Shown: positions 1-64,000 of the stretch, one piece after another
Position numbering within the stretch: the stretch's first letter is position 1
Layout: each line of letters begins with the position of its first letter
Assembly (NCBI GenBank): GCA_030054175.1
Contig: JASGCM010000004.1
Location: 1 to 64,000, forward strand
DNA length: 64,000 bases
From: Alphaproteobacteria bacterium
GTDB lineage: Bacteria; Pseudomonadota; Gammaproteobacteria; Burkholderiales; Burkholderiaceae_C
Reading direction: 5' to 3'
The notes under the pieces: generated by a model
What the model was told of the DNA's origin: nothing
The model's input: only the letters and a program-made list of their open reading frames with translations
Database searches by the model: none
Made by a program: the position numbers and the translations under genes

Positions 1-56
1 CCCCAATTTCGCTGTAGAAATTGGGGTCTGACCCCAATTTCTGTGACCCCAATTTC
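1..56. repeat. Cluster of four alternating CCCCAATTTC repeats
   Basis: The 10-mer CCCCAATTTC occurs at 1-10, inverted at 17-26, and again direct at 32-41 and 47-56. The first two copies form a perfect hairpin with a 6-base loop. Between copies two and three lies the short palindrome GGGGTCTGACCCC (23-35). Such GGGGTC-TGACCCC arrays look like REP-type extragenic repeats or the edge of a mobile element. The cluster begins at the window edge, so its full size cannot be seen. Confidence 0.6.
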
Positions 57-185
57 TGCAGTTGTGTCTGTGCTCTGGCCGCCCTTGAGACAGAAAATTG
101 CGTATAGACAGTTTCAAGACAGGAAAAAGTGATCTGACCCGATTAAGATAAAGAGGTTACATTTCACACTATGAGAGACTGTTGC

Positions 186-2417
<2,232 letters not shown>

Positions 2418-2441
2418 GCGCGTCGACCCCCTGCCCTACAA

Positions 2442-2467
2442 CCCCGCTGGCGCCAGCGGGGGTTTTT
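2442..2467 (+). terminator. Intrinsic terminator after icd
   Basis: A perfect 20-base palindrome, CCCCGCTGGCGCCAGCGGGG (2442-2461), is followed by a run of five T residues. This is a canonical Rho-independent terminator 25 bases after the icd stop. It also separates icd from the convergent DUF1854 gene. Confidence 0.9.
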
Positions 2468-2487
2468 ATCCTGGGCCCAGGCGCGAA

Positions 2488-2967
2488 TCACATGAAGCGG
2501 TCGAGTTGCTTGCGCGTCAATCGATCCAGCGATGGCAAATGGCAGATGAGGTATTGCACCCCATGGGCGTCGGAAATGATCAGGGTGTGGGCATTCAGGC
2601 GCCGGATGTCCTCTTCGCCTTTCAAGACCAAATCGGTCACGCCCCGGTCAGTCTCGACGTGCCAGACCGATGGGGTGGCGTAACTGCTGACGTTCACCAA
2701 ACGCAATATCTCGGGCATGAATTCGCGCTGGGTCAGGGCCTCGATGACGATTTCCTGCACCGGACCGGGCAAGTCGGCCAGGCGGTCGATCCAAAGCAAT
2801 TCGCGCCCATCCTGACTGAGCACCGACACCGACTCGGAGGGTGCGCTGATGGGGAAAGGCCGAACCACTGTGACGCGGCTGTGCTGCTCGCCATCGGCGG
2901 TGCGCAACATCCAAACCCCGTAGGGATCGCGGTACAAATCGAAGTGAGACACGGTTGCGGCGTTCAT
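2488..2967 (-). CDS. DUF1854 family protein of the cyanophycin locus
   Basis: A 159-residue soluble protein of the DUF1854 family, which is regularly found beside cyanophycin synthetase genes; its biochemical role is unknown. No signal peptide or membrane segment is visible. Its start overlaps the stop of the ABC transporter gene by 4 bases (ATGA), so the two are probably translationally coupled. The pair is divergent from cphA'/cphA. A role together with the transporter in cyanophycin handling is inferred from context alone. Confidence 0.85.
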   Translation of the reverse strand: MNAATVSHFDLYRDPYGVWMLRTADGEQHSRVTVVRPFPISAPSESVSVLSQDGRELLWIDRLADLPGPVQEIVIEALTQREFMPEILRLVNVSSYATPSVWHVETDRGVTDLVLKGEEDIRRLNAHTLIISDAHGVQYLICHLPSLDRLTRKQLDRFM

Positions 2968-5204
2968 GCGACGCTCTCCTTATCGGCGGTCGGTTTGACC
3001 AGGCCTTGCAGCTCGTCTTTCTCTTGGCGCGCTTGCGCCTCGTACAGTCGCCAATACACGCCCTGGCGTTGCATCAATTCGTCGTGCTGGCCTTGTTCGA
3101 CCAACTGGCCTTGCTCCATCACCACCAATCTGTCGGCGCGTTGCAAGGTTGACAGTCGGTGGGCGATGGCGATGGTGGTTCGACCTTTGACCAAATTGTC
3201 GAGGGCGCGCTGGATTTCCTGCTCGGTCTCGGTATCCACCGCCGAGGTGGCTTCATCCAAAATCAGGATGCGCGGGTTGATCAGCAAGGCTCGGGCAATG
3301 GATATGCGTTGGCGCTCACCACCGGAGAGTCCCTGACCACGCTCGCCCACCAGCGAATCGTATCCTTGGGGCAAGCGCAAGATGAAGTCATGCGCATGAG
3401 CGGCGCGGGCAGCCGCCACGATCTCTGCACGAGTGGCGTCCGGTTTACCGTAAGCGATGTTGTCGGCGATGGTGCCAAAAAACAGGAAGGGCTCTTGCAA
3501 CACCAAACCGATGTGGCGTCGGTAATCGGTGAGTGAGAGGTTGCGGATGTCGACACCGTCAATGCGCACGCTGCCTTCGCTGGGGTCGTAAAAACGGCAG
3601 ATCAAGTTGATCAGGGTGCTCTTGCCCGAGCCACTTTGTCCGACCAGACCAATCATCTCGCCCGGTTGGATGGACAGGGAGAAGTCGCGCAGCACAGTGC
3701 GGTTGCCATAGCGAAAGCCAGCTGCGTCGATGTCGATGCGCCCTTGGACTTGAGGCAGTTGGACCGGTTGTATGGGTTCGGGCACGCTGGAGACATGGTC
3801 CAGTATTTCAAAAATGCGCTTGACGCCGGCAGCGGCTTTTTGGGTATGCGAGACGATTCGGCTCATGGAATCGAGCCGGGTGTAGAAGCGACCAATGTAG
3901 GCGAGGAATGCGGTCAACACCCCCACGGTGACTTGTCCTTTGGAGACTTGCCAAATGCCAAAGGCCCACACCACCAAGAGGCCAATTTCGGTCATCAGGG
4001 TGATGGTAGGGGTGAACAAACCCCACAGGAAGTTGACGCGGTCGTTGACCGCCAAGTTGTGTCGGTTGGCTTCACTGAATCGATTGGCCTCGCGCTTTTC
4101 CTGAGCAAAGGCTTTCACCACCCGAATGCCTGGAATGGTGTCAGAGAGCACATTGGTCAGTTCGGCCCAGACGCGGTCGATTTTCTCGAACCCCAGCCGC
4201 AAGCGGTCGCGCACCTGATGGATCAGCCAGGCGATGAATGGCAGCGGCAGCAGAGTCGCCAAGGCCAAGCCGGGGTCGATGCTAAAGAGGATGATCGCGG
4301 TCAAGGTGATCATGACCACATCGGTGATGAAGTCGACCAGATGCAACGATAAAAACAGGCACAAGCGGTCGGTCTCGGCACCGATGCGCGCCATCAGGTC
4401 GCCGGTGCGCCGCCCACCGAAGTACTCCAAAGACAGTCGCATCAGGTGCTCATAGGTGGTGGTGCGCAAGTCGGCCCCGATGCGTTCAGAGACCAAGGCC
4501 AACACATAGGTCTTGTACCAGCCCAAGCCCCAGGCCAGCAAGGCGGCGACGAACAAACCGGCCAAGTACAAACCCACCAGCCAAGGGTCAATGGGCTGGC
4601 CGTTTTGGAAGGGGATGAGAACCTGATCCATGAGAGGCATGGTCATGTAAGGCGGCACCAGAGTGAAGGCGGTCGAGGCCAAGGTGAGGCCCAAACCCAG
4701 CATGAGTTGGCTGCGGTACGGCTCGGCAAAACGCCACAGACGCAACAGGCCCCAGGTGCGCACTGGTGCCGTCTCTTCCTCGACAAGCAGTTCTGGGGGG
4801 GTGACGATGGGGCCGTCCTGCCCCGAACAACGCTGGTTGACGATGTCTTGCAACAACAGCGCTTGGGGATTTTGCCTCAGGGTGAATCGCCAAACAGCGA
4901 CTCTTCGCTGAGTGTCGAGCCACTCGAGACTGCCTACCCCGGCGTGATCGCTGTGACGCATGCTGAAATCGGGCTGCAAGGGCCAGGACTGGTGCTGCAC
5001 CACCCCACCGCCACCGCGTTGCATGGCAAGCAGCCGACGGTCTGTCAAAATCAGTATTTCTTGGGTGAAACGCAAATGGGCGTCCAGGTCAACCTGAAGG
5101 CAGGCCAATGCGTTTTCTGATTCAAGACCCAGCGTTTGCAACGCCGGATGCCACGCGGCTGGCACCAACGAGGCAAACGAGGGGGGTAAATAAGAAGATT
5201 TCAT
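2964..5204 (-). CDS. ABC exporter-type protein (fused permease and ATPase), cyanophycin-associated
   Basis: A 746-residue half-transporter. Residues 1 to about 155 are an extra N-terminal domain, followed by a six-helix ABC exporter membrane domain to about residue 450 and a C-terminal ATPase. The ATPase has Walker A GQSGSGKST near residue 524, signature LSGGERQRISIARAL and Walker B ILILDEATSAVD, all intact. Homologues are annotated as cyanophycin-metabolism-associated ABC transporters. The substrate is unknown; since the polymer is intracellular, a peptide or amino-acid flux is only a guess. First gene of a two-gene operon with DUF1854. Confidence 0.88.
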   Translation of the reverse strand: MKSSYLPPSFASLVPAAWHPALQTLGLESENALACLQVDLDAHLRFTQEILILTDRRLLAMQRGGGGVVQHQSWPLQPDFSMRHSDHAGVGSLEWLDTQRRVAVWRFTLRQNPQALLLQDIVNQRCSGQDGPIVTPPELLVEEETAPVRTWGLLRLWRFAEPYRSQLMLGLGLTLASTAFTLVPPYMTMPLMDQVLIPFQNGQPIDPWLVGLYLAGLFVAALLAWGLGWYKTYVLALVSERIGADLRTTTYEHLMRLSLEYFGGRRTGDLMARIGAETDRLCLFLSLHLVDFITDVVMITLTAIILFSIDPGLALATLLPLPFIAWLIHQVRDRLRLGFEKIDRVWAELTNVLSDTIPGIRVVKAFAQEKREANRFSEANRHNLAVNDRVNFLWGLFTPTITLMTEIGLLVVWAFGIWQVSKGQVTVGVLTAFLAYIGRFYTRLDSMSRIVSHTQKAAAGVKRIFEILDHVSSVPEPIQPVQLPQVQGRIDIDAAGFRYGNRTVLRDFSLSIQPGEMIGLVGQSGSGKSTLINLICRFYDPSEGSVRIDGVDIRNLSLTDYRRHIGLVLQEPFLFFGTIADNIAYGKPDATRAEIVAAARAAHAHDFILRLPQGYDSLVGERGQGLSGGERQRISIARALLINPRILILDEATSAVDTETEQEIQRALDNLVKGRTTIAIAHRLSTLQRADRLVVMEQGQLVEQGQHDELMQRQGVYWRLYEAQARQEKDELQGLVKPTADKESVA

Positions 5205-5356
5205 TCAAAGCATCCTGACCGTGCCAAACCATCCACAGCCCAGTCTGTTCATGTCCGACCCAAAAGGCTCGGGCTTATGTGCCTTAACGTATGAAATTGT
5301 AACTTTGCGGACAAACCGTCCCATTTTTTGAAACATTTCGCGAAACGAGCGCATCC

Positions 5357-7567
5357 ATGGCCTTTCCCCCGATTCAATTTCGCCGCATGCGACACGTGCG
5401 TGGCCCCAACTTGTGGACCTGGGTGCCCATCAGTGAAGTCTGGGTCGACTTGGGCATTTTGGAAGACCACCCGTCAGACACCATCCCTGGCTATTACGAG
5501 CGCTTGGTCGAATGGTTGCCCGGCCTGATCGAGCACCGTTGTAGCGTGGGCGAGCGGGGCGGCTTTTTGCAACGCCTTCAGCGCGGCACCTGGGCGGGCC
5601 ATGTGATGGAACACGTCAGCTTGGAACTTCAAACCCTGGCTGGCATCGACGACAAGTTCTTTGGCTTTGGCCGAGCGCGCGAAATGAGCGAGCGCGGGGT
5701 CTACAAGGTGGTGATCAGCACCCCAGACGAAGTGATCGGCACCACCACCCTGACAGCGGCGCGCGACTTGGTGATGGCCGCCATGAACGGTGAGCCCTTT
5801 GACATACAGGCTGTGGTCGACCGTTTGATCGTTTTGGTCGATGACCGTTGCCTGGGCCCTTCCACCGCATGTATCGTTGATGCGGCCAAGGATAGACTCA
5901 TCCCGAACATCCGCTTGACCGACGGCAACTTGGTTCAGTTGGGCTATGGCTCGCGCCAAAGACGCATCTGGACCGCCGAGAGTGACCGCACCAGCGCGAT
6001 TGCCGAGGGCATTTCCAGCGACAAAGATCTGACCAAGAGCCTGCTGAGCAGCTGTGGCATCCCCATCCCCGAGGGGGAAGTGGTGGAGAGTCCGGCACAC
6101 GCCTGGAGCGTGGCGCAAGAGATCGGCTTGCCAGTGGTGGTCAAGCCCCTTGATGCGAACCATGGCCGTGGTGTGTCCCTGAACTTGCGCACCCAAGAAG
6201 AGGTCGAGGCGGCTTTTCACGTGGCCCTGTCCAAAGGCACCAAAGTGATCGTCGAGCGTTTCATCGAGGGCGAAGAGCATCGCCTGTTGGTGGTGGGTGA
6301 TCGGGTGGTCGCTGCTTCCAAGGGTGAGTTGGCCACCATCACCGGCGACGGCAAAAGCACTGTGGCCGAATTGATCGAGTCACAAATCAACAGCGATCCG
6401 CGTCGCGGCATCGAGCAAGACTACCCTCTGGACAAAATCCGGTTGGATCGACAACCCCATGCCGTGCTGGAATTGCAGCGTCAGGGACTGACGGCTGAGA
6501 GCGTGGTGGAAAAAGACCGCGTGGTGATTGTGCAGCGCAATGGCAATATGAACCATGACGTGACCCCCTGGGTACATTCCGAGGTGGCAGCCATGGCCAC
6601 TTTGGCGGCTCGCGTAGTGGGCCTGGACATCGCTGGCATTGACATGGTGGTAAGAGACATCACCAAACCCATGCACACTCAAGGTGGGGCCATCGTGGAA
6701 GTGAACGCCGGCCCGGGGTTGCTGATGCACTTGAAACCGGCCACGGGCGAACCACGCCCGGTGGGCAAGGCAATTGTGGAACACCTGTTTGGCGCCAACG
6801 ACGATGGCCGTATTCCGGTGGTGGGCGTGACTGGCAGCCAGCAAACCAGCCTGATGGCGCGACTGGTGGGTTGGTTGCTGCACCTCAGTGGCAAACGCAC
6901 CGGCGTGGCTTGCCGCGAGGGTCTTTACATGGACCAGCGTCTGGTCGACCCCAAAGACTCGCGTGGTTACGATCAAGGCGAGCGTTTGCTCATCAATCGC
7001 GCCCTAGATGCAGCCGTACTCGAAACTGCTGCCCGCAACATCGTCGACGACGGCAACCCCTATGATTTGTGCCAGGTTGGCGTGGTGACTGATTTGCCCA
7101 CCGACGATCTGAGCGATCACGACATGACCACTCCAGAGCAAATGCGCACCGTGATCCGTACCCAAGTGGATGTGGTGCTGCAAAGCGGTGTTGGGGTCTT
7201 GAACGCCGACGATGAAACCATCGCTGGCTTGGCCGAACTGTGCAACGGCGAAGTGGTCTTCTATGGCCTGTTGCCTGACAACGCCGTGATCGCCCAGCAC
7301 ATCAAGGGTGGCAAGCGTGCTGTGTTTTTGCGCGACCAGCATGTGGTGCTGGCGCGAGGGAATCAGGAAAATCCTCTGTTTCACCTCGACTTGGCACCCA
7401 TCGCCCAGTTATTGCGCGATGGCATGACAACCTCCACCCTGCTGGGCGCAGTCGCCACCGGTTGGTCGCTGGACATCCCTCCGCTGCTGATTCGAGCCGG
7501 CTTGAAAAACTTTGGCCAAAAGACCCATGCGGTCCGGCCCCCTCACTCAACCTCTACCGTGGCCTGA
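5357..7567 (+). CDS. cphA': Cyanophycin synthetase-like protein with degenerate Mur-ligase P-loop (CphA')
   Basis: A 736-residue paralogue of the downstream cphA, with N-terminal domain, ATP-grasp domain (about residues 205-470) and Mur-ligase-like domain. In full CphA the ATP-grasp site adds aspartate to the backbone and the Mur site adds arginine to the side chain. Here the Mur P-loop reads GSQQTS (residues 493-498) instead of GTNGKTT, losing the phosphate-binding lysine, and the C-terminus is about 120 residues shorter. The arginine-adding site should therefore be dead while the ATP-grasp site looks intact. It might use beta-Asp-Arg dipeptides like cyanobacterial CphA2, or assist CphA; this is inference. 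The stop lies 3 bases before the cphA start. Confidence 0.88.
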   Translation: MAFPPIQFRRMRHVRGPNLWTWVPISEVWVDLGILEDHPSDTIPGYYERLVEWLPGLIEHRCSVGERGGFLQRLQRGTWAGHVMEHVSLELQTLAGIDDKFFGFGRAREMSERGVYKVVISTPDEVIGTTTLTAARDLVMAAMNGEPFDIQAVVDRLIVLVDDRCLGPSTACIVDAAKDRLIPNIRLTDGNLVQLGYGSRQRRIWTAESDRTSAIAEGISSDKDLTKSLLSSCGIPIPEGEVVESPAHAWSVAQEIGLPVVVKPLDANHGRGVSLNLRTQEEVEAAFHVALSKGTKVIVERFIEGEEHRLLVVGDRVVAASKGELATITGDGKSTVAELIESQINSDPRRGIEQDYPLDKIRLDRQPHAVLELQRQGLTAESVVEKDRVVIVQRNGNMNHDVTPWVHSEVAAMATLAARVVGLDIAGIDMVVRDITKPMHTQGGAIVEVNAGPGLLMHLKPATGEPRPVGKAIVEHLFGANDDGRIPVVGVTGSQQTSLMARLVGWLLHLSGKRTGVACREGLYMDQRLVDPKDSRGYDQGERLLINRALDAAVLETAARNIVDDGNPYDLCQVGVVTDLPTDDLSDHDMTTPEQMRTVIRTQVDVVLQSGVGVLNADDETIAGLAELCNGEVVFYGLLPDNAVIAQHIKGGKRAVFLRDQHVVLARGNQENPLFHLDLAPIAQLLRDGMTTSTLLGAVATGWSLDIPPLLIRAGLKNFGQKTHAVRPPHSTSTVA

Positions 7568-7570
7568 CCT

Positions 7571-10141
7571 ATGGAAGTCTCTCGCATCCGCGCCCTGCGT
7601 GGCCCCAATTTGTGGACCCGTCACACCGCCATTGAGGCCTTGGTGCAGTGCAGCCCCGAGCACACCGACATCCGCACCCTGCCCGACTTTGAAACACGGT
7701 TGCGGCACCTGTTCCCCGGCATGGGACCGCTCATGGCCACCGAGCACAAGGCCAAGGTCAGTCTGGCGCACGCGCTAGAGTCCGCCACCTTGCACTTGCA
7801 AACTGAAGCCGGCTGTCCGGTCACCTTCAGTCGCACCACCCCGACCCCCGATGCCGGTTTGTATCAGGTGGTGGTCGAGTACACCGAAGAGCCCGTAGGG
7901 CGACTGGCCCTGAAACTGGCCCAGCAATTGGTCCAGGCCGCGCTACAGAATTCCGAGTTTGACCTGGATGCTGCCCTGCACCAGTTGCGCGAACTGGATG
8001 AGGACATCCGCCTGGGTCCTTCGACCGGATCGATCGTCGACGCCGCCGTGGCGCGCGACATCCCCTTCCGTCGCCTGACCGAGGGCAGCTTGGTGCAGTT
8101 CGGCTGGGGATCAAAACAGCGCCGCATTCAGGCCGCCGAGATCGACCGCACCAGCGCGATTGCCGAATCGATCGCCCAAGACAAGGAGCTGACCAAGAAA
8201 CTGCTGGACGCCGCTGGAGTGCCCGTGCCCAAGGGGCGCCCGGTACGGGACACCGATGATGCCTGGGCCGCTGCTCAAGAAGTGGGCCTGCCCGTGGTAG
8301 TGAAACCGCGCGACGGCAACCAAGGCAAGGGCGTGACGGTGAATGTCAGCACCCGAGAAGAAGTGATCGCAGCCTTTGATGTGGCGGAGCAATTTGGAGA
8401 TGAAGTCTTGGTCGAACGCTTTTTGCCGGGCAGTGACTACCGACTGCTGGTGGTGGGCGATCGGCTGGTGGCAGCCGCAAGGCGTGAGCCGCCCTTGGTG
8501 ATCGGTGACGGCAAACACACCGTGCGCCAATTGGTCGACAAGGTCAATGCCGACCCGAGGCGCGGAGACGGTCATGCCACGTCACTGACCAAGATCCGTT
8601 TTGATGATGTGGCCGTGGCTCGCCTGAAAGAGCAAGGCTTGGACGCAGACAGCGTGCCGCCCAAAGGGAAACGGGTCATCTTGCGCAACAACGCCAACCT
8701 CTCCACCGGCGGGACAGCCACCGATGTCACCGATGACGTGCACCCCGGTGTCGCTGCCCGGGTGGTCACCGCCGCTCGCATGATCGGGCTGGACATTGCC
8801 GGGGTCGACGTGGTCTGTGAGTCGGTACTGCGACCACTTGAAGAACAAAGTGGCGGCATCGTCGAGGTCAATGCCGCGCCCGGCTTGCGCATGCACCTGA
8901 GCCCTTCGTTCGGCAAGGGTCGCGACGTGGGCGAAGCCATCATCGACATGATGTTCCCGCGTGGTGACGATGGCCGCGTGCCGGTGGTGGCTGTGACCGG
9001 CACCAACGGCAAGACGACCACCGTTCGACTCACTTCGCACCTGCTGCGCACCAGCGGCCTGCGGGTGGGTATGACCAACACCGACGGCGTCTATGTGAAT
9101 GGCCGGCAGATTGACAGTGGCGATTGCAGCGGCCCGCGCAGCGCACGCAATGTGTTGATGCACCCCGATGTCGACGCCGCAGTACTGGAGACCGCGCGCG
9201 GTGGCATGCTGCGAGAAGGCTTGGGTTTTGACCGCTGCTCGGTGGCGGTGGTGACCAACATCGGTATGGGCGACCACCTGGGCCTGAACTACATCACCAC
9301 GGTCGAAGATCTGGCCGTATTGAAGCGCGTGATCGTGCAAAACGTCGCCTCCTCGGGCATGGCCGTGCTCAACGCTGCCGACCCGATGGTGGCGGCCATG
9401 GCCAATAACTGCCCGGGCCAAGTCACCTTCTTCGCGCTGGATTCTCACCACCCGGTCATTTCCACCCACCGCGCTCAAGGCAAGCGGGTGCTGTTTTTGG
9501 AAGACGATCAAATCGTCGCCATGCAAGGACCGATGCAGGTGCGCATTCCTTTGTCTGACGTGCCCTTGACCCGCAGCGGCGCCATCACCTTTCAGATCGA
9601 GAACGCCATGGCATCCATTGGTGCCGCCTGGTCGGTGGGTGTGGCCTGGGAAACCATCTGCAAAGGGCTGGCCAGTTTCGTCAGCGACGCACAGGCCGTG
9701 CCGGGTCGTTTCAATGTATTCGACTACAAGGGCGCGACGGTGATTGCCGACTACGGTCATAACCCCGATGCAATCAAGGCACTGGTGCAAGCGGTCAGCA
9801 ATTTGCCCGCGCAACGTCGCAGCGTGGTCATCAGTGGCGCGGGTGACCGCCGTGACGAGGACATACGCGAACAAACCCGCATCATCGGTGATGTGTTCGA
9901 TGAGGTCGTCTTGTTTCAAGATGCTTGTCAACGCGGCCGTGTCGATGGTGAAGTGTTGGCTCTGCTGCGCCAGGGCTTGGCCGGCGTGCACCGCACCGAG
10001 CAGATCGATGAAATCTATGGCGAGTTCAAAGCCATTGATCAAGCCATGGACCGCTTGCGCTCAGGCGATCTGTGCCTGATCCTGATCGATCAGGTGGAAG
10101 AGGCATTGGCCCACATCATGCACAAGGTGAACCGGCACTGA
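7571..10141 (+). CDS. cphA: Cyanophycin synthetase
   Basis: Non-ribosomally polymerises Asp and Arg into the storage polymer multi-L-arginyl-poly-L-aspartate. The 856-residue protein has the N-terminal domain, an ATP-grasp domain and a Mur-ligase domain with intact P-loop GTNGKTT (residues 477-483), the usual full-length CphA1 arrangement. It is the second gene of the cphA'-cphA operon. Its last codons overlap the end of the convergent comEC by 81 bases, and the C-terminal HIMHKVNRH segment may derive from comEC DNA through a deletion junction. No cyanophycinase gene is visible in the window. Confidence 0.95.
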   Translation: MEVSRIRALRGPNLWTRHTAIEALVQCSPEHTDIRTLPDFETRLRHLFPGMGPLMATEHKAKVSLAHALESATLHLQTEAGCPVTFSRTTPTPDAGLYQVVVEYTEEPVGRLALKLAQQLVQAALQNSEFDLDAALHQLRELDEDIRLGPSTGSIVDAAVARDIPFRRLTEGSLVQFGWGSKQRRIQAAEIDRTSAIAESIAQDKELTKKLLDAAGVPVPKGRPVRDTDDAWAAAQEVGLPVVVKPRDGNQGKGVTVNVSTREEVIAAFDVAEQFGDEVLVERFLPGSDYRLLVVGDRLVAAARREPPLVIGDGKHTVRQLVDKVNADPRRGDGHATSLTKIRFDDVAVARLKEQGLDADSVPPKGKRVILRNNANLSTGGTATDVTDDVHPGVAARVVTAARMIGLDIAGVDVVCESVLRPLEEQSGGIVEVNAAPGLRMHLSPSFGKGRDVGEAIIDMMFPRGDDGRVPVVAVTGTNGKTTTVRLTSHLLRTSGLRVGMTNTDGVYVNGRQIDSGDCSGPRSARNVLMHPDVDAAVLETARGGMLREGLGFDRCSVAVVTNIGMGDHLGLNYITTVEDLAVLKRVIVQNVASSGMAVLNAADPMVAAMANNCPGQVTFFALDSHHPVISTHRAQGKRVLFLEDDQIVAMQGPMQVRIPLSDVPLTRSGAITFQIENAMASIGAAWSVGVAWETICKGLASFVSDAQAVPGRFNVFDYKGATVIADYGHNPDAIKALVQAVSNLPAQRRSVVISGAGDRRDEDIREQTRIIGDVFDEVVLFQDACQRGRVDGEVLALLRQGLAGVHRTEQIDEIYGEFKAIDQAMDRLRSGDLCLILIDQVEEALAHIMHKVNRH

Positions 10142-11620
10142 TGCGTGTGGGTTGGGTACGGTTCCAGCGACGCACCAGTGCCCTCCCAAAAGCAATCCCA
10201 CGCAGAGGGTGCAGAGGCTGCGCCACAGCAACGGACCGGGCCACACGGCCCGCACCGCCAAGAGCGTCGTGACCACCGTGATGCCAATCGAGGGTCGGCT
10301 CATTTCCACCAAAGCCCAAGGGCTGGCAGCAGCCCACTCGAGCCCCCACAACAACCACCCACAGGCCCAGGCCGCCAAATGCCACAAGGGCGGCCAAACC
10401 ATGCCCAGCAAGGACAAAGGCGTCACCACCAGGGTGACCCAAGGGATGGCGAACAGGTTCACCCACAAGCCCGCTAGCGACACGCCTTGAAAAAAAAGCA
10501 GGCTCAACGGGGTCAGCGCCAAAGTGATGCGCCATTGCATATCGACCGTCTCCATCCACCAGCGACGCCAGGGGTTGGGGTGATGTTGCCCCTGCATGCC
10601 ATACAACACCCCCACGGCCACATAACTGAGCCAAAAACCGGGCTGCGATAAAGCCAAGGGGTCGAACGCAGCCACCGTACCGACGAGCGCCAACCAAGTC
10701 GCGTGCGGTGGCCAAATCCATCCGGCCATGCTCAGCACTCGGATGGCCAACAACATCCACACGGTGCGTTGGGCCGGCAAACCCCAGCCCGAGAACACAG
10801 CGTAAACGCAAGCCCCCGACAACGCCACCCAGGCTGCCACGACCGGCGCCGGAACATACAGTGCACAGGCTCGGTGGCCCCATGCGGCGCGGCGCCAACA
10901 AGCATCGACCAGGGTCGCGAGCCAAACCGCCAACAAGGTCACGTGCATCCCCGAGATGCTGACCAGGTGAGCGACCCCGGTGCGGCGAAAGATCTCCCAA
11001 TCGGGCGGGTCAATGGCGTTTTGGTCACCCATGCTCAGTGCCGCCACCAAGCCGGCCCATCTGGGTTGATCGATGACTTGCGCCATGCGATCGCGCACCC
11101 GCTCGCGGGTGGCCTGCATCAGCGACTGGCCAGTTCCCAGTCTTCGCGCCCCCCAAGGTGTGGCTCCCTGCCCCATCACCCACCCCAAGCCGGACAAGCC
11201 TTGCTGCTGCATCCAACGCCAGGTGTCAAAATCCCCCTCGCGCTGCAGGGCGCGTGCTGCTCTCCAGCGGACCGGCAACAACCAGAGTTCTCCGGCGTGC
11301 AAGTCGACTTGGGCTTGGCGACCTTCATCGAGGCGCCAGGTCAACCACACCTTGGGTTGTTCCGGAATGCGGGTCAAACCGCGCCGCCAATCGGGCCCTA
11401 CCGACAAAGCTCGCACCTGAAACGCGAAACGCAAGGATTGCGATCCATGGCGGGTGACGCTGACCACCTCGCCCAGCAACCAACTGGTCTGGGCCATTTC
11501 GGTGTGGTGTGACAAGATGGGTGGCAAAACCGGCGGCGGCGCGGGTTGTGCGATCAGCACCGCCGCTCGCCACAAGGCCAAACCGACCAGAATGAAAAAA
11601 ATAGCCTGACGCGTGCGCAC
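10061..11620 (-). CDS. comEC: ComEC/Rec2-type DNA-uptake channel lacking its C-terminal domain
   Basis: Inner-membrane protein of the ComEC family, which carries single-stranded DNA into the cell during transformation. The soluble N-terminal domain and polytopic competence domain are present, including the HLVSISGMHVTLL signature. The reading frame ends just after VHDVGQ, the point where the C-terminal metallo-beta-lactamase-like domain (roughly 230 residues) normally begins, and the last 81 bases are antisense to cphA. A GTG start at 11620 is chosen because GGGGGAG lies 5 bases upstream; an ATG at 11707 would add 29 residues. The product is 519 residues against about 750-800 for the family. 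It is probably truncated and may be non-functional. Confidence 0.8.
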   Translation of the reverse strand: MRTRQAIFFILVGLALWRAAVLIAQPAPPPVLPPILSHHTEMAQTSWLLGEVVSVTRHGSQSLRFAFQVRALSVGPDWRRGLTRIPEQPKVWLTWRLDEGRQAQVDLHAGELWLLPVRWRAARALQREGDFDTWRWMQQQGLSGLGWVMGQGATPWGARRLGTGQSLMQATRERVRDRMAQVIDQPRWAGLVAALSMGDQNAIDPPDWEIFRRTGVAHLVSISGMHVTLLAVWLATLVDACWRRAAWGHRACALYVPAPVVAAWVALSGACVYAVFSGWGLPAQRTVWMLLAIRVLSMAGWIWPPHATWLALVGTVAAFDPLALSQPGFWLSYVAVGVLYGMQGQHHPNPWRRWWMETVDMQWRITLALTPLSLLFFQGVSLAGLWVNLFAIPWVTLVVTPLSLLGMVWPPLWHLAAWACGWLLWGLEWAAASPWALVEMSRPSIGITVVTTLLAVRAVWPGPLLWRSLCTLCVGLLLGGHWCVAGTVPNPHASVPVHLVHDVGQCLFHLIDQDQAQIA

Positions 11621-11721
11621 GCTGCTCCCCCATCGTTCATCAGAGCCGATTGCATCTAAACTTGGGGTTTTAAACGTGAGTTTGACCCGATGACCTCGGG
11701 TTGTCATGAAAGGTCTGTCAA

Positions 11722-12189
11722 ATGAGCATCGCGCAACAATTGCAATCCATGGGCATCACCCTGCCCCCAGTGTCGACCCCCGCTGCGGCTTATGTGCCTT
11801 ATGCGCAAACCGGCAAGCTGGTGTTTCTGAGCGGACACATCGCCAAGAAAAATGGCGTTGCCTGGGTCGGACAGTTGGGCAAGACCATGAGCACCGAAAA
11901 CGGCAAGCAGGCCGCGCGCGCCATCGCCATCGACCTGATGGGCACTTTGCAGGCCGCCTGCCAAGCCGCCGGCACCACTCTCGACGGCGTGGCCAGAATC
12001 GTCAAGGTGATGAGTTTGGTCAACAGCACGCCTGACTTCACAGAGCACCATTTGGTGACCAATGGTTGCAGCGAGCTCTTGAGTCAGGTCTTTGGTGCCG
12101 CCGGTGCGCACGCCCGCAGCGCATTTGGCGTGGCCCAATTGCCCATGGGGGCCTGCGTCGAAATTGAAATGATCGTCGAGATGAAGTAA
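11722..12189 (+). CDS. Rid-family (YjgF/RidA-like) protein
   Basis: A 155-residue member of the Rid superfamily, whose archetype RidA hydrolyses reactive enamine/imine intermediates to ketoacids and ammonia. It is longer than archetypal RidA (about 128 residues) and resembles the Atu1953-type subgroup, in which the catalytic arginine is not always kept. Its start is divergent from comEC over about 100 bases, and its stop directly abuts the galE start. The actual substrate cannot be predicted. Confidence 0.85.
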   Translation: MSIAQQLQSMGITLPPVSTPAAAYVPYAQTGKLVFLSGHIAKKNGVAWVGQLGKTMSTENGKQAARAIAIDLMGTLQAACQAAGTTLDGVARIVKVMSLVNSTPDFTEHHLVTNGCSELLSQVFGAAGAHARSAFGVAQLPMGACVEIEMIVEMK

Positions 12190-13207
12190 ATGTCAGGCAC
12201 GGTACTCATCACAGGTGGCACCGGTTACATCGGTGCTCACACCGTTGTGGTGTTTCAGCAGGCGGGTTATCAGGTCGTCATTTTGGACAACCTGTGCAAC
12301 AGTTCGATTGACGTTGTCGGGCGTATTGCGCAGATCACTGGTCACGTACCGCTTTTCGTACAAGGTGACATCCGCGATGACGCCACCTTGAATGACCTGA
12401 TGTCATCGCATGACATTCAAGGCATCGTCCATCTGGCTGGCCTGAAAGCCGTGGGCGAGAGCGTGCAACAGCCTCTGACCTATCACGAGAACAATGTTCA
12501 GGGTTCGTTGCAGTTGCTCAAAACAGCGCAGGCCCACGGCGTGAATCGATTCGTCTTCAGCTCTTCGGCCACTGTGTATGGCGAGCCACAGCACCTGCCC
12601 ATTGATGAAAAGCATCCAGCCGATCGACAAGCCAACCCTTATGGCCGCAACAAGCGAATGGTTGAGTTGATGTTGCAGGACGCGCAACACGCTGACCCAC
12701 GCCTTTCGAGTGGCCGTGCTGCGTTACTTCAACCCGATCGGCGCTCATGAGTCGGCTTTGATCGGCGAGAACCCGAAAGGCATCCCCAACAATCTGATGC
12801 CTTACGTCACCCAAGTCGCGGTGGGGAGACTCAAGCTACTGAGTGTTTACGGAAACGATTACCCCACGCCCGATGGAACGGGTGTGCGCGACTATATCCA
12901 TGTCATGGAGTTGGCGGAAGCGCACCTGAAAGCGTTTCAAGCCATAGGGTCAGAAAAAGGCGGGTATCACATCTGGAACCTGGGAACGGGCCAAGGCTAT
13001 TCAGTTCTGGAAATCATTGAGCAATTCCAGCAAATCACAGGTCGAAATGTTCCCTATCAAATCATGGAGAGGCGAAGTGGCGATATTGCCACCTGTTACG
13101 CCGCCACACAGAAAGCCAATGAAGAGTTGGGATGGGTGGCGCGCCGGGGGCTGGAGGAGATGATTCGGGATGCGTGGGGGTGGGAGAAGAAAAATCTCCC
13201 GATTTGA
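12190..13207 (+). pseudogene. galE: UDP-glucose 4-epimerase, frameshifted
   Basis: Two adjacent frames encode the two halves of GalE, which interconverts UDP-glucose and UDP-galactose. The first half (12190 to about 12696) has the NAD-binding TGGTGYIGAHT motif, SSATVYG and the catalytic YGRNK. The second half (about 12704-13207) resumes one frame over with [17 protein letters not shown]. Seven bases (12697-12703) lie where six are expected, so one base appears inserted; the in-frame product would stop at 12750. Either a true frameshift or a sequence error. Without it, the protein would be about 338 residues, the normal family length. Confidence 0.88.
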
Positions 13208-13525
13208 CTATGGAAGCTCTGCAAAATTCGCTGAGCACAAGTTTTCAACAATCCCAAAAATAATATCGCGAGTATTTGCCTCGAAAATCAAGCAACATTG
13301 AAAAGCTTGCAACTTTTCAGGCCGGTCTTTATGGCCAGCGTTTTCGTTCATGCTGTTTCCTTTGGATGGTATGTCACACTGTCTGACATGCGTCAGATGG
13401 AATGACTTTCAAAGAACAAAGCAAAGTCTATGCCAGACCTGTTCAAATGATCATGATGGGCAAGATGGGGTAGCCTGGCAACCCGTAGCGTCTGGCTTTA
13501 TTGGGTGGAGCAAAGCAGAATCAAT
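13208..13525. other. Gene-free stretch with a degenerate IS5-type end
   Basis: These 318 bases between galE and the Bug gene hold no convincing gene. The start (13209-13247) carries the IS-end-like remnant listed separately. From about 13250 to 13525 base composition is lower in GC than in the neighbouring genes, and I see no RNA gene, terminator or recognisable protein similarity. Confidence 0.6.
13209..13247 (+). mobile_element. Degenerate IS5-like terminal sequence
   Basis: The sequence CTATGGAAGCTCTGCAAAA at 13209-13227, and about 20 bases beyond it, match the left end of the 60095-60255 element (CTAGGGAATCTCTGCAAAA...CAAGTTTT) at about four of five positions. It starts two bases after the galE stop. 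No matching right end or transposase was found nearby, so this is a remnant. Confidence 0.5.
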
Positions 13526-14494
13526 TCAGGCATCCACCCGGACATTGGCCTCTTTAATCACCTTGGACCACTTTTGCTGCTCGGCACGGATGAAGTCGGC
13601 AAAGCGTTGTGCAGTGCCACCACCGTCTTCGGCCCCATACTGATCCAGTTTCTCGATCACATCCGGCATGGCCAAAACCTTGTTGATGTCCTCGTTCATG
13701 CGTTGCGCCATGGACGGCAATAATTTGCCGGGTGCCGCTAAACCATACCAAGTGGTGGCATCAAAACCGGCAAAGCCCTGCTCATCCATCGTGGGCACGC
13801 TGGGGTGACCTTTGGCTCGTTTGATTCGGGTTTGAGCCAGGGCCACGACCTTGCCGCTTTTCACATGCGGTGTGGCAGCGGTCATGGTTTCAAAACAGAA
13901 ATTCACTTGGCCACCGATGAGATCGACCAACAGCGGGCCAGATCCTTTATAGGGCACATGCAGCGCATCAATGCCTGCACGCAGCTTGAACATCTCGAGC
14001 GCCAGGTGCTGGGCCGATCCACCCCCGGCCGATGCAAAGCTGATGCGACCCGGGTTGGCTTTGCACAGGGCCACCAACTCAGCCAGGGTTTTGACCGACT
14101 GCCCGGCCGTGCCAATCAGCAAATTGGGCGTGACCCCAACCAGACAAATGGGCACGAAGTCGTTTTCCACCGAGTAGCCCAGCCTGGGCTGCAAGCTGGG
14201 TGCCAAGGCGTGGCTGTTGATGTGCGCCATGAGCAGGGTATTTCCATCGCTGGCTTGTTTGGCCACATGGTCGGCCGCAATGACGCCGGCAGCACCAGCC
14301 CGGTTCTCGATGACGATGGAAGTGTTCCAGAGCACTTGTAACTTTTGTGCAACCACCCGAGCCAAAGCATCGGTGCCGCCCCCCGGAGGGAAACCAACCA
14401 CGATGCGCACCGGCCCGGCGGGCAGGTGCTGCGCCATGAGGGCGGGGCTGACCAAAGAGGCCCCAGCGGCGGCGACAAATAAGCGACGTTTCAT
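13526..14494 (-). CDS. Bug-family (TctC-like) periplasmic solute-binding protein
   Basis: A 322-residue protein with a cleavable signal peptide (MKRRLFVAAAGASLVSPALMA) followed by the Bug-family start PVRIVVGFPPGGGTDALAR and the ENRAGAAG loop. Bug proteins bind carboxylates, often aromatic or dicarboxylic acids, in the periplasm, for tripartite tricarboxylate (TctABC) transporters or as sensors. No TctA or TctB membrane gene is near. It ends a minus-strand series with a CocE-like hydrolase and two further Bug genes. Confidence 0.9.
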   Translation of the reverse strand: MKRRLFVAAAGASLVSPALMAQHLPAGPVRIVVGFPPGGGTDALARVVAQKLQVLWNTSIVIENRAGAAGVIAADHVAKQASDGNTLLMAHINSHALAPSLQPRLGYSVENDFVPICLVGVTPNLLIGTAGQSVKTLAELVALCKANPGRISFASAGGGSAQHLALEMFKLRAGIDALHVPYKGSGPLLVDLIGGQVNFCFETMTAATPHVKSGKVVALAQTRIKRAKGHPSVPTMDEQGFAGFDATTWYGLAAPGKLLPSMAQRMNEDINKVLAMPDVIEKLDQYGAEDGGGTAQRFADFIRAEQQKWSKVIKEANVRVDA

Positions 14495-14577
14495 GTCCAG
14501 CCCAGTCTGAGTGAGTTTCAGGTCATTCTAGGGAAGTCGCCCCTTGAGTCAATGCCAGCGAACCCAGCAATAGGACC

Positions 14578-16326
14578 TCAACCCTTGGGAATGACAGGCA
14601 ACAACAAGTGACTGTTGTAGTCGCCACCCGTCAAGACTGTCACGGTCGCGCCAAACACCTCGGACGGGCGGTCGCTCGCCTCATCATGGATGAAGGGGCC
14701 GCATCCCCTCATGGGGTTTTTCATGTTTGAAAGGGTCGCTGCCGGGCCGTCCCATTCGTAATCTTTCCCCAATACCGAAATGGCCACGGTGTGACCTTTG
14801 GGGACGACGATGCTGGTGGCCCATATCTCCACATCCAACTCATAGATCTGACCCGGAACCAGAGGTTGCACCTCATCGTGGGTATGGTAAGGCCGGTAAG
14901 GGCGGCTGAGTCGTGCGTCCAACTTGCGGTGAGATGCCCGCAGCCAACCCTGACCGATGGGGGTATGCGGATCAAGGGCGCCCTGGAAAACCACCTCCTT
15001 GCCTGGTGGATCAAAAACGCGCAGCACGGCAAAGATATCGGCGTCGGTCGACGCACTTTGGATGAACAGCTTCAAGGCACTGGGTCCGGTGATCTCGGTG
15101 TCTTGGGCCATGGGCGGGGTGCTGAACGTCACGCCTGCCTCAAGCGGTCGATAGCTGACTGTTCTCTGCTGGGTGGCGGCTTGGGTGGATAACTTCATGC
15201 CATCGGCATGCAAATGAAATGGGGTCCAGACAGTTCGCGCAATGGGCCACTCGTGTTCATGGCGCAGCTCGAAGTGGTCCACATGACGGATTTGCAATTG
15301 AACCCTGGGTTGATTCGATTCCCAGCCATTGTTCACACCCTTGAGGTATTGATCAAGGAATCGCTTTTGGATGTCTAACCCATAGTCGGTGTAATACCCG
15401 GCCCAGTGGGCACCACCGTGCATCTCCAGCCATTTGTGTTTAGAGCCTGCTCGAACAAAACCCTCGACATTGCCCCGGTTGTGCAAACCGTGACCGCCCC
15501 AATTGCCGCAAGACAGCAAGGGAACTTCGATGTTTTCCAGGACGGGGGTTCGCTCATGGTAATAGGCGTCATCCAGATGATGGTGGCACAGGTCAGACCA
15601 CATGGGCACGCGGCGCTCGGCCAACACAGCCTCATCGAGGGTGTCAGGTCCACAGACCAATTCGCCGGTGACCTTGCTGACCGGACCGCGGGTGCCCACA
15701 CCGTGCTGGACATTCTTGACCTGCATGTCTTGCCAGTTCTTGACGAAGGTACACAAAATGCCGCCATGGTGGGTAGAGTCGCGGTAGCGGTCGACGTAGC
15801 CTTCCCAGACGCAAATGGCCGCCAGGTGGGGCGGCTTCAGGGCGGCAACACGCCACTGGTTGGTCGCATAATAAGAAATGCCCGCCAAACCGACTTTGCC
15901 GTTGCTCCAGGCCTGTTGCCCGGCCCACTCGATGCACAAATACAGATCACGGGTCTCGCGCTTGGAGTGGTGATCGATCTGGCCGGGTGAACGACCCGCG
16001 CCACGCGAGTCGACACGCACGCAGATGTAGCCGTCGGGCACCCATTTCTCGGGGTCGGCCACTTCCCAGTTCTGGTACAGATTGCTGCTGCCCAGGGCGG
16101 TGTCGGGGTGGTCCTTGACCATCTGATTCCAGGCGCTGGGGTATCCTTCCTGAAAAGACAAACCCTTGCCATAGGGCCCATAACTCAACAACACCGGGTG
16201 CGGCAAGTCGTCGTTGGGTCGAAAAATGTCGGCGCGCAGAATCAGGCCATCGTCCATTTCGATGGGCACATCCCAATCGACGCGCATGCTGTCCCTGACT
16301 TCAGACTTGTAAGTGGTGGATGTCAT
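14578..16326 (-). CDS. CocE/NonD family hydrolase (X-Pro dipeptidyl-peptidase type)
   Basis: A 582-residue serine hydrolase of the CocE/NonD family, with an alpha/beta-hydrolase domain and a C-terminal jelly-roll domain; family members cleave esters, amides or acyl groups. The nucleophile elbow GISYY (Ser) is visible. The ATG at 16326 (MTSTTYKSEV) is chosen; an upstream in-frame start would run into the preceding Bug gene. No signal peptide is obvious. It lies between Bug genes with an 83-base gap on the 3' side and 10 bases on the 5' side, so it probably acts on a compound bound by those proteins. Substrate unknown. Confidence 0.85.
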   Translation of the reverse strand: MTSTTYKSEVRDSMRVDWDVPIEMDDGLILRADIFRPNDDLPHPVLLSYGPYGKGLSFQEGYPSAWNQMVKDHPDTALGSSNLYQNWEVADPEKWVPDGYICVRVDSRGAGRSPGQIDHHSKRETRDLYLCIEWAGQQAWSNGKVGLAGISYYATNQWRVAALKPPHLAAICVWEGYVDRYRDSTHHGGILCTFVKNWQDMQVKNVQHGVGTRGPVSKVTGELVCGPDTLDEAVLAERRVPMWSDLCHHHLDDAYYHERTPVLENIEVPLLSCGNWGGHGLHNRGNVEGFVRAGSKHKWLEMHGGAHWAGYYTDYGLDIQKRFLDQYLKGVNNGWESNQPRVQLQIRHVDHFELRHEHEWPIARTVWTPFHLHADGMKLSTQAATQQRTVSYRPLEAGVTFSTPPMAQDTEITGPSALKLFIQSASTDADIFAVLRVFDPPGKEVVFQGALDPHTPIGQGWLRASHRKLDARLSRPYRPYHTHDEVQPLVPGQIYELDVEIWATSIVVPKGHTVAISVLGKDYEWDGPAATLSNMKNPMRGCGPFIHDEASDRPSEVFGATVTVLTGGDYNSHLLLPVIPKG

Positions 16327-16336
16327 CTGGTGTCTT

Positions 16337-17323
16337 TCACTGAGGTTGATAACCGATCGATTTGACAATCTGACCGTAGCGTTCGTAATCGGCCCGCAAA
16401 ATCTTTTCAAAGTACTGAGGTGACTCGTTGACCGCCATCAGGCCCAGGTTCTGCAACCTTTCCATCACTGCCGGTTGAGCGATGGCGGCATTGATGCCTT
16501 TGTTGAGTTTCTCGACGATATCTGGCGGCGTGCCCGCCGGAGCCACATAGCCAAACCAGCCTAAAGCACTGAATCCGGGTACGGCGTCTTGCGTGAGTTG
16601 GGCGTCCGGCCAATCGGACACCTTGTAGGGTGGGCTGATGGCGATCAGCTTCATCTTTCCGGCTCGAATGTGGGGTGCAAAAGGCGCCATCCCCAAAATG
16701 CCCGCTTGAACCTGACCACTCAGCACGTCATTGGTGACTTGCACGCTGCCTTTGTAGGGCACATGCAAGTATGTGAACCCCGCCTTTTGTCTGAGGTCTT
16801 CAAAGGTCAAGTGAGGATAGCCCCCATCTCCATTGGTCGCCACAGACAATTTGCCTGGATTGGCTTTGGCATAGGCGATCATTTCGGTCAAATTTTTGAA
16901 AGGTGCGTCATTGTTCGCAACAATGGCCTGAAAGTTGGTGGTGGTCAAACTGACCGGGACAAAACTTTTCAGTGGGTCATAGGGCACTTTTCTGAACGTA
17001 TGCGGGATGACCACCAAATTGCCTGCCTGCCCCACTCCGATGGTGTGCCCATCTGGGGTGGCACGCGCCAGCGCGCCCATGCCGACCTGACCGCTACCGC
17101 CAGCGATGTTCTCGACGATGACGGGCTGACCCCACAATTCGGTCAATTTGGGACCGATCATCCGTGCGGTGATGTCGATCGAATCTCCTGGCGGGAACGG
17201 GATGATGATCTTGATCGGCTTGGTGGGCCAGTTGCTTTGAGCCACTGCACTGCAAGCCGTGAAAACCAATGTCAGCCCCAAGAGGGCCCGCCGCACTGCG
17301 CTCACTTGATTCCAATGAAACAT
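16337..17323 (-). CDS. Bug-family (TctC-like) periplasmic solute-binding protein
   Basis: A 328-residue binding protein with a signal peptide ending near ACSAVAQ, then WPTKPIKIIIPFPPGDSIDITAR. The usual family GGG turn is replaced by GDS here, so ligand contacts may differ from its neighbours. The gene lies 12 bases downstream of another Bug gene and 10 bases upstream of the CocE-like hydrolase, consistent with one operon. No membrane components are encoded nearby. Confidence 0.88.
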   Translation of the reverse strand: MFHWNQVSAVRRALLGLTLVFTACSAVAQSNWPTKPIKIIIPFPPGDSIDITARMIGPKLTELWGQPVIVENIAGGSGQVGMGALARATPDGHTIGVGQAGNLVVIPHTFRKVPYDPLKSFVPVSLTTTNFQAIVANNDAPFKNLTEMIAYAKANPGKLSVATNGDGGYPHLTFEDLRQKAGFTYLHVPYKGSVQVTNDVLSGQVQAGILGMAPFAPHIRAGKMKLIAISPPYKVSDWPDAQLTQDAVPGFSALGWFGYVAPAGTPPDIVEKLNKGINAAIAQPAVMERLQNLGLMAVNESPQYFEKILRADYERYGQIVKSIGYQPQ

Positions 17324-17335
17324 GATGCACCTCCA

Positions 17336-18304
17336 TCAATCGATTTTGACCCCGGTCTCTTGGATGATTTGCGCCCAACGGGGCAACTCCACCCGCAGGA
17401 AGCTGTTGAATTGATCGACCAAGTTGGCCGTGTACTCGCCCCCAATGGCTGAAATGCGGGCGCGGACCTCGGGGGTATCGAGCACGCGATTGACTTCGCG
17501 ATTGAGTTTTTGGTTGATGGCCGGCGGCAAACCTGCAGGCCCAAAGATGGCGAACCACAAGCTGATTTGCAACTCGGGCAGACCAGCTTCGGAGGTGGTC
17601 GGAATTTCGGCCGCGCTCTCAAAGCGCTTGGGCGAGGCCAAGGCCAAGCCACGCAACTTGCCAGACTTCACATGCGGATGAGAGGTGGAGATGCTGTCGC
17701 AAATGAATTGCGTCTCGCCCCCAATCAAGCCCTGGACCGCAGGCGCGGCACCCTTGTAGGGTATGTGGGTCATCTTCACGCCGGTGGCGCGCATGAACAT
17801 TTCAGCGCACAAGTGACCGCCACTGCCCGAACCCGGTGAAGCAAAATTGAATGACCCGGGCTTTTGCTTGGCCAACGCAACGAATTCCTGCAAGTTCTGG
17901 GCTGGCACTTGCGGGTTGATGACGTAGTAGAACGGCAAAGTGGCCAGGTTGACCACCGCACTGAAGTCCTTCATGGGGTCTATGCCACTGTTGCGCAGCA
18001 AATAGGGGCTGATGTGACTGCTGGTCGAGGCGACCAGCAAGGTGTAACCGTCGGGGGCCGACTTGGCTACCGCGCCCGAAGCGATGGTGCCGGTGCCACC
18101 AGGTCGGTTTTCCACCACGAAAGGCTGGCCCAGGGCTTCGGTGAGTTTTTGGGCCACCAAACGCGCCAAGACATCGGTGGGGCCCCCTGGCGGAAAGGGA
18201 ATCAGGACCTTGACGGGCCGACTAGGGTAGTCCTGGGCCTGGGCTGTGAAACAGGCCAAGGTCAGGCACACACCGGCCATCCATTGGAATACAGATCGTC
18301 GCAT
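17336..18304 (-). CDS. Bug-family (TctC-like) periplasmic solute-binding protein
   Basis: A 322-residue binding protein with signal peptide MRRSVFQWMAGVCLTLACFTAQA and the family segment PVKVLIPFPPGGPTDVLAR. The ATG at 18304 is chosen because TAGGAGG lies 6 bases upstream; a longer frame reaching 18451 would translate the hexamer repeat in the leader and is not credible. It heads the series of three Bug genes and the CocE-like hydrolase. Confidence 0.9.
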   Translation of the reverse strand: MRRSVFQWMAGVCLTLACFTAQAQDYPSRPVKVLIPFPPGGPTDVLARLVAQKLTEALGQPFVVENRPGGTGTIASGAVAKSAPDGYTLLVASTSSHISPYLLRNSGIDPMKDFSAVVNLATLPFYYVINPQVPAQNLQEFVALAKQKPGSFNFASPGSGSGGHLCAEMFMRATGVKMTHIPYKGAAPAVQGLIGGETQFICDSISTSHPHVKSGKLRGLALASPKRFESAAEIPTTSEAGLPELQISLWFAIFGPAGLPPAINQKLNREVNRVLDTPEVRARISAIGGEYTANLVDQFNSFLRVELPRWAQIIQETGVKID

Positions 18305-18315
18305 TGGGAACCTCC

Positions 18316-18339
18316 TATGGATATGGATATGGATATGAA
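18316..18339 (-). repeat. Short tandem hexamer repeat in a 5' leader
   Basis: Three copies of TATGGA plus one variant (TATGAA) in direct tandem, directly upstream of the AGGAGG ribosome-binding site of the Bug gene at 18304. It lies between that gene and the broken hydrolase upstream. Confidence 0.7.
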
Positions 18340-18350
18340 TCAAAACAACA

Positions 18351-19511
18351 TCAAGACAACTGACCACCCAAGACCCGAGCGAACCAATCGACCATGTCAT
18401 CGGCCGCCAGACTGCCGTTGTCGGCTTGACAATGTTCGGCACCGCCCTCATCGAGGGTGAAGACGCGCAATTCGCGCTGGCTGCTGTTCACGGCCGCGTC
18501 GTAAAGCGTTTGCGCGTCTGCCAGCGGCACCTGGCGGTCGTTTTCGCCATGCACCACCAAGAAGGGGCAAGTGATTTGCCCAGCCACATTCTCCAAGGTG
18601 AAGTGTTTGATTTCTTTCATCGATTCCTCGATGGTGGCCTTGCCAAAAACAAAATTAAGGTGATCTGCGAAGTGCGATACCGAGCGTTGCGTGGTGGCGT
18701 TGGGCGACAACCTGGCCACCACGGTCCGATGCCAGTTCCACTGCGCACCAAAGGCAATACAGCACTTCAATCTTTTCTCGAACGCCGCCGCCCTGGGGGC
18801 ATAGTAGCCCCCCAAGGACAAGGCCATGATGCCCACGCGCTGGGCGTCGACATCGACGCGTTGCTCCAGCCAGTCCATGCTGGCGGTGGCGGCCTTCTCG
18901 ATCTGATGCGTACCGTGCATGCCCCTCAATCTCAAGGCTTCGCCAACACCGGGGTGGTCGACGATCAACACGTCCACACCGCGTCGGCGCGCCTCGAGTG
19001 CGATGCCGGACAGTTAAATGGTTTCCTTGTTCACATCCAAACCGTCGAAATGGATCATGCAGGGTGACCGACCCGGCAAGCCCGAGGGCACGAACAGGGC
19101 CGGCATGCTCTTCCCCTCGTAGGGGATCTCGACCCACTCGATGGGTTCTTTGCGCCAAGCCGCCCCTTGCTTGAAACAACTCAGCATGGTTTTGTAGAGC
19201 ATGGTTTTGCGCGGGTCTTTGGGGTGGGTCTGGCGTTCTGCCGCAAAGTAGTAATTGGCTGCACGCAGCAATTTGCACCCTGCGCTGTGCAGGTGACCAG
19301 CTTTCTTGTCGCGACGCGCCTGTTCATGCACATGTCCAGCCAGACGCATGAAGGCCTGCACCCACTCTTCCTGTGCCGGATCATCATTGCGCTGTCCAGC
19401 CTCAACGCTGCTGCGCGCAACGGTGTCGATTTCTCCAATCAGCCCCCCGGAGCCGATGGTGAGGTTGGTGGCCAGATTCCAAACGTAGTTGCCACGAAAA
19501 TATTCGAACAT
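18351..19511 (-). pseudogene. Alpha/beta hydrolase (FrsA/DUF1100-like) interrupted by one in-frame stop
   Basis: One continuous frame of 386 codons is split by a single TAA at 19014-19016. The first part (19017-19511) gives the helical N-terminal domain ending HFDGLDVNKETI. The second resumes at once with LSGIALEARRRGVDVLIVDHPG and carries the whole catalytic set: nucleophile elbow ALSLGG, acid in HGENDRQVP and histidine in GAEHC. It resembles the FrsA-like hydrolases that include 2,6-dihydroxypseudooxynicotine hydrolase. A tyrosine codon (TAC or TAT) changed to TAA is the simplest explanation. An isolated C-terminal product starting at an internal codon would lack the core N-terminal strands. 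Confidence 0.8.
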
Positions 19512-19710
19512 GGGGCGGTGCTCCTGATTTGTTGATCAATTGAACGACAGTATGAAAACGCCTGTCCTTGTTTGTCAACCACTCCGGGTCGTTCGGGCGT
19601 CACATCACGGGTAAACACAACGTAGAAGGTCACTTCGCCCGATTTGTCCTGTTCGGAATTTAAGGGTAAATACGGGTATACCCCTCGGCACCAAGCCGCA
19701 CAATTACTTT

Positions 19711-19723
19711 ATATTTGAAATAT
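19711..19723. promoter_or_regulatory. Candidate MarR operator upstream of the anthranilate operon
   Basis: ATATTTGAAATAT is a 13-base palindrome with one central base, 28 bases upstream of the abmA start, in the 240-base divergent region. Its size and AT-rich form suit a MarR-family operator, and a MarR gene lies within the operon. A second palindrome, GGGTATACCC, lies at 19674-19683 and TTGATCAA at 19532-19539. Function is inferred. Confidence 0.45.
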
Positions 19724-19751
19724 TCAGGTCTATACGATCAGGACATTTCCC

Positions 19752-22085
19752 ATGAAAATTGTGTGCATCGGCGGTGGGCCCGCCGGACTCTATTTCGCAC
19801 TATTGATGAAAAAGCTCGGACCTGGGCATGACATCACCGTGGTCGAGCGCAACAAACCCTATGACACCTTTGGTTGGGGAGTGGTGTTTTCAGACCAGAC
19901 CATGGCGCACATGCGCCAGTGGGATCCGCAGACTGCCACTGAAGTCCAGCAAGCCTTCAACCACTGGGACGACATCGAGATGCACTTCAAGGGTCGCGTG
20001 ATCCGCTCGGGCGGCCACGGCTTTGTGGGCATAGGACGCAAAAAATTGCTCAACATCTTGCAAGCGCGTTGCGAGGCGCTGGGCGTGAAGTTGGTGTTTG
20101 AATGCGATGCACAATCCGATTTGGACTACCCCGATGCCGACTTGATCATCGCCAGTGACGGCATCAACTCGAAGGTGCGTGAGCGCTGCGCCGATGTGTT
20201 CCAACCCGATATCGTGACCCGGCCCAACCGCTACATCTGGCTGGGTACTCGCAAGCTCTACGACGCCTTCACTTTCTTGTTCGAAAAAACCGAGCACGGC
20301 TGGTTCCAGGCGCATGTCTACAAATTCGACCAGCAGACTTCGACTTTCATTGTCGAGTGCCCAGAGCAGGTTTGGCGCGCCCACGGTTTAGATCAGGCCG
20401 ATCAGGGGGCATCCATCGAGTTTTGCGAAAAACTGTTTGCCGGTAATTTGGCAGGCGAAAAATTGATGACCAATGCCAGGCACCTGCGCGGTTCGGCTTG
20501 GTTGAACTTCCAGCGAGTGAAGTGCAAGAACTGGTGGCTACACAACGGTCACAGCCATGTGGTGTTGATGGGAGACGCCGTGCACACGGCCCACTTCGCC
20601 ATCGGTTCAGGGACCAAGCTGGCGTTGGAGGACGCGATTGAATTGGCGCGTCAGTTCCAAGCTTTAGGCGACACCCCTGCAAACATTCCCAGCGTACTCA
20701 AACAGTACCAGGCGGTTCGAGAGATCGACGTGATTCGCTTGCAAAACGCCGCTTGGAACGCCATGGAGTGGTTCGAAGTCTGCGGCGAGCGTTATTGCGA
20801 CACATTCGAGCCTGAACAACTCATGTACGCCATGCTGACGCGCAGCCAGCGCATCAGCCATGAAAATCTGCGTCTGCGCGACCGGCAATGGTTGCAGGGC
20901 TTCGAAGACTGGTATGCGCGCCGGGCTGGGGCCTCTGAAAGTGTTCCTCCGATGTTTACCCCCTACACCGTGCGTGGCGTGACTCTGAAAAACCGGGTGG
21001 TGGTCTCGCCCATGGCACAGTACATGGCCGAAGATGGGCGGGTGGGCGACGATCACTTGGTGCACTTGGGTGCGCGCGCCATGGGAGGGGCCGGGCTGTT
21101 GATGGTCGAGATGACCGCACCCAGCGCCGATGGGCGCATTACCCACGGGTGCCCGGGGCTGTGGAATGACCAGCAACAGAGAGATTGGCGGCGCATCACA
21201 GATTGGGTCCACCACAAAACCGATGCTCGAATCGGTTTGCAAATCGGCCATTCCGGAGCCAAGGGCTCGACCTGTCGCCCTTGGCAAGGCGCGGGAATGG
21301 ACCAAGCCTTGCCCGAAGGTGAGGAGGAAATCAATTGGCCACTGATCGCTGCCAGCGCCCAGCCGTATTTGCCCGCCGGGCAAGTACCGCGTGAGATGAC
21401 TCGCGCCGATATGGATCGGGTCAAGGAGGAATTCATCCAGGCGACCCGACGTGCCGCAGAGGCCGGTTTCGATTGGCTGGAACTGCACTGCGCCCACGGT
21501 TATCTGCTATCGGGCTTCATCAGCCCGCTGACCAACCAGCGCCGCGATGAGTATGGCGGAACTCTGGCGGGACGTTTACGCTACCCGCTGGAGGTTTTTG
21601 CAGCCGTGCGTGCGGCTTGGCCCTCACATCTGCCGATGTCGGTGCGCATCTCTGCACACGACTGGGTCGAGGGTGGCATCACACCCACGGACGCGGTCGA
21701 GATTGCGCGCGCATTCAAGGCGGCAGACGCCGACCTGATTGACTGCTCGAGCGGTCAGGTGAGTGCACAACAAAAACCCACCTATGGTCGCATGTACCAA
21801 ACACCGTTTGCCGACCGTATTCGGCAAGAGGCCGGGATTTCGACCATGGCCGTGGGCGCCATTTCTGAAGCCGACCATGTCAACAGCATCTTGGCCGCGG
21901 GTCGCGCCGACTTGTGCGCGGTGGCCCGACCGCACCTGGCCAATCCGGCCTGGACCTTGACTGAGGCTGCACGCATCGGCTTTACCGACCTGACTTGGCC
22001 ACCAGCCTATGCATCGGCCAAGCCACAACTCGAGTCGATCTTCGCCCGCGAGCGCGCGCAGATGATCGCCACCAGGGGGGACTGA
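19752..22085 (+). CDS. abmA: 2-aminobenzoyl-CoA monooxygenase/reductase (fused flavoprotein)
   Basis: A 777-residue fusion. Residues 1 to about 390 are a group A FAD monooxygenase (GGGPAG dinucleotide fold, [14 protein letters not shown] motif) of the salicylyl-CoA 5-hydroxylase type. From about 400 it is an old-yellow-enzyme reductase ([35 protein letters not shown]). This is the architecture of Azoarcus evansii 2-aminobenzoyl-CoA monooxygenase/reductase, which hydroxylates and partly reduces the ring of anthraniloyl-CoA. It is the first gene of a seven-gene operon with CoA ligase, beta-oxidation-like enzymes and MarR regulator, as in Azoarcus. A salicylyl-CoA substrate remains possible. Confidence 0.82.
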
Positions 22086-22086
22086 A

Positions 22087-22887
22087 ATGAACGCGTCAAT
22101 GCAAGGTCGTCATGCCCTGATCAGCGGAGCTGGCAGCGGCATTGGCGCGGCAGTCGCACTGGCTCTGGCCCGAGAAGGTTGTCGCCTGTCGCTGTGCGGG
22201 CGCACACACGGCAAGTTGCAGGCCCAGGCCGATCACATTCTCGCTCTGGTCCCGGACGCCGCCGTGTTGATCGCTGCCATGGACGTGTCTGACGCTCACT
22301 CGGTCAGTGCCGGCGTCGCGCAGGCGCAGGCGCAATTCGGTGCGGTTCACATCTTGGTCAACAATGCAGGCCAAGCGGAAAGTCAACCGTTTTTGCGCAC
22401 CGACCCGGATCTGTGGCAACGCACGTTGGCGGTCAACTTGACCGGAACTTACCACCTAAGCCATGCGGTATTGCCAACCATGTTGGAGGCCGCGCAAAGC
22501 GGAACACCAGGTCGCATCATCAACATCGCCAGCACGGCTGGCCTGATCGGGTATGCCTATGTCAGCGCCTATGTCGCCGCCAAACACGGCGTGGTGGGCT
22601 TGACCAAGGCCTTGGCGCTTGAATTGGCAAAGAAAAACATCACCGTCAATGCGCTGTGCCCTGGGTACACGCAAACCGACATCGTCGAGCATGCGGTGAG
22701 CAACATCGTCGCCAAAACCGGGCAAACACCCGAGCAAGCTCGACTGGCCCTGGCGCAGCGCAACCCGTCAGGTCGTCTGGTGCAGCCCGAAGAAGTGGCG
22801 CACAGTGTCGTGTGGCTGTGTCGGTCTGGCAGTGACTCGATCAACGGTCAGGCCCTGGCCATCGATGGTGGGGAGCAAGCTGCATGA
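22087..22887 (+). CDS. Short-chain dehydrogenase/reductase of the anthranilate operon
   Basis: A 266-residue classical SDR with NAD(P) motif GAGSGIGAAVALA and catalytic YVAAK. It starts one base after abmA and overlaps MarR by 4 bases. In the CoA-dependent anthranilate route a 3-hydroxyacyl-CoA dehydrogenase-like step is expected after hydration of the non-aromatic ring, and this SDR is the natural candidate. That role is inferred from context. Confidence 0.85.
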   Translation: MNASMQGRHALISGAGSGIGAAVALALAREGCRLSLCGRTHGKLQAQADHILALVPDAAVLIAAMDVSDAHSVSAGVAQAQAQFGAVHILVNNAGQAESQPFLRTDPDLWQRTLAVNLTGTYHLSHAVLPTMLEAAQSGTPGRIINIASTAGLIGYAYVSAYVAAKHGVVGLTKALALELAKKNITVNALCPGYTQTDIVEHAVSNIVAKTGQTPEQARLALAQRNPSGRLVQPEEVAHSVVWLCRSGSDSINGQALAIDGGEQAA

Positions 22888-23381
22888 ATTCAGAACCCAT
22901 GCTCGATCTGGAAGTACGTGCGCATGCCGAACACCACGCCTCCTTGCGGTTATGGTTGCGATTGTTGTCATGCACCACTCGCATCGAGGACACCATCCGC
23001 CAACGCCTGCGTGAGCAGTTCGGCATCACATTACCGCGTTTTGACCTGATGGCGCAACTGGAACGTCAGCCCGAAGGTCTGACCATGGGCGAGTTGTCCA
23101 AGCGCATGATGGTGACAGGCGGCAACATCACCGCCATCGTTGACCAACTGGAAGGTGAGGCTTTGGTGCAGCGGCAAGCACTTCCTGGCGACCGCCGCGC
23201 CTACCGCGTCTGCCTGACCGCTGCCGGGCGCAGCGCCTTTGACCGGATGGCCCGCTCACATGAGGCCTGGGTGGTCGAATTGCTCAGTCCATTGAGCGAG
23301 CGTCAACAACAGCAACTGCACCAATTGCTGAGCATTTTGAAAAACGGCAATTCCCCATTGAAATCACAGGAGGCCTCATGA
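22884..23381 (+). CDS. MarR-family transcriptional regulator
   Basis: A 165-residue winged-helix protein with the MarR core ([12 protein letters not shown], a recognition helix around [15 protein letters not shown], and a wing with [10 protein letters not shown]). It overlaps both neighbours by 4 bases, so it is part of the anthranilate operon and probably controls it, as MarR proteins do in related aryl-CoA gene clusters. The inducer is plausibly an aryl-CoA. A candidate operator lies at 19711-19723. Confidence 0.9.
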
Positions 23382-24238
23382 GCCAGTGCCATTTGCCTGG
23401 TCAGCCGCACCAGCTGCCACGCCACAACAACCTGATGTCGGGCTACCGACCCGAACATTTTTTGTTGCAGGTCGAGGGCGGTGTAGCCACCATACGCCTG
23501 AACCGACCCGAGCGCAAAAACCCCCTGTCGTTCGAATCCTACGCCGAATTGCGCGATTTTTTTCGCGCACTGTCCTACGCGACAGACATCCATGCGGTAG
23601 TCATCTCGGGTGAAGGCGGAAACTTTTGCTCGGGTGGAGACGTGCACGAGATCATTGGACCGCTGACCCAGCTCGACATGCCTGGCCTGCTGGCCTTCAC
23701 CCGAATGACCGGCGACTTGGTCAAGGCCATGCGGGCCTGCCCGCAACCGATCATTGCTGCCATCGACGGGGTGTGTGCCGGTGCGGGTGCCATATTGGCG
23801 ATGGCCTCTGATTTGCGTTATGGCAGCCCGCGCAGCAAGACCTATTTTTTGTTCAATAAAGTGGGGCTGGCCGGCTGCGACATGGGAGCATGTGCCTTAT
23901 TGCCTCGCATCATCGGTCAAGGTCGTGCCGGCGAGTTGTTGTTCACAGGCCGTGGACTGGGAGCCGACGAGGCCGAGCGCTGGGGCTTTTATAACCGGGT
24001 GATCGAAGTTGAGGCTCTGCTGTCCCAAGCCCAGGCCATGGCAGCGCAGCTGGCTCAAGGGCCCACCTTCGCCAACGGCATCACCAAAAAAATGTTGCAC
24101 CAGGAATGGAATATGGGCGTGGATGAAGCGATCGAGGCCGAAGCCCAAGCCCAGGCGATCTGCATGGCCACGAACGATTTTCACCGGGCATACCATGCCT
24201 TCGTGGCCAAGCAAACACCGGTGTTTGAAGGAAACTGA
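23378..24238 (+). CDS. Enoyl-CoA hydratase/isomerase family protein
   Basis: A 286-residue crotonase-fold protein with the oxyanion-hole segment [12 protein letters not shown] and [17 protein letters not shown]. In this operon it probably hydrates or opens a cyclic enoyl-CoA made from anthraniloyl-CoA. The first 20 residues precede the conserved fold and are not family-typical, so an internal ATG (MSGYRPEHF) is also possible. The 4-base overlap with MarR favours the longer start. Confidence 0.87.
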
Positions 24239-24240
24239 GC

Positions 24241-25431
24241 ATGAGCAACACCGCCAACTCGCCAGCCGAATTGAACTGGCCCTTTTTTGATCCCTCGCAC
24301 CGCGAGTTCAAAGCGAGACTGGACGCCTGGTGCGCTTGCCATGTGGCGCATCCTGAGCATGGCGAACAGGCTGAAACCCGAGACCGCGTGGATGCCGAGT
24401 GCCTGCGACTGGTGCGTTTGCTGGGCGATGGTGGTTGGTTGCGTCACACGGTGGCTGGCAGCGCCCATGGGGGCGCCCAAGAAGCGCTCGACACCCGCCA
24501 ACTGTGCCTGCTGCGCGAAACACTGTCCTTCCACCACGGTTTGGCCGACTTCGCCCTGGCCATGCAAGGCTTGGGCAGTGGGGCCATCAGCCTGTTTGGG
24601 ACCCCCGAGCAAAAAGCACACTACCTGCCTCGCGTCGCCCTGGGACAAGCGGTGGCAGCGTTTGCGCTGTCCGAACCCGAGGCAGGATCCGATGTGGCCG
24701 CCATGGCGTGCAGCGCCAATGCGCTAGGAGACTTCTACGAACTCAATGGGCGCAAGACCTGGATCTCAAACGGCGGCATTGCCGACTTTTATGTGGTGTT
24801 TGCCCGGACTGGTGAAGCCCCTGGGGCTCGGGGCATCAGTGCCTTCGTGGTCGACGCCGACACGCCGGGCTTGCATATCGAAGAGCGGATCGACGTGGTG
24901 GCGCCACACCCGCTGGCAACGCTGCGTTTTGATCGCTGCACGGTGAAGGGCACGCAACGCATCGGCGAACCCGGCACAGGCTTCAAAGTGGCCATGGCCA
25001 CGCTGGATGTGTTTCGCACTTCGGTGGCGGCTGCCGCACTGGGCTTTGCCCGAAGGGCGCTGCACGAGTCGCTGGCCTGGGCCCGAACACGTCCGATGTT
25101 CGGGCAACACCTGGCCGATTTTCAACTGACGCAAAGCAAGCTGGCGCAAATGGCCACCGCACTTGATGCCGCCACCTTACTGACATACCGCGCTGCCTGG
25201 CTGCGTGACCAAGGTCAACGCATCACCCGAGAGGCGGCCATGGCCAAGATGACTGCCACCGAAAACGCCCAGCAGATCATCGATATGGCCGTGCAATTGC
25301 ATGGTGGCATGGGGGTGCGTAAAGGGCATATCGTCGAGTCGCTGTACCGAGAAATACGCGCCCTGCGCATCTACGAAGGCGCCACTGAAGTGCAGCAACT
25401 GATCATCGGAAAAGACCTGCTAAAGAGCTGA
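24241..25431 (+). CDS. Acyl-CoA dehydrogenase
   Basis: A 396-residue FAD enzyme of the acyl-CoA dehydrogenase family. It shows [15 protein letters not shown], the substrate/FAD loop [11 protein letters not shown], and the C-terminal [18 protein letters not shown]. Length is typical for the family. It is two bases from the hydratase gene. The expected job is alpha-beta oxidation of a ring-reduced or ring-opened CoA thioester in anthranilate breakdown; this is inferred from the cluster. Confidence 0.9.
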
Positions 25432-25464
25432 AAGCCAAGCCCCTCGATAGGGACAGGAGGAGAC

Positions 25465-27141
25465 ATGATCGACTGGAACACCTTGCTGCCGACCCGGCAT
25501 GCAGACACCTATACCCGGGATAGGTTGCCACCAAGTCACCTGTGGCCGTGGTTTGTCGCCGACCGGCCTGAACTGGACTACCCCGAAACGATGAATGTCA
25601 CCCAAGAACTGGTCGACGTTCATGTCGCTCGAGGCTGGGGCAATCGCACGGCTTTGCGCGGCGCGCATGATTTCGACGCCAGCCAGGGCTTGGCCTGGAG
25701 CTATGCTGAATTACAAGATCGGGTTGACCGCATCGCCCATGTGCTGACCCAAGACTTGGGTCTGGTGCCAGGCAACCGAGTCTTGCTGCGAGGGGGCAAC
25801 AGCCCCATGATGGCGGCCTGTTTGCTGGCGACCTTCAAAGCCGGTCTGGTCGCAGTGCCGACGATGCCGCTGCTGCGAGCGACTGAATTAACGACCATCA
25901 TACAAAAGGCGCAGATCAGTGCCGCCTTGTGTGACAGCCTGCTGGCTGAAGAGCTTAATTTCTGCCTGACCCCGGGTCATCCCCAACATGCTGATGCCCT
26001 GCGCCACTGCCTGCACTTTCGCAGCGACGATGCCACGGGCGTCGAGGCCCTCATGGCGCGCCACGACTCTCCATATGTGGCACATGCTTGCAGCCGAGAC
26101 GATGTGTGCCTCATTGCCTTCACCAGTGGCACCACCGGTCAGCCCAAAGGCACCCTGCACTTTCACCGCGATGTACTGGCCATGTGCGACCTGTTCCCGC
26201 GTCAGTTGCTGCAGATGAGCGAAAACGACGTCGTGTGTGGCACTCCTCCCATCGCTTTCACCTTCGGCTTGGGCGGTCTGCTCGCCTTTCCACTGCGTTT
26301 TGGCGCTTGCAGCGTATTGTTGGAAAAATACACACCCGAGTCATTGTTGGCGACCATAGAGCGCCATCGAGTGACCCAATGCTACACAGCACCGACCATG
26401 TATCGGCAAATGGCGCCCTTGGCTGCGGGTTTCAAGCTCGATACTCTGCGTCACCCGGTATCAGCGGGCGAGGCCTTGCCCGACGCCACGCGCCAGCTGT
26501 GGGAGCAAGCCACCGGCACCGTGCTGACCGATGGCATCGGCGGCACTGAGGTGATCCACATCTACATCGCCAGCGCAGGTAGCGACGTGCGTCGGGGAGC
26601 CATCGGCAGGGTGGTGGCCGGCTACGAGGCACGGATTGTCGATGACGAGATGCGCACAGTGCCTCCGGGTACCTTGGGTCGATTGGCTGTGCGTGGCCCC
26701 ACCGGCTGCAAGTACCTGGACGACCCACGGCAGGCCGACTATGTGAAAGAGGGCTGGAACTTGCCCGGCGACACCTTCGTCATGGATTCCGAAGGCTACT
26801 TTCGTTACCAGGCGCGCAACGACGACATGATCATCTCGGCGGGCTACAACATTGCCGGACCAGAAGTGGAAAGCGCATTGTTGCAACACCAGGCCGTGGC
26901 CGAATGCGCTGTGGTAGGTGTGCCCGATGCCGCCCGGGGTCAGATCGTGCAAGCCTTCGTGGTGTTGAAAAACGGGCACAGTGGGACCGAGGCCATGGCC
27001 ACCGAATTGCAAGAACACGTCAAAGCCAGCATCGCGCCCTTCAAGTACCCACGCAAGGTGCTGTTTTTGAACGCCCTGCCCCGCACCGAAACCGGCAAAT
27101 TACAGCGCTTCAAGCTGCGTCAAATGAACCCAGGAGTCTGA
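25465..27141 (+). CDS. abmG: 2-aminobenzoate-CoA ligase (benzoate-CoA ligase family)
   Basis: A 558-residue AMP-forming acyl-CoA synthetase with the AMP-binding motif FTSGTTGQPKG, a GGTEVIH motif and C-terminal TETGKLQRFKLR carrying the catalytic lysine. It matches the benzoate/2-aminobenzoate-CoA ligase branch and would activate anthranilate to 2-aminobenzoyl-CoA for AbmA. A GGACAGGAGGAG ribosome-binding site lies in the 33-base gap after the dehydrogenase gene. Substrate choice rests mostly on the operon. Confidence 0.85.
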   Translation: MIDWNTLLPTRHADTYTRDRLPPSHLWPWFVADRPELDYPETMNVTQELVDVHVARGWGNRTALRGAHDFDASQGLAWSYAELQDRVDRIAHVLTQDLGLVPGNRVLLRGGNSPMMAACLLATFKAGLVAVPTMPLLRATELTTIIQKAQISAALCDSLLAEELNFCLTPGHPQHADALRHCLHFRSDDATGVEALMARHDSPYVAHACSRDDVCLIAFTSGTTGQPKGTLHFHRDVLAMCDLFPRQLLQMSENDVVCGTPPIAFTFGLGGLLAFPLRFGACSVLLEKYTPESLLATIERHRVTQCYTAPTMYRQMAPLAAGFKLDTLRHPVSAGEALPDATRQLWEQATGTVLTDGIGGTEVIHIYIASAGSDVRRGAIGRVVAGYEARIVDDEMRTVPPGTLGRLAVRGPTGCKYLDDPRQADYVKEGWNLPGDTFVMDSEGYFRYQARNDDMIISAGYNIAGPEVESALLQHQAVAECAVVGVPDAARGQIVQAFVVLKNGHSGTEAMATELQEHVKASIAPFKYPRKVLFLNALPRTETGKLQRFKLRQMNPGV

Positions 27142-27143
27142 TC

Positions 27144-27539
27144 ATGTTCAATGTCTTGCAACCGCCCGGCTGGGCCCCCGCCAAAGGCTATTCCAATGGC
27201 ATCGAGGCACGCGGTCGCCTGGTCTTCGTCGCCGGCATGATCGGCTGGAACGGTCAAGGTCAGTTCGAGACGGATGACTTCGTGGCCCAATGCCGACAAG
27301 CCCTGCATAACATCGTCGAAACACTGGCCTGCGCCCAAGCCCAACCCCAGCATCTGGTGCGCTTGACCTGGTACGTGAAAGACAAAAAAGAGTACCTGGA
27401 AAGGGGCAAGGAACTGGGCAAGGTCTATCAGGAGGTGATGGGCCGTCATTTTCCAGTGATGGCACTGGTGCAAGTGGCTGATCTGGTTGAAGACCGCGCC
27501 AAGGTGGAAATCGAAGCCACGGCCGTGGTGCCCGATTGA
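27144..27539 (+). CDS. Rid-family (RidA-like) enamine/imine deaminase
   Basis: A 131-residue Rid-family protein starting two bases after the ligase stop, with AGGAG 8 bases before the ATG. RidA proteins hydrolyse 2-aminoacrylate and other enamines/imines to ketones and ammonia. Because the anthranilate pathway must release the amino group from an enamine-like ring intermediate, this protein is a plausible deaminase for that step. The last gene of the operon. Longer in-frame starts lie inside the ligase gene and are not used. Confidence 0.87.
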   Translation: MFNVLQPPGWAPAKGYSNGIEARGRLVFVAGMIGWNGQGQFETDDFVAQCRQALHNIVETLACAQAQPQHLVRLTWYVKDKKEYLERGKELGKVYQEVMGRHFPVMALVQVADLVEDRAKVEIEATAVVPD

Positions 27540-27581
27540 TCACGGCCCACAGTCATGGCTGGCTGAGACTGGCACCTGTCA

Positions 27582-27764
27582 TCAATCGGCTTGCGCCTGG
27601 GCAATGAGTTCAAAGGCCCGCTCAGGGCGACCCAATTCCTGGGCGAGCAACAGGGCCAGTTTGCAGAGCAACAAAGATTCCTTTTGCGGGCCAACGGCGT
27701 CGATCGCCAGTGCCAATCCGTTGTAGAAATCTTCCAAATTCGCTTCGTTCGGATTCGTTGTCAT
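27582..27764 (-). CDS. DUF2783 small protein
   Basis: A 60-residue protein matching the DUF2783 family (core NLEDFYNGLALAIDAVGPQKESL region, all-helical). Such small proteins typically sit next to MhpA-type FAD monooxygenases. Here its ATG overlaps the monooxygenase stop by 4 bases. Function unknown; it may stabilise or assist the hydroxylase. Confidence 0.8.
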   Translation of the reverse strand: MTTNPNEANLEDFYNGLALAIDAVGPQKESLLLCKLALLLAQELGRPERAFELIAQAQAD

Positions 27765-29410
27765 GCGGCCACCCTCACGGCATCCTGAATGTGTTCAGCC
27801 GCTCCTCCCATGGCACAACGAAAACCTGCTTGCACCTGAGCGACATCGGCGCTATGCCAACGGGCAGCCACATGCATATCGGGCCGAATCAAATAAGCAC
27901 TGCCCTCGGCTGCGCCATAGGCTTGCGCTATGGGTCCTTGGGCATCGAAACGCAGCACCTTGAGCAAAGGGTGCTCCACGGGGACGGGCCGGGCACCAAA
28001 ACACATCAGTGTGAAGCCATACCCCCACAGATCGCTGAGAAAGCCGGTATCAAGCCTCAGATTGTGAGCCACCGCCCCCACACCGGGTCCAGTGCGCCAA
28101 GGGGATGCGTCCGCCATCACGATGGGGCTTTCGGCATAGGTGTAGGGCGTCATGTTGCGCGGGTTGGCGAACTCACCGGCAAAGGGGTGCTTGAGAGCCA
28201 GCGAAAGCGCGGCGTCTCGCATCAGCGCCCATCCTCGGGTTTGTGGCGTCATGAAGCGGGAAGACTGACTGGCGTTGGCGAACACGTCCATGGTGGCGCC
28301 GCGTCGCTCGGGGGTGTAGCTGTCGAGCAAACCCTCAGGGGCATGGCCTTGCAACACCATCGCCAGTTTCCAGCCGATGTTTTGCGCGTCGGCCAGACCA
28401 TTGTTGAGTCCGCGCACACCGAAGATGGGCACGATGTGGGCGCTGTCACCGATATAAAAAATCCGCCCATCGCGGTAGTCGTCCAAGGCCAGCGTATTGG
28501 CCGAGTAAATGCTCCACCACTCCAGTTGCCAGGGTTCTGTCCAGCCCAAGTCGGCCAGTACGCCGGCGATGCTGCTGCGGATTGCGTCTTCTTCCAAGGC
28601 TTCTTCCTCGCTCTCATCGGCAGTCACCTGGTAGTCGATGCGCCAGATGTGGTCGGGCTGCTCGTGAACCAGCACTGTTCCACCGCGCCGGCAATCGGGA
28701 TCGAACAGCGCCAAACGCACCACCGGTCGATGCGGACCCTGGGGTTGGCGCTTCATCCGGATGTCGGCAATGATGTACCGGCCCTCGAAATTCTGCCCCT
28801 TCAAGCGCAAGCCCCGGCGGCTGCGGGTGACACTGCGCGCACCATCGGCCGCCAGCACCCAAGTGGCACACATGGGATAGCTGCCCTCGGGGTCTTGTAC
28901 CGTCAGCGTCGCAGTTGCGCCGTCTTGGGCCACCTCGATGACTTCACTTTGCCAGCGCACCTCAATCAGTGGTTCCCGCGCCACCGCTTCATACAGAAAG
29001 GCCTCGGTGTACTGCTGCTGCAGGTTGTACATGGGTCGGTATTTGTGATCGGGCCCATCGGGCATGAAGAACTCCAGAATCTGCTGCCCGCGATAAAAGG
29101 ATCGCCCCGAAAGATAAGGCAAGGATTGATGGAGGAAGGCGTCGACCACGCCCACCGATTCAAAGATATGAAAACTCTGACGCGCAAGACAGATGGCGCG
29201 GCTACCGTCGTTGAAGGTCGATTTGTTATCGAGCAATACGCAGGGTACACCCCATCGGGCCAGGGTGAGCGCGGCGGTCATACCGACCGGTCCGGCCCCC
29301 ACAATGGCCACGGGCACTGGAACTACCGGGTCTTGGGCGCGAGCGGGCGCTTGAAATTGCGGATAGTTGAAATACAACGAGTCAGTGGCGGCTCGGCCTT
29401 GAGGACGCAT
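27761..29410 (-). CDS. Group A FAD-dependent aromatic hydroxylase (MhpA/PheA-like)
   Basis: A 549-residue flavoprotein monooxygenase with the GAGPVGMTAAL dinucleotide fold, an AADGARS motif (DG fingerprint) and GDSAHIVPIFGVRGLNNG (GD fingerprint). It probably hydroxylates a phenolic acid with NAD(P)H and O2, like 3-(3-hydroxyphenyl)propionate hydroxylase. The ATG at 29410 is chosen because the fold starts soon after it; a frame extending to 29722 would run into the LysR gene. It lies downstream of LysR on the same strand and is coupled to DUF2783. Confidence 0.87.
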   Translation of the reverse strand: MRPQGRAATDSLYFNYPQFQAPARAQDPVVPVPVAIVGAGPVGMTAALTLARWGVPCVLLDNKSTFNDGSRAICLARQSFHIFESVGVVDAFLHQSLPYLSGRSFYRGQQILEFFMPDGPDHKYRPMYNLQQQYTEAFLYEAVAREPLIEVRWQSEVIEVAQDGATATLTVQDPEGSYPMCATWVLAADGARSVTRSRRGLRLKGQNFEGRYIIADIRMKRQPQGPHRPVVRLALFDPDCRRGGTVLVHEQPDHIWRIDYQVTADESEEEALEEDAIRSSIAGVLADLGWTEPWQLEWWSIYSANTLALDDYRDGRIFYIGDSAHIVPIFGVRGLNNGLADAQNIGWKLAMVLQGHAPEGLLDSYTPERRGATMDVFANASQSSRFMTPQTRGWALMRDAALSLALKHPFAGEFANPRNMTPYTYAESPIVMADASPWRTGPGVGAVAHNLRLDTGFLSDLWGYGFTLMCFGARPVPVEHPLLKVLRFDAQGPIAQAYGAAEGSAYLIRPDMHVAARWHSADVAQVQAGFRCAMGGAAEHIQDAVRVAA

Positions 29411-29493
29411 GGCAGTGGCCTTGTAGCGAGTGAATGTGCGCGCAGTATAGGTCCGCCATGCGCCTTCAGGCAAACACTGACCGAGTCGCAGGC

Positions 29494-30384
29494 TCAGTCC
29501 AGTGCCGCTTGTCGAACCCAACCCAATAATTCTTCGACCATCGGGGTCAGTGGCAGATGCTCCATGCGCAAAATGGCAATTTGCAATTGGGGCAAGGGCT
29601 CGGTCAGATCGATCCTTTGCAGACCATGGCTGGCCCTGACGCGTTGGAACAAGGCCTCGGGCAAGGTGGTGACCAAATCCGTGTCCCGCACGATTTCGGG
29701 TAAGGCCAGCAGCGATTCGCACACCATCACCGGGGTGGGTGGCTCCAGGCCCGCCTTCAGGAACATGGCATCAATGACCGCCCCTGGTCCGTTGCTGGGG
29801 GTGGCATGTACCCAGCGGGCCTGCACCAAATCGGCCAGTGAACGGGTCTGGCAAAAGGGGTTGTCGCGGTGTGCCGCCACCACAATCTCGCGCTGACACA
29901 GCCACTCGGCGACCAGACCGGTTTCTAATTCCTCGGCACGCACTGGGGTCAATGCAAAGTCAATGGCGCCGCTGCGCAAGGCCGGATGCACCATGGGCGA
30001 GACGCCGTCGATGCAATGCACCCGCACTTGCGGAAATTTCCGGGTGAAGGGGCGCAAAGCGAGAGGCAAAAGCGAGAGGGATATCGCCGGCGACGCCGCC
30101 AAGCGGATGTGACCACTTCCATCGCCGCGCATCTGGGCAATTTCTTCCTTCACCCGTTGCGTTTCACTGACCATCAGCCGAGCATGTCGCAGCACCGCAC
30201 GGCCATAATCTGTGAAGGCGATGCCACTGGGCGATCGGATCAGCAATTGTGCGCCCAACTCTTCTTCCAACTGTTGGATGGCCTGGGTCAGCGCCGGCTG
30301 CGAGACATGCAAGGCGGCCGCTGCCGCACGGATGCTGCCCAGAGCCTCGATGCGCAACAAGGCACCCAGAGTTTGGATTTTCAT
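29494..30384 (-). CDS. LysR-type transcriptional regulator
   Basis: A 296-residue LysR protein. The N-terminal winged helix carries the recognition segment AAAALHVSQPALTQAIQQLEEELGAQLL, followed by a periplasmic-binding-protein-like effector domain. It is divergent from the Rieske gene at 30508 and directly upstream of the FAD hydroxylase, so either or both may be its targets. A perfect dyad at 30420-30438 in the intergenic region is a likely binding site. Confidence 0.92.
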   Translation of the reverse strand: MKIQTLGALLRIEALGSIRAAAAALHVSQPALTQAIQQLEEELGAQLLIRSPSGIAFTDYGRAVLRHARLMVSETQRVKEEIAQMRGDGSGHIRLAASPAISLSLLPLALRPFTRKFPQVRVHCIDGVSPMVHPALRSGAIDFALTPVRAEELETGLVAEWLCQREIVVAAHRDNPFCQTRSLADLVQARWVHATPSNGPGAVIDAMFLKAGLEPPTPVMVCESLLALPEIVRDTDLVTTLPEALFQRVRASHGLQRIDLTEPLPQLQIAILRMEHLPLTPMVEELLGWVRQAALD

Positions 30385-30419
30385 GACCAGAGACCGCAGG
30401 ACATTCGCCCAGCCACGGG

Positions 30420-30438
30420 TGATTCGATTTTTGAATCA
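30420..30438. promoter_or_regulatory. Candidate LysR operator
   Basis: TGATTCGATTTTTGAATCA has perfect 6-base arms (TGATTC/GAATCA) around a 7-base spacer and contains the LysR-box form T-N11-A (TTC...GAA). It lies in the 123-base divergent region between the LysR gene and the Rieske oxygenase gene, 70 bases before the latter's start. Confidence 0.55.
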
Positions 30439-30507
30439 GTCTTCAAGGAATGTATTGGCGTCATGGCGCTGGCCTTCATATCATCAGGCGGTTACAAGGA
30501 GTATGCC

Positions 30508-31551
30508 ATGTTCGTTCGAAATGCTTGGTATGTGGCCGCCTTCTCCCACGAGTGCACCGACCGCCCCCTGGCGCGCACCTTATTGGGTGAAGCGGTGGTG
30601 CTGTTCCGCACCCCCAATGGGGCAAGCGTGTCTCTGCAAGACCGTTGCTGCCACCGCTTCGCCCCCCTGTCGTTGGGGGACGTCGAAGCCGACGGGATCC
30701 GATGCCGCTACCACGGCATGAAATTCAGTCCGCAAGGGACTTGCATCGAAATTCCCGGCCAAAGTGTCATTCCTCCCAAAATGTGTGTGCGCGCCTTCCC
30801 CTTGGTTGAGCGCGATGGATTTTTGTGGATCTGGTTGGGCGATGCGCAGCGGGCCGACCCCGAGTTAATCGTCGATGTGCACTGGAACCACGACCCCGCC
30901 TGGCCGACGGCGCGTGGCTACATTCATTACAAGGCCAACTATCAGTTGATTGCCGATAACCTGCTGGATTTTTCGCACCTGACCTATGTGCACCGCACCA
31001 CCTTGGCCAATGCCGCTTTCCCGAACGCACATCCGCAGATCTCGCCGTTTGAGCGCGGCATACGCTTGACGCGGGAAATCCTCAACTGCGAGGCCTCCCC
31101 CCTGCATGCCATGGCTGGCCGCTTTGAGGGCAAGGTCGATTTCTGGAATCGACAGGTCTGGTGGCTGCCCTCTGTTTTCGAGAATTGGGCCGGCTCAGTG
31201 CCTACCGGGGGCGAAGGCCCGCCCCATGAGCGGGAAGGTGCTTTGCATCTGCGGCATTTCTCGCTGCTGACTCCAGAGACCGAGAAATCAACCCATTATT
31301 TTTGGGTACAACCCTGTCAATTCCCACACAACGACCACGGTCTGATCGAGCAAGTGGGTCAGGGGATTGCCAAGGCATTTTCCGAAGACAACTGGATCAT
31401 CGAGGCGCAACAAAAAACCTGGGACACCTGTCCCAGCGGCACCCAACCGATGTCTGTACGCAACGACGCCGCATTGGGACGCGTGCGCTTCATGATCGAT
31501 GAATTGCTCAAACAAGAGCAAACTCCCTCGCCTTTGACCAGTGCGGCCTGA
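30508..31551 (+). CDS. Rieske [2Fe-2S] oxygenase, vanillate O-demethylase (VanA) type
   Basis: A 347-residue one-component-type oxygenase subunit. The Rieske motif is CCH...CRYH at about residues 50-70, and the mononuclear iron site lies in DNLLDFSHLTYVH. VanA-type enzymes remove methyl groups from aryl ethers or oxidise methyl groups, and need a VanB-type reductase; the only one in the window is at 46625. Start chosen at 30508 (MFVRNAWYV) with AGGAG 6 bases upstream; longer frames overlap LysR. First gene of a plus-strand group with an alcohol dehydrogenase. Confidence 0.9.
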   Translation: MFVRNAWYVAAFSHECTDRPLARTLLGEAVVLFRTPNGASVSLQDRCCHRFAPLSLGDVEADGIRCRYHGMKFSPQGTCIEIPGQSVIPPKMCVRAFPLVERDGFLWIWLGDAQRADPELIVDVHWNHDPAWPTARGYIHYKANYQLIADNLLDFSHLTYVHRTTLANAAFPNAHPQISPFERGIRLTREILNCEASPLHAMAGRFEGKVDFWNRQVWWLPSVFENWAGSVPTGGEGPPHEREGALHLRHFSLLTPETEKSTHYFWVQPCQFPHNDHGLIEQVGQGIAKAFSEDNWIIEAQQKTWDTCPSGTQPMSVRNDAALGRVRFMIDELLKQEQTPSPLTSAA

Positions 31552-31571
31552 ATTTCCTTAGGACACATCCC

Positions 31572-32678
31572 ATGAACATCACCGCCGTCGTGCTCGAACA
31601 AGCTGGAGCGCCCATGCGCCTTCAAACCTTGCACATGCAAGACCCCCGGCCTGACGAGATGCGGGTGCGAGTCGTAGCCAGCGGACTGTGCCACACCGAC
31701 ATCTCGATGCTCAAGCGCCCCTTCCCGGTCGATCAACCGATCGTGCTGGGTCACGAAGGCGCCGGGGTGGTCGAGGCGGTCGGTGCGGCGATTGGCCGCT
31801 TCAAACCGGGCGATCGGGTGCTACTGAGCTACAACCATTGCCAGACCTGCCCCAGTTGCCTGAGCCATGCACCCAGCTATTGTCACTACTTTTTTGGCCG
31901 CAATTTCCTGGGCCAACGCCCCGATGGCACCACCGGACTGGCGCGCCAGGGCCAGCCGGTTCGACATCACTTTTTTGGCCAGTCCACTTTCGCCAGCCAT
32001 TGCCTGGTGAATGAAACCAACGCGATCCCGGTCCCTGAACACATTGACCACGAGTTGTTCAAAATGCTGGGCCCGATGGGGTGCGGGCTGCAAACCGGGG
32101 CCGGTGCCATGTTCAATGTACTGCGCCCCGAGCCCGGCCAAAGCGTGGTGGTGCTGGGCAGTGGCGCCGTGGGCATGGCAGCCATCATGGCGGCACGCGC
32201 CATGGGAGCGACCACCATCGTGGCGGTCGACCGAGTGGCGTCGCGTCTGGACTTGGCGCAAGAGTTGGGTGCCACGCACGGCGTGCTGGCCAATGGCGAC
32301 GACTGGGTCGCTCGGATCAAAGCCTTGTGCGGCGGCGGCGCCCATGTCAGCTTGGACACCACGGCGCACCCGGAGGTGTTGCGCGTCGGGTTGGAGGTGT
32401 TGGGCCCCTTGGGCCGCTGTGGCTTTGTGGGAGGGGCCGCCCCGGGGACGACCTTGCCGGTTGACGTGCGCGACATGATGCTGGGCGGGAAAACACTGCG
32501 TGGCATCGTAGAAGGAGATGCCAATGCCCAGGCGTTCATCCCGCAGTTGCTGCGCTTGCACGCCCGTGGCCTGTTTCCCTTCGAGCGCATGGTGCGCTTT
32601 TACCCCTTGGCCGATTTTCAACAGGCCATCGATGACTCACTCAGCGGGCTGACCGTCAAACCGATTTTATTGCCCTGA
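31572..32678 (+). CDS. Zinc-dependent alcohol dehydrogenase, aryl-alcohol type
   Basis: A 368-residue medium-chain dehydrogenase. It shows catalytic zinc residues (CHTD, GHEGAGVVE), the four structural-zinc cysteines in CQTCPSCLSHAPSYC and the NAD fold GSGAVGMAA. It resembles aryl/benzyl alcohol dehydrogenases and would oxidise an alcohol formed by the upstream Rieske enzyme. Located 20 bases after the Rieske gene. Confidence 0.88.
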   Translation: MNITAVVLEQAGAPMRLQTLHMQDPRPDEMRVRVVASGLCHTDISMLKRPFPVDQPIVLGHEGAGVVEAVGAAIGRFKPGDRVLLSYNHCQTCPSCLSHAPSYCHYFFGRNFLGQRPDGTTGLARQGQPVRHHFFGQSTFASHCLVNETNAIPVPEHIDHELFKMLGPMGCGLQTGAGAMFNVLRPEPGQSVVVLGSGAVGMAAIMAARAMGATTIVAVDRVASRLDLAQELGATHGVLANGDDWVARIKALCGGGAHVSLDTTAHPEVLRVGLEVLGPLGRCGFVGGAAPGTTLPVDVRDMMLGGKTLRGIVEGDANAQAFIPQLLRLHARGLFPFERMVRFYPLADFQQAIDDSLSGLTVKPILLP

Positions 32679-32697
32679 AGATAGGGGTTTTAATGTC

Positions 32698-32726
32698 TTG
32701 ACAATTACGGGAATTTTCCCATAATT
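32698..32726 (+). promoter_or_regulatory. Sigma-70 promoter of the flavin monooxygenase gene
   Basis: A consensus -35 TTGACA (32698-32703) and a -10 CATAAT (32720-32725) are spaced 16 bases apart. A start site near 32732 would leave a leader of about 20 bases with TTGGAG before the ATG at 32753. The promoter overlaps a palindromic operator. Confidence 0.75.
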
Positions 32727-32727
32727 G
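32702..32727. promoter_or_regulatory. Palindromic operator overlapping the promoter
   Basis: Arms CAATTACGGGAA (32702-32713) and TTCCCATAATTG (32716-32727) are inverted repeats matching at 11 of 12 positions around a TT spacer. They cover the space between -35 and -10 and the -10 itself, the classic place for repressor binding. The MarR gene at 33951, last in this unit, is the obvious candidate repressor. Confidence 0.65.
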
Positions 32728-32752
32728 AGTCAAACCATCTTGGAGACCCCCT

Positions 32753-33949
32753 ATGAACACCGCCGTTGATGCCTTTCTAAGCACCGAGCAAGACGCTGTG
32801 CTGACCCGCACAGCCGATTTATGCACCCGTTTGGGCGAGCGGGGTTTTGAGAACGAAAAACAAGGGCAGATCGATGCTGATACCGTGACCCAGGTACTGG
32901 ATGCTGGCATCATGAAGATGGGTGTGCCGCGCCGATACGGCGGCCTGGAGGTGAACTACGAGATGTTCCCCGAGGTGTCCTTGATGCTGGGCCGCGCCTG
33001 TTTGGCCACATCATGGACCATCGGGATCTTGCTGCAACACAATATGCAAATGGGTCTGTTTCCGGAAGAGGCCCAAGACGAGTTTTGGGCCCATGGCCCC
33101 AATACCTTTGCCCCCGGCTTCATCATCCCCGGCGGGACAGCCCGCGCCGTGAGTGGTGGCTATTGGCTCAGTGGGCACTGGCGTTTTGGCAGCGGCTACC
33201 CCTTGGGGGACTGGATTTTACTCAGCGCCCATGAAGTGGTCGATGGCGAAAAGAAGCAGGTGCGCCGCTTCGCCCTGCCGCGTGCCGACACTTCTCCGCA
33301 GAACAATTGGCAAGTCAGCGGACTGTCGGCCAGCAGCACCTGGGATTGTCTGCTCGATGACGTGTTCGTGCCGCAGCACCGCAGCATGCCCGCATCGTCC
33401 ATGCTCGACGGCAGCGCTCCGGGACTGGGGGTGAATGTGGGTCCCACCTGGCGCATCCCAATGTTGTCGTTTTATTACCCGAACATGACGGCCATGGTCT
33501 TGGGCGCCGGTCAAGGCGTCGCGCGGCAGGTGTTGCAGCGAATGAAGGGGCGCACACTGGCTTATGGCGGGGCGCAAGCGGCGGACTTGGGCTATATGCG
33601 CGCCAACACGGCGCGTGGATTCACCGAACTCAACGCCGCCGAGGCCCTCTTGAAATCGCACACGAGCCGCATTGGCCAGACCGCGCGTCAGGGCGGCACG
33701 TTCGAAATGATCGATCGCGCAGCGGTGCGCGCCGATTGCACCTGGGTTGTGAAAACCGCTCGACGAACGGCCCAGGAGCTGTGCGATCAGGCCGGCACCA
33801 GTGCGTTTTTCCTCAGCTCAGAACTGCAGCGCTTTCACCGAGAAATCAGCGTCATGTCCAGCCACTCGTTCTATGATGCCGATCGCATGTACGATGTGTA
33901 CGGCAAAGCCCTTTTTGGGCAGGATATCCCCGCTGGGGAATTGATTTGA
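32753..33949 (+). CDS. Group D flavin-dependent monooxygenase, acyl-CoA-dehydrogenase fold
   Basis: A 398-residue protein with the acyl-CoA dehydrogenase fold, of the branch that includes the oxygenase components of two-component monooxygenases (HpaH/HsaA type). It shows GVPRRYGGLEV, SGHWRFGSGYPLGDW (flavin pocket) and no acyl-CoA dehydrogenase catalytic base signature. Such enzymes take reduced flavin from a separate reductase, and none is obvious nearby. It has its own promoter and operator and is followed by a MarR gene. Confidence 0.8.
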   Translation: MNTAVDAFLSTEQDAVLTRTADLCTRLGERGFENEKQGQIDADTVTQVLDAGIMKMGVPRRYGGLEVNYEMFPEVSLMLGRACLATSWTIGILLQHNMQMGLFPEEAQDEFWAHGPNTFAPGFIIPGGTARAVSGGYWLSGHWRFGSGYPLGDWILLSAHEVVDGEKKQVRRFALPRADTSPQNNWQVSGLSASSTWDCLLDDVFVPQHRSMPASSMLDGSAPGLGVNVGPTWRIPMLSFYYPNMTAMVLGAGQGVARQVLQRMKGRTLAYGGAQAADLGYMRANTARGFTELNAAEALLKSHTSRIGQTARQGGTFEMIDRAAVRADCTWVVKTARRTAQELCDQAGTSAFFLSSELQRFHREISVMSSHSFYDADRMYDVYGKALFGQDIPAGELI

Positions 33950-33950
33950 T

Positions 33951-34421
33951 TTGAACGCACCACTGTTCAAGGTATCCCACTGGCCGATGGCGCATTTCGC
34001 GCGCATCGAGCGTCAGCATCAGGCCAACGCCAATGCCCTGCTCAAAACACACGGTCTGAAACATGCCGAATGGCGGATTTTGGCGCTGACCGATGAATTG
34101 CAATCGGTCAGCCTGACACAGATCGTCGACTTGGTCGTGATTGAACGCACCACCATCGGCAAGCTGATTGATCGCATGGTCGAGCGCGGCTGGCTGGACA
34201 AGGCCAAATCCAGCACCGATGCCCGCGCCATGCAAGTGAGATTGACGAACCAGGGTCGGCGCTTGCTGCGCGCCACCGTCCCGGCCATGCTTGAATTGAT
34301 GCAAGGGTATTCACAGGGCCTCAGCGCCCCTGAGTTCGAGCGCCTGATGGCGACGTTGCACCGCTATGGCCAGCAGGTCAAATGTTGCGACCCCCATCGA
34401 CGTCCAGACACACCCCGGTGA
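33951..34421 (+). CDS. MarR-family transcriptional regulator
   Basis: A 156-residue MarR protein with core HAEWRILALTDE, recognition region VVIERTTIGKLIDRMVERGW and wing SSTDARAMQVRLT. A TTG at 33951 directly after the previous stop fits the spacing to GGGGA in the monooxygenase end; an ATG at 33987 is the alternative. The last 44 bases overlap the convergent SDR gene, and the C-terminal tail beyond about residue 142 is not family-like. It probably controls the operator at 32702-32727. Confidence 0.87.
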   Translation: MNAPLFKVSHWPMAHFARIERQHQANANALLKTHGLKHAEWRILALTDELQSVSLTQIVDLVVIERTTIGKLIDRMVERGWLDKAKSSTDARAMQVRLTNQGRRLLRATVPAMLELMQGYSQGLSAPEFERLMATLHRYGQQVKCCDPHRRPDTPR

Positions 34422-35136
34422 GGTAAGACGAATCGTCGCTGGCCAGAAAGGCCACCGCCTGTGCGACATCATTGGGTCGAGTAAAACGGCGCAACGGAAT
34501 GCGTTGCAAAAACCGCTCGCGGTTGACGGGCGTATCTTCCATGCCCATGAAATCGGTCATCATGGGCGTCTCCCCAATCATGGGGTTGACTGCATTGACC
34601 CGCACACCATGCGCAGCCATCTCAAGGGCCAAGCCTTTGGTGGCGTTGAGCATGGCGGCTTTGGTGGCGCTGTACCAGGTCAGGCCGGGACCAGGACGCA
34701 CCCCGGTGGTCGAGGCCACGTTGACCACGCAACCCGAACGCTGCCGCACCATGACCGGCAAGACCGCTTGCGCAGCCCAAAACAAGCCTTTGACGTTGAC
34801 TCGAAAAATCCGGTCGAATTCGTCCTCGGTGACTTCCAGTGCAGGTTTGTTTTTGTGCGTGGTGCCGGCGTTATTCACCAACACATCGATGCCACCCCAG
34901 GCGTCCACCGCGGTCTGGGCCATGCGCCAGACTTCGTCTTGTTGCGACACGTCAACGGCGCAGGCCAAGGCCTGACCGCCCTGTTGGGCCAATTGCAGGA
35001 CCATGGCATCGGCACCATCGGCATTGAGATCGGCCACCAGCACTCGGGCCCCGGCGCTGGAGAAGTGTTGTGCGATGGCGGCACCAAAGCCGGAAGCCGC
35101 GCCGGTCACGATGACGCGTTTGTCTTGAAAGTTCAT
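34378..35136 (-). CDS. Short-chain dehydrogenase, TsaC-like
   Basis: A 252-residue SDR with GAASGFGAAIA and catalytic YSATK. Segments NAGTTHKNKPAL and NPMIGETPMMTDFMGMEDTP closely resemble, from memory, TsaC, the 4-(hydroxymethyl)benzenesulfonate dehydrogenase of toluenesulfonate degradation. The ATG at 35136 overlaps the Rieske stop by 4 bases, which sets the start; a longer frame to 35193 is less likely. Last gene of the 13-gene operon; expected to oxidise an aryl alcohol made by a Rieske enzyme. Confidence 0.85.
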   Translation of the reverse strand: MNFQDKRVIVTGAASGFGAAIAQHFSSAGARVLVADLNADGADAMVLQLAQQGGQALACAVDVSQQDEVWRMAQTAVDAWGGIDVLVNNAGTTHKNKPALEVTEDEFDRIFRVNVKGLFWAAQAVLPVMVRQRSGCVVNVASTTGVRPGPGLTWYSATKAAMLNATKGLALEMAAHGVRVNAVNPMIGETPMMTDFMGMEDTPVNRERFLQRIPLRRFTRPNDVAQAVAFLASDDSSYLTGVCLDVDGGRNI

Positions 35137-36185
35137 GGTGTTGGCGCTTGGTTGGTGGTTTGCTCGTCTTGCAAGGCGCGGTCGATCAACCAACGCGCCT
35201 GGCTCAGACCGCTGTCGGCCCAGATCGGAATCATGGGACGGCCAGGGGTGAGGCTGACAATTTTTTGCTGCGCTTCGATCATGGTTCGGTCTTCTTCAAA
35301 AGCCACCACCACGCTGTCGTAAATCGATTCTGTCAATGCCTCATTGTCCAAGTCAAAATTGCGCGCCTGGCAAAACCAATAGTGGCAAGTGGTTTCGGTC
35401 TCGGGTGTTTGGATCGAGGTGTGACGAAACTGAACTGAATTGGGCGCTCGATGACCTTCGGGCGCACCAGTTCCGGTGGGCGCAGAACCCGCGTCCATGC
35501 GCAAGAGTGCAGGCGGTGACCATTGGTAGATTTGCCACCGATCCACCTTGCCCTCGAAACTGGCCACCTTTTTGTGCAAGGCCGGCATGTCGTCGTTGAC
35601 ATACCAGCGGCTGATGGTCAGCGTGCCCAAGCCCTGTGTGTCGCGCTCGATGGTCGGCTTCAACCCCGAGGCGCTGTCGGTGCCCAGGGTATTGGGGTGG
35701 ACCCATGCCAGGTGGGTGAAGTCAAGCAAGTTGTCAACGACCCACTCGTAGCCAGCCTGGTAATGGATGTAGCCGGGCTTCATGCGCCAGTCGGGGTGGT
35801 CGTGCCAGTGGTAATCGACGATCTGCGCAGGATCGGCCAGCAAGGGGTCGCCCATCCAGACCCAGACCAAACGATCACGTTCGACCACCGGATAGTTGCG
35901 CACCCGCACTTTGTCGGGGATGCGTTCTTGACCTGGAATTTCAACGCAAACGCCACTGGGGTCGAATTTGAGACCATGGTACATGCAACGAACGCAGTCG
36001 CCTTCTTTGCGTCCCAGGTGCAAGGGTGCCGCCCGGTGACAGCAACGGTTTTCCAGCGCCACGGCGCGGCCTTGGGTGTCGCGATACAGCAGCACCGGCT
36101 CGTTGAGCAGGATGCGGTTCAAAAAAACATCTGGAGGGACTTCGATGTCCCAAGCCGCCACATACCAGCAATTGCGGATGAACAT
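35133..36185 (-). CDS. Rieske [2Fe-2S] oxygenase, VanA/TsaM type
   Basis: A 350-residue VanA-type oxygenase with Rieske residues CCH and CMYH and the iron-site helix DNLLDFTHLAWVHPNT. It would O-demethylate an aryl ether or hydroxylate an aryl methyl group, with electrons from the VanB-type reductase encoded first in the operon. It is translationally coupled to the TsaC-like SDR, an oxygenase-dehydrogenase pairing like tsaM/tsaC. The gap to DctM is 14 bases. Confidence 0.9.
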   Translation of the reverse strand: MFIRNCWYVAAWDIEVPPDVFLNRILLNEPVLLYRDTQGRAVALENRCCHRAAPLHLGRKEGDCVRCMYHGLKFDPSGVCVEIPGQERIPDKVRVRNYPVVERDRLVWVWMGDPLLADPAQIVDYHWHDHPDWRMKPGYIHYQAGYEWVVDNLLDFTHLAWVHPNTLGTDSASGLKPTIERDTQGLGTLTISRWYVNDDMPALHKKVASFEGKVDRWQIYQWSPPALLRMDAGSAPTGTGAPEGHRAPNSVQFRHTSIQTPETETTCHYWFCQARNFDLDNEALTESIYDSVVVAFEEDRTMIEAQQKIVSLTPGRPMIPIWADSGLSQARWLIDRALQDEQTTNQAPTP

Positions 36186-36199
36186 GGGTCAGGTCTCCT

Positions 36200-37492
36200 T
36201 CAGGCAAACCACTTCAGTGCCACCAGGGCGATGTCGGGCCAAATGATCAAACAAGCCACCATGGCCATATTGGCCACCAGGAAGGGCATGACACCACGGA
36301 AAATGGTAGTCAATGACACATCGGGGGTCAGCGTTTTGACCGTGAATACGTTCATGCCCACGGGCGGGGTCAACATACCGACTTCGATCATGACAGTGAC
36401 GAAGATGCCAAACCAAATCGGGTTGACCCCCATGCCGACCGCCACAGCAGTGAACATGGGCACGGTCAACAACATCAGCCCCATGGCTTCCATCAGGCAA
36501 CCCAACACCAGATAAATGAGGACCATGCAGATCAATACCCCGTAGACGGTGAAGCCCTGTTGTTGGATCCATTCGACCAACTGTACGGTCATACCGGTCA
36601 GGGTGATGAAGTTAGCGAAAGCCAGCGCACCAAAAATGATGGTGAAAATCATCGCCGTGGTCTTGCCGGTCTCAATCAAGCAGCTCAATAACACGCTCGG
36701 TGACAGCTTGCGGCGAGCGACGGCAAATGCGAATGCGCCCATGACCCCAATCCCCGCCGATTCGGTGGCCGTGAATACGCCGCTGTACAAGCCGCCCATG
36801 ACGAAAACAAACAAGGCGATGACCGACCAAACTCCTTTAAGGGCCAGAAATTTTTCCTTCAGGGTGTATTTGGGACCTCTGGGGCCCAAAGACGGATTCA
36901 GAGTGACGGTGACCCACACCGCGCTGATGAAAAACAGCGTCAGCATCAAACCGGGGATGATGGTGGCGATAAAGAGTTTACGGATGTCGGTTTCGGTCAA
37001 CAAACCGAAAATCACCAATGGCACCGAGGGCGGAATCAGCACCCCCAGAACCCCAGCCGAAGCGACAGAACCAGTGGACAAGCGGTCGTGATACCCCAAA
37101 CGGCGCATGGGCGGAATCGCCACCCGGCTCATGGTGGCGGCAGTGGCAATGGAACTGCCCGAGATCGCTGCGAACAGCGCACAAGAAGCCACCGTGGCGT
37201 GCGCGAGTCCACCTTTGAAGTGCCCCAGCCAGGCATTGGCGGCGTCGTACAAGTCTTCGCTGATTTCGGCTTTGTGGACGAAGATGCCCATCAGCACGAA
37301 CATGGGCAGGACCGACATGCCGTAATTGGCCGACGAGTCGAACAAAATCTGACCCAGCATGGCCAGCGAGCCGTCGATGCCACGAATATAGGCAAAACCA
37401 CCCACGCCGGCCAACAACATGGCAAAGCCCAAAGGCACGCCGGCAAAGGCGAGCAAAAAGAGAATCAGGAATCCAATCAGGGCCAGGGTCAT
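36200..37492 (-). CDS. dctM: TRAP transporter large permease (DctM family)
   Basis: A 430-residue, highly hydrophobic protein with many membrane segments, of the TRAP large-subunit family, with the conserved PPSVPLVIFG motif. It drives sodium- or proton-coupled uptake of organic acids. The ATG at 37492 overlaps the DctQ stop by 4 bases. Together with DctQ and DctP it makes a complete transporter placed inside an aromatic catabolic operon, suggesting an aromatic acid ligand rather than a C4-dicarboxylate. Confidence 0.92.
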   Translation of the reverse strand: MTLALIGFLILFLLAFAGVPLGFAMLLAGVGGFAYIRGIDGSLAMLGQILFDSSANYGMSVLPMFVLMGIFVHKAEISEDLYDAANAWLGHFKGGLAHATVASCALFAAISGSSIATAATMSRVAIPPMRRLGYHDRLSTGSVASAGVLGVLIPPSVPLVIFGLLTETDIRKLFIATIIPGLMLTLFFISAVWVTVTLNPSLGPRGPKYTLKEKFLALKGVWSVIALFVFVMGGLYSGVFTATESAGIGVMGAFAFAVARRKLSPSVLLSCLIETGKTTAMIFTIIFGALAFANFITLTGMTVQLVEWIQQQGFTVYGVLICMVLIYLVLGCLMEAMGLMLLTVPMFTAVAVGMGVNPIWFGIFVTVMIEVGMLTPPVGMNVFTVKTLTPDVSLTTIFRGVMPFLVANMAMVACLIIWPDIALVALKWFA

Positions 37493-37989
37493 GATGCGTC
37501 TCCACTGCGGCCGAATTGGCGCCACAGGTCGATGAGTACCAACACGCTGGTCAGTGCGGCGAACACCGACAGTGCATACACCAAGGGCCCTTGTGGCAAG
37601 GCCAGTACGATGGTTTGCTGCTTTTGCTCAGTGGACTCGGAAGCGTAGACCCACAGCCGCCAGCTCATGAGCCCCAAGGCCAGCAGGCTGATCAGGTCGC
37701 AAACGATGGTTTTGAAACGCAGGGCGCCCACACCCAGCATGCCGTCAATCAGGGACACCGTGACATGGCCGCGATGCCGGGTGACCAGGGGCAAAGCGGC
37801 GAAAATGCTCAGGGCCATGGCGTATTGAATGATTTCCAGGCTGCCTTTGATGGGCGCTGAAATGAGGTAACGGGCAAAGACGTCAATGAACGTCAGCACC
37901 ACGATCAAACCCAGCGGGATGGACGACAAAATGCCCAGAGCACGGTCGAGGCTGTCGTCGGACGGGCTCAAGCCCTGCATCTCACTCAT
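37489..37989 (-). CDS. dctQ: TRAP transporter small permease (DctQ family)
   Basis: A 166-residue membrane protein with four predicted helices and the DctQ-family segment VFARYLISAPIKGSLEIIQY. It forms the small membrane subunit with DctM. The preceding DctP gene ends 73 bases upstream. Confidence 0.9.
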   Translation of the reverse strand: MSEMQGLSPSDDSLDRALGILSSIPLGLIVVLTFIDVFARYLISAPIKGSLEIIQYAMALSIFAALPLVTRHRGHVTVSLIDGMLGVGALRFKTIVCDLISLLALGLMSWRLWVYASESTEQKQQTIVLALPQGPLVYALSVFAALTSVLVLIDLWRQFGRSGDAS

Positions 37990-38062
37990 GAATCTGTCTC
38001 CTGGTTATGGTGATGTTCATGCCCCTGCAAACCACTGGCTGCGAGGGGCAGAGTGCTCAGAT

Positions 38063-39085
38063 TCACTTGTTCTTGACGGCTTCTTCTTTGAAGAAGGCAA
38101 GTGCGGCCTTGCCGTCCACGCCCAAGCTGGCTGCATCGGCCAACCAAGCCGCTTCGATCGGCTCCGCCAGTTTCTTCAACTCCGCCACAAATGCCGGGCT
38201 GGCTTCTTTGTAGACCAGGCCTTTGGCCTTCGATTCAGCCCGCAGGCGGTTGTCGACGTTGTCATAGTCGACAAAACGACGGGCAAACGATTCGCCTGAG
38301 AGCTTCATGATCGCCTCTTGGTCCTTGGGCGAAATGGCGCTCCACTTTTTCTTGTTCATGAAAAAAGCAAAAGCGGGCACAGTCAAATGGCCAGGCACAT
38401 CGATCACTTCCTTGGCGTACTGCAAGGTTTTGAAGGCATCGGCGTCCATGACCGAATAACCGGCGAAAGAATCGACGGTGCCGCCCGAAATGATTTCATG
38501 GCTGCGTACGGCCGGGGCTGCGACCACGCCAGCACCACCGGCCTCAAACATGCGTGCCGGCACGCCGGGCAAAGCGTACATCTTGGTGCCCTTGAGGTCG
38601 GCCATCGAGTTGATGGTGTTTTTCATGGGAAAGATCGGGCCGGGAGCACCGACAAAGAAGCCGAGAACCTGAACGTCGGGCAGTTCATTGGCCTTGGCGA
38701 AAAATTTCTCATAAGTGCGCCACAAGGCAACCGAGCTGCCTTTGGCCGAGGTATTCACAAAAGGAAGATGCGCGACATTGGTCAGCTTGACCTTCGGAGC
38801 CAAAAAGCCGTGAAATTGGTAGGCGATGTCAAACACACCCTTGGTCACGCCATCGAGTTGCTGAGGCGGAGCCGAGAGGCTGGTGGGTGCGATGTCGATC
38901 ACCACGCGTCCTTCGGTGGCCTTGGCGATGTCATCGGCCCAGGGTTTGATGATTTGGGTGGTGATCGGGTGGTTGATCCCAATGAAAGTGTTGAGCAACA
39001 ACTTCTGTTGCTGGGCCTGGGCGACGCCCACCCCCAAGCCCAGGCATACGGCCACCAGGGCCAGGGTTCTGCGGTGCAATCTCAT
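38063..39085 (-). CDS. dctP: TRAP transporter periplasmic substrate-binding protein (DctP family)
   Basis: A 340-residue binding protein with a signal peptide ending near GVGVAQA, then a DctP-type fold. The segment NTINSMADLKGTKMYALPG includes the usual arginine position, here occupied by Lys/Met (TKMY), so the carboxylate-anchoring arginine is not obvious. It delivers the ligand to DctQM. The ligand is unknown; the surrounding genes point to an aromatic acid. Confidence 0.88.
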   Translation of the reverse strand: MRLHRRTLALVAVCLGLGVGVAQAQQQKLLLNTFIGINHPITTQIIKPWADDIAKATEGRVVIDIAPTSLSAPPQQLDGVTKGVFDIAYQFHGFLAPKVKLTNVAHLPFVNTSAKGSSVALWRTYEKFFAKANELPDVQVLGFFVGAPGPIFPMKNTINSMADLKGTKMYALPGVPARMFEAGGAGVVAAPAVRSHEIISGGTVDSFAGYSVMDADAFKTLQYAKEVIDVPGHLTVPAFAFFMNKKKWSAISPKDQEAIMKLSGESFARRFVDYDNVDNRLRAESKAKGLVYKEASPAFVAELKKLAEPIEAAWLADAASLGVDGKAALAFFKEEAVKNK

Positions 39086-39124
39086 CTCAGTCTCCTCTTG
39101 GGTTCAGTCAAAAAAATGGCCCTC

Positions 39125-39580
39125 TCAGGCGGCCGATGAAACGGGTGGCTCAAAAAACACGCCATATTCGCGTGCCACTTGCACCACCTGAGCGGGGCTC
39201 GACATGTTGTGGATGCGGCGATACAGGTCCACCAGCCTGCCTGCGGGTGCGGCCCAAAACAGGGCTTTTGCAGGCTTGCCGGAATTGTTGAAAAAAGCGT
39301 GCGGTATGCCCCTTGGCATGCGCACCAGGTCGCCGGCGTGGGCCGACTGCGCTTGTCCGTCCAAAATCAGGTCGATGCGGCCTTCCAGCACATAGATGTA
39401 CTCGTCCTGATCGACATGAGTGTGCGGCGGCACAAACGTTTCTTCTGGGAACAGTGCATGCCAGGAAAAGCTGTCCTCGGTCATTTGCTTGGGGGTATAG
39501 ACTTGTCCCAAGATGTTCCAGCTGACGCCATCCAGACTTTGGTTGTTGCGGGTGATTTCGGGGGTTTCGCGCAGCGTCAT
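39125..39580 (-). CDS. Cupin-domain protein
   Basis: A 151-residue single-cupin protein with metal-site motif PPHTHVDQDEYIYVLEG and the second motif region GDLVRMPRGIPHAFFN. Small cupins of this kind act as ring-cleavage dioxygenases, isomerases or sensors. It overlaps the sulfatase stop by 4 bases. No specific reaction can be assigned; the metal-binding histidines are present. Confidence 0.85.
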   Translation of the reverse strand: MTLRETPEITRNNQSLDGVSWNILGQVYTPKQMTEDSFSWHALFPEETFVPPHTHVDQDEYIYVLEGRIDLILDGQAQSAHAGDLVRMPRGIPHAFFNNSGKPAKALFWAAPAGRLVDLYRRIHNMSSPAQVVQVAREYGVFFEPPVSSAA

Positions 39581-41292
39581 GCCAGATCCTCGTGCCGGTG
39601 GGGGGCGATGGGTTGGGTGAGTCGGTCGAGCGTGCGTTTGACCAGCGGGTTGCTGGAAGCGAAACGCGGCTTGAAGGTCTTGCGCTGCTCGATCAGGTCT
39701 TGCTCATCGACATAGCCAATCAGCACGCCAGACTCGGTGATGCGGGCCTGTACCTCGGTGGTGGCGATCAGGCCATCGGGCACGGTCACCCGCTGGCGCG
39801 GCTGTCGGGCCCATTCGAACAGCTTTTCGTGCATGCGCTGACGCGCTGCGACATGCTCGGCATCAGCGCTGCCCCCCAAGTCACGCAGTTCTTGGGGATC
39901 TTGCTGCAAGTCGAACAGCATGGGGCGGTAGCCCTCGGCCCAAATGTATTTCCAGTGACCGTCAAAGATCATGCGCAGCCAACACTCGCGCGGCGGCGTT
40001 TGCAGCTCGATGCGAGCGTCTTGGAATGAATAGTCGTATTCGCTGACCACGGCTTGCCGCCAGTCGGGAGGTGTATGACCGAATAAAAACGAACGCAGCG
40101 AGCGACCATCGAGCACATGCGGCACAGCAGGCCCACCGTAGACATCAATGAAAGTGGGCAACAGATCCACCGACTCGACCAGGGCGCTGCAGCGGGTGCC
40201 CCGGGTGGTGTCGGCACGCGAGTCGGGGTCGACAATGATGAGAGGGGTCCGGATGGAGGGTTCGTGAAAGAATTCTTTCTCACCCAGCCAATGATCACCC
40301 AGGTAGTCGCCGTGGTCGGAACAAAACACGATCAGGGTCTGCTCCATTTGACCCGACTCGCGCAAATACGCCATCAGATCTCCGATGCTGTCGTCGATTT
40401 GTTTGACCAATCCCATATAGCCTGAAATCACTGCGTTGCGCACTTCGGGCTGGCTGAAGCTGCGCGACACCCGATGGTGGGTGAAGGCCGCGTACACGGG
40501 ATGCGGATCGTTCAGTTCTTGCTCATCGCGCACCAGGGATAGCGCGTGTTCGGGGCCATACATGCCGGCGTAAGGAGCCGACACCACATAAGGCCAGTGC
40601 GGCTTGATGTACGACAGATGCATCAGCCAAGGCTGATTGCCGGCCTGACGCAGAAAATCGATGGCGCGACGCGTGGTGTACGGGGTTTCGGCGTGCTCGT
40701 TGGGGATGCGAGCCGGCAAGCGGCTGTACTTGAGGTACCAACCTGAATGCAATGTACCGTCGTGGTCAACCACCGTATTGGCCCATGATTCCCATGGGTT
40801 GTCACCGCCAAAGCCCTGCGCGCGCAAGTAGTCGGAATAGTTGGGATCGGGGTCATGTCCCGAATAGGGGTGGATGCCGTCATCGCGCTCAAAAGGCTCA
40901 AAGCCGCACTCGGCGATGCGCACGCCTATGGCCGATTCGGGGTCGATGCCCATGCGCGACATGCCGGCATAATCGGCGCGCATATGGGTTTTGCCCACCA
41001 AAACGCTGCGCACACCCAAAGGACGCAAATGGTCGCCGATGGTCATCTCACCGGCTTTGAGCGGCACAAAATTCCAGCTCACCCCGTGCGAGTGCATGTA
41101 GCGACCGGTGTAGTAGCTCATGCGTGAGGGGCCACACACCGGGGACTGCACATAGGCGCGGTCAAATACGACCCCACGCGCTGCCAGGGCGTCGATGTGG
41201 GGGGTGTGCAAATGGGGGTGTCCATAGCAGGACAAATGATCGGCGCGCAGCTGATCGCACATGATGAAGAGAACGTTGCGCGGCTGGGTCAT
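39577..41292 (-). CDS. Sulfatase-family hydrolase (FGly type)
   Basis: A 571-residue alkaline-phosphatase-superfamily enzyme. The motif CGPSR fits the CxPSR consensus where cysteine is oxidised to formylglycine, and MCDQLRADH and CSDHGDYLGDHWLGEKE supply metal residues. No signal peptide is visible, so it is probably cytoplasmic. It may hydrolyse aryl sulfates; phosphonate monoesters or phosphodiesters are also possible in this branch. It is clearly paralogous to the sulfatase at 42350. Confidence 0.87.
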   Translation of the reverse strand: MTQPRNVLFIMCDQLRADHLSCYGHPHLHTPHIDALAARGVVFDRAYVQSPVCGPSRMSYYTGRYMHSHGVSWNFVPLKAGEMTIGDHLRPLGVRSVLVGKTHMRADYAGMSRMGIDPESAIGVRIAECGFEPFERDDGIHPYSGHDPDPNYSDYLRAQGFGGDNPWESWANTVVDHDGTLHSGWYLKYSRLPARIPNEHAETPYTTRRAIDFLRQAGNQPWLMHLSYIKPHWPYVVSAPYAGMYGPEHALSLVRDEQELNDPHPVYAAFTHHRVSRSFSQPEVRNAVISGYMGLVKQIDDSIGDLMAYLRESGQMEQTLIVFCSDHGDYLGDHWLGEKEFFHEPSIRTPLIIVDPDSRADTTRGTRCSALVESVDLLPTFIDVYGGPAVPHVLDGRSLRSFLFGHTPPDWRQAVVSEYDYSFQDARIELQTPPRECWLRMIFDGHWKYIWAEGYRPMLFDLQQDPQELRDLGGSADAEHVAARQRMHEKLFEWARQPRQRVTVPDGLIATTEVQARITESGVLIGYVDEQDLIEQRKTFKPRFASSNPLVKRTLDRLTQPIAPHRHEDLA

Positions 41293-41298
41293 CTCGTT

Positions 41299-42339
41299 TC
41301 AAACCCGCTTGGCCACTTGTTGACGGATGATGGTCAAAGCCTTGTCGGCCATGATGGCTTTGGGCACCGTCTGAGCACCGCGGCGCACCGCCCGATGTTG
41401 CGCCTCGACCATGGCCTGGTCTTCGGCAAAAGCGGCCATGATGTTTCGATGCACGATGTCGGTCATCTCGGGGTTGTCAACCTCGAAATTGCGCCAATGG
41501 ATCCAGAAGTAATGCGTGTGATCCTCATCTTGAGGGGTCAGCGCGGCAATGTGATGGAACTCGATCGCACCTTCGCGCGAGCCATGGGGTTTGTCGCGTG
41601 CGCCTGTGCCGGTGGGCGCAGAGCCTGAATCGAGCGACATGACCGCCGGTAAATGCCAACGGAAACAGTGCCAGGCGTCGACGTTGCCCGGGAAGCGCCC
41701 TACCGATTGGTGAAAGCGGGATGCCGGCACGTCGATGTACCAACGGTCGGTCTGTACGCCCTCGGTCAACGGAGTGACCTGGGTCGAGAAATCGGCCTGT
41801 TGCACCGAGCCCACGGTGTTGGGGTGCACAAAGGGCAAATGACCAAAGTCGAGCAGATTGTCGGCCACCAGGCTCATGTGCGCGTGGACGTGCAGATAAC
41901 CTTGCGAGGGCGCCCAACGAGGGTCGTGCGCCCAAGGCGCGTCGATGATCTTGGTGGTGTCGGCCTGCTCGGGTATGCCCATCCACACCCACAGGAATCC
42001 GTCTTTTTCGACCAGCGGATAGCGTCGCACGCACATATTGGGGTGGCCTTGTGGCTGCGCCGGAATCTCTAGGCACTGCCCCACGGCGCCAAACTTCACC
42101 CCGTGGTACATGCAGCGGATGCCGTCGGACTCGATCCGCCCTTTCGAGAGCGGTGCCAGGCGGTGCGCGCAGCGATCTTCCAGTGCCACCGCCTCGCCAG
42201 CAGCGGTGCGAAAGAGCACCAGATCGTCGCCCAGCACGGTTCGCGCCAATGGTTCTTGAGCCGTGACTTCGCTGGGCCAGGCCACCATGTACCAAGCGTC
42301 GCGCAGAAAAAATTTGTCGGGCAATATGGCTAGACTCAT
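41299..42339 (-). CDS. Rieske [2Fe-2S] oxygenase, VanA type
   Basis: A 346-residue VanA-type oxygenase with Rieske residues CAH and CMYH and iron-site helix DNLLDFGHLPFVHPNT. ATG at 42339 chosen, with AAGGA 6 bases upstream, giving a 10-base gap after the preceding sulfatase. It lies between two sulfatase genes and would demethylate or hydroxylate an aromatic acid, sharing the VanB-type reductase of the operon. Confidence 0.9.
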   Translation of the reverse strand: MSLAILPDKFFLRDAWYMVAWPSEVTAQEPLARTVLGDDLVLFRTAAGEAVALEDRCAHRLAPLSKGRIESDGIRCMYHGVKFGAVGQCLEIPAQPQGHPNMCVRRYPLVEKDGFLWVWMGIPEQADTTKIIDAPWAHDPRWAPSQGYLHVHAHMSLVADNLLDFGHLPFVHPNTVGSVQQADFSTQVTPLTEGVQTDRWYIDVPASRFHQSVGRFPGNVDAWHCFRWHLPAVMSLDSGSAPTGTGARDKPHGSREGAIEFHHIAALTPQDEDHTHYFWIHWRNFEVDNPEMTDIVHRNIMAAFAEDQAMVEAQHRAVRRGAQTVPKAIMADKALTIIRQQVAKRV

Positions 42340-42349
42340 GATATTTCCT

Positions 42350-43924
42350 TCACCACTCTCCAATGATCACGCCCCCGGCTGCTGCCGGGTTCGCTCGTTT
42401 CATGATGTCGGCGTCCGATATGGTGACACGATTGCGCCGCAACCGCATCCAGTCAAACACCAAGCCCAAGTGCTCGTCGCGAACTTGGGCATACCCTGGG
42501 TCGCGCCCCAAATCGCGCAGCTCTTGCGGGTCTTCCAGAAGGTCAAAGAGTTGCGGCGGCAGGCCGTCGTAATGGATGTATTTGTAGCGATCGCTGCGGG
42601 CCATGACCATGCGCGCCTGATGCGGCTTCAAGCCCAACTCGCGCGCAGCGCCGTATATGGCGTAATCGAGTTCCGAGAATGCGGCTTCACGGATCGAGTT
42701 GGTGCGCCCTTCCAGCAAGGGGCGCAGTGAGCGACCCTCCAGCCAATGTCGAGGCAACTCCTGCCCCACAGTTTCCAAAAAAGTCGGCACCAGGTCGATG
42801 GCCTCGACCAACGCCTGGCTGGTGGTGCCATGGGTTTGGGGGGAGGACGGATCGGCCACGATCATGGGGATGCGCACCCCTTGTTCATACATGAACTCTT
42901 TCTCGCCCAACCAGTGGTCACCCAAATAGTCGCTGTGGTCGGCGGTGAACACGATCATGGTGTTGTCCCACAGGCCTCGCTCTTTCATGAATGCAAACAG
43001 GCGCCCCAGGTAATCGTCGACTTGCTTGACCAGCCCCATGTAGGCCGGAATCACGTTATCGCGGTCGACATCGCGTGAGAACGCAACGCCCTCCGGGTGT
43101 CGGCGGAAACCGGCGTACACCGGATGGTCGTCCTGGCGCTCATGTTCGGCCCGGATCGGGGCTTGAATGTCCTCGCGGCCGTACATCTTGTGGTAAGGGG
43201 CTTGGACAATGTAAGGCCAGTGAGGCTTGATGTACGACAAATGCAGCAACCAGGGGCGATCGCCATGCTCGGTCATGAAGTCCATGGCGCGCTTGGTCAT
43301 GTACGCAGTCTCTGAATGCTCGTCAGGGGCGCGCGTAGGCAGATGGGCATTTCGGTAGTACCAGCCACTGGCGATCTGACCGTTCTCGTCTTCGCCGGCG
43401 TTGGCCCAGGTGTGCCAGGGGTTGTCGCCAGTCATGCCATGGCCGCGCAGGTATTCGTTGTAGGCCAGTTTGGGGTCGACTTTGCTGTCGGGGTGGACGC
43501 CGTCATCGCGCTCGTACGGCTCAAATCCGGCTTCGGCGGCGTAACGGGCTTCGGGGCCCTCGGGCGCCAGAGCATAACGGGATAGCCCATCGCGGTCGGC
43601 GTACATGTGGGTCTTGCCGACCACCGCCACGCGCATGCCACTGTGGCGCAGGTGGTCACACAGGGTCTGCTCGCCCAGGGGCAAGGGGATGAAATTCCAG
43701 GTCGCACCGTGCGAGAACACGTAGCGTCCCGAATAGAACGAGGCCCTGGATGGGCCGCAATTGGGCGACTGGCAGTAAGCCCGGTCAAAGCGCACACCGC
43801 GTCGAGCGATTTCGTCGATATGGGGGGTGTGCAACGTGCGATGACCGTAGCACGACAAGTAATCGGCGCGCAGCTGATCACACATGATGAAGAGGATATT
43901 CTTGACTTTGCTCATGGTTGTCAT
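42350..43924 (-). CDS. Sulfatase-family hydrolase (FGly type), second paralogue
   Basis: A 524-residue paralogue of the sulfatase at 39577, sharing FIMCDQLRADYLSCYGH, the CGPSR formylglycine motif, GYVGKTHM-like region and DHSDYLGDHWLGEKEF. The two are roughly half identical by eye. No signal peptide. An internal ATG (MSKVKNIL) three codons on is an equally good start. Substrate unknown; probably a sulfate or phosphate/phosphonate ester of an aromatic compound. Confidence 0.87.
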   Translation of the reverse strand: MTTMSKVKNILFIMCDQLRADYLSCYGHRTLHTPHIDEIARRGVRFDRAYCQSPNCGPSRASFYSGRYVFSHGATWNFIPLPLGEQTLCDHLRHSGMRVAVVGKTHMYADRDGLSRYALAPEGPEARYAAEAGFEPYERDDGVHPDSKVDPKLAYNEYLRGHGMTGDNPWHTWANAGEDENGQIASGWYYRNAHLPTRAPDEHSETAYMTKRAMDFMTEHGDRPWLLHLSYIKPHWPYIVQAPYHKMYGREDIQAPIRAEHERQDDHPVYAGFRRHPEGVAFSRDVDRDNVIPAYMGLVKQVDDYLGRLFAFMKERGLWDNTMIVFTADHSDYLGDHWLGEKEFMYEQGVRIPMIVADPSSPQTHGTTSQALVEAIDLVPTFLETVGQELPRHWLEGRSLRPLLEGRTNSIREAAFSELDYAIYGAARELGLKPHQARMVMARSDRYKYIHYDGLPPQLFDLLEDPQELRDLGRDPGYAQVRDEHLGLVFDWMRLRRNRVTISDADIMKRANPAAAGGVIIGEW

Positions 43925-43928
43925 GGTT

Positions 43929-44738
43929 TCAAATCGTCACCCCGCCATCGACACCGATGACTTGTCCGGTGATGTGGCATGCCAGGTCGGTCGCCAAAAA
44001 GCCCACGCAGGCGGCGACATCTTCGACGCTCTGGGGTCGTTGCATGGGCACGTGCAAACGCACCCGTTGATCGAATTTGTCGCCTTCCGATTCAGGCAAC
44101 GTGCCGCGTTGAACCAACTCGCCCCACATCGGGGTGCGGATATAGCCGGGGCACACGGCATTGACGGTGACCAGCGCCATGGCGAGGTCACGGGCCAAGA
44201 CCTTGCTCAAGGATATCAGGGCCGCTTTTGAGACACTGTAGGCGGGCATGTAAGGTGTCGAGATCACCCCAGTGATGGAAGAGATGTTGATGATGCGGCC
44301 GGCCTTGGATGCCAGCAAGGGTTCACGGGCAGCAGCGCACCAATGCACGGCACCCATCAAATTGATGTCGAGCGTGCGGCGCCATTCCTCAGGTGTACAT
44401 CGGGTGTAGGGCTGACCCGGGGCCGATGCGACACCGGCGCAATTGACCAACACGTCGATGCCACCCCAAGACTGGCACACCGCTTGGGCCGCCTGCTCGA
44501 CCTGCGCGACGTCGCTGACATCACAGGCGATGCCCTGAGCTTGTGCGCCGGCCTGGTGCAGCGTTTGGGCCATCTGCTCGGCACCGCCAGCGCTGCGATC
44601 GGCGATAAGCACTTTGGCGCCCAGCCCGGCCAGTTCGCGCGCAATGGCGCTGCCGATCCCCATGGCTCCACCAGTCACCACAGCCACCCGCCCTTGCAGG
44701 CTGACTTGGTTCAATCGAGACAGTGCACCGGTGTCCAT
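43929..44738 (-). CDS. Short-chain dehydrogenase next to ring-hydroxylating dioxygenase
   Basis: A 269-residue SDR with GGAMGIGSAIA and catalytic YSVSK. Its start is one base after the dioxygenase beta-subunit stop, so it probably oxidises the cis-dihydrodiol made by the alpha/beta dioxygenase to a catechol. This role is inferred from position. Confidence 0.85.
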   Translation of the reverse strand: MDTGALSRLNQVSLQGRVAVVTGGAMGIGSAIARELAGLGAKVLIADRSAGGAEQMAQTLHQAGAQAQGIACDVSDVAQVEQAAQAVCQSWGGIDVLVNCAGVASAPGQPYTRCTPEEWRRTLDINLMGAVHWCAAAREPLLASKAGRIINISSITGVISTPYMPAYSVSKAALISLSKVLARDLAMALVTVNAVCPGYIRTPMWGELVQRGTLPESEGDKFDQRVRLHVPMQRPQSVEDVAACVGFLATDLACHITGQVIGVDGGVTI

Positions 44739-44739
44739 A

Positions 44740-45264
44740 TCAGAAGAAGATACTCAGGTTTTTTTGGGTCACGACCGACTGGTCGAGAATGATGTCGCGC
44801 CGATAAATTTGCCACTCGTCCTGGTGCGGGCGCAGGTAATCGTGCCGAAAACCGCTGAAAAATTCGAAGTCGTACTCCAGGTGCGAACGGTACAGCAAAA
44901 AGGTGCTGCGAACTTCCAGCCGACCATCGTCTTCGACCTTCAAGACTTCGACATTGCCCAGCAGGTGACGGGTGCGTGAAGGGGGCGTCTCGGCCCAGGC
45001 CATGCCGGTCTGCAGACGTTTGACACGGTTGGTCAGGCTGGTCTTGTCATCGTCAAAGTGGGCGACTTCGCCAAAGTTGCTGATTTCTTTGCCCAGGTCA
45101 CGGCCGATGCGGTTGGTGATGACTGGCATCCAGTAACGCAAATCGTCGCTGAACAGACTCAGCCAATCGGTCAGTTGGTGGTCGTCTTGCAAGCGAGCCT
45201 CACGCGTGAGAAAGGCTTGGACCCGAAACCACAAGGCCATGTCGGCCACGGCGTGCTCACTCAT
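44740..45264 (-). CDS. Aromatic ring-hydroxylating dioxygenase, beta subunit
   Basis: A 174-residue small subunit with the family segment DHQLTDWLSLFSDDLRYWMPV and a SnoaL-like cone fold. It has a structural role in the alpha3-beta3 oxygenase. Overlaps the alpha-subunit gene by 4 bases. Confidence 0.93.
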   Translation of the reverse strand: MSEHAVADMALWFRVQAFLTREARLQDDHQLTDWLSLFSDDLRYWMPVITNRIGRDLGKEISNFGEVAHFDDDKTSLTNRVKRLQTGMAWAETPPSRTRHLLGNVEVLKVEDDGRLEVRSTFLLYRSHLEYDFEFFSGFRHDYLRPHQDEWQIYRRDIILDQSVVTQKNLSIFF

Positions 45265-46595
45265 GATTGCACCTGCTGGCAGGCGCGACGCGTCATATCG
45301 GGCACGGCAGGCTCGCGGGTGTCGTCCATCAATGCGGCCCAGTGCTGGTAGAAGGCGCGCTGATTGATTTCGGACTGGAACTTGCCCAAACGGCCCCTGA
45401 TGTCCGGGTGGATGGCGCTCGGGTCTTTGATCTCGTCACCCAAACCCATCTCCAGATTTTGCGGATAACGGCGAGCCACATAGCCCTCGCTGGATGAATG
45501 GCACTGCACCCAGTTATCGACGTCATCGGCCTCCCAGGTGCCGCTGGTACCGTGGCGTTGCAACATGTGCAGCGCTTTCTCACGCTTGTAAGCCTCGGGG
45601 GCGGCTTTGTCGACGAAACACCAGCCCCAGGCCTCAGTCAATTTCGGCCCCTTGGGGTGCCAGACCCGGATTGCACCGCCCTGCCACAAGAGAGACACAT
45701 TGGGAAAGATAGAGGCGTGCATGGGCGAGAAATGCAGGCCACGCAAATCGCCCAAGCGCTGAATCGACTCTTCCAAGCGGCTTTTTTCGTAGTCGAGGAA
45801 CTCGGGCAACGACATCTCGTAGACCTGCTCCCGGTTTTCCGCCCAACGAACGCCAAAGCCATGGCCTCCGCCTGGGTTGACCTGAAAACCCTCGTAGCCA
45901 TATCCGCTTTTGCGCCGCGGCATGCCTTCAAAACCCGAGACCCAAGCCGATTTGTGACTGACCGGACCGTGGTAGCTGTCGCCAATGAAATTGTCGACCG
46001 GAAATTTCCAGTTGGTGTGAACCAGCCACTTGTGGGTACCAGGCAGGAACTCTACGCCACCATCGCGGCGATCGAGCATCATGTCCAGGTACCAGGCCAT
46101 ATCGCCCAAAAACTCAAGCAAAGGGGGCGCATGCTGATCGAAGGTGGCGAACAACAGACCCTTGTAGCTGTCGATCTTGGCCACCGGCACTAAACCGTGG
46201 GCGTCCAAATCGAGCTTTTCCAAGTAGATTTCCTTGTAGCCTGGCACATTGGTCAGGCGACCGTCGTTGCCAAAGGTCCAGCCGTGGAAGGGGCAACTGA
46301 ACGCGCGGACATTGCCAGCATCGGCGCGGCAGACCCGGTTGCCACGGTGGCGACACATGTTCAGATAGCAACCAATGGAGCCATCTGATTTGCGGGTCAC
46401 AATGACCGGGTCACGACCCATGTAGGTGGTGAAGAAATCATTCGGCTTGGGCAACATCGATTCATGCCCCAGCAACAACCAACAGCGGGCGAAAATGCGC
46501 TCGAGTTCCAGTTCAAAAATTTGCGGGTCAGAGAAGATTCGGCGATCCAGATCACCCCACCTCAGGTCCATCATGTGTTCGAAATGTGACTTCAT
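45261..46595 (-). CDS. Aromatic ring-hydroxylating dioxygenase, Rieske alpha subunit
   Basis: A 444-residue catalytic subunit of an alpha/beta dioxygenase. The Rieske motif is CRHRGNRVC...CPFHGW and the mononuclear iron site begins DNFIGDSYHG. The ATG at 46595 is preferred, with AAGGAG 8 bases upstream; a long N-terminal extension to 46784 is antisense to the reductase and not credible. It would cis-dihydroxylate an aromatic substrate with electrons from the adjacent reductase. Confidence 0.93.
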   Translation of the reverse strand: MKSHFEHMMDLRWGDLDRRIFSDPQIFELELERIFARCWLLLGHESMLPKPNDFFTTYMGRDPVIVTRKSDGSIGCYLNMCRHRGNRVCRADAGNVRAFSCPFHGWTFGNDGRLTNVPGYKEIYLEKLDLDAHGLVPVAKIDSYKGLLFATFDQHAPPLLEFLGDMAWYLDMMLDRRDGGVEFLPGTHKWLVHTNWKFPVDNFIGDSYHGPVSHKSAWVSGFEGMPRRKSGYGYEGFQVNPGGGHGFGVRWAENREQVYEMSLPEFLDYEKSRLEESIQRLGDLRGLHFSPMHASIFPNVSLLWQGGAIRVWHPKGPKLTEAWGWCFVDKAAPEAYKREKALHMLQRHGTSGTWEADDVDNWVQCHSSSEGYVARRYPQNLEMGLGDEIKDPSAIHPDIRGRLGKFQSEINQRAFYQHWAALMDDTREPAVPDMTRRACQQVQS

Positions 46596-46624
46596 CGCTT
46601 TGCTCCTTTGAACCCCATCTGGTC

Positions 46625-47587
46625 CTATAGATCGATCACCAGACGTTCGCTTTTGGCCCGCGAGACGCAAATCATCAGGCTCTTGTTGGCCTGTCTCTCC
46701 TGCTCGCTCAGTATTTGGTCGCGGTGATCGAGTTCGCCCTCGATCACCATGCATTCGCAAGACCCACAGTTGCCCTCGCGGCACACCGATGGCACGATGA
46801 CGCCAGCCAATTCCAGCGCATCCAATATGCTCACGCCCACGGGCACTTCCACGACTTGACCCGAGCGCTTCAAGTGCACGTTGAAAGTGCGATCACCAGC
46901 GGCTGGGGCCGCTGGTGCACCGCCAAACGATTCAAAGTGCAGGCGATCGACCGGGTGGCCAAGCGCCACGCCGACTTCTCGAACCTTGTCCATCAGTGGC
47001 TGCGGACCACAGCAATAGACCTGGGTCGCAGGATTGAGGCCATGAAACAGCGCACTGACGTCCAATGGCCGGCCGCCGTGCTCGTCGTCAAAATGCGTCT
47101 GCAAAACACCGGGCATGGACTGCAATTCATTGACATAGGCGGCATGGGCGCGCGATCGGGCTGCCAACACCAGATGCCAACCCCGGCCCTGAGCTTCGCG
47201 CTCGCGCGCCATGGCCAGCAAGGGGGTGATGCCGATGCCACCGGCAACCAGCAAGACAGGATCGTCGCTGTCGGCCATGGCAAAGAGATTGCGCGGCAGG
47301 CCCACCTCAACGCAACCGCCCGGGCTCCAATGCTGGTGCATGTGTGCCGATCCGCCACGGCTTTGCGCCGCCAGGGAGACCGCCATCACGTAGTGCTGCG
47401 TCGGTTGTCCCTCGCTGGGCTGGGTCAGGGAATAGGCCCGCGCCAATTGGGGGGTGATGAAGACGTCGATGTGCGCCCCAGCGTGATACCCAGGCAATAA
47501 CTTCCCGTCAGGGTCGGTCAACGTCCATTCGACGATGCCTAGGGCCACATCTTTGCGACCTTTGATTATGAGTTTTTGCGTCTCCAT
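46625..47587 (-). CDS. VanB-type oxygenase reductase (FMN, NAD, [2Fe-2S])
   Basis: A 320-residue reductase of the phthalate-dioxygenase-reductase/VanB family with flavin domain, NAD domain (GGIGITPLL) and C-terminal plant-type ferredoxin with CREGNCGSCE and a final cysteine in MICVSR. It passes electrons from NAD(P)H to Rieske oxygenases. It is the first gene of the 13-gene operon, and the only such reductase visible, so it may serve all oxygenases there. ATG at 47587 chosen; a frame reaching 47623 lacks family similarity. Confidence 0.9.
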   Translation of the reverse strand: METQKLIIKGRKDVALGIVEWTLTDPDGKLLPGYHAGAHIDVFITPQLARAYSLTQPSEGQPTQHYVMAVSLAAQSRGGSAHMHQHWSPGGCVEVGLPRNLFAMADSDDPVLLVAGGIGITPLLAMAREREAQGRGWHLVLAARSRAHAAYVNELQSMPGVLQTHFDDEHGGRPLDVSALFHGLNPATQVYCCGPQPLMDKVREVGVALGHPVDRLHFESFGGAPAAPAAGDRTFNVHLKRSGQVVEVPVGVSILDALELAGVIVPSVCREGNCGSCECMVIEGELDHRDQILSEQERQANKSLMICVSRAKSERLVIDL

Positions 47588-47609
47588 GTCTCGAAGCGTA
47601 AAATTCGCT

Positions 47610-47623
47610 TTGACCACGGTCAA
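47610..47623. promoter_or_regulatory. Candidate LysR operator, first dyad
   Basis: TTGACCACGGTCAA: perfect 6-base arms around AC, in the 86-base divergent region between the VanB-type reductase operon and the LysR gene at 47674. Confidence 0.5.
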
Positions 47624-47634
47624 GAAAATTCTTG
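47621..47634. promoter_or_regulatory. Candidate LysR operator, second dyad
   Basis: CAAGAAAATTCTTG: perfect 6-base arms around AA. It overlaps the previous dyad by three bases. Two dyads close together fit the recognition and activation sites used by LysR activators, though the exact T-N11-A pattern is not clean. Confidence 0.45.
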
Positions 47635-47673
47635 TTTTCAGCGATAACCAAAATTCATACCCAAGGCGCCCAT

Positions 47674-48594
47674 TTGAAGCTGAACCAAATCCAGGCCCTG
47701 GTGGCCATTGCCGAAACCGGCAGCATCCGTACGGCCGCTGTCCGTGTCGGGGTCACGCAACCTGCTTTGAGCAAATCCTTGCAAAGCCTGGAAGAGGAAT
47801 TGAGCGTGGCCTTGGTGCATCGCACCTCGCGTGGGGTTAATTTGACCCCGTTTGGCCAAGCCATGGTCACTCGCGGACGCGGCATCGCCCAAGAGGTGGA
47901 TCGGTTGCGCGAGCAAATCGAACAAATGCGTGGGGCTTTGCAAGGCACGGTGAATCTGGCGGTATCACCCAGTCCTTCCGTGATCTTGCTGCCACAGGCG
48001 CTGTCGCGTTTCAGGCAAGAGTACCCGAATGTGCAATTGCGCATCCGCGAAGCGGTGTTCCCCGACACCCTGCAAATGCTGCGCGAGGGCTTGGCGGACA
48101 TCGCCCTGGGGGCGCACCCCCACATCAAAAAAAGCAAACAACCAGAGTTTTTGGTCGAGCTTCTCTACTACAACCGCTTGGTGGTCACGGGCCGCGTCGG
48201 CCATCCCAAAGCCGGGGCTGAATCGTTGTCTGAATTGCTCGATTGTGATTGGTTGCTGCACGGCCCCGAGGAGGGACCTGGCTCGATGTATGCGCCCGTC
48301 TTCAAAGCGCACCAGTTACCGCCGCCAGTGCCCAGCATCATCTCGCAGTCGTTCATCGCCACACTGAGCTTACGGGAGGGGTCAGATGCGCTTTCTCTTT
48401 TGCCCGAGCGATTGATCCGCAATCTGATCACCAGTCGGCGCTTACTGATGCTGCCCATCCGCGAGCTGACACCGCGCTTGGACGTTTCGATGATCGTTCG
48501 AGCCAATCAACCACTGACACCGGTTGCGCAAAAGCTGCTGCAAATTCTGCGTCGTACTGCGCCGAGCAACGCCGACTTGCCCGAGATGGTTTGA
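47674..48594 (+). CDS. LysR-type transcriptional regulator of the Rieske/sulfatase operon
   Basis: A 306-residue LysR protein with recognition segment AAVRVGVTQPALSKSLQSLEEEL. A TTG at 47674 gives the canonical start KLNQIQALVAIAETGS with AAGGCG upstream; a TTG at 47632 would add 14 unrelated residues. It is divergent from the 13-gene operon across a region with two dyads, so it is its probable regulator. The effector is unknown. Confidence 0.9.
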   Translation: MKLNQIQALVAIAETGSIRTAAVRVGVTQPALSKSLQSLEEELSVALVHRTSRGVNLTPFGQAMVTRGRGIAQEVDRLREQIEQMRGALQGTVNLAVSPSPSVILLPQALSRFRQEYPNVQLRIREAVFPDTLQMLREGLADIALGAHPHIKKSKQPEFLVELLYYNRLVVTGRVGHPKAGAESLSELLDCDWLLHGPEEGPGSMYAPVFKAHQLPPPVPSIISQSFIATLSLREGSDALSLLPERLIRNLITSRRLLMLPIRELTPRLDVSMIVRANQPLTPVAQKLLQILRRTAPSNADLPEMV

Positions 48595-48706
48595 GCGCAG
48601 GGCTGAAGCGGTGTAGCGGATGCGCCATTCGCACCAGACCACGGTCGGTGGCCTGGGTTTGCACCGTACCGCCGGAGAAATGGCGTGACTCGGGGGAGTC
48701 TATCGG

Positions 48707-49696
48707 TCAGTCACCGACGATCTTGCGCTCACGGATGATGGCGCCAAAGCGCTTGGAGTCTTCCTGCGCTTTGGCGGCGAATTCGGCTGGGCTGAGAGGC
48801 AAGGCTTCGCCACCCAAGGCTTGTATGCGGTCCTTTACAGCGGGCGTGGCCAAGATCCGATTGATCTCGCGATTGAGCAAGGCAATCACATCGGCGGGGG
48901 TGCCCGCCGGGGCATAGAAACCAAACACGGTATCGGCATCAAAGCCCTTCAAGCCCACTTCGTCCAGGGTCGGCACTTGTGAAAATAGCGGCGAGCGCTT
49001 GGGGCTGCCGACGGCCAAAAGTTTCAGTCGACCGGCGCGGACCTGGTTGAGGCCAATACCGGGGTCGAAGTAGAAATCGATCTGACCAGCCAACAGGTCT
49101 TGCAGGGCCGGGGCCGCACCCCGGTAAGGGACATGCACGGCGAACAAGCCGGCTTGGCTCTTCATCATCTCGCCAGCCAGATGGGGCGAACTGCCGTTCC
49201 CCGCCGAACCATACGACAGGCGGCCCGGGTTGCCTTTGAGAAAGTCTAAAAATTCTTGCGCGGTGTTGACCGGCAAAGACGGTTTGGTGACCAGGAACAC
49301 CAGTACGCGGGCAGCGGAGGCCACGGGGGTGAGTTCCTTGACAGGATCAAAGGGCATGCGGGGGTAGATGTGTGGGTTGACCGACACCATGCCGCCCGAG
49401 CTCATCAACAGGGTGTAACCATCGGCAGCAGAACGGGCGACCACTTCGCCGCCCAAATTGCCGTTGGCCCCGGCACGGTTTTCCACCACCACGCTTTGAC
49501 CCAAGGCTTCGGCCAGTGGTGCACCGATGGCGCGAGCGATCTGGTCTGCAGCGCCACCAGGTGGAAAATTGACCACGATGCGCATGGGCTTCGTGGGCCA
49601 AGTTTGCGCCCAGGCCGTGCCCCAAAGGCCCGTGGCCAGGAGGCTGGCCGTCAACATGCGTCGCGTGAGGGTTACGCAGGCTGGAATGAATTTCAT
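48707..49696 (-). CDS. Bug-family (TctC-like) periplasmic solute-binding protein
   Basis: A 329-residue binding protein with a signal peptide ending near LWGTAWAQ, then WPTKPMRIVVNFPPGGAADQIAR and ENRAGANGN. Start at 49696 set by AGGAGAC 8 bases upstream. It lies 43 bases after iorB, probably in that operon, so its ligand may be a precursor of an aryl-2-oxoacid. No TctAB partner visible. Confidence 0.9.
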   Translation of the reverse strand: MKFIPACVTLTRRMLTASLLATGLWGTAWAQTWPTKPMRIVVNFPPGGAADQIARAIGAPLAEALGQSVVVENRAGANGNLGGEVVARSAADGYTLLMSSGGMVSVNPHIYPRMPFDPVKELTPVASAARVLVFLVTKPSLPVNTAQEFLDFLKGNPGRLSYGSAGNGSSPHLAGEMMKSQAGLFAVHVPYRGAAPALQDLLAGQIDFYFDPGIGLNQVRAGRLKLLAVGSPKRSPLFSQVPTLDEVGLKGFDADTVFGFYAPAGTPADVIALLNREINRILATPAVKDRIQALGGEALPLSPAEFAAKAQEDSKRFGAIIRERKIVGD

Positions 49697-49739
49697 GCAA
49701 GGGTCTCCTTCTTGGTCTTTGATGTCCACCCCACTCACC

Positions 49740-51311
49740 TCAAGGTCGTCCGGTGCGCGGGTTTTTCATCCACAAAATGGGTTGTTCGGACACCGGGCGC
49801 GCAGGGGCGCCGTGCTGCGCCAAGGCCTGATCCAAAGCCTGTCCGGCCTCGTCTTGCAAGGCGGCACGACGCCAACGCTCGATGCGCTCCAATTGTTCGT
49901 CCACGGAGACATCGCCAGCCAAGCCATGGGTCAGGATGTGTTGCAGGTTGCGACGCGAACGGTCGTGCGTGCTGCCGTAACCTTTGACCAACTGACCGCA
50001 ACGCGCGACCTCTAAGCCCAGCGCCGGACTGATGCGGGTGGCCTGTAAAAGGGCCTGCAGCCAACTTTCGATTTGGGCCTGCTCGGTGATGTATCGGCTG
50101 CCCCAAGGTCGCACACATCGCAAGGACGCCAACAGACGCAGCATCAGCCAGCCGCCCAGGGTGTGCGTGGCCACCTGGATTGGCAGCGCCCAAGGGGCAC
50201 GCCCTTGAGCCACCCGGCGGCGATCCCAGTTCAGGGTGCGTTTGGCCCAGGCGGGTGGCAACAGGCCGGCGATTTCGGGTACACCGGGTTTGAAATGGTC
50301 GTAAATCTTCAACAGATCGTGTTCTGCCGCGCGGGTCTCGCGGCGCAAGCGGGCCATGCGGCTGGCGCGGCTTTTCAGGTCGGCCACGCGGATGACATCG
50401 TCAAAAGCCATCCAAAGCGCCAACCAACGCGCGACTTCTCTGGTGATGGGGTGTTGTTCGGCGCCGGGGCTGCTGGCTTGCTCAGCCTGCAATACGCTTT
50501 GCAGGCGACACGCATACAAGGCCACATAGGCGGGGCCTTGATGCTCAATCAAACGCGCCTGCGCCAAAGCCAGGACAGGGTGCGTATCGGCAGGAAACTG
50601 GGCGGCCAAATCGGCCGATAGCATGGGGGCAGCATCGGCCTTGGGTTCAACCAGCAAAACCTCAAGGTAGCGCTGTTGCTCGCGTTGGCGGGTGATCGCC
50701 GCATGACCCAAGGCGAAACCACGCTGGCTGGCGCGGGCGCTGGCGCTGTCACCGGCCAAGACGGCCTCGTAGATGGAACGATCGAAGGGCAGCAAATCAC
50801 TGGCGGCGATGCAACCCAGCATGACTGCACTGACCACAGTACCGGCCTGGCTGGTCAAATCGGCCATGTCCAGCACATGGTGGGCACGGCTGTGTTGGGC
50901 GACCAGCTCGGTCAATGCAGTGGCGTTCACGCGTCCATCGCCTATGACCATTTTCTCAGCGGTGGTCAGCGCCCTGCCCCCATGGCTGATGACCAGGGTG
51001 CGATCCGACGAGGCCATGCCTTGGGCGATCTGGCGTGAGGTCTCAAGCAACTCGGACGAGATCAGGGCGTCGAGTCGGCCCGGCAAGGGGTTCAACCCCA
51101 ACACCGGACGTTGCCCGCCCAGGGCGCTGAAAGGCTGGGGGTAGATTTCCAGGTAATAGGTGGTGGCACCGGTGCGTTGGGCCACACCAGGCACCGAAGT
51201 CGCCTGCGCCGGATGGCAGGCATGGCGGGCGACTTCGACCAACCATTCGGCCAGCACGCTACCGCCCTCGCCGCCCAAGGCGCACAACAAAATGGAGATC
51301 GGAGCGGTCAT
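49740..51311 (-). CDS. iorB: Indolepyruvate oxidoreductase beta-subunit family protein with C-terminal extension
   Basis: A 523-residue protein. The first about 190 residues form the 2-oxoacid:acceptor oxidoreductase gamma domain (CALGGEGGSVLAEWL, GATTYYLEIY). The remainder is a large helical extension found in proteobacterial IorB homologues (DUF6537-type). It pairs with IorA to convert aryl-pyruvates to aryl-acetyl-CoA. The ATG at 51311 starts two bases after the iorA stop. Confidence 0.85.
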   Translation of the reverse strand: MTAPISILLCALGGEGGSVLAEWLVEVARHACHPAQATSVPGVAQRTGATTYYLEIYPQPFSALGGQRPVLGLNPLPGRLDALISSELLETSRQIAQGMASSDRTLVISHGGRALTTAEKMVIGDGRVNATALTELVAQHSRAHHVLDMADLTSQAGTVVSAVMLGCIAASDLLPFDRSIYEAVLAGDSASARASQRGFALGHAAITRQREQQRYLEVLLVEPKADAAPMLSADLAAQFPADTHPVLALAQARLIEHQGPAYVALYACRLQSVLQAEQASSPGAEQHPITREVARWLALWMAFDDVIRVADLKSRASRMARLRRETRAAEHDLLKIYDHFKPGVPEIAGLLPPAWAKRTLNWDRRRVAQGRAPWALPIQVATHTLGGWLMLRLLASLRCVRPWGSRYITEQAQIESWLQALLQATRISPALGLEVARCGQLVKGYGSTHDRSRRNLQHILTHGLAGDVSVDEQLERIERWRRAALQDEAGQALDQALAQHGAPARPVSEQPILWMKNPRTGRP

Positions 51312-51313
51312 GG

Positions 51314-53470
51314 TCAAGCCCTTTGCAGCCAATGGCGAGCGACGCTGCGCAGACCGCCCAGCAGGCGCTCGGACCAGCGGGGGTTTTGTACCACTTCGGC
51401 GCGGTAAAACGACGGACATAGGGTGGCGGCATGGGCGTTGGCGCCACACAGTCCGCATCCCACGCAACCATCGATGACGGTGGCCACCGGATCGACCTTG
51501 AGAGGGTCAGGGTTGTCTTTCAGCGTCAACGTCGGGCAGCCCGACAAACGGATGCAGGCATGATCACCGTTACAGACGTCCTCGTCGACGCCGTACTTGA
51601 CGCGCTCGACACGCTCGCCGCGTGCGAGCAAGCTCGCCAGCCAGGGCTTGATGCGGCGCTGACGCTCCAATTGACATTCACCCTCTGCAACGATGACTTT
51701 GAGTCCTTGGAACGATGTGGTGAAAGCTTCGGTCAGGGTCGAGCGCATCTCGTCGACATGGTAGGTGTGTACGGTGCGCAGCCACTGCACGCCCAAGCCT
51801 TTCAAGGTTTGCTCGATGGTCTGGTTGGTGTGCGCCAAGCTTTGCCGCTTGTCGTCCACCGACTGCTTGACCTGCTCGGGTGGGGTGTTGATGATGTCTT
51901 GGGTGCCAGTGGCCGAGGTGTAGCCATTCTTGAAAATCAGCAGGACCGCGTCGTCGCCGTTGAAGAGCGCGCTTTGCACGCCAGTCAACAAACCATTGTG
52001 CCAAAAACCTCCATCGCCCATGACCGAGAGCACCCGGCGCTTCATGAGCGGCGAGACACCGGCGCGGCTGGCCAGACTCATGCCGTAACCCAGGATCGAG
52101 TGCCCCACCGAGAAGGGCTCGAAGGTGGCCAAGGCATGACAACCGATGTCCCCCGAGATGTGCACAGGGCCAACGTCTTGTTGGGACAGCTTCAATGCGG
52201 CGAACACCGGTCGCTCCGGACAGCCGATGCACATGCCGGGCGGACGCGCAGGCATGGGCTGTCCCAGGGTCTGCTGCACATCCCGGCGGCGTTGGACGTT
52301 GCCACGCAACCACTGTCGGGTGGTTTCGGGTACTGCATTGGGTCGGTGGCGATCGAGAAAGGCCAACAAACCGGCCGCCATGACTTCGGCGGTGTACTCA
52401 CCTGCGCTGGGCAACAAATCTTTGCCATGCAAAGGGGTTTGCAAATCGAGTCGGCGCAAGGTCAGCGCCAATTCTTGTTCAATGTATTCGGGTTGTCCTT
52501 CTTCCAACAACAGAACCGCCCGCTTGTCGGCGCAAAACGCACTGAGGTCTTCCGGCACCAGCGGCCAGGTGACATTGAGCACATGGATGCAGAGGCTGCT
52601 GTGGCCAAAAGCATCGGCAAGGCCAAACTGCTGCAAAGTGCGTATCAGGGTGTTGTACAAACCGCCCTGAACGATCAGCCCCAGATCGGGATGCTGGGTG
52701 CCGGGCAGGGTTTCGTTCAGACCGCGTTCACGAATGAAACGGCGGGCTGCCGGAATGCGTTCAGCGGCCTTGATTTTTTCCTGCACGAAGGTGACTGGCG
52801 GGTGTGCCAAACGCATGTAGTCAAAACGCGCAGGGTCTTGAATGAGGTTTTGCTTGGACCAGCGCGGGGCGATGTTGTCTTTGGCGTCAAAGCTGCCTCG
52901 CACATGGCAAGCACGAATGCGCAGCTCTAGGATGACGGGCATGTGGCTGGCCTCGCTCAATTCGAAGCCTTGCTCGACCAGGCTCACCATCTGCGGCAGA
53001 TCAGGACGTGGGTCAAGCAAGCACATGCCCGACTTCAAGGCATAAGCATGGGTACGTTCTTGGATGACGCTGGCTCCCTCGCCGTAATCTTCGCCGACCA
53101 CGATCAGCACGCCGCCCGTGACGCCGGGCGAGGACAGGTTCGAGAGCGCATCGGCGGCCACATTGGTGCCGACGATCGACTTCCAAGTCACGGCACCGCG
53201 CACCGGGTAATGGATGGAGGCCCCGAGCATGGCGGCGGCCGAAGCCTCGTTCGAGCAGGCCTCGACATGCACGCCCAACTCGTCCATATAAGGCTTGGCC
53301 TGCACCATGACATCAAGCAGGTGTGAAACCGGCGCACCCTGGTAGCCCCCCACATACGATACCCCCGCTTGCAACAGCGCTTTGGTGATGGCCATGATGC
53401 CTTCACCGTGAAAGGTGTGGCCCGAACCCAGGCGCAAGGCCTTGATTTCTTCGACAAATGAAACTTCCAA
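51314..53470 (-). CDS. iorA: Indolepyruvate ferredoxin oxidoreductase, alpha subunit
   Basis: A 718-residue thiamine-diphosphate enzyme that oxidatively decarboxylates indolepyruvate or related aryl-pyruvates with ferredoxin. It has a pyrimidine domain (GGYQGAPVSHLL), a TPP motif GDGGFWHNG, CIGCPERP, and C-terminal cysteines CVGCGLCG...CPSF for an iron-sulfur cluster. The start is a TTG at 53470 (MEVSFVEEIKAL) with GGAG 8 bases upstream; the first in-frame ATG is about 30 residues in and would remove conserved residues. Confidence 0.87.
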   Translation of the reverse strand: MEVSFVEEIKALRLGSGHTFHGEGIMAITKALLQAGVSYVGGYQGAPVSHLLDVMVQAKPYMDELGVHVEACSNEASAAAMLGASIHYPVRGAVTWKSIVGTNVAADALSNLSSPGVTGGVLIVVGEDYGEGASVIQERTHAYALKSGMCLLDPRPDLPQMVSLVEQGFELSEASHMPVILELRIRACHVRGSFDAKDNIAPRWSKQNLIQDPARFDYMRLAHPPVTFVQEKIKAAERIPAARRFIRERGLNETLPGTQHPDLGLIVQGGLYNTLIRTLQQFGLADAFGHSSLCIHVLNVTWPLVPEDLSAFCADKRAVLLLEEGQPEYIEQELALTLRRLDLQTPLHGKDLLPSAGEYTAEVMAAGLLAFLDRHRPNAVPETTRQWLRGNVQRRRDVQQTLGQPMPARPPGMCIGCPERPVFAALKLSQQDVGPVHISGDIGCHALATFEPFSVGHSILGYGMSLASRAGVSPLMKRRVLSVMGDGGFWHNGLLTGVQSALFNGDDAVLLIFKNGYTSATGTQDIINTPPEQVKQSVDDKRQSLAHTNQTIEQTLKGLGVQWLRTVHTYHVDEMRSTLTEAFTTSFQGLKVIVAEGECQLERQRRIKPWLASLLARGERVERVKYGVDEDVCNGDHACIRLSGCPTLTLKDNPDPLKVDPVATVIDGCVGCGLCGANAHAATLCPSFYRAEVVQNPRWSERLLGGLRSVARHWLQRA

Positions 53471-53495
53471 AACAAGGCTCCAGAGTGTGGTGGGT

Positions 53496-55400
53496 TCAGC
53501 TGCCGATGATGCCACCGTCGAGGCGACGAATGACCACATTGGCCGAGCGTGGGCGCCCGTCCGAGCGGAAATCAGGCCAATTGGAGTACCGCTGGGGTTG
53601 GGACGGGTCGCTGCGATCGGACGGGGTTTCTCCGGGGTGCTGCACGCTGATGAAAAGATGCCGCCCGTCCGGGGTGAACGTGGCGCCGGTGATTTCACAA
53701 TTCGTGGGGCCAGTGAGGAATCGACGCACCTCCCCAGTTCGGGTGTCACAAGCCAGCATCTGGTTGTTGCCCAAGCGCGCCATTTCACCTTTGTACATTT
53801 GGGTCGCGTGGGCATCGGTCTGGATCCATAGCAAGCCGTTGGGCCCAAAGCACACCCCGTCGGGACAAGCAAAGATGTCGCCCTGGATGTTGCCGCGTGC
53901 ATCAACGCGCGAGTTTTCAGGGTCCCCCGCCAGCAGCAAATGATTCCAAACCATGCCCAAGCCGTCGAAATCACCTTCTTCCTTCCAACGGATGATTTGG
54001 CCCATGACATTGTTGGCACGCGGATTGGCGGCGTCGACCCCGGGCTGTTTGTCTTCGCCGCGGGCGCTGTTGTTGGTCAGGGTGCAATAAACCCAACGCG
54101 AGCCTTTGTCGATGGCCAGCCATTCAGGGCGGTCCATTTTGGTGGCACCCAAGAGATCGCTGGCTTGACGCGCCTTGATCAACACCTCGCCCTGATCGGC
54201 AAAGCCGTTGGCGACCGTCAAAGGTCCAACGCCATGCACCAGGGGCAACCACCGCCCGGTGCCGTCGGCGTCAAAACGCGCCACATACAGCGTGCCATGG
54301 TCAAGCAATTCGCGATTGGCGCGCGCACCCCCATCTCGCATGGCATCGCGGCTGACAAATTTATAGATGTACTCGAAGCGCGCATCTTCGCCCGAGTAGA
54401 CCACCGCCCTTTGGTCTCGGGTGAGCGCGACCCAAGCCCCCTCGTGGGCGGCACGACCCAGGGCCGTGCGTTTGATCGGTGTGCTGTCGGGGTCGTGTGG
54501 GTCGAGTTCAACGACCCAACCGAAACGATTGGGTTCGTTGGGGTTTTGGGTGGCGTCAAAGCGCGTGTCATGCGCATCCCATCCATAAGCACTTTTTTCG
54601 CGCATGCCCCAACGGCGGTGGTGGGCACTGATTTGAGAGCCACCGCCAAAGTAATTCATCCAGTTTTCTTCGCCCGACAAATAGGTCCCCCAAGGGGTTT
54701 GACTGCTGGCGCAATTGTTGAGCGTGCCCAACACGGAGCGACCGTCTGGATCGGCTTGGGTGCGCATGAGCGGGTGGCCGGCAGCCGGACCGGTGACCTG
54801 AAAGGGGGTACTGAGGGTGACGCGCCGAGCCCAGCGCGACGGGCGCACCATCTCCCAGCGTTGGCCCACCCAACGAACCTCGTAGACCGACAAGCCATGG
54901 GCGTTTTGTGATTTGCGGACTTTGTCGGCATTCATGGGCCGAAAGCCATCGGGGTGCAACAGGCCATCGTCGGTGTACTCGTGATTGAGCGCGATCAGAC
55001 CATGGGTGGAACTGCCGTTGATGGCAAAAAATTCGAGTCCATCGTGGTGCATGCCCATTTGCACCGCTTGGTCTTCGGCGCTGTTGCTGGCATCGAAACG
55101 AAAAGCCGGCATGCGAGCAGGTACACCGATGGGTTCGCCCCATGGGGCGATCACCTGGGCCACGTAACCCGGAGGAACCACCAAGGTGTCGCCAAAACCG
55201 GCAGGAATGCCCTGAAAGCCGATGCCGCGCGGCGCCCCCGGGGGCAGGCTGACGCAAGCCGTCAGGGGTTGCAGCAAGGCAGCAAATGCAGCCCACCCGG
55301 CCCCTTGCAGCAGGGTTCGACGGTGGGGGTCCGACACCTCGTGGATGCTGGGGTTGCCCGAGGTATTACTGTCTTCCATCCGGGAATGGTCTTTGGCCAT
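53496..55400 (-). CDS. phoX: PhoX-family (DUF839) phosphatase-like protein, Tat-exported
   Basis: A protein of about 634 residues with a twin-arginine signal (RRTLLQGAGWAAFAALL) and a DUF839/PhoX beta-propeller, including LALNHEY-like segments and ARFDADGTGRW. PhoX enzymes are periplasmic Ca/Fe-dependent alkaline phosphatases. Start placed at 55400; an upstream in-frame ATG would add 13 residues and a later one (MEDSNTS) is also possible. It ends 25 bases before iorA, so it may share an operon. Phosphatase activity is not proven for this subgroup. Confidence 0.82.
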   Translation of the reverse strand: MAKDHSRMEDSNTSGNPSIHEVSDPHRRTLLQGAGWAAFAALLQPLTACVSLPPGAPRGIGFQGIPAGFGDTLVVPPGYVAQVIAPWGEPIGVPARMPAFRFDASNSAEDQAVQMGMHHDGLEFFAINGSSTHGLIALNHEYTDDGLLHPDGFRPMNADKVRKSQNAHGLSVYEVRWVGQRWEMVRPSRWARRVTLSTPFQVTGPAAGHPLMRTQADPDGRSVLGTLNNCASSQTPWGTYLSGEENWMNYFGGGSQISAHHRRWGMREKSAYGWDAHDTRFDATQNPNEPNRFGWVVELDPHDPDSTPIKRTALGRAAHEGAWVALTRDQRAVVYSGEDARFEYIYKFVSRDAMRDGGARANRELLDHGTLYVARFDADGTGRWLPLVHGVGPLTVANGFADQGEVLIKARQASDLLGATKMDRPEWLAIDKGSRWVYCTLTNNSARGEDKQPGVDAANPRANNVMGQIIRWKEEGDFDGLGMVWNHLLLAGDPENSRVDARGNIQGDIFACPDGVCFGPNGLLWIQTDAHATQMYKGEMARLGNNQMLACDTRTGEVRRFLTGPTNCEITGATFTPDGRHLFISVQHPGETPSDRSDPSQPQRYSNWPDFRSDGRPRSANVVIRRLDGGIIGS

Positions 55401-55439
55401 GGCTGATCTTTTTTGATGAGTTTCCCCCATCATAAGCAA

Positions 55440-55637
55440 GCGTCGGGGCCCGTCAGATCAGGTGTTTCCAGTGGACCGAAGGCTTCAAGCCCCGATTGGC
55501 GCCATCGCACATAAACGGGCGTGGGCGCGCTGACAAAGCCCCGCGCCGCCAAACACATGACGTGCCGCCTGCAAGCTCAGGGCAAGGCGTTGCTCAGGGT
55601 CGCGAAGTGAAGAGTCCTTGGTCGCCCTGGCTTGGTC
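55440..55637. other. Gene-free stretch
   Basis: 198 bases between the OYE-family gene and phoX. No convincing gene, RNA or terminator was found; it presumably holds the phoX promoter. Confidence 0.5.
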
Positions 55638-57113
55638 TTAAGCCAATTTGGCTTCTTTTTTCACCTGAGTCAGCCGGATCATTTGCGGTGATTTTTTATA
55701 GTGCCCATCAAGTGGGTAGCAGCCCGAGACCATGCCGTTTCTTGGGGCCGTGGTGCAATCGCTGAAGGTGCGGCACAGGCGCTTGCGCTGCAAAGGGCGC
55801 CCAGCCAGCACATCGGCGGCCAACTCGGGGTAAGACAGCATCATGCGCCCCAACCCCACCAAATCGGTCCATCCTTGGCGCACCACAGCCTGGGCCACGT
55901 AGGGCAGGAACTCTTGCAAATAGGTATAACCGCTGCCCACAAAACACATGGAGGGAAATTGTTTTTTCAGGTCACGCACCAAACTCAGGTGACGCATCAC
56001 TCCGACCAAAGGGTCCTCGGGCGGCTGATAACCGTCAGATGGCGGGTACAAGGCCGGGCGAGTCACGTGCGGGGTGTAGTACGGACTGCCTATGGTGATG
56101 TTGACCATGGCCATATTGAGATCCATCATGACCTGCAAGAATTCGGCGGTCTCGCCGGTATGGATTTGATTCGGGTCGGCCTCGTTGATGCCAAAGCCGT
56201 ATCGGTACGGCATTGCCAATGAGGCGTCAACCGCAATGCCAGGCCCCAAGGTCCTGGCATCAGACAAGCTGGCATCGGGTATGTATGGTAAAAAATCCAC
56301 CGCCGACAGACGCACGCCCAGCATCATGGCGGGCGCTTCGGCGCGGATGCCCTGCACCAGTTCACGCAAGAAGCGGGTGCGATTGGCCATCGATCCGCCG
56401 TAGTCCCCCGCGCGGGTTTTGGCGGACAAAAACTCGTGGCCCAGATAACCGTGACAGTGCTTGAGGTCGACGAATTGAAAGCCGCAATCCCAAGCGCGTT
56501 TGGCCGCAAGCACGAAATCATCGATGAGTTGGCGGATGTCACCATCGCTCATGAGCACGATGTTTTCTTTGGGTCCGAACTTACCATCGAGCAAGGGGTG
56601 TCGGTACAGCACCCGGGGCTCCATGCGGGCATCGTCGTTGGGCTTGCAAAACCGACCAGAATGCGTCAATTGCAAGCCGATCAACAAGTCTTTGTCGTCA
56701 CCCATGGCCTCGCGGTGGGCCTGAACCAAGGTTTCACGCAACTCGGCGATGCCGGCCTGGTTTTTCTGGTTCATGACCAATTGACGCGGGTTGGCTCGAC
56801 CATCGTGGCGCACCGCCACCGCCTCGCCCCCCCAAATCATTTTCGCCCCAGACAAACCAAAATTGCGCCAGCGTCGGCGCGTGTTGTCGGTGGGGCTTCC
56901 GTCCTGCTGGCCGTCCCATCCCTCCATGGGGTGCACAGCATAACGATTACCTACAGTGAATGATCCGATCTTTAAAGGCTGCGCCATGATGGCGTCGGGC
57001 CCAGACTGCGGGGTGTCATCGCACGGCATGTCCAAGCCCAGGCGCCGCAAATTTTCTTTGAACCCCGCCGTGTCGGACAGGGATTTCACTTTGACGAAGT
57101 CTCCAAATTTCAT
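55638..57113 (-). CDS. Old-yellow-enzyme family NADH:flavin oxidoreductase
   Basis: A 491-residue TIM-barrel flavoprotein with QLTHSGRF, HCHGYLGHEFLS and VGLGRMMLSYPELAADVL. Three C-terminal cysteines (LCRTFSDC...SGCYP) sit where the iron-sulfur cluster of 2,4-dienoyl-CoA-reductase-like members lies, but the spacing is atypical. The ATG at 57113 (MKFGDFVKV) with GGAAAG upstream is chosen over 57173. The gene stands alone. Substrate unknown; likely an alpha,beta-unsaturated or ring-dearomatised acid. Confidence 0.85.
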   Translation of the reverse strand: MKFGDFVKVKSLSDTAGFKENLRRLGLDMPCDDTPQSGPDAIMAQPLKIGSFTVGNRYAVHPMEGWDGQQDGSPTDNTRRRWRNFGLSGAKMIWGGEAVAVRHDGRANPRQLVMNQKNQAGIAELRETLVQAHREAMGDDKDLLIGLQLTHSGRFCKPNDDARMEPRVLYRHPLLDGKFGPKENIVLMSDGDIRQLIDDFVLAAKRAWDCGFQFVDLKHCHGYLGHEFLSAKTRAGDYGGSMANRTRFLRELVQGIRAEAPAMMLGVRLSAVDFLPYIPDASLSDARTLGPGIAVDASLAMPYRYGFGINEADPNQIHTGETAEFLQVMMDLNMAMVNITIGSPYYTPHVTRPALYPPSDGYQPPEDPLVGVMRHLSLVRDLKKQFPSMCFVGSGYTYLQEFLPYVAQAVVRQGWTDLVGLGRMMLSYPELAADVLAGRPLQRKRLCRTFSDCTTAPRNGMVSGCYPLDGHYKKSPQMIRLTQVKKEAKLA

Positions 57114-57336
57114 GCCGTGCTTTCCGTTGAGTCCAACGAACCGCTTGGGCTGGAGGGAAAAACCAGAAACCAAGACACCCCGTGGGGCATGCGCCGTGTG
57201 TCGACTGTCTGCCGAGCATCACATCCCATTTCCGTGGGGAAGGGCCGTATCACTCGAAGGCCATCATAACCAAACCGTTCCTTTTGGCAAGACAGACAAC
57301 CCGCTCCCTTTCGGTATAGCCTTGACGCAATGACTT

Positions 57337-59973
57337 CTATTTGCTTGGATTCAAGGATTCCAATTTGGCACTTAAAACCCGAGAGATCTCCTCATTGGCG
57401 GAGATTTTGAGGCCTGCTTGCAGAAATTCTTGTTTTTTCCCAGGATCATCAGGCAGCATATGAATAGATTCATTCAAGAATGTCTCGAGGCCAACCTTAT
57501 TTCGGGTTTCAATGGCCATGGAAAGACCTTCTCGCAGAAAATCAGATGCTTTCGCAGGCTCAAGTTTCAGCTCGGGCAAAGCCCTCAAGACCGACTCGAC
57601 TCCCAGCGGGTACCCTTCTTTAAGAGCCGCCAGCAGAGTCACCTTCATGAGTGCAGGCACCACTCCCTTAGGAGACAGTGCCAGCCTGGGCAGAACCTCC
57701 AAGAACTTGTTCAAGCAGAGAATGGACTTTTCTTGGTTGGCCAAGATAAGACCTGCATGCATCAAATGAAGCAATTTTTCAGGCCCAAGATTCAGTGCAT
57801 TCAGGTGAATCAAAAGTTGGTCGGTGCTAGAAATGACCTTCCCATCAATGAACAACATGATGTCCTGGAGTTTGCCTATACCGGCAGCATTAAAGATTTT
57901 CTCTATATGCTCAGAATTTAATTTCAGTTTCGGCAATGTATTCAAGATCAGCATGACGGTGTCGGAGTCTGCGTTCATCAGGGCCATGCCCAAGGCTGAG
58001 AAGCCGTTTTTGGCCAACGCCTGAATGACTTTCTGTAACTGATCGGAATCCAGATTAAATTGAGGCAATGATTCCAACAACGCTTGGACGGCAAGAAATT
58101 GTTTCTCTTGAACTGCCAAGAAAAGACCGGTACGACCAGCCTTATCTGTGTTTTGAAGAATATCAAATATTTCAGTTGGATTTGGACCAAGCAGGATATC
58201 GGGAATAGCGGTCAGGATCAATTGGATGTCCTGCGTGTTCCCGCTTTGGAGAGACACGCGGAGAGCCACGGCCAGGTAATTTTTGATGCCATCCCATGGA
58301 ACGCTGTCTCTTTCCTGACGCAGCACTTTCGATACGCACAGGAAATCATGTGTTTGTTGGGGATCAAGTCCCAGGGTCGGCAAAGCATTCAAGATCGCAT
58401 TGACGGTATTAATGTCCTCTGAGGCCAGAGCCATTTCAAGAATTGATTTTCCTGTATCGTCTTTAGCCTGCAGGATTTCCATCTTTTGATCGGAAGGAAG
58501 GTTGAGTTTCTGAATTACTCCTAATAATTTTTCGGTGATTTGATATTCTTTAAGTTGAACAGACAAGGTCAGAGCTGTTTGGCCTGTGTCGGTTTTGGCT
58601 TGCAACGGCCCCAGAATTCCCTTAAGGTCGCCTCCTTGCCTGGAAAAATTTTCGAGTAGCTGCTTCAATTTTTCAGCGTCCGTCGTTACTTCCGGCGCAC
58701 TGGAGCGGTGCTTAGGCCCATCATCCGGGATCGGCTCGTGAGCTCTTGTTGCAGACGCTTCAGCCAGACTCACCAAATCCTGGGCAATTTGGACCGATTG
58801 CTTGGCTATAGTTCCTTCTTTGAGTGCAAATTTTAACTGTTCGATATCATCTGGCGTTAATTGGGATGCATTGATCACATTGTAGTCACACTGCTCAACG
58901 TAGGGGATGCTTTCGCCATGAACAAAGATTGACCTTGAGGTGTTTGTCGAAGCCGCCCACTCTAAAATTTTAGTTGGGACATGTTCTGGACATAGGCCAT
59001 TTCCAGTTAATTTTTGAAGCAGGCATTTTGCAAGCAGGTATGGACTTTCAACAATACTCAAAGATCCACTTTGCTCATTGGCCACAGCATTAAGGGGGAA
59101 CACCCCATACACTTCACTCAATTGATTCAACTTTGATTCAAGCTGCCGTTTTGTAAATGGGGTTCGGATATCCTCATTGAGCTTTTTCAGGATATCCTTG
59201 GCCATCGAGATTGAAATTTGACAATCGCCCACGTTTTTTTGGATCGATTGTTCAGCAGCAACGAGCAGATCTGGCGTTATATGATGAAAGCCTTTGGCCC
59301 GAACCGGGGCAAGCCCAGGATATGTTGCAACAAAAAAACCCAAGCGATCTTTCAGTTCATTGACACACTGTTTGTTTGAATTGGTTGAATCAAGGTCTTT
59401 AAATTGATCCTGGACCAACCGTTCTAAAGTGGTATCGATCAATGCTTGTCGCTTTTGGAATACCTGGGACGCGAAGACATCTTCTGGAGATTTCAAGTCA
59501 AAAACAGCCTTTTGAATTCCATAAATCACCGCTGAACCACAGCAACTCAGCCGACAGGACAGGTCTTTCAGTGCCTTTTTTCGGTCTGGAAGTTGAATTT
59601 TATCGTCGGACATCAATGCGCAAAATTCATCAAACATCCTTTTCCCATGGCTGTAGATTAAGCAGGATTGCGCGGGATCGAAATTTGCCCGACCGATCAT
59701 AACTGCGAAATTAGTGAGTTCGGATTTAATTTTCAGGTAGTCCTCCCTCATATTTCCATGGGCAAATCCAATCAGATTTACAGATCCCGCAATAAACTCA
59801 TCCACAACACGCTGAAATTGATCGGATTGTTTAAAAACATCAAAATCCGTCTTGGGGTCAAATGCCGTGTCCTTGATCTTGGTGCCCGGCGGAAAGCCTG
59901 GTGCAGGTTGAGTGACGAAAACAGGGCCGTATCCCCTTTGGGGAGCGACCATACCAGCTTTGGGGAACAGCAT
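57337..59973 (-). CDS. Large protein of unknown function with C-terminal helical repeats
   Basis: An 878-residue protein I do not recognise. Residues 1 to about 405 are a non-repetitive, cysteine-rich region. A short polar linker (about 405-440) follows, and then residues about 457-878 form roughly ten helical repeats of 38-47 residues. These share a pattern like G-x-S/T-x-L-x-x-A, then I/V-L-x-x-L-P-x-L-x-L, with ankyrin-like look in the first copies. No signal peptide or membrane segment. ATG at 59973 with AGGAG 7 bases upstream. GC is about 40 percent, far below its neighbours, so it was probably acquired by transfer. An effector or toxin role is possible but unproven. Confidence 0.8.
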   Translation of the reverse strand: MLFPKAGMVAPQRGYGPVFVTQPAPGFPPGTKIKDTAFDPKTDFDVFKQSDQFQRVVDEFIAGSVNLIGFAHGNMREDYLKIKSELTNFAVMIGRANFDPAQSCLIYSHGKRMFDEFCALMSDDKIQLPDRKKALKDLSCRLSCCGSAVIYGIQKAVFDLKSPEDVFASQVFQKRQALIDTTLERLVQDQFKDLDSTNSNKQCVNELKDRLGFFVATYPGLAPVRAKGFHHITPDLLVAAEQSIQKNVGDCQISISMAKDILKKLNEDIRTPFTKRQLESKLNQLSEVYGVFPLNAVANEQSGSLSIVESPYLLAKCLLQKLTGNGLCPEHVPTKILEWAASTNTSRSIFVHGESIPYVEQCDYNVINASQLTPDDIEQLKFALKEGTIAKQSVQIAQDLVSLAEASATRAHEPIPDDGPKHRSSAPEVTTDAEKLKQLLENFSRQGGDLKGILGPLQAKTDTGQTALTLSVQLKEYQITEKLLGVIQKLNLPSDQKMEILQAKDDTGKSILEMALASEDINTVNAILNALPTLGLDPQQTHDFLCVSKVLRQERDSVPWDGIKNYLAVALRVSLQSGNTQDIQLILTAIPDILLGPNPTEIFDILQNTDKAGRTGLFLAVQEKQFLAVQALLESLPQFNLDSDQLQKVIQALAKNGFSALGMALMNADSDTVMLILNTLPKLKLNSEHIEKIFNAAGIGKLQDIMLFIDGKVISSTDQLLIHLNALNLGPEKLLHLMHAGLILANQEKSILCLNKFLEVLPRLALSPKGVVPALMKVTLLAALKEGYPLGVESVLRALPELKLEPAKASDFLREGLSMAIETRNKVGLETFLNESIHMLPDDPGKKQEFLQAGLKISANEEISRVLSAKLESLNPSK

Positions 59974-60090
59974 CAAAGATCTCCTAAATACAGAATTTCA
60001 AAAAATAATTTTTAAATTTGAAATTACACAAAGCAGCAAGCGTCGGGATTCGGATTGTCCTTTTGTAAGAGCATAAACGAAATTGGTGAC

Positions 60091-60259
60091 CTAGGGAATC
60101 TCTGCAAAACTCGCTGCGTTCAAGTTTTGTCCAAAATCGGGATGCCATGCAAGGCGGATTTCGCCGCAGAAATCCGTAGATATCTGCAAGAAGTCCAACG
60201 AAGCAGGGCGCCCGAGTTTGGGATGAAACGACGCATGGGGATTTGCAGAGATTCCCTAG
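60091..60259. mobile_element. IS5-type MITE with CTAG target duplication
   Basis: The 18-base sequence CTAGGGAATCTCTGCAAA (60091-60108) is perfectly inverted at 60242-60259. The outer CTAG pairs are the 4-base duplication typical of the IS5 family; the element itself is 60095-60255 (161 bp) with 14-15-base ends. It encodes no transposase, so it is non-autonomous. An internal hairpin (GGATTTC/GAAATCC) lies at 60156-60175. It is inserted in the DUF411 gene. Confidence 0.85.
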
Positions 60260-60584
60260 GAAGTCGCTGAATATCTGCTGCTGGCACGTGACCTTCGATG
60301 ACATACCCCTCTACTAGGGCTGTGTGACATGAAGCGAACTTTTGGGGCAATCCCAGGCGTGCACGAGCAGCATTGTTACCTTGATCTAGGACGGTTACCT
60401 GGAATCCATTTTTTTCAAGATGGGAAATCCAATCTTTGCAGCAACCGCAATTGGGATCTTTCCATACCTGAACGTCATTAGTTCTTGCATTAATTACATT
60501 GGAAAAAGATGCTCCCCCAAATGCAATAAAACCTAGTATCAATGAACGCCTTAAGGCATTCAGTCGAGAGTCTTGGTAAGTCAT
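60120..60584 (-). pseudogene. DUF411 metal-binding protein, truncated by MITE insertion
   Basis: The first 108 residues are a DUF411 protein with a signal-like hydrophobic N-terminus and the CGCCKDW metal motif. After GHVPAADIQRL the frame runs into the MITE and ends inside it at 60120. DUF411 proteins are about 150 residues, so roughly 40 C-terminal residues are lost, and no continuation is found beyond the MITE. It is the last gene of the copper operon, 24 bases after the cupredoxin gene. Confidence 0.85.
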
Positions 60585-60608
60585 GATTGGAACTCCTTGG
60601 CTGAGAAT

Positions 60609-61094
60609 CTACTTTTTCTCAACCTTGATGGTGCCTTTCATGCCTGACTCATAGTGTCCGGGCATCAGGCAGGCGAAATTCACTGCTCCTGCCTTGGTGA
60701 ATTGCCAAATGATTTCACCTTGTTTCCCAGGTTCCAGCGTGACTTTGCTCGGTTCATCGTGTTCCATATCTGGGAATTTCTTCATTACCTCCAAGTGCTC
60801 CAACAATTCTTTTTGTGTTCCCAAACTGAGTTCGTGTTTGACCTGGCCTTTGTTCTTGAGGATGAATCGGACCGTTTCGCCTTGTTTGACTAGGATATCG
60901 GCAGGCGAGTAGCGCATGTTGTCCGTCATTTCAATAGTGACGGTTCGATTGGTCTTACTGGCCACGCCGGGTTTGCCAATAGCGGTTTCTTCGCTGCCGT
61001 GCCCATGGCCACCAGCATGGTTGGCTCCGGCAAAAGCAGCACTGGATAAGGTCAGTGCAGAAATGATGGTCAAAGGACGAAAGGTACGGGTCAT
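60609..61094 (-). CDS. Periplasmic cupredoxin (plastocyanin/azurin-like)
   Basis: A 161-residue protein with a signal peptide ending near AAFAGA, a His/Gly-rich stretch (NHAGGHGHGSEE), and a cupredoxin fold. The type 1 copper site is visible as the early histidine in KHELSLG and the final CLMPGHYESGM loop (Cys, His, Met). It binds or shuttles copper in the periplasm. Third gene of the copper operon. Confidence 0.9.
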   Translation of the reverse strand: MTRTFRPLTIISALTLSSAAFAGANHAGGHGHGSEETAIGKPGVASKTNRTVTIEMTDNMRYSPADILVKQGETVRFILKNKGQVKHELSLGTQKELLEHLEVMKKFPDMEHDEPSKVTLEPGKQGEIIWQFTKAGAVNFACLMPGHYESGMKGTIKVEKK

Positions 61095-61139
61095 CTGGGG
61101 GGCGGTATAGCAATTTCTCCTGGTTTCGAATGAAATGGG

Positions 61140-62555
61140 TTAGTGGTTTTCATGGCCGCCGTTGGGTTTACGCACGTTCACCTCCATGGGCGTGACAGGT
61201 CGCTGGCTACGTGGCATGGATTGCCCACCTCCGGACTTAAAACGGGCTGGCTCAGCAAGAGGACCGTTGTATTCGTGAGCAACCGTACCTTTGGGGTGCT
61301 TGTACCAACCTGGATTGCTGTAATCGCCTGACTTTTGGTTGCGCCGCACCTTGAGAACGCTGAACATGCCGCCCATTTCAACGGAACCAAATGGTCCCTC
61401 ACCGGTCATCATCGGGGCAGTATTGTCTGGAATGGGCATCTCCATTTCTGTCATGTCAGCCATACCGCGTTCGCCCATCACCATGTAGTCAGGAATCAAT
61501 TTGTTGATTTTTTTTGCTATGCCGCTGTGATCAACGCCTATCAAGTTGGGCACGTTGTGGCCCATGGCATTCATGGTGTGGTGGCTTTTATGGCAGTGGA
61601 AAGCCCAGTCGCCCTCTTCATCCGCCAGAAACTCAAATTGCCGCATCTGACCGACGGCGATGTCGGTGGTCACCTCGGGCCAGCGCGTGCTTTTTGGGGT
61701 GGGGCCACCATCAGTGCCCGTGATCACAAACTCGTGTCCATGTAAGTGCATCGGGTGGTTGGTCATTGTCAAGTTACCAACACGAATACGCACCTTGTCA
61801 TTGAGACGAACATTCAACGAATCAATGCCAGGAAAGATACGGCTGTTCCAGCTCCACAGGTTGAAGTCCAGCATGGTCATCGTCTTGGGCGTGTAGCTAC
61901 CGGGATCGATGTCGTAGGAATTGAGTAAAAAGCAGAAATCCCGATCTACTTCATCGATCATGGGATGCTTGGCTTTGGGGTGCGTCACCCAGAAACCCAT
62001 CATGCCCATGGCCATTTGTGTCATTTCATCCGCATGGGGATGGTACATAAAGGTGCCGGGACGACGCGCCATGAATTCGTACACAAAAGTCTTGCCAGGC
62101 TGGATAGCGGGCTGGGTCAACCCAGCTACGCCGTCCATGCCATTGGGAAGGCGCTGACCATGCCAATGAACGCTGGTATGTTCCGGGAGTTTGTTGGTGA
62201 CAAATATGCGCACGCGATCCCCTTCCACCACTTCGATGGTGGGGCCGGGGCTCTGGCCGTTGTACCCCCACAAGTGAGCCTTAAAGCCGGGAGCCATCTC
62301 GCGCACCACGGGTTCGGCTACTAAGTGAAACTCCTTGACTCCGTTATTCATGCGCCAGGGCAGCGTCCAGCCATTAAGGGTCACCACCGGGTTGTAAGTA
62401 CGACCGGTGTTTGGAACCAGCGGCGGCATGGTAGTTGGGCTGGTTTGCAATATGGGCTCTGGCAAGGCAGCCAGCGCCACTCGGCTCACCGCGCTGGCCG
62501 CGATGGCTCCGCCAGTGATACCGGTCATTCGGAAAAAGTCTCGTCTGGATGTCAT
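61140..62555 (-). CDS. Multicopper oxidase (CopA/CueO-like), Tat-exported
   Basis: A 471-residue multicopper oxidase with Tat signal SRRDFFRM. All four copper motifs are visible: HWHGQRLPNG, YHPHADEM, HPMHLHGHEF and HCHKSHHTMNAMGH. It probably oxidises Cu(I) to Cu(II) in the periplasm for copper resistance. ATG at 62555 set by the Tat motif. It follows the TolC-like gene by 16 bases and precedes the cupredoxin by 45. Confidence 0.92.
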   Translation of the reverse strand: MTSRRDFFRMTGITGGAIAASAVSRVALAALPEPILQTSPTTMPPLVPNTGRTYNPVVTLNGWTLPWRMNNGVKEFHLVAEPVVREMAPGFKAHLWGYNGQSPGPTIEVVEGDRVRIFVTNKLPEHTSVHWHGQRLPNGMDGVAGLTQPAIQPGKTFVYEFMARRPGTFMYHPHADEMTQMAMGMMGFWVTHPKAKHPMIDEVDRDFCFLLNSYDIDPGSYTPKTMTMLDFNLWSWNSRIFPGIDSLNVRLNDKVRIRVGNLTMTNHPMHLHGHEFVITGTDGGPTPKSTRWPEVTTDIAVGQMRQFEFLADEEGDWAFHCHKSHHTMNAMGHNVPNLIGVDHSGIAKKINKLIPDYMVMGERGMADMTEMEMPIPDNTAPMMTGEGPFGSVEMGGMFSVLKVRRNQKSGDYSNPGWYKHPKGTVAHEYNGPLAEPARFKSGGGQSMPRSQRPVTPMEVNVRKPNGGHENH

Positions 62556-62571
62556 GGATTCAATCTCGTAT

Positions 62572-64000
62572 TCAATGCCCAGCGCCACCTGCGCTGGGAG
62601 TGTTGGACGTCACCGTCAGCGAAGCAGTAGTGGGGCGTCCGATCAACGATGCCTGCAAGGCCGCGTCAGCAAGCCAGAAATACTGCTGCGCATCGATGGC
62701 TGCGGTAACAGTGCCAACTTGATCTCGGGCATCTGCCAGCAACTCAAACACGCCAATGATCATGCCGTTGTAGCGAAGCTGGTTTTCGTCTGCGATCACG
62801 CGGCGCAAGGGCACTACTTCGTCTCGATAGTGTTTTGCCACGTCATATGCAGTCCGGTAGGCCGAATAGCTTTCGCGCAGGCCAGAGCCTGCCGCGCGGA
62901 TCGTGGCCTCTAATTGATTGGCTGCTGCCAGAGTGCGGGCATTCCAGGCATCGCGTTGCATGCCGCCCCAGTCAAAAATCGGCAAACGCACCGCAACCTC
63001 AAATCCACGCGGATCGGTTCTTGTTCCGGCAGCGTTATCGATTTTTGTATTGCGCCGCGCAGTGAGTTCGATGTCTGTGAAACTGGTGACAACGTTTAAT
63101 CCTTGTGCCTTGCCCGCACTGGTTAGCGCACTTTGTGCCAGTCGGATATCCAGACGCCCTTGCGTTGCCAATGCTCCCACGGCTTGGGGTTCGAGTGCAG
63201 TTTGAGGCAAGTCAGGCAAGCGTTCGGGTAATTTGAGTATCTGGGCCTGCGCCTCATCTAGCCCTAGCAAGCGCACCAACACTTCTTTGCTGGCTGTGAC
63301 TTGATGTTGGGCAGTGGCCAAACGGGTGGCCGCATCCGCGTAGAAGGACTGCTCACGAGCTCGACTGATGCGGTTAAAGTTACCCACCGATTGCATGCGC
63401 CGCGCCAGTTCAGCGCCGGCTTCTGCACTGACAAAAACTTGTTGTGCGTAGATCAACTTTTGCTGTGCCGCCAGTGCCCGCACCCATGCCTGACGGACCT
63501 GCGTGACACGATCTACAACCTCACTGGATAAACGCAGTTGAGCTTGTTCAATACGACGTTCGGCGATCCCTGAACGGACAGGCAAGGTCAAAACGTCCAA
63601 CAGCCCAAATGACAGCGCGCGTCCCAGTTCCAGCTCATCACCAGCAACCAGGCGCTCGAAACTGAAGATCGGGTTTGAAATGCGCCCACTTTGTGCAGCA
63701 TCGGCAGATTCAGCCCATCCTTGCGCCAGCAGAGCTTGCAGGGCGTAACTGTTAGTCAATGCAAGCTGAACGGCCTCCTTTTGCCCGATCGGCGTGTTCA
63801 GCAGCTTTGCTGCAAGCTGGGCACGTTGTTCACGCTCCTGATTAGTCTGAGCAAGCTTCAGTTGACCATCTGTGAGGCTTGAGGTGTCAGCGTTGACCCT
63901 ACTGACATTTTGCTCAAGACTTACACTAGCACAACCATACAAGACTCCAATGGCGAGCACCACAGCAGCCAGCTTGATTCGGCGGCATGAAATGATCCGG
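62572..64000 (-). CDS. TolC-family outer-membrane efflux protein (5' end outside window)
   Basis: An outer-membrane factor of the TolC/CusC family with a lipoprotein-type signal (VLYGC) and heptad-rich coiled-coil regions; about 475 residues are visible. The frame is open to the window edge (RIISCRRIKLAAVV), so the start lies just outside. It is upstream of the multicopper oxidase in the same operon and probably belongs to a copper/silver efflux system whose inner-membrane parts lie off the window. Confidence 0.88.
   Translation of the reverse strand, partial: RIISCRRIKLAAVVLAIGVLYGCASVSLEQNVSRVNADTSSLTDGQLKLAQTNQEREQRAQLAAKLLNTPIGQKEAVQLALTNSYALQALLAQGWAESADAAQSGRISNPIFSFERLVAGDELELGRALSFGLLDVLTLPVRSGIAERRIEQAQLRLSSEVVDRVTQVRQAWVRALAAQQKLIYAQQVFVSAEAGAELARRMQSVGNFNRISRAREQSFYADAATRLATAQHQVTASKEVLVRLLGLDEAQAQILKLPERLPDLPQTALEPQAVGALATQGRLDIRLAQSALTSAGKAQGLNVVTSFTDIELTARRNTKIDNAAGTRTDPRGFEVAVRLPIFDWGGMQRDAWNARTLAAANQLEATIRAAGSGLRESYSAYRTAYDVAKHYRDEVVPLRRVIADENQLRYNGMIIGVFELLADARDQVGTVTAAIDAQQYFWLADAALQASLIGRPTTASLTVTSNTPSAGGAGH

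Follow-up and report, generated by a model that had tools for sequence, protein, structure and literature searches.

We found that thirteen minus-strand genes at 34378-47587 of the window, the whole 64,000-nucleotide stretch of DNA analysed here, form an operon that we regard, with slightly better than even confidence, as serving the uptake and the upper catabolic pathway of aryl sulfate esters with a methyl (or comparable) side group open to oxidation. ORF calling, Pfam and NCBIfam (the last for ten proteins) confirm the gene set described in the first-pass annotation, with three Rieske oxygenases, one reductase, two sulfatases and a TRAP importer. The genes are arranged, in order of transcription, as reductase, ring-hydroxylating dioxygenase (RHO) alpha and beta subunits, the short-chain dehydrogenase SDR1, sulfatase 1, Rieske A, sulfatase 2, cupin, dctP, dctQ, dctM, Rieske B, and a second short-chain dehydrogenase, SDR2. 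ORF coordinates reproduce the tight spacing noted earlier: the largest intergenic gap is 73 bases (dctP-dctQ), and four gene pairs, alpha/beta, sulfatase 2/cupin, dctQ/dctM and Rieske B/SDR2, overlap by 4 bases. From this spacing we infer that the 13 genes are co-transcribed, in line with the single transcription unit proposed before. All ten minus-strand terminator-like matches are intragenic, and the total of 20 from the terminator scan lies above the shuffle mean (14.0, sd 3.4) but within two standard deviations of it.

TsaC oxidises the benzylic alcohol that TsaM makes from a methyl group. The last gene of the operon, SDR2 (34378-35136, minus strand), encodes a TsaC homologue, a predicted arylmethanol dehydrogenase that is 69% identical to TsaC (PDB 8SY8; 173/252 residues) and scores 376.7 bits against it, a lead of 171 bits over the runner-up chain in the PDB (205.8), so the TsaC-like SDR recognised in the first-pass annotation is borne out. 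TsaMBCD is the p-toluenesulfonate pathway, as stated in the excerpted text of its source (PMC10579966). Of the 398 other family genomes searched, four carry a TsaC homologue at least 62% identical to SDR2, the next best match being 51%. In all four, which come from three genera, an oxygenase gene is followed by genes for a reductase and the TsaC homologue and then by a long ORF, which Pfam identifies as an aldehyde dehydrogenase in loci L152, L153 and L154 and which in L155 is 86% identical to that of L154. Moreover, this tsaMBCD-like string runs on into a sulfatase gene in two of the four, after a gap of 34 bases in L152 and 24 bases in L153; the L152 sulfatase is 49% identical to sulfatase 1 and belongs to the same clade, and the L153 sulfatase (24%) belongs to another subfamily. 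The chance of a sulfatase lying within 5 kb in at least two of four genomes is estimated at ~6e-4 from the sulfatase counts of those four genomes, with the 5 kb distance set post hoc. The TsaC-sulfatase link covers four genomes, two of them from one genus; the nearest sulfatase in G320 is ~9 kb off, and the G177 contig carries none. SDR2 matched its own genome only among 389 genomes at order level (E 1e-90) and nothing in the plasmid collection (E 1e-75).

Compared with TsaMBCD of Comamonas testosteroni (p-toluenesulfonate/4-methylbenzoate), the operon shares its TsaC homologue, an oxygenase like those neighbouring TsaC homologues and a broadly similar type of reductase, but it lacks TsaD, has the reductase placed with the dioxygenase, and adds two sulfatases, a cupin, a TRAP importer, a further oxygenase of the VanA type and a dioxygenase with alpha and beta subunits. 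Pfam identifies none of the operon proteins as an aldehyde dehydrogenase, which leaves a step of the Tsa-type chain uncovered, and no relative of the L152 and L154 aldehyde dehydrogenases turned up in the window or in nine further stretches of the genome (E 1e-15). Since TsaD is missing, we do not class the operon as a tsaMBCD operon but as one using M-like and C-like steps.

The putative partner of SDR2 is Rieske B (35133-36185, minus strand; VanA_C match), a TsaM-like methyl monooxygenase candidate that is 61-77% identical to the TsaC-linked oxygenases of L152-L155. Rieske A (41299-42339, minus strand; PF19112, PF00355; ATG start, with a TTG at 42363 possible) is a member of the VanA/DdmC family and is 79% identical to its copy in locus L040. 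Both proteins contain Rieske and VanA_C domains (Pfam), and the best solved relative of both is DdmC, to which A is 32% identical, with three of three iron ligands kept, and B 36%. The four TsaC-linked oxygenases agree with Rieske B in the Rieske ligands, the columns of the H160/H165/D294 triad and a Met at the DdmC-230 column. A Met at this position is reported for TsaM, and the DdmC substrate-pocket residues include Asn230 and Trp285, in the excerpted part of one study (PMC10511449). The same Met is found in L156 and L157, with no TsaC homologue found beside either, and TsaM Thr232 is replaced by Ala in Rieske B, the TsaM sequence itself being outside the alignment. The Asn230 column holds Met in B and Leu in A, and the Trp285 column Ser in B and Asn in A. 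At the column of His251, which we take to be the third DdmC pocket residue, one alignment gives Ser (B) and Ala (A), and the HMMER alignment puts a His of A there. Thus, although A and B fall in the same family as the VanAB vanillate and DdmABC dicamba O-demethylases, and the operon reductase is of the general VanB type, the operon oxygenases differ from these systems in their low identity to DdmC, in the changed columns 230 and 285, and in the link of B to a TsaC homologue. Because B resembles oxygenases that lie beside TsaC homologues in four other family genomes, we favour the prediction that it oxidises a methyl group, paired with SDR2, rather than demethylating. Rieske A could be a demethylase.

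Both sulfatases group with the arylsulfatases SpAS1 and SpAS2 of Ruegeria (Silicibacter) pomeroyi, which suggests activity on aryl sulfates. Sulfatase 1 (42350-43924, minus strand; PF00884, PF16347; no signal peptide by eye) scores 584 bits against 4upi and 555 against 4upl, and sulfatase 2 (39577-41292, minus strand; PF00884) 628 bits against 4upl and 625 against 4upi. Both align almost full length, have the Cys-x-[PSA]-x-Arg site in the form CGPSR and are nearer SpAS than phosphonate monoester hydrolases (PMH), the features of the SpAS type within the AS/PMH group. Assignment as phosphonate monoester hydrolases was rejected on score (<=242 bits for sulfatase 1 and <=216 for sulfatase 2, against 555-628 for SpAS1/SpAS2). 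The searches gave no clear candidate for a sulfatase-maturing enzyme: by eye, the PF03781 matches look EgtB-like and SUMF1-like, and no TIGR03942 match reaches the cut-off.

To our knowledge, the natural substrates of SpAS1/2 have not been established. The R. pomeroyi SpAS1 gene, which matches 4upi at 103/104 compared residues with the active-site Cys as the one difference, sits behind genes for a TctB/permease/TctC-type importer, a gentisate-dioxygenase-like cupin and an FAH-family hydrolase; like the window sulfatase genes, it adjoins importer and aromatic-type genes. In L128, a relative of sulfatase 1 adjoins a hydroquinone-dioxygenase domain protein, an ALDH and dctP. Importer genes are enriched by these sulfatases (59/148 flank bins at 0-2.5 kb versus 37/383 at 2.5-10 kb), and the tested oxygenase types are not enriched near sulfatase 2 relatives (4/148 nearest flank bins). 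What sets the window sulfatases apart from SpAS1/SpAS2 is their Rieske-operon setting and, for sulfatase 2, a constant cupin partner. This single-domain cupin (39125-39580, minus strand; PF07883), with a complete HxH...E...H metal site in conserved columns, has its gene behind that of sulfatase 2 in every one of the 25 clade members, the window counted. Its structural model, predicted without an alignment, had a mean pLDDT of 39.4 and hence was set aside.

The single reductase of the operon (46625-47587, minus strand; PF00175, PF00111; ATG at 47587) is of the PDR/VanB type, with NAD-binding and C-terminal Fer2 domains. It is followed by the HcaE/biphenyl-dioxygenase-like RHO alpha (45261-46595, minus strand; PF00848, PF00355; best PDB match 8k0a, 349 bits), RHO beta (44740-45264, minus strand; PF00866, 149 bits) and SDR1 (43929-44738, minus strand; PF13561; 39% to TsaC). 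Judged by its NCBIfam score, which misses the HcaE equivalog cut-off (392 versus 830 bits), RHO alpha is related to the HcaE 3-phenylpropionate dioxygenase but is not the same enzyme. The operon shares with HcaEF/biphenyl-type systems the grouping of alpha, beta and SDR genes and the Rieske and catalytic domains, but has no separate ferredoxin gene and one PDR/VanB-type reductase. SDR1, which adjoins alpha and beta in L041 too, is probably a cis-dihydrodiol dehydrogenase serving the dioxygenase. A search of 399 family genomes with RHO alpha (E 1e-120) returned its own genome only.

These parts can be arranged into a pathway. The TRAP transporter is complete, with DctP (38063-39085, minus strand; PF03480; best PDB match 4p56, 158 bits), DctQ (37489-37989, minus strand; PF04290) and DctM (36200-37492, minus strand; PF06808, 291 bits) all encoded, and would bring in a sulfated aromatic anion. 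Rieske B, with the single reductase, would hydroxylate the ring methyl, as homology and gene order suggest; SDR2 would turn the resulting alcohol into the aldehyde, and an aldehyde dehydrogenase from elsewhere in the genome would produce the carboxylate. The two sulfatases, predicted to be cytoplasmic, would then cleave the S-O bond to give sulfate and a phenol, and the HcaEF-like dioxygenase with SDR1 would form a catechol, with ring cleavage presumably encoded elsewhere in the genome. Rieske A may carry out a further hydroxylation or else demethylate; the cupin may have as its substrate an intermediate connected with sulfatase 2. The steps from uptake to sulfate release are most simply fitted by a substrate of the cresyl sulfate kind. 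Several observations weigh against this reading: the operon has no aldehyde dehydrogenase gene, the TsaC-sulfatase link covers four genomes, oxygenases are not enriched near sulfatase 2 relatives, Rieske B is a fragment in the closest relative of the operon (L040), the searches gave no clear maturing enzyme, the L041 gene set would suit a sulfonate too, and the gene count, with two sulfatases, two VanA-type oxygenases, a dioxygenase and a cupin, exceeds the needs of a simple cresyl sulfate.

The first-pass annotation had suggested a sulfated or sulfonated, probably methoxylated, aromatic acid. Of this interpretation, the single unit, the TsaC-like SDR, aromatic catabolism and a sulfated substrate are supported, whereas the methoxyl group is not well supported and a sulfonate is less likely. 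If the substrate were a sulfated methoxylated aromatic acid, the two VanA/DdmC-type oxygenases would O-demethylate it and the sulfatases would free the phenol, consistent with the VanA_C domain in both, with DdmC as their best solved relative, and with the demethylation of p-methoxybenzoate by TsaM itself, as the excerpted text reports (PMC10511449). However, the products of an O-demethylation are formaldehyde and a phenol, and SDR2 would then be idle, since a TsaC homologue acts on a benzylic alcohol, which is absent after demethylation. Rieske B is moreover nearest to TsaC-linked oxygenases, and the DdmC 230 and 285 positions are changed in A and B, though these residues may be dispensable in a demethylase that acts on a different compound. 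We consider a methoxylated substrate unlikely, with a demethylase role still possible for Rieske A.

An arylsulfonate pathway, p-toluenesulfonate-like and with the sulfatase-like enzymes in a side function, would match the known role of TsaMBCD, again from the excerpted source (PMC10579966), and the 4-sulfocatechol branch, since genes for PcaH-like, PcaB-like and 4-sulfomuconolactone-hydrolase (SML)-like proteins adjoin the same dioxygenase in L041. Yet the L041 SML-like protein reaches 292 bits, against a curated cut-off of 500, and at E 1e-15 no relatives of these L041 genes were found in the 64 kb window and a further 100 kb of contig compared, nor any TsaD-, PcaH-, PcaB- or SML-like relatives in the window and nine further own-genome stretches. 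The pair of arylsulfatases with intact active-site motifs in mid-operon and the gene contexts of SpAS1 and L128 also speak for aryl sulfates. Because the sulfatases are of the SpAS type and a hydroquinone-dioxygenase gene adjoins that of a sulfatase 1 relative, a sulfonate is less likely than a sulfate ester, and we judge this pathway improbable. Alternatively, a generic sulfatase-cupin-TRAP cassette could have recombined into an aromatic operon, with no substrate common to both. For example, in L149, on a Sulfitobacter plasmid, a sulfatase-cupin-TRAP-LysR set stands alone, flanked by two IS6 transposase genes 97.5% identical to each other, and in many Burkholderiales loci LysR, sulfatase 2 and the cupin occur without the operon's oxygenases. 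Such a mixed origin is quite improbable in our view, given that L040 keeps the interleaved order sulfatase 1-Rieske A-sulfatase 2-cupin-TRAP, followed further on by a Rieske B fragment and SDR2, and that sulfatases recur within tsaMBCD-like operons elsewhere.

L040 is the closest relative of the aryl sulfate operon proposed here, and it answers the earlier suggestion to look for the same gene order in other genomes: nine operon genes are collinear there, with protein identities of 64-84% and one added GMC oxidoreductase gene after dctM. Its Rieske B is shortened to about the first 53 codons and fused into SDR2 from about residue 10, through either a genomic deletion or an assembly fault. In two other loci, unrelated oxygenases occupy the equivalent place beside sulfatase/SDR genes, the order being sulfatase-ALDH-SDR-P450/reductase fusion in L125 and SDR-P450/reductase fusion-sulfatase-TRAP-sulfatase 2-cupin in L056. 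Since none of five other same-genus genomes matches sulfatase 2 (E 1e-80) or SDR2 (E 1e-75), the operon looks like an accessory unit; an origin from a mobile element in the window was weighed too, yet no transposases were found among the 40 window ORFs compared with Pfam. The contig carrying the operon may be misbinned, because the contamination of the assembly is estimated at 4.91%.

As the first-pass annotation had anticipated, no described pathway with this combination was found in the open-licence literature, by title or abstract opening, among the matches listed. One paper (PMC5770400) joins Rieske, sulfatase, TRAP transporter and gene cluster, yet its excerpt concerns trait presence/absence in Thalassobius genomes. 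All the protein families are known, and their combination is new relative to the literature and genomes searched. More tentatively, and with considerable doubt, we propose that TsaMBCD belongs to a broader natural system for alkyl-aryl sulfate esters such as cresyl sulfates, in which the side chain would be oxidised with the sulfate still on and dedicated cytoplasmic SpAS-type sulfatases would then remove it, Rieske or P450/reductase-fusion oxygenases would interchange between bacteria, and sulfatase 2-cupin would be a two-gene enzyme unit of new function. This hints that the pathway known for the industrial chemical p-toluenesulfonate may have arisen from natural sulfated aromatics. If true, the operon would supply a genetic model for alkyl-aryl sulfate catabolism, of which we found none in the open-licence literature, and a native setting for SpAS arylsulfatases, and the origin of the TsaMBCD pathway would become directly testable. 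Cresyl sulfates and other aryl sulfates are commonly excreted, so the pathway could also be relevant to the cycling of carbon and sulfur in wastewater and the waters that receive it.

Upstream of the operon lies a divergent LysR regulator gene (47674-48594, plus strand; PF00126, PF03466), likely the activator of the operon, whose product is 47% identical to the LysR at the equivalent divergent position in L041. The gap between it and the reductase gene (47588-47673) contains TTGACCACGGTCAA at 47610-47623.

The operon is laid out as the first-pass annotation described: all thirteen genes lie on the minus strand at 34378-47587, with intergenic gaps of at most 73 bases and four 4-base overlaps. 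In transcription order they encode a PDR/VanB-type reductase, dioxygenase alpha and beta, SDR1, sulfatase 1, Rieske oxygenase A, sulfatase 2, a cupin, DctP, DctQ, DctM, Rieske oxygenase B, and SDR2; no aldehyde dehydrogenase is among the thirteen. A divergent LysR gene starts at 47674; a short palindrome, TTGACCACGGTCAA, occupies 47610-47623 in the gap before it. The mononuclear iron site (two His and one Asp) is kept in Rieske A and Rieske B, the CxH...CxxH Rieske ligands of both are readable in the same alignment, and the formylglycine position reads CGPSR in both sulfatases. No gene of the operon looks decayed. The source assembly comprises 3.1 Mb in 39 contigs, with completeness of 99.59% and contamination of 4.91%.

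The earlier description of a TsaC-like SDR holds for SDR2, which scores 376.7 bits against TsaC (8sy8; 173/252 residues identical) and 205.8 bits against the next solved chain. Among 399 family genomes, 15, counting its own, contain SDR2 matches at E 1e-75, with a break in identity between 62% (G308) and 51% (G129). The four other genomes above this break, from three genera, each carry an oxygenase, a reductase, the TsaC homologue, and a fourth ORF, all in one direction (L152-L155). Pfam identifies this last ORF as an aldehyde dehydrogenase in L152, L153, and L154; that of L155, outside the Pfam set, is 86% identical to its L154 counterpart. Rieske B shares 61-77% identity with the four oxygenases, and all have Met in the column of DdmC residue 230, as PMC10511449 reports for TsaM. 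This Met is also present in L156 and L157, neither seen beside a TsaC homologue. According to PMC10579966, TsaM converts a methyl group to a benzylic alcohol, which TsaC then oxidizes. Rieske B is called TsaM-like on the basis of its gene neighborhood, its identity to the TsaC-linked oxygenases, and this one residue.

Sulfatase genes also occur inside two of these four Tsa-like operons. L152 has a LysR gene divergent from dctPQM-oxygenase-reductase-TsaC-ALDH-sulfatase, where dctM and the oxygenase gene are 167 bases apart, and L153 has one divergent from oxygenase-reductase-TsaC-ALDH-TctC-sulfatase. The L152 sulfatase clusters with sulfatase 1 in the tree (seven members, support 0.966); the L153 enzyme belongs to another subfamily (24% identity to sulfatase 1). 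The closest sulfatase gene in G320 is about 9 kb off, and none was found on the contig of the TsaC homologue in G177. From the sulfatase gene counts (four in G308, where two pieces of one frame were joined as one gene, three in G393, five in G320, and eight in G177), the chance of at least two of four genomes having a sulfatase within 5 kb is roughly 6e-4, with the distance set post hoc and two genomes from the same genus. The boldest interpretation, that TsaMBCD is part of a natural aryl-sulfate pathway, survives the analysis, but we consider it rather unlikely.

The nearest solved relatives of both window sulfatases are SpAS1 and SpAS2 of Ruegeria pomeroyi (4upi and 4upl; 555-628 bits), and scores against phosphonate monoester hydrolases are at most 242 bits. 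PMC5870055 describes SpAS1 as an arylsulfatase that lacked choline sulfatase activity. Its gene is WP_011241904.1 on the R. pomeroyi megaplasmid, equal to the printed 4upi stretch at 103 of 104 compared residues, with the active-site Cys as the sole mismatch. In this region (L175/L178, NC_006569.1 119912-127668), it is preceded by three tripartite tricarboxylate transporter genes and genes for an Asp/Glu-racemase-family protein, an FAH-family hydrolase, and a cupin protein whose top match is gentisate 1,2-dioxygenase (290 bits, under the 442 cut-off). The position of the SpAS1 gene behind importer and gentisate-dioxygenase-like genes offers a lead to its natural substrate. At another locus (L128), a sulfatase 1 relative occurs with a hydroquinone-dioxygenase large-subunit domain protein, an aldehyde dehydrogenase, and dctP, and a Variovorax plasmid encodes a sulfatase that shares 54% identity with sulfatase 1; Rieske, reductase, and SDR genes of a different type are found a few kilobases away, beyond a divergent regulator. 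These three contexts, chosen by inspection rather than by a blind count, point to aryl sulfates as substrates.

One result against this reading is that the genome encodes Cys-type sulfatases, yet searches with PF03781 and TIGR03942 identified no maturing enzyme for them, neither a clear formylglycine-generating enzyme nor a clear anaerobic maturase. The PF03781 matches, on contigs C19 and C13 (L167 and L168), look by eye SUMF1-like with a leader, and EgtB-like; every TIGR03942 match is below the cut-off.

Sulfatase 2 forms a pair with the cupin. Among the best 80 of 391 loci encoding a sulfatase 2 relative, the cupin lies directly behind it in 21, namely those with at least 60% identity to sulfatase 2, save L062 (61%), where the contig stops 424 bases further and would cut off any cupin, and L119 (68%), where it stops at once, leaving the locus too short for the tree. 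In the tree, the window enzyme and 24 others form a clade with support of 1.0, and all 24 others have the cupin within 700 bases; L062 falls outside. Record titles place the pair in Burkholderiales, Sulfitobacter, Granulosicoccus, and further proteobacterial bins. The HxH...E...H metal site is complete in 24 distinct cupin sequences, including that of the window, and in a 14-row alignment, and the best solved relatives, at weak scores, are quercetinases and RemF. On a plasmid of Sulfitobacter sp. W074 (L149, 15109-22951), sulfatase 2, cupin, dctPQM, and LysR genes have an IS6 transposase gene on either side, the two sharing 97.5% identity, possibly a composite transposon for sulfate-ester use.

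One locus (L056) has a single string of SDR, P450-reductase fusion, sulfatase, dctPQM, sulfatase 2, and cupin, and L125 has sulfatase-ALDH-SDR-P450/reductase fusion. The set of oxygenase, alcohol dehydrogenase, aldehyde dehydrogenase, and sulfatase is thus built with oxygenases unrelated to the Rieske type, a non-homologous replacement that favors side-chain oxidation on a sulfated ring. L057 has an L056-like string starting at a reductase; past a divergent LysR-like gene nearby is a PobA that exceeds the curated cut-off. In a blind count moving outward from the sulfatase, made over the best 80 of 391 loci, enrichment is seen for importer genes in the nearest flank bins (59/148 at 0-2.5 kb, then 14/135, 11/126, and 12/122); as a result against the main reading, neither the tested oxygenase types (4/148, 2/135, 4/126, and 0/122) nor aldehyde dehydrogenases (0/148, 0/135, 1/126, and 5/122) are enriched. 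Also against it are the lack of an aldehyde dehydrogenase in the operon, the fragmentary Rieske B of L040 described below, and L041, whose alpha subunit is 76% identical to that of the window and whose HcaE-like dioxygenase set adjoins LysR, PcaH-like, PcaB-like, and 4-sulfomuconolactone-hydrolase-like genes (4850-8821). These genes may form a branch that handles a 4-substituted catechol, and a sulfonated catechol would be compatible with them too.

The full gene combination was found in no other genome among the best 80 of 391 loci and the 399 family genomes, and no published description of it was found in open-licence literature. The nearest relative, L040, keeps nine operon genes in conserved order plus a GMC oxidoreductase; its Rieske B is a fragment of about the first 53 codons fused to SDR2 from about residue 10 (9720-10596), which may reflect a deletion or an assembly fault. 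The component families are all already known.

With regard to ring cleavage, the genome contains three PF02900 (LigB) matches and one PF00775 match, neither linked to the operon. On the plus strand, domain matches at 19752-27141 reveal a 777-residue FAD_binding_3/OYE fusion with SDR, MarR, enoyl-CoA hydratase, acyl-CoA dehydrogenase, and AMP-ligase genes, which we take to resemble a 2-aminobenzoyl-CoA (or salicylyl-CoA) pathway. The plus-strand region 30487-33949 encodes another VanA_C Rieske oxygenase, the fourth, which shares about 44% identity with Rieske A and B; it adjoins genes for MarR, a zinc alcohol dehydrogenase, and a protein resembling acyl-CoA dehydrogenases. The G+C content drops to 0.45-0.50 at 58000-62000, and an 879-residue ORF with a weak ankyrin match (57337-59976) lies close to genes for multicopper oxidase and outer-membrane efflux.
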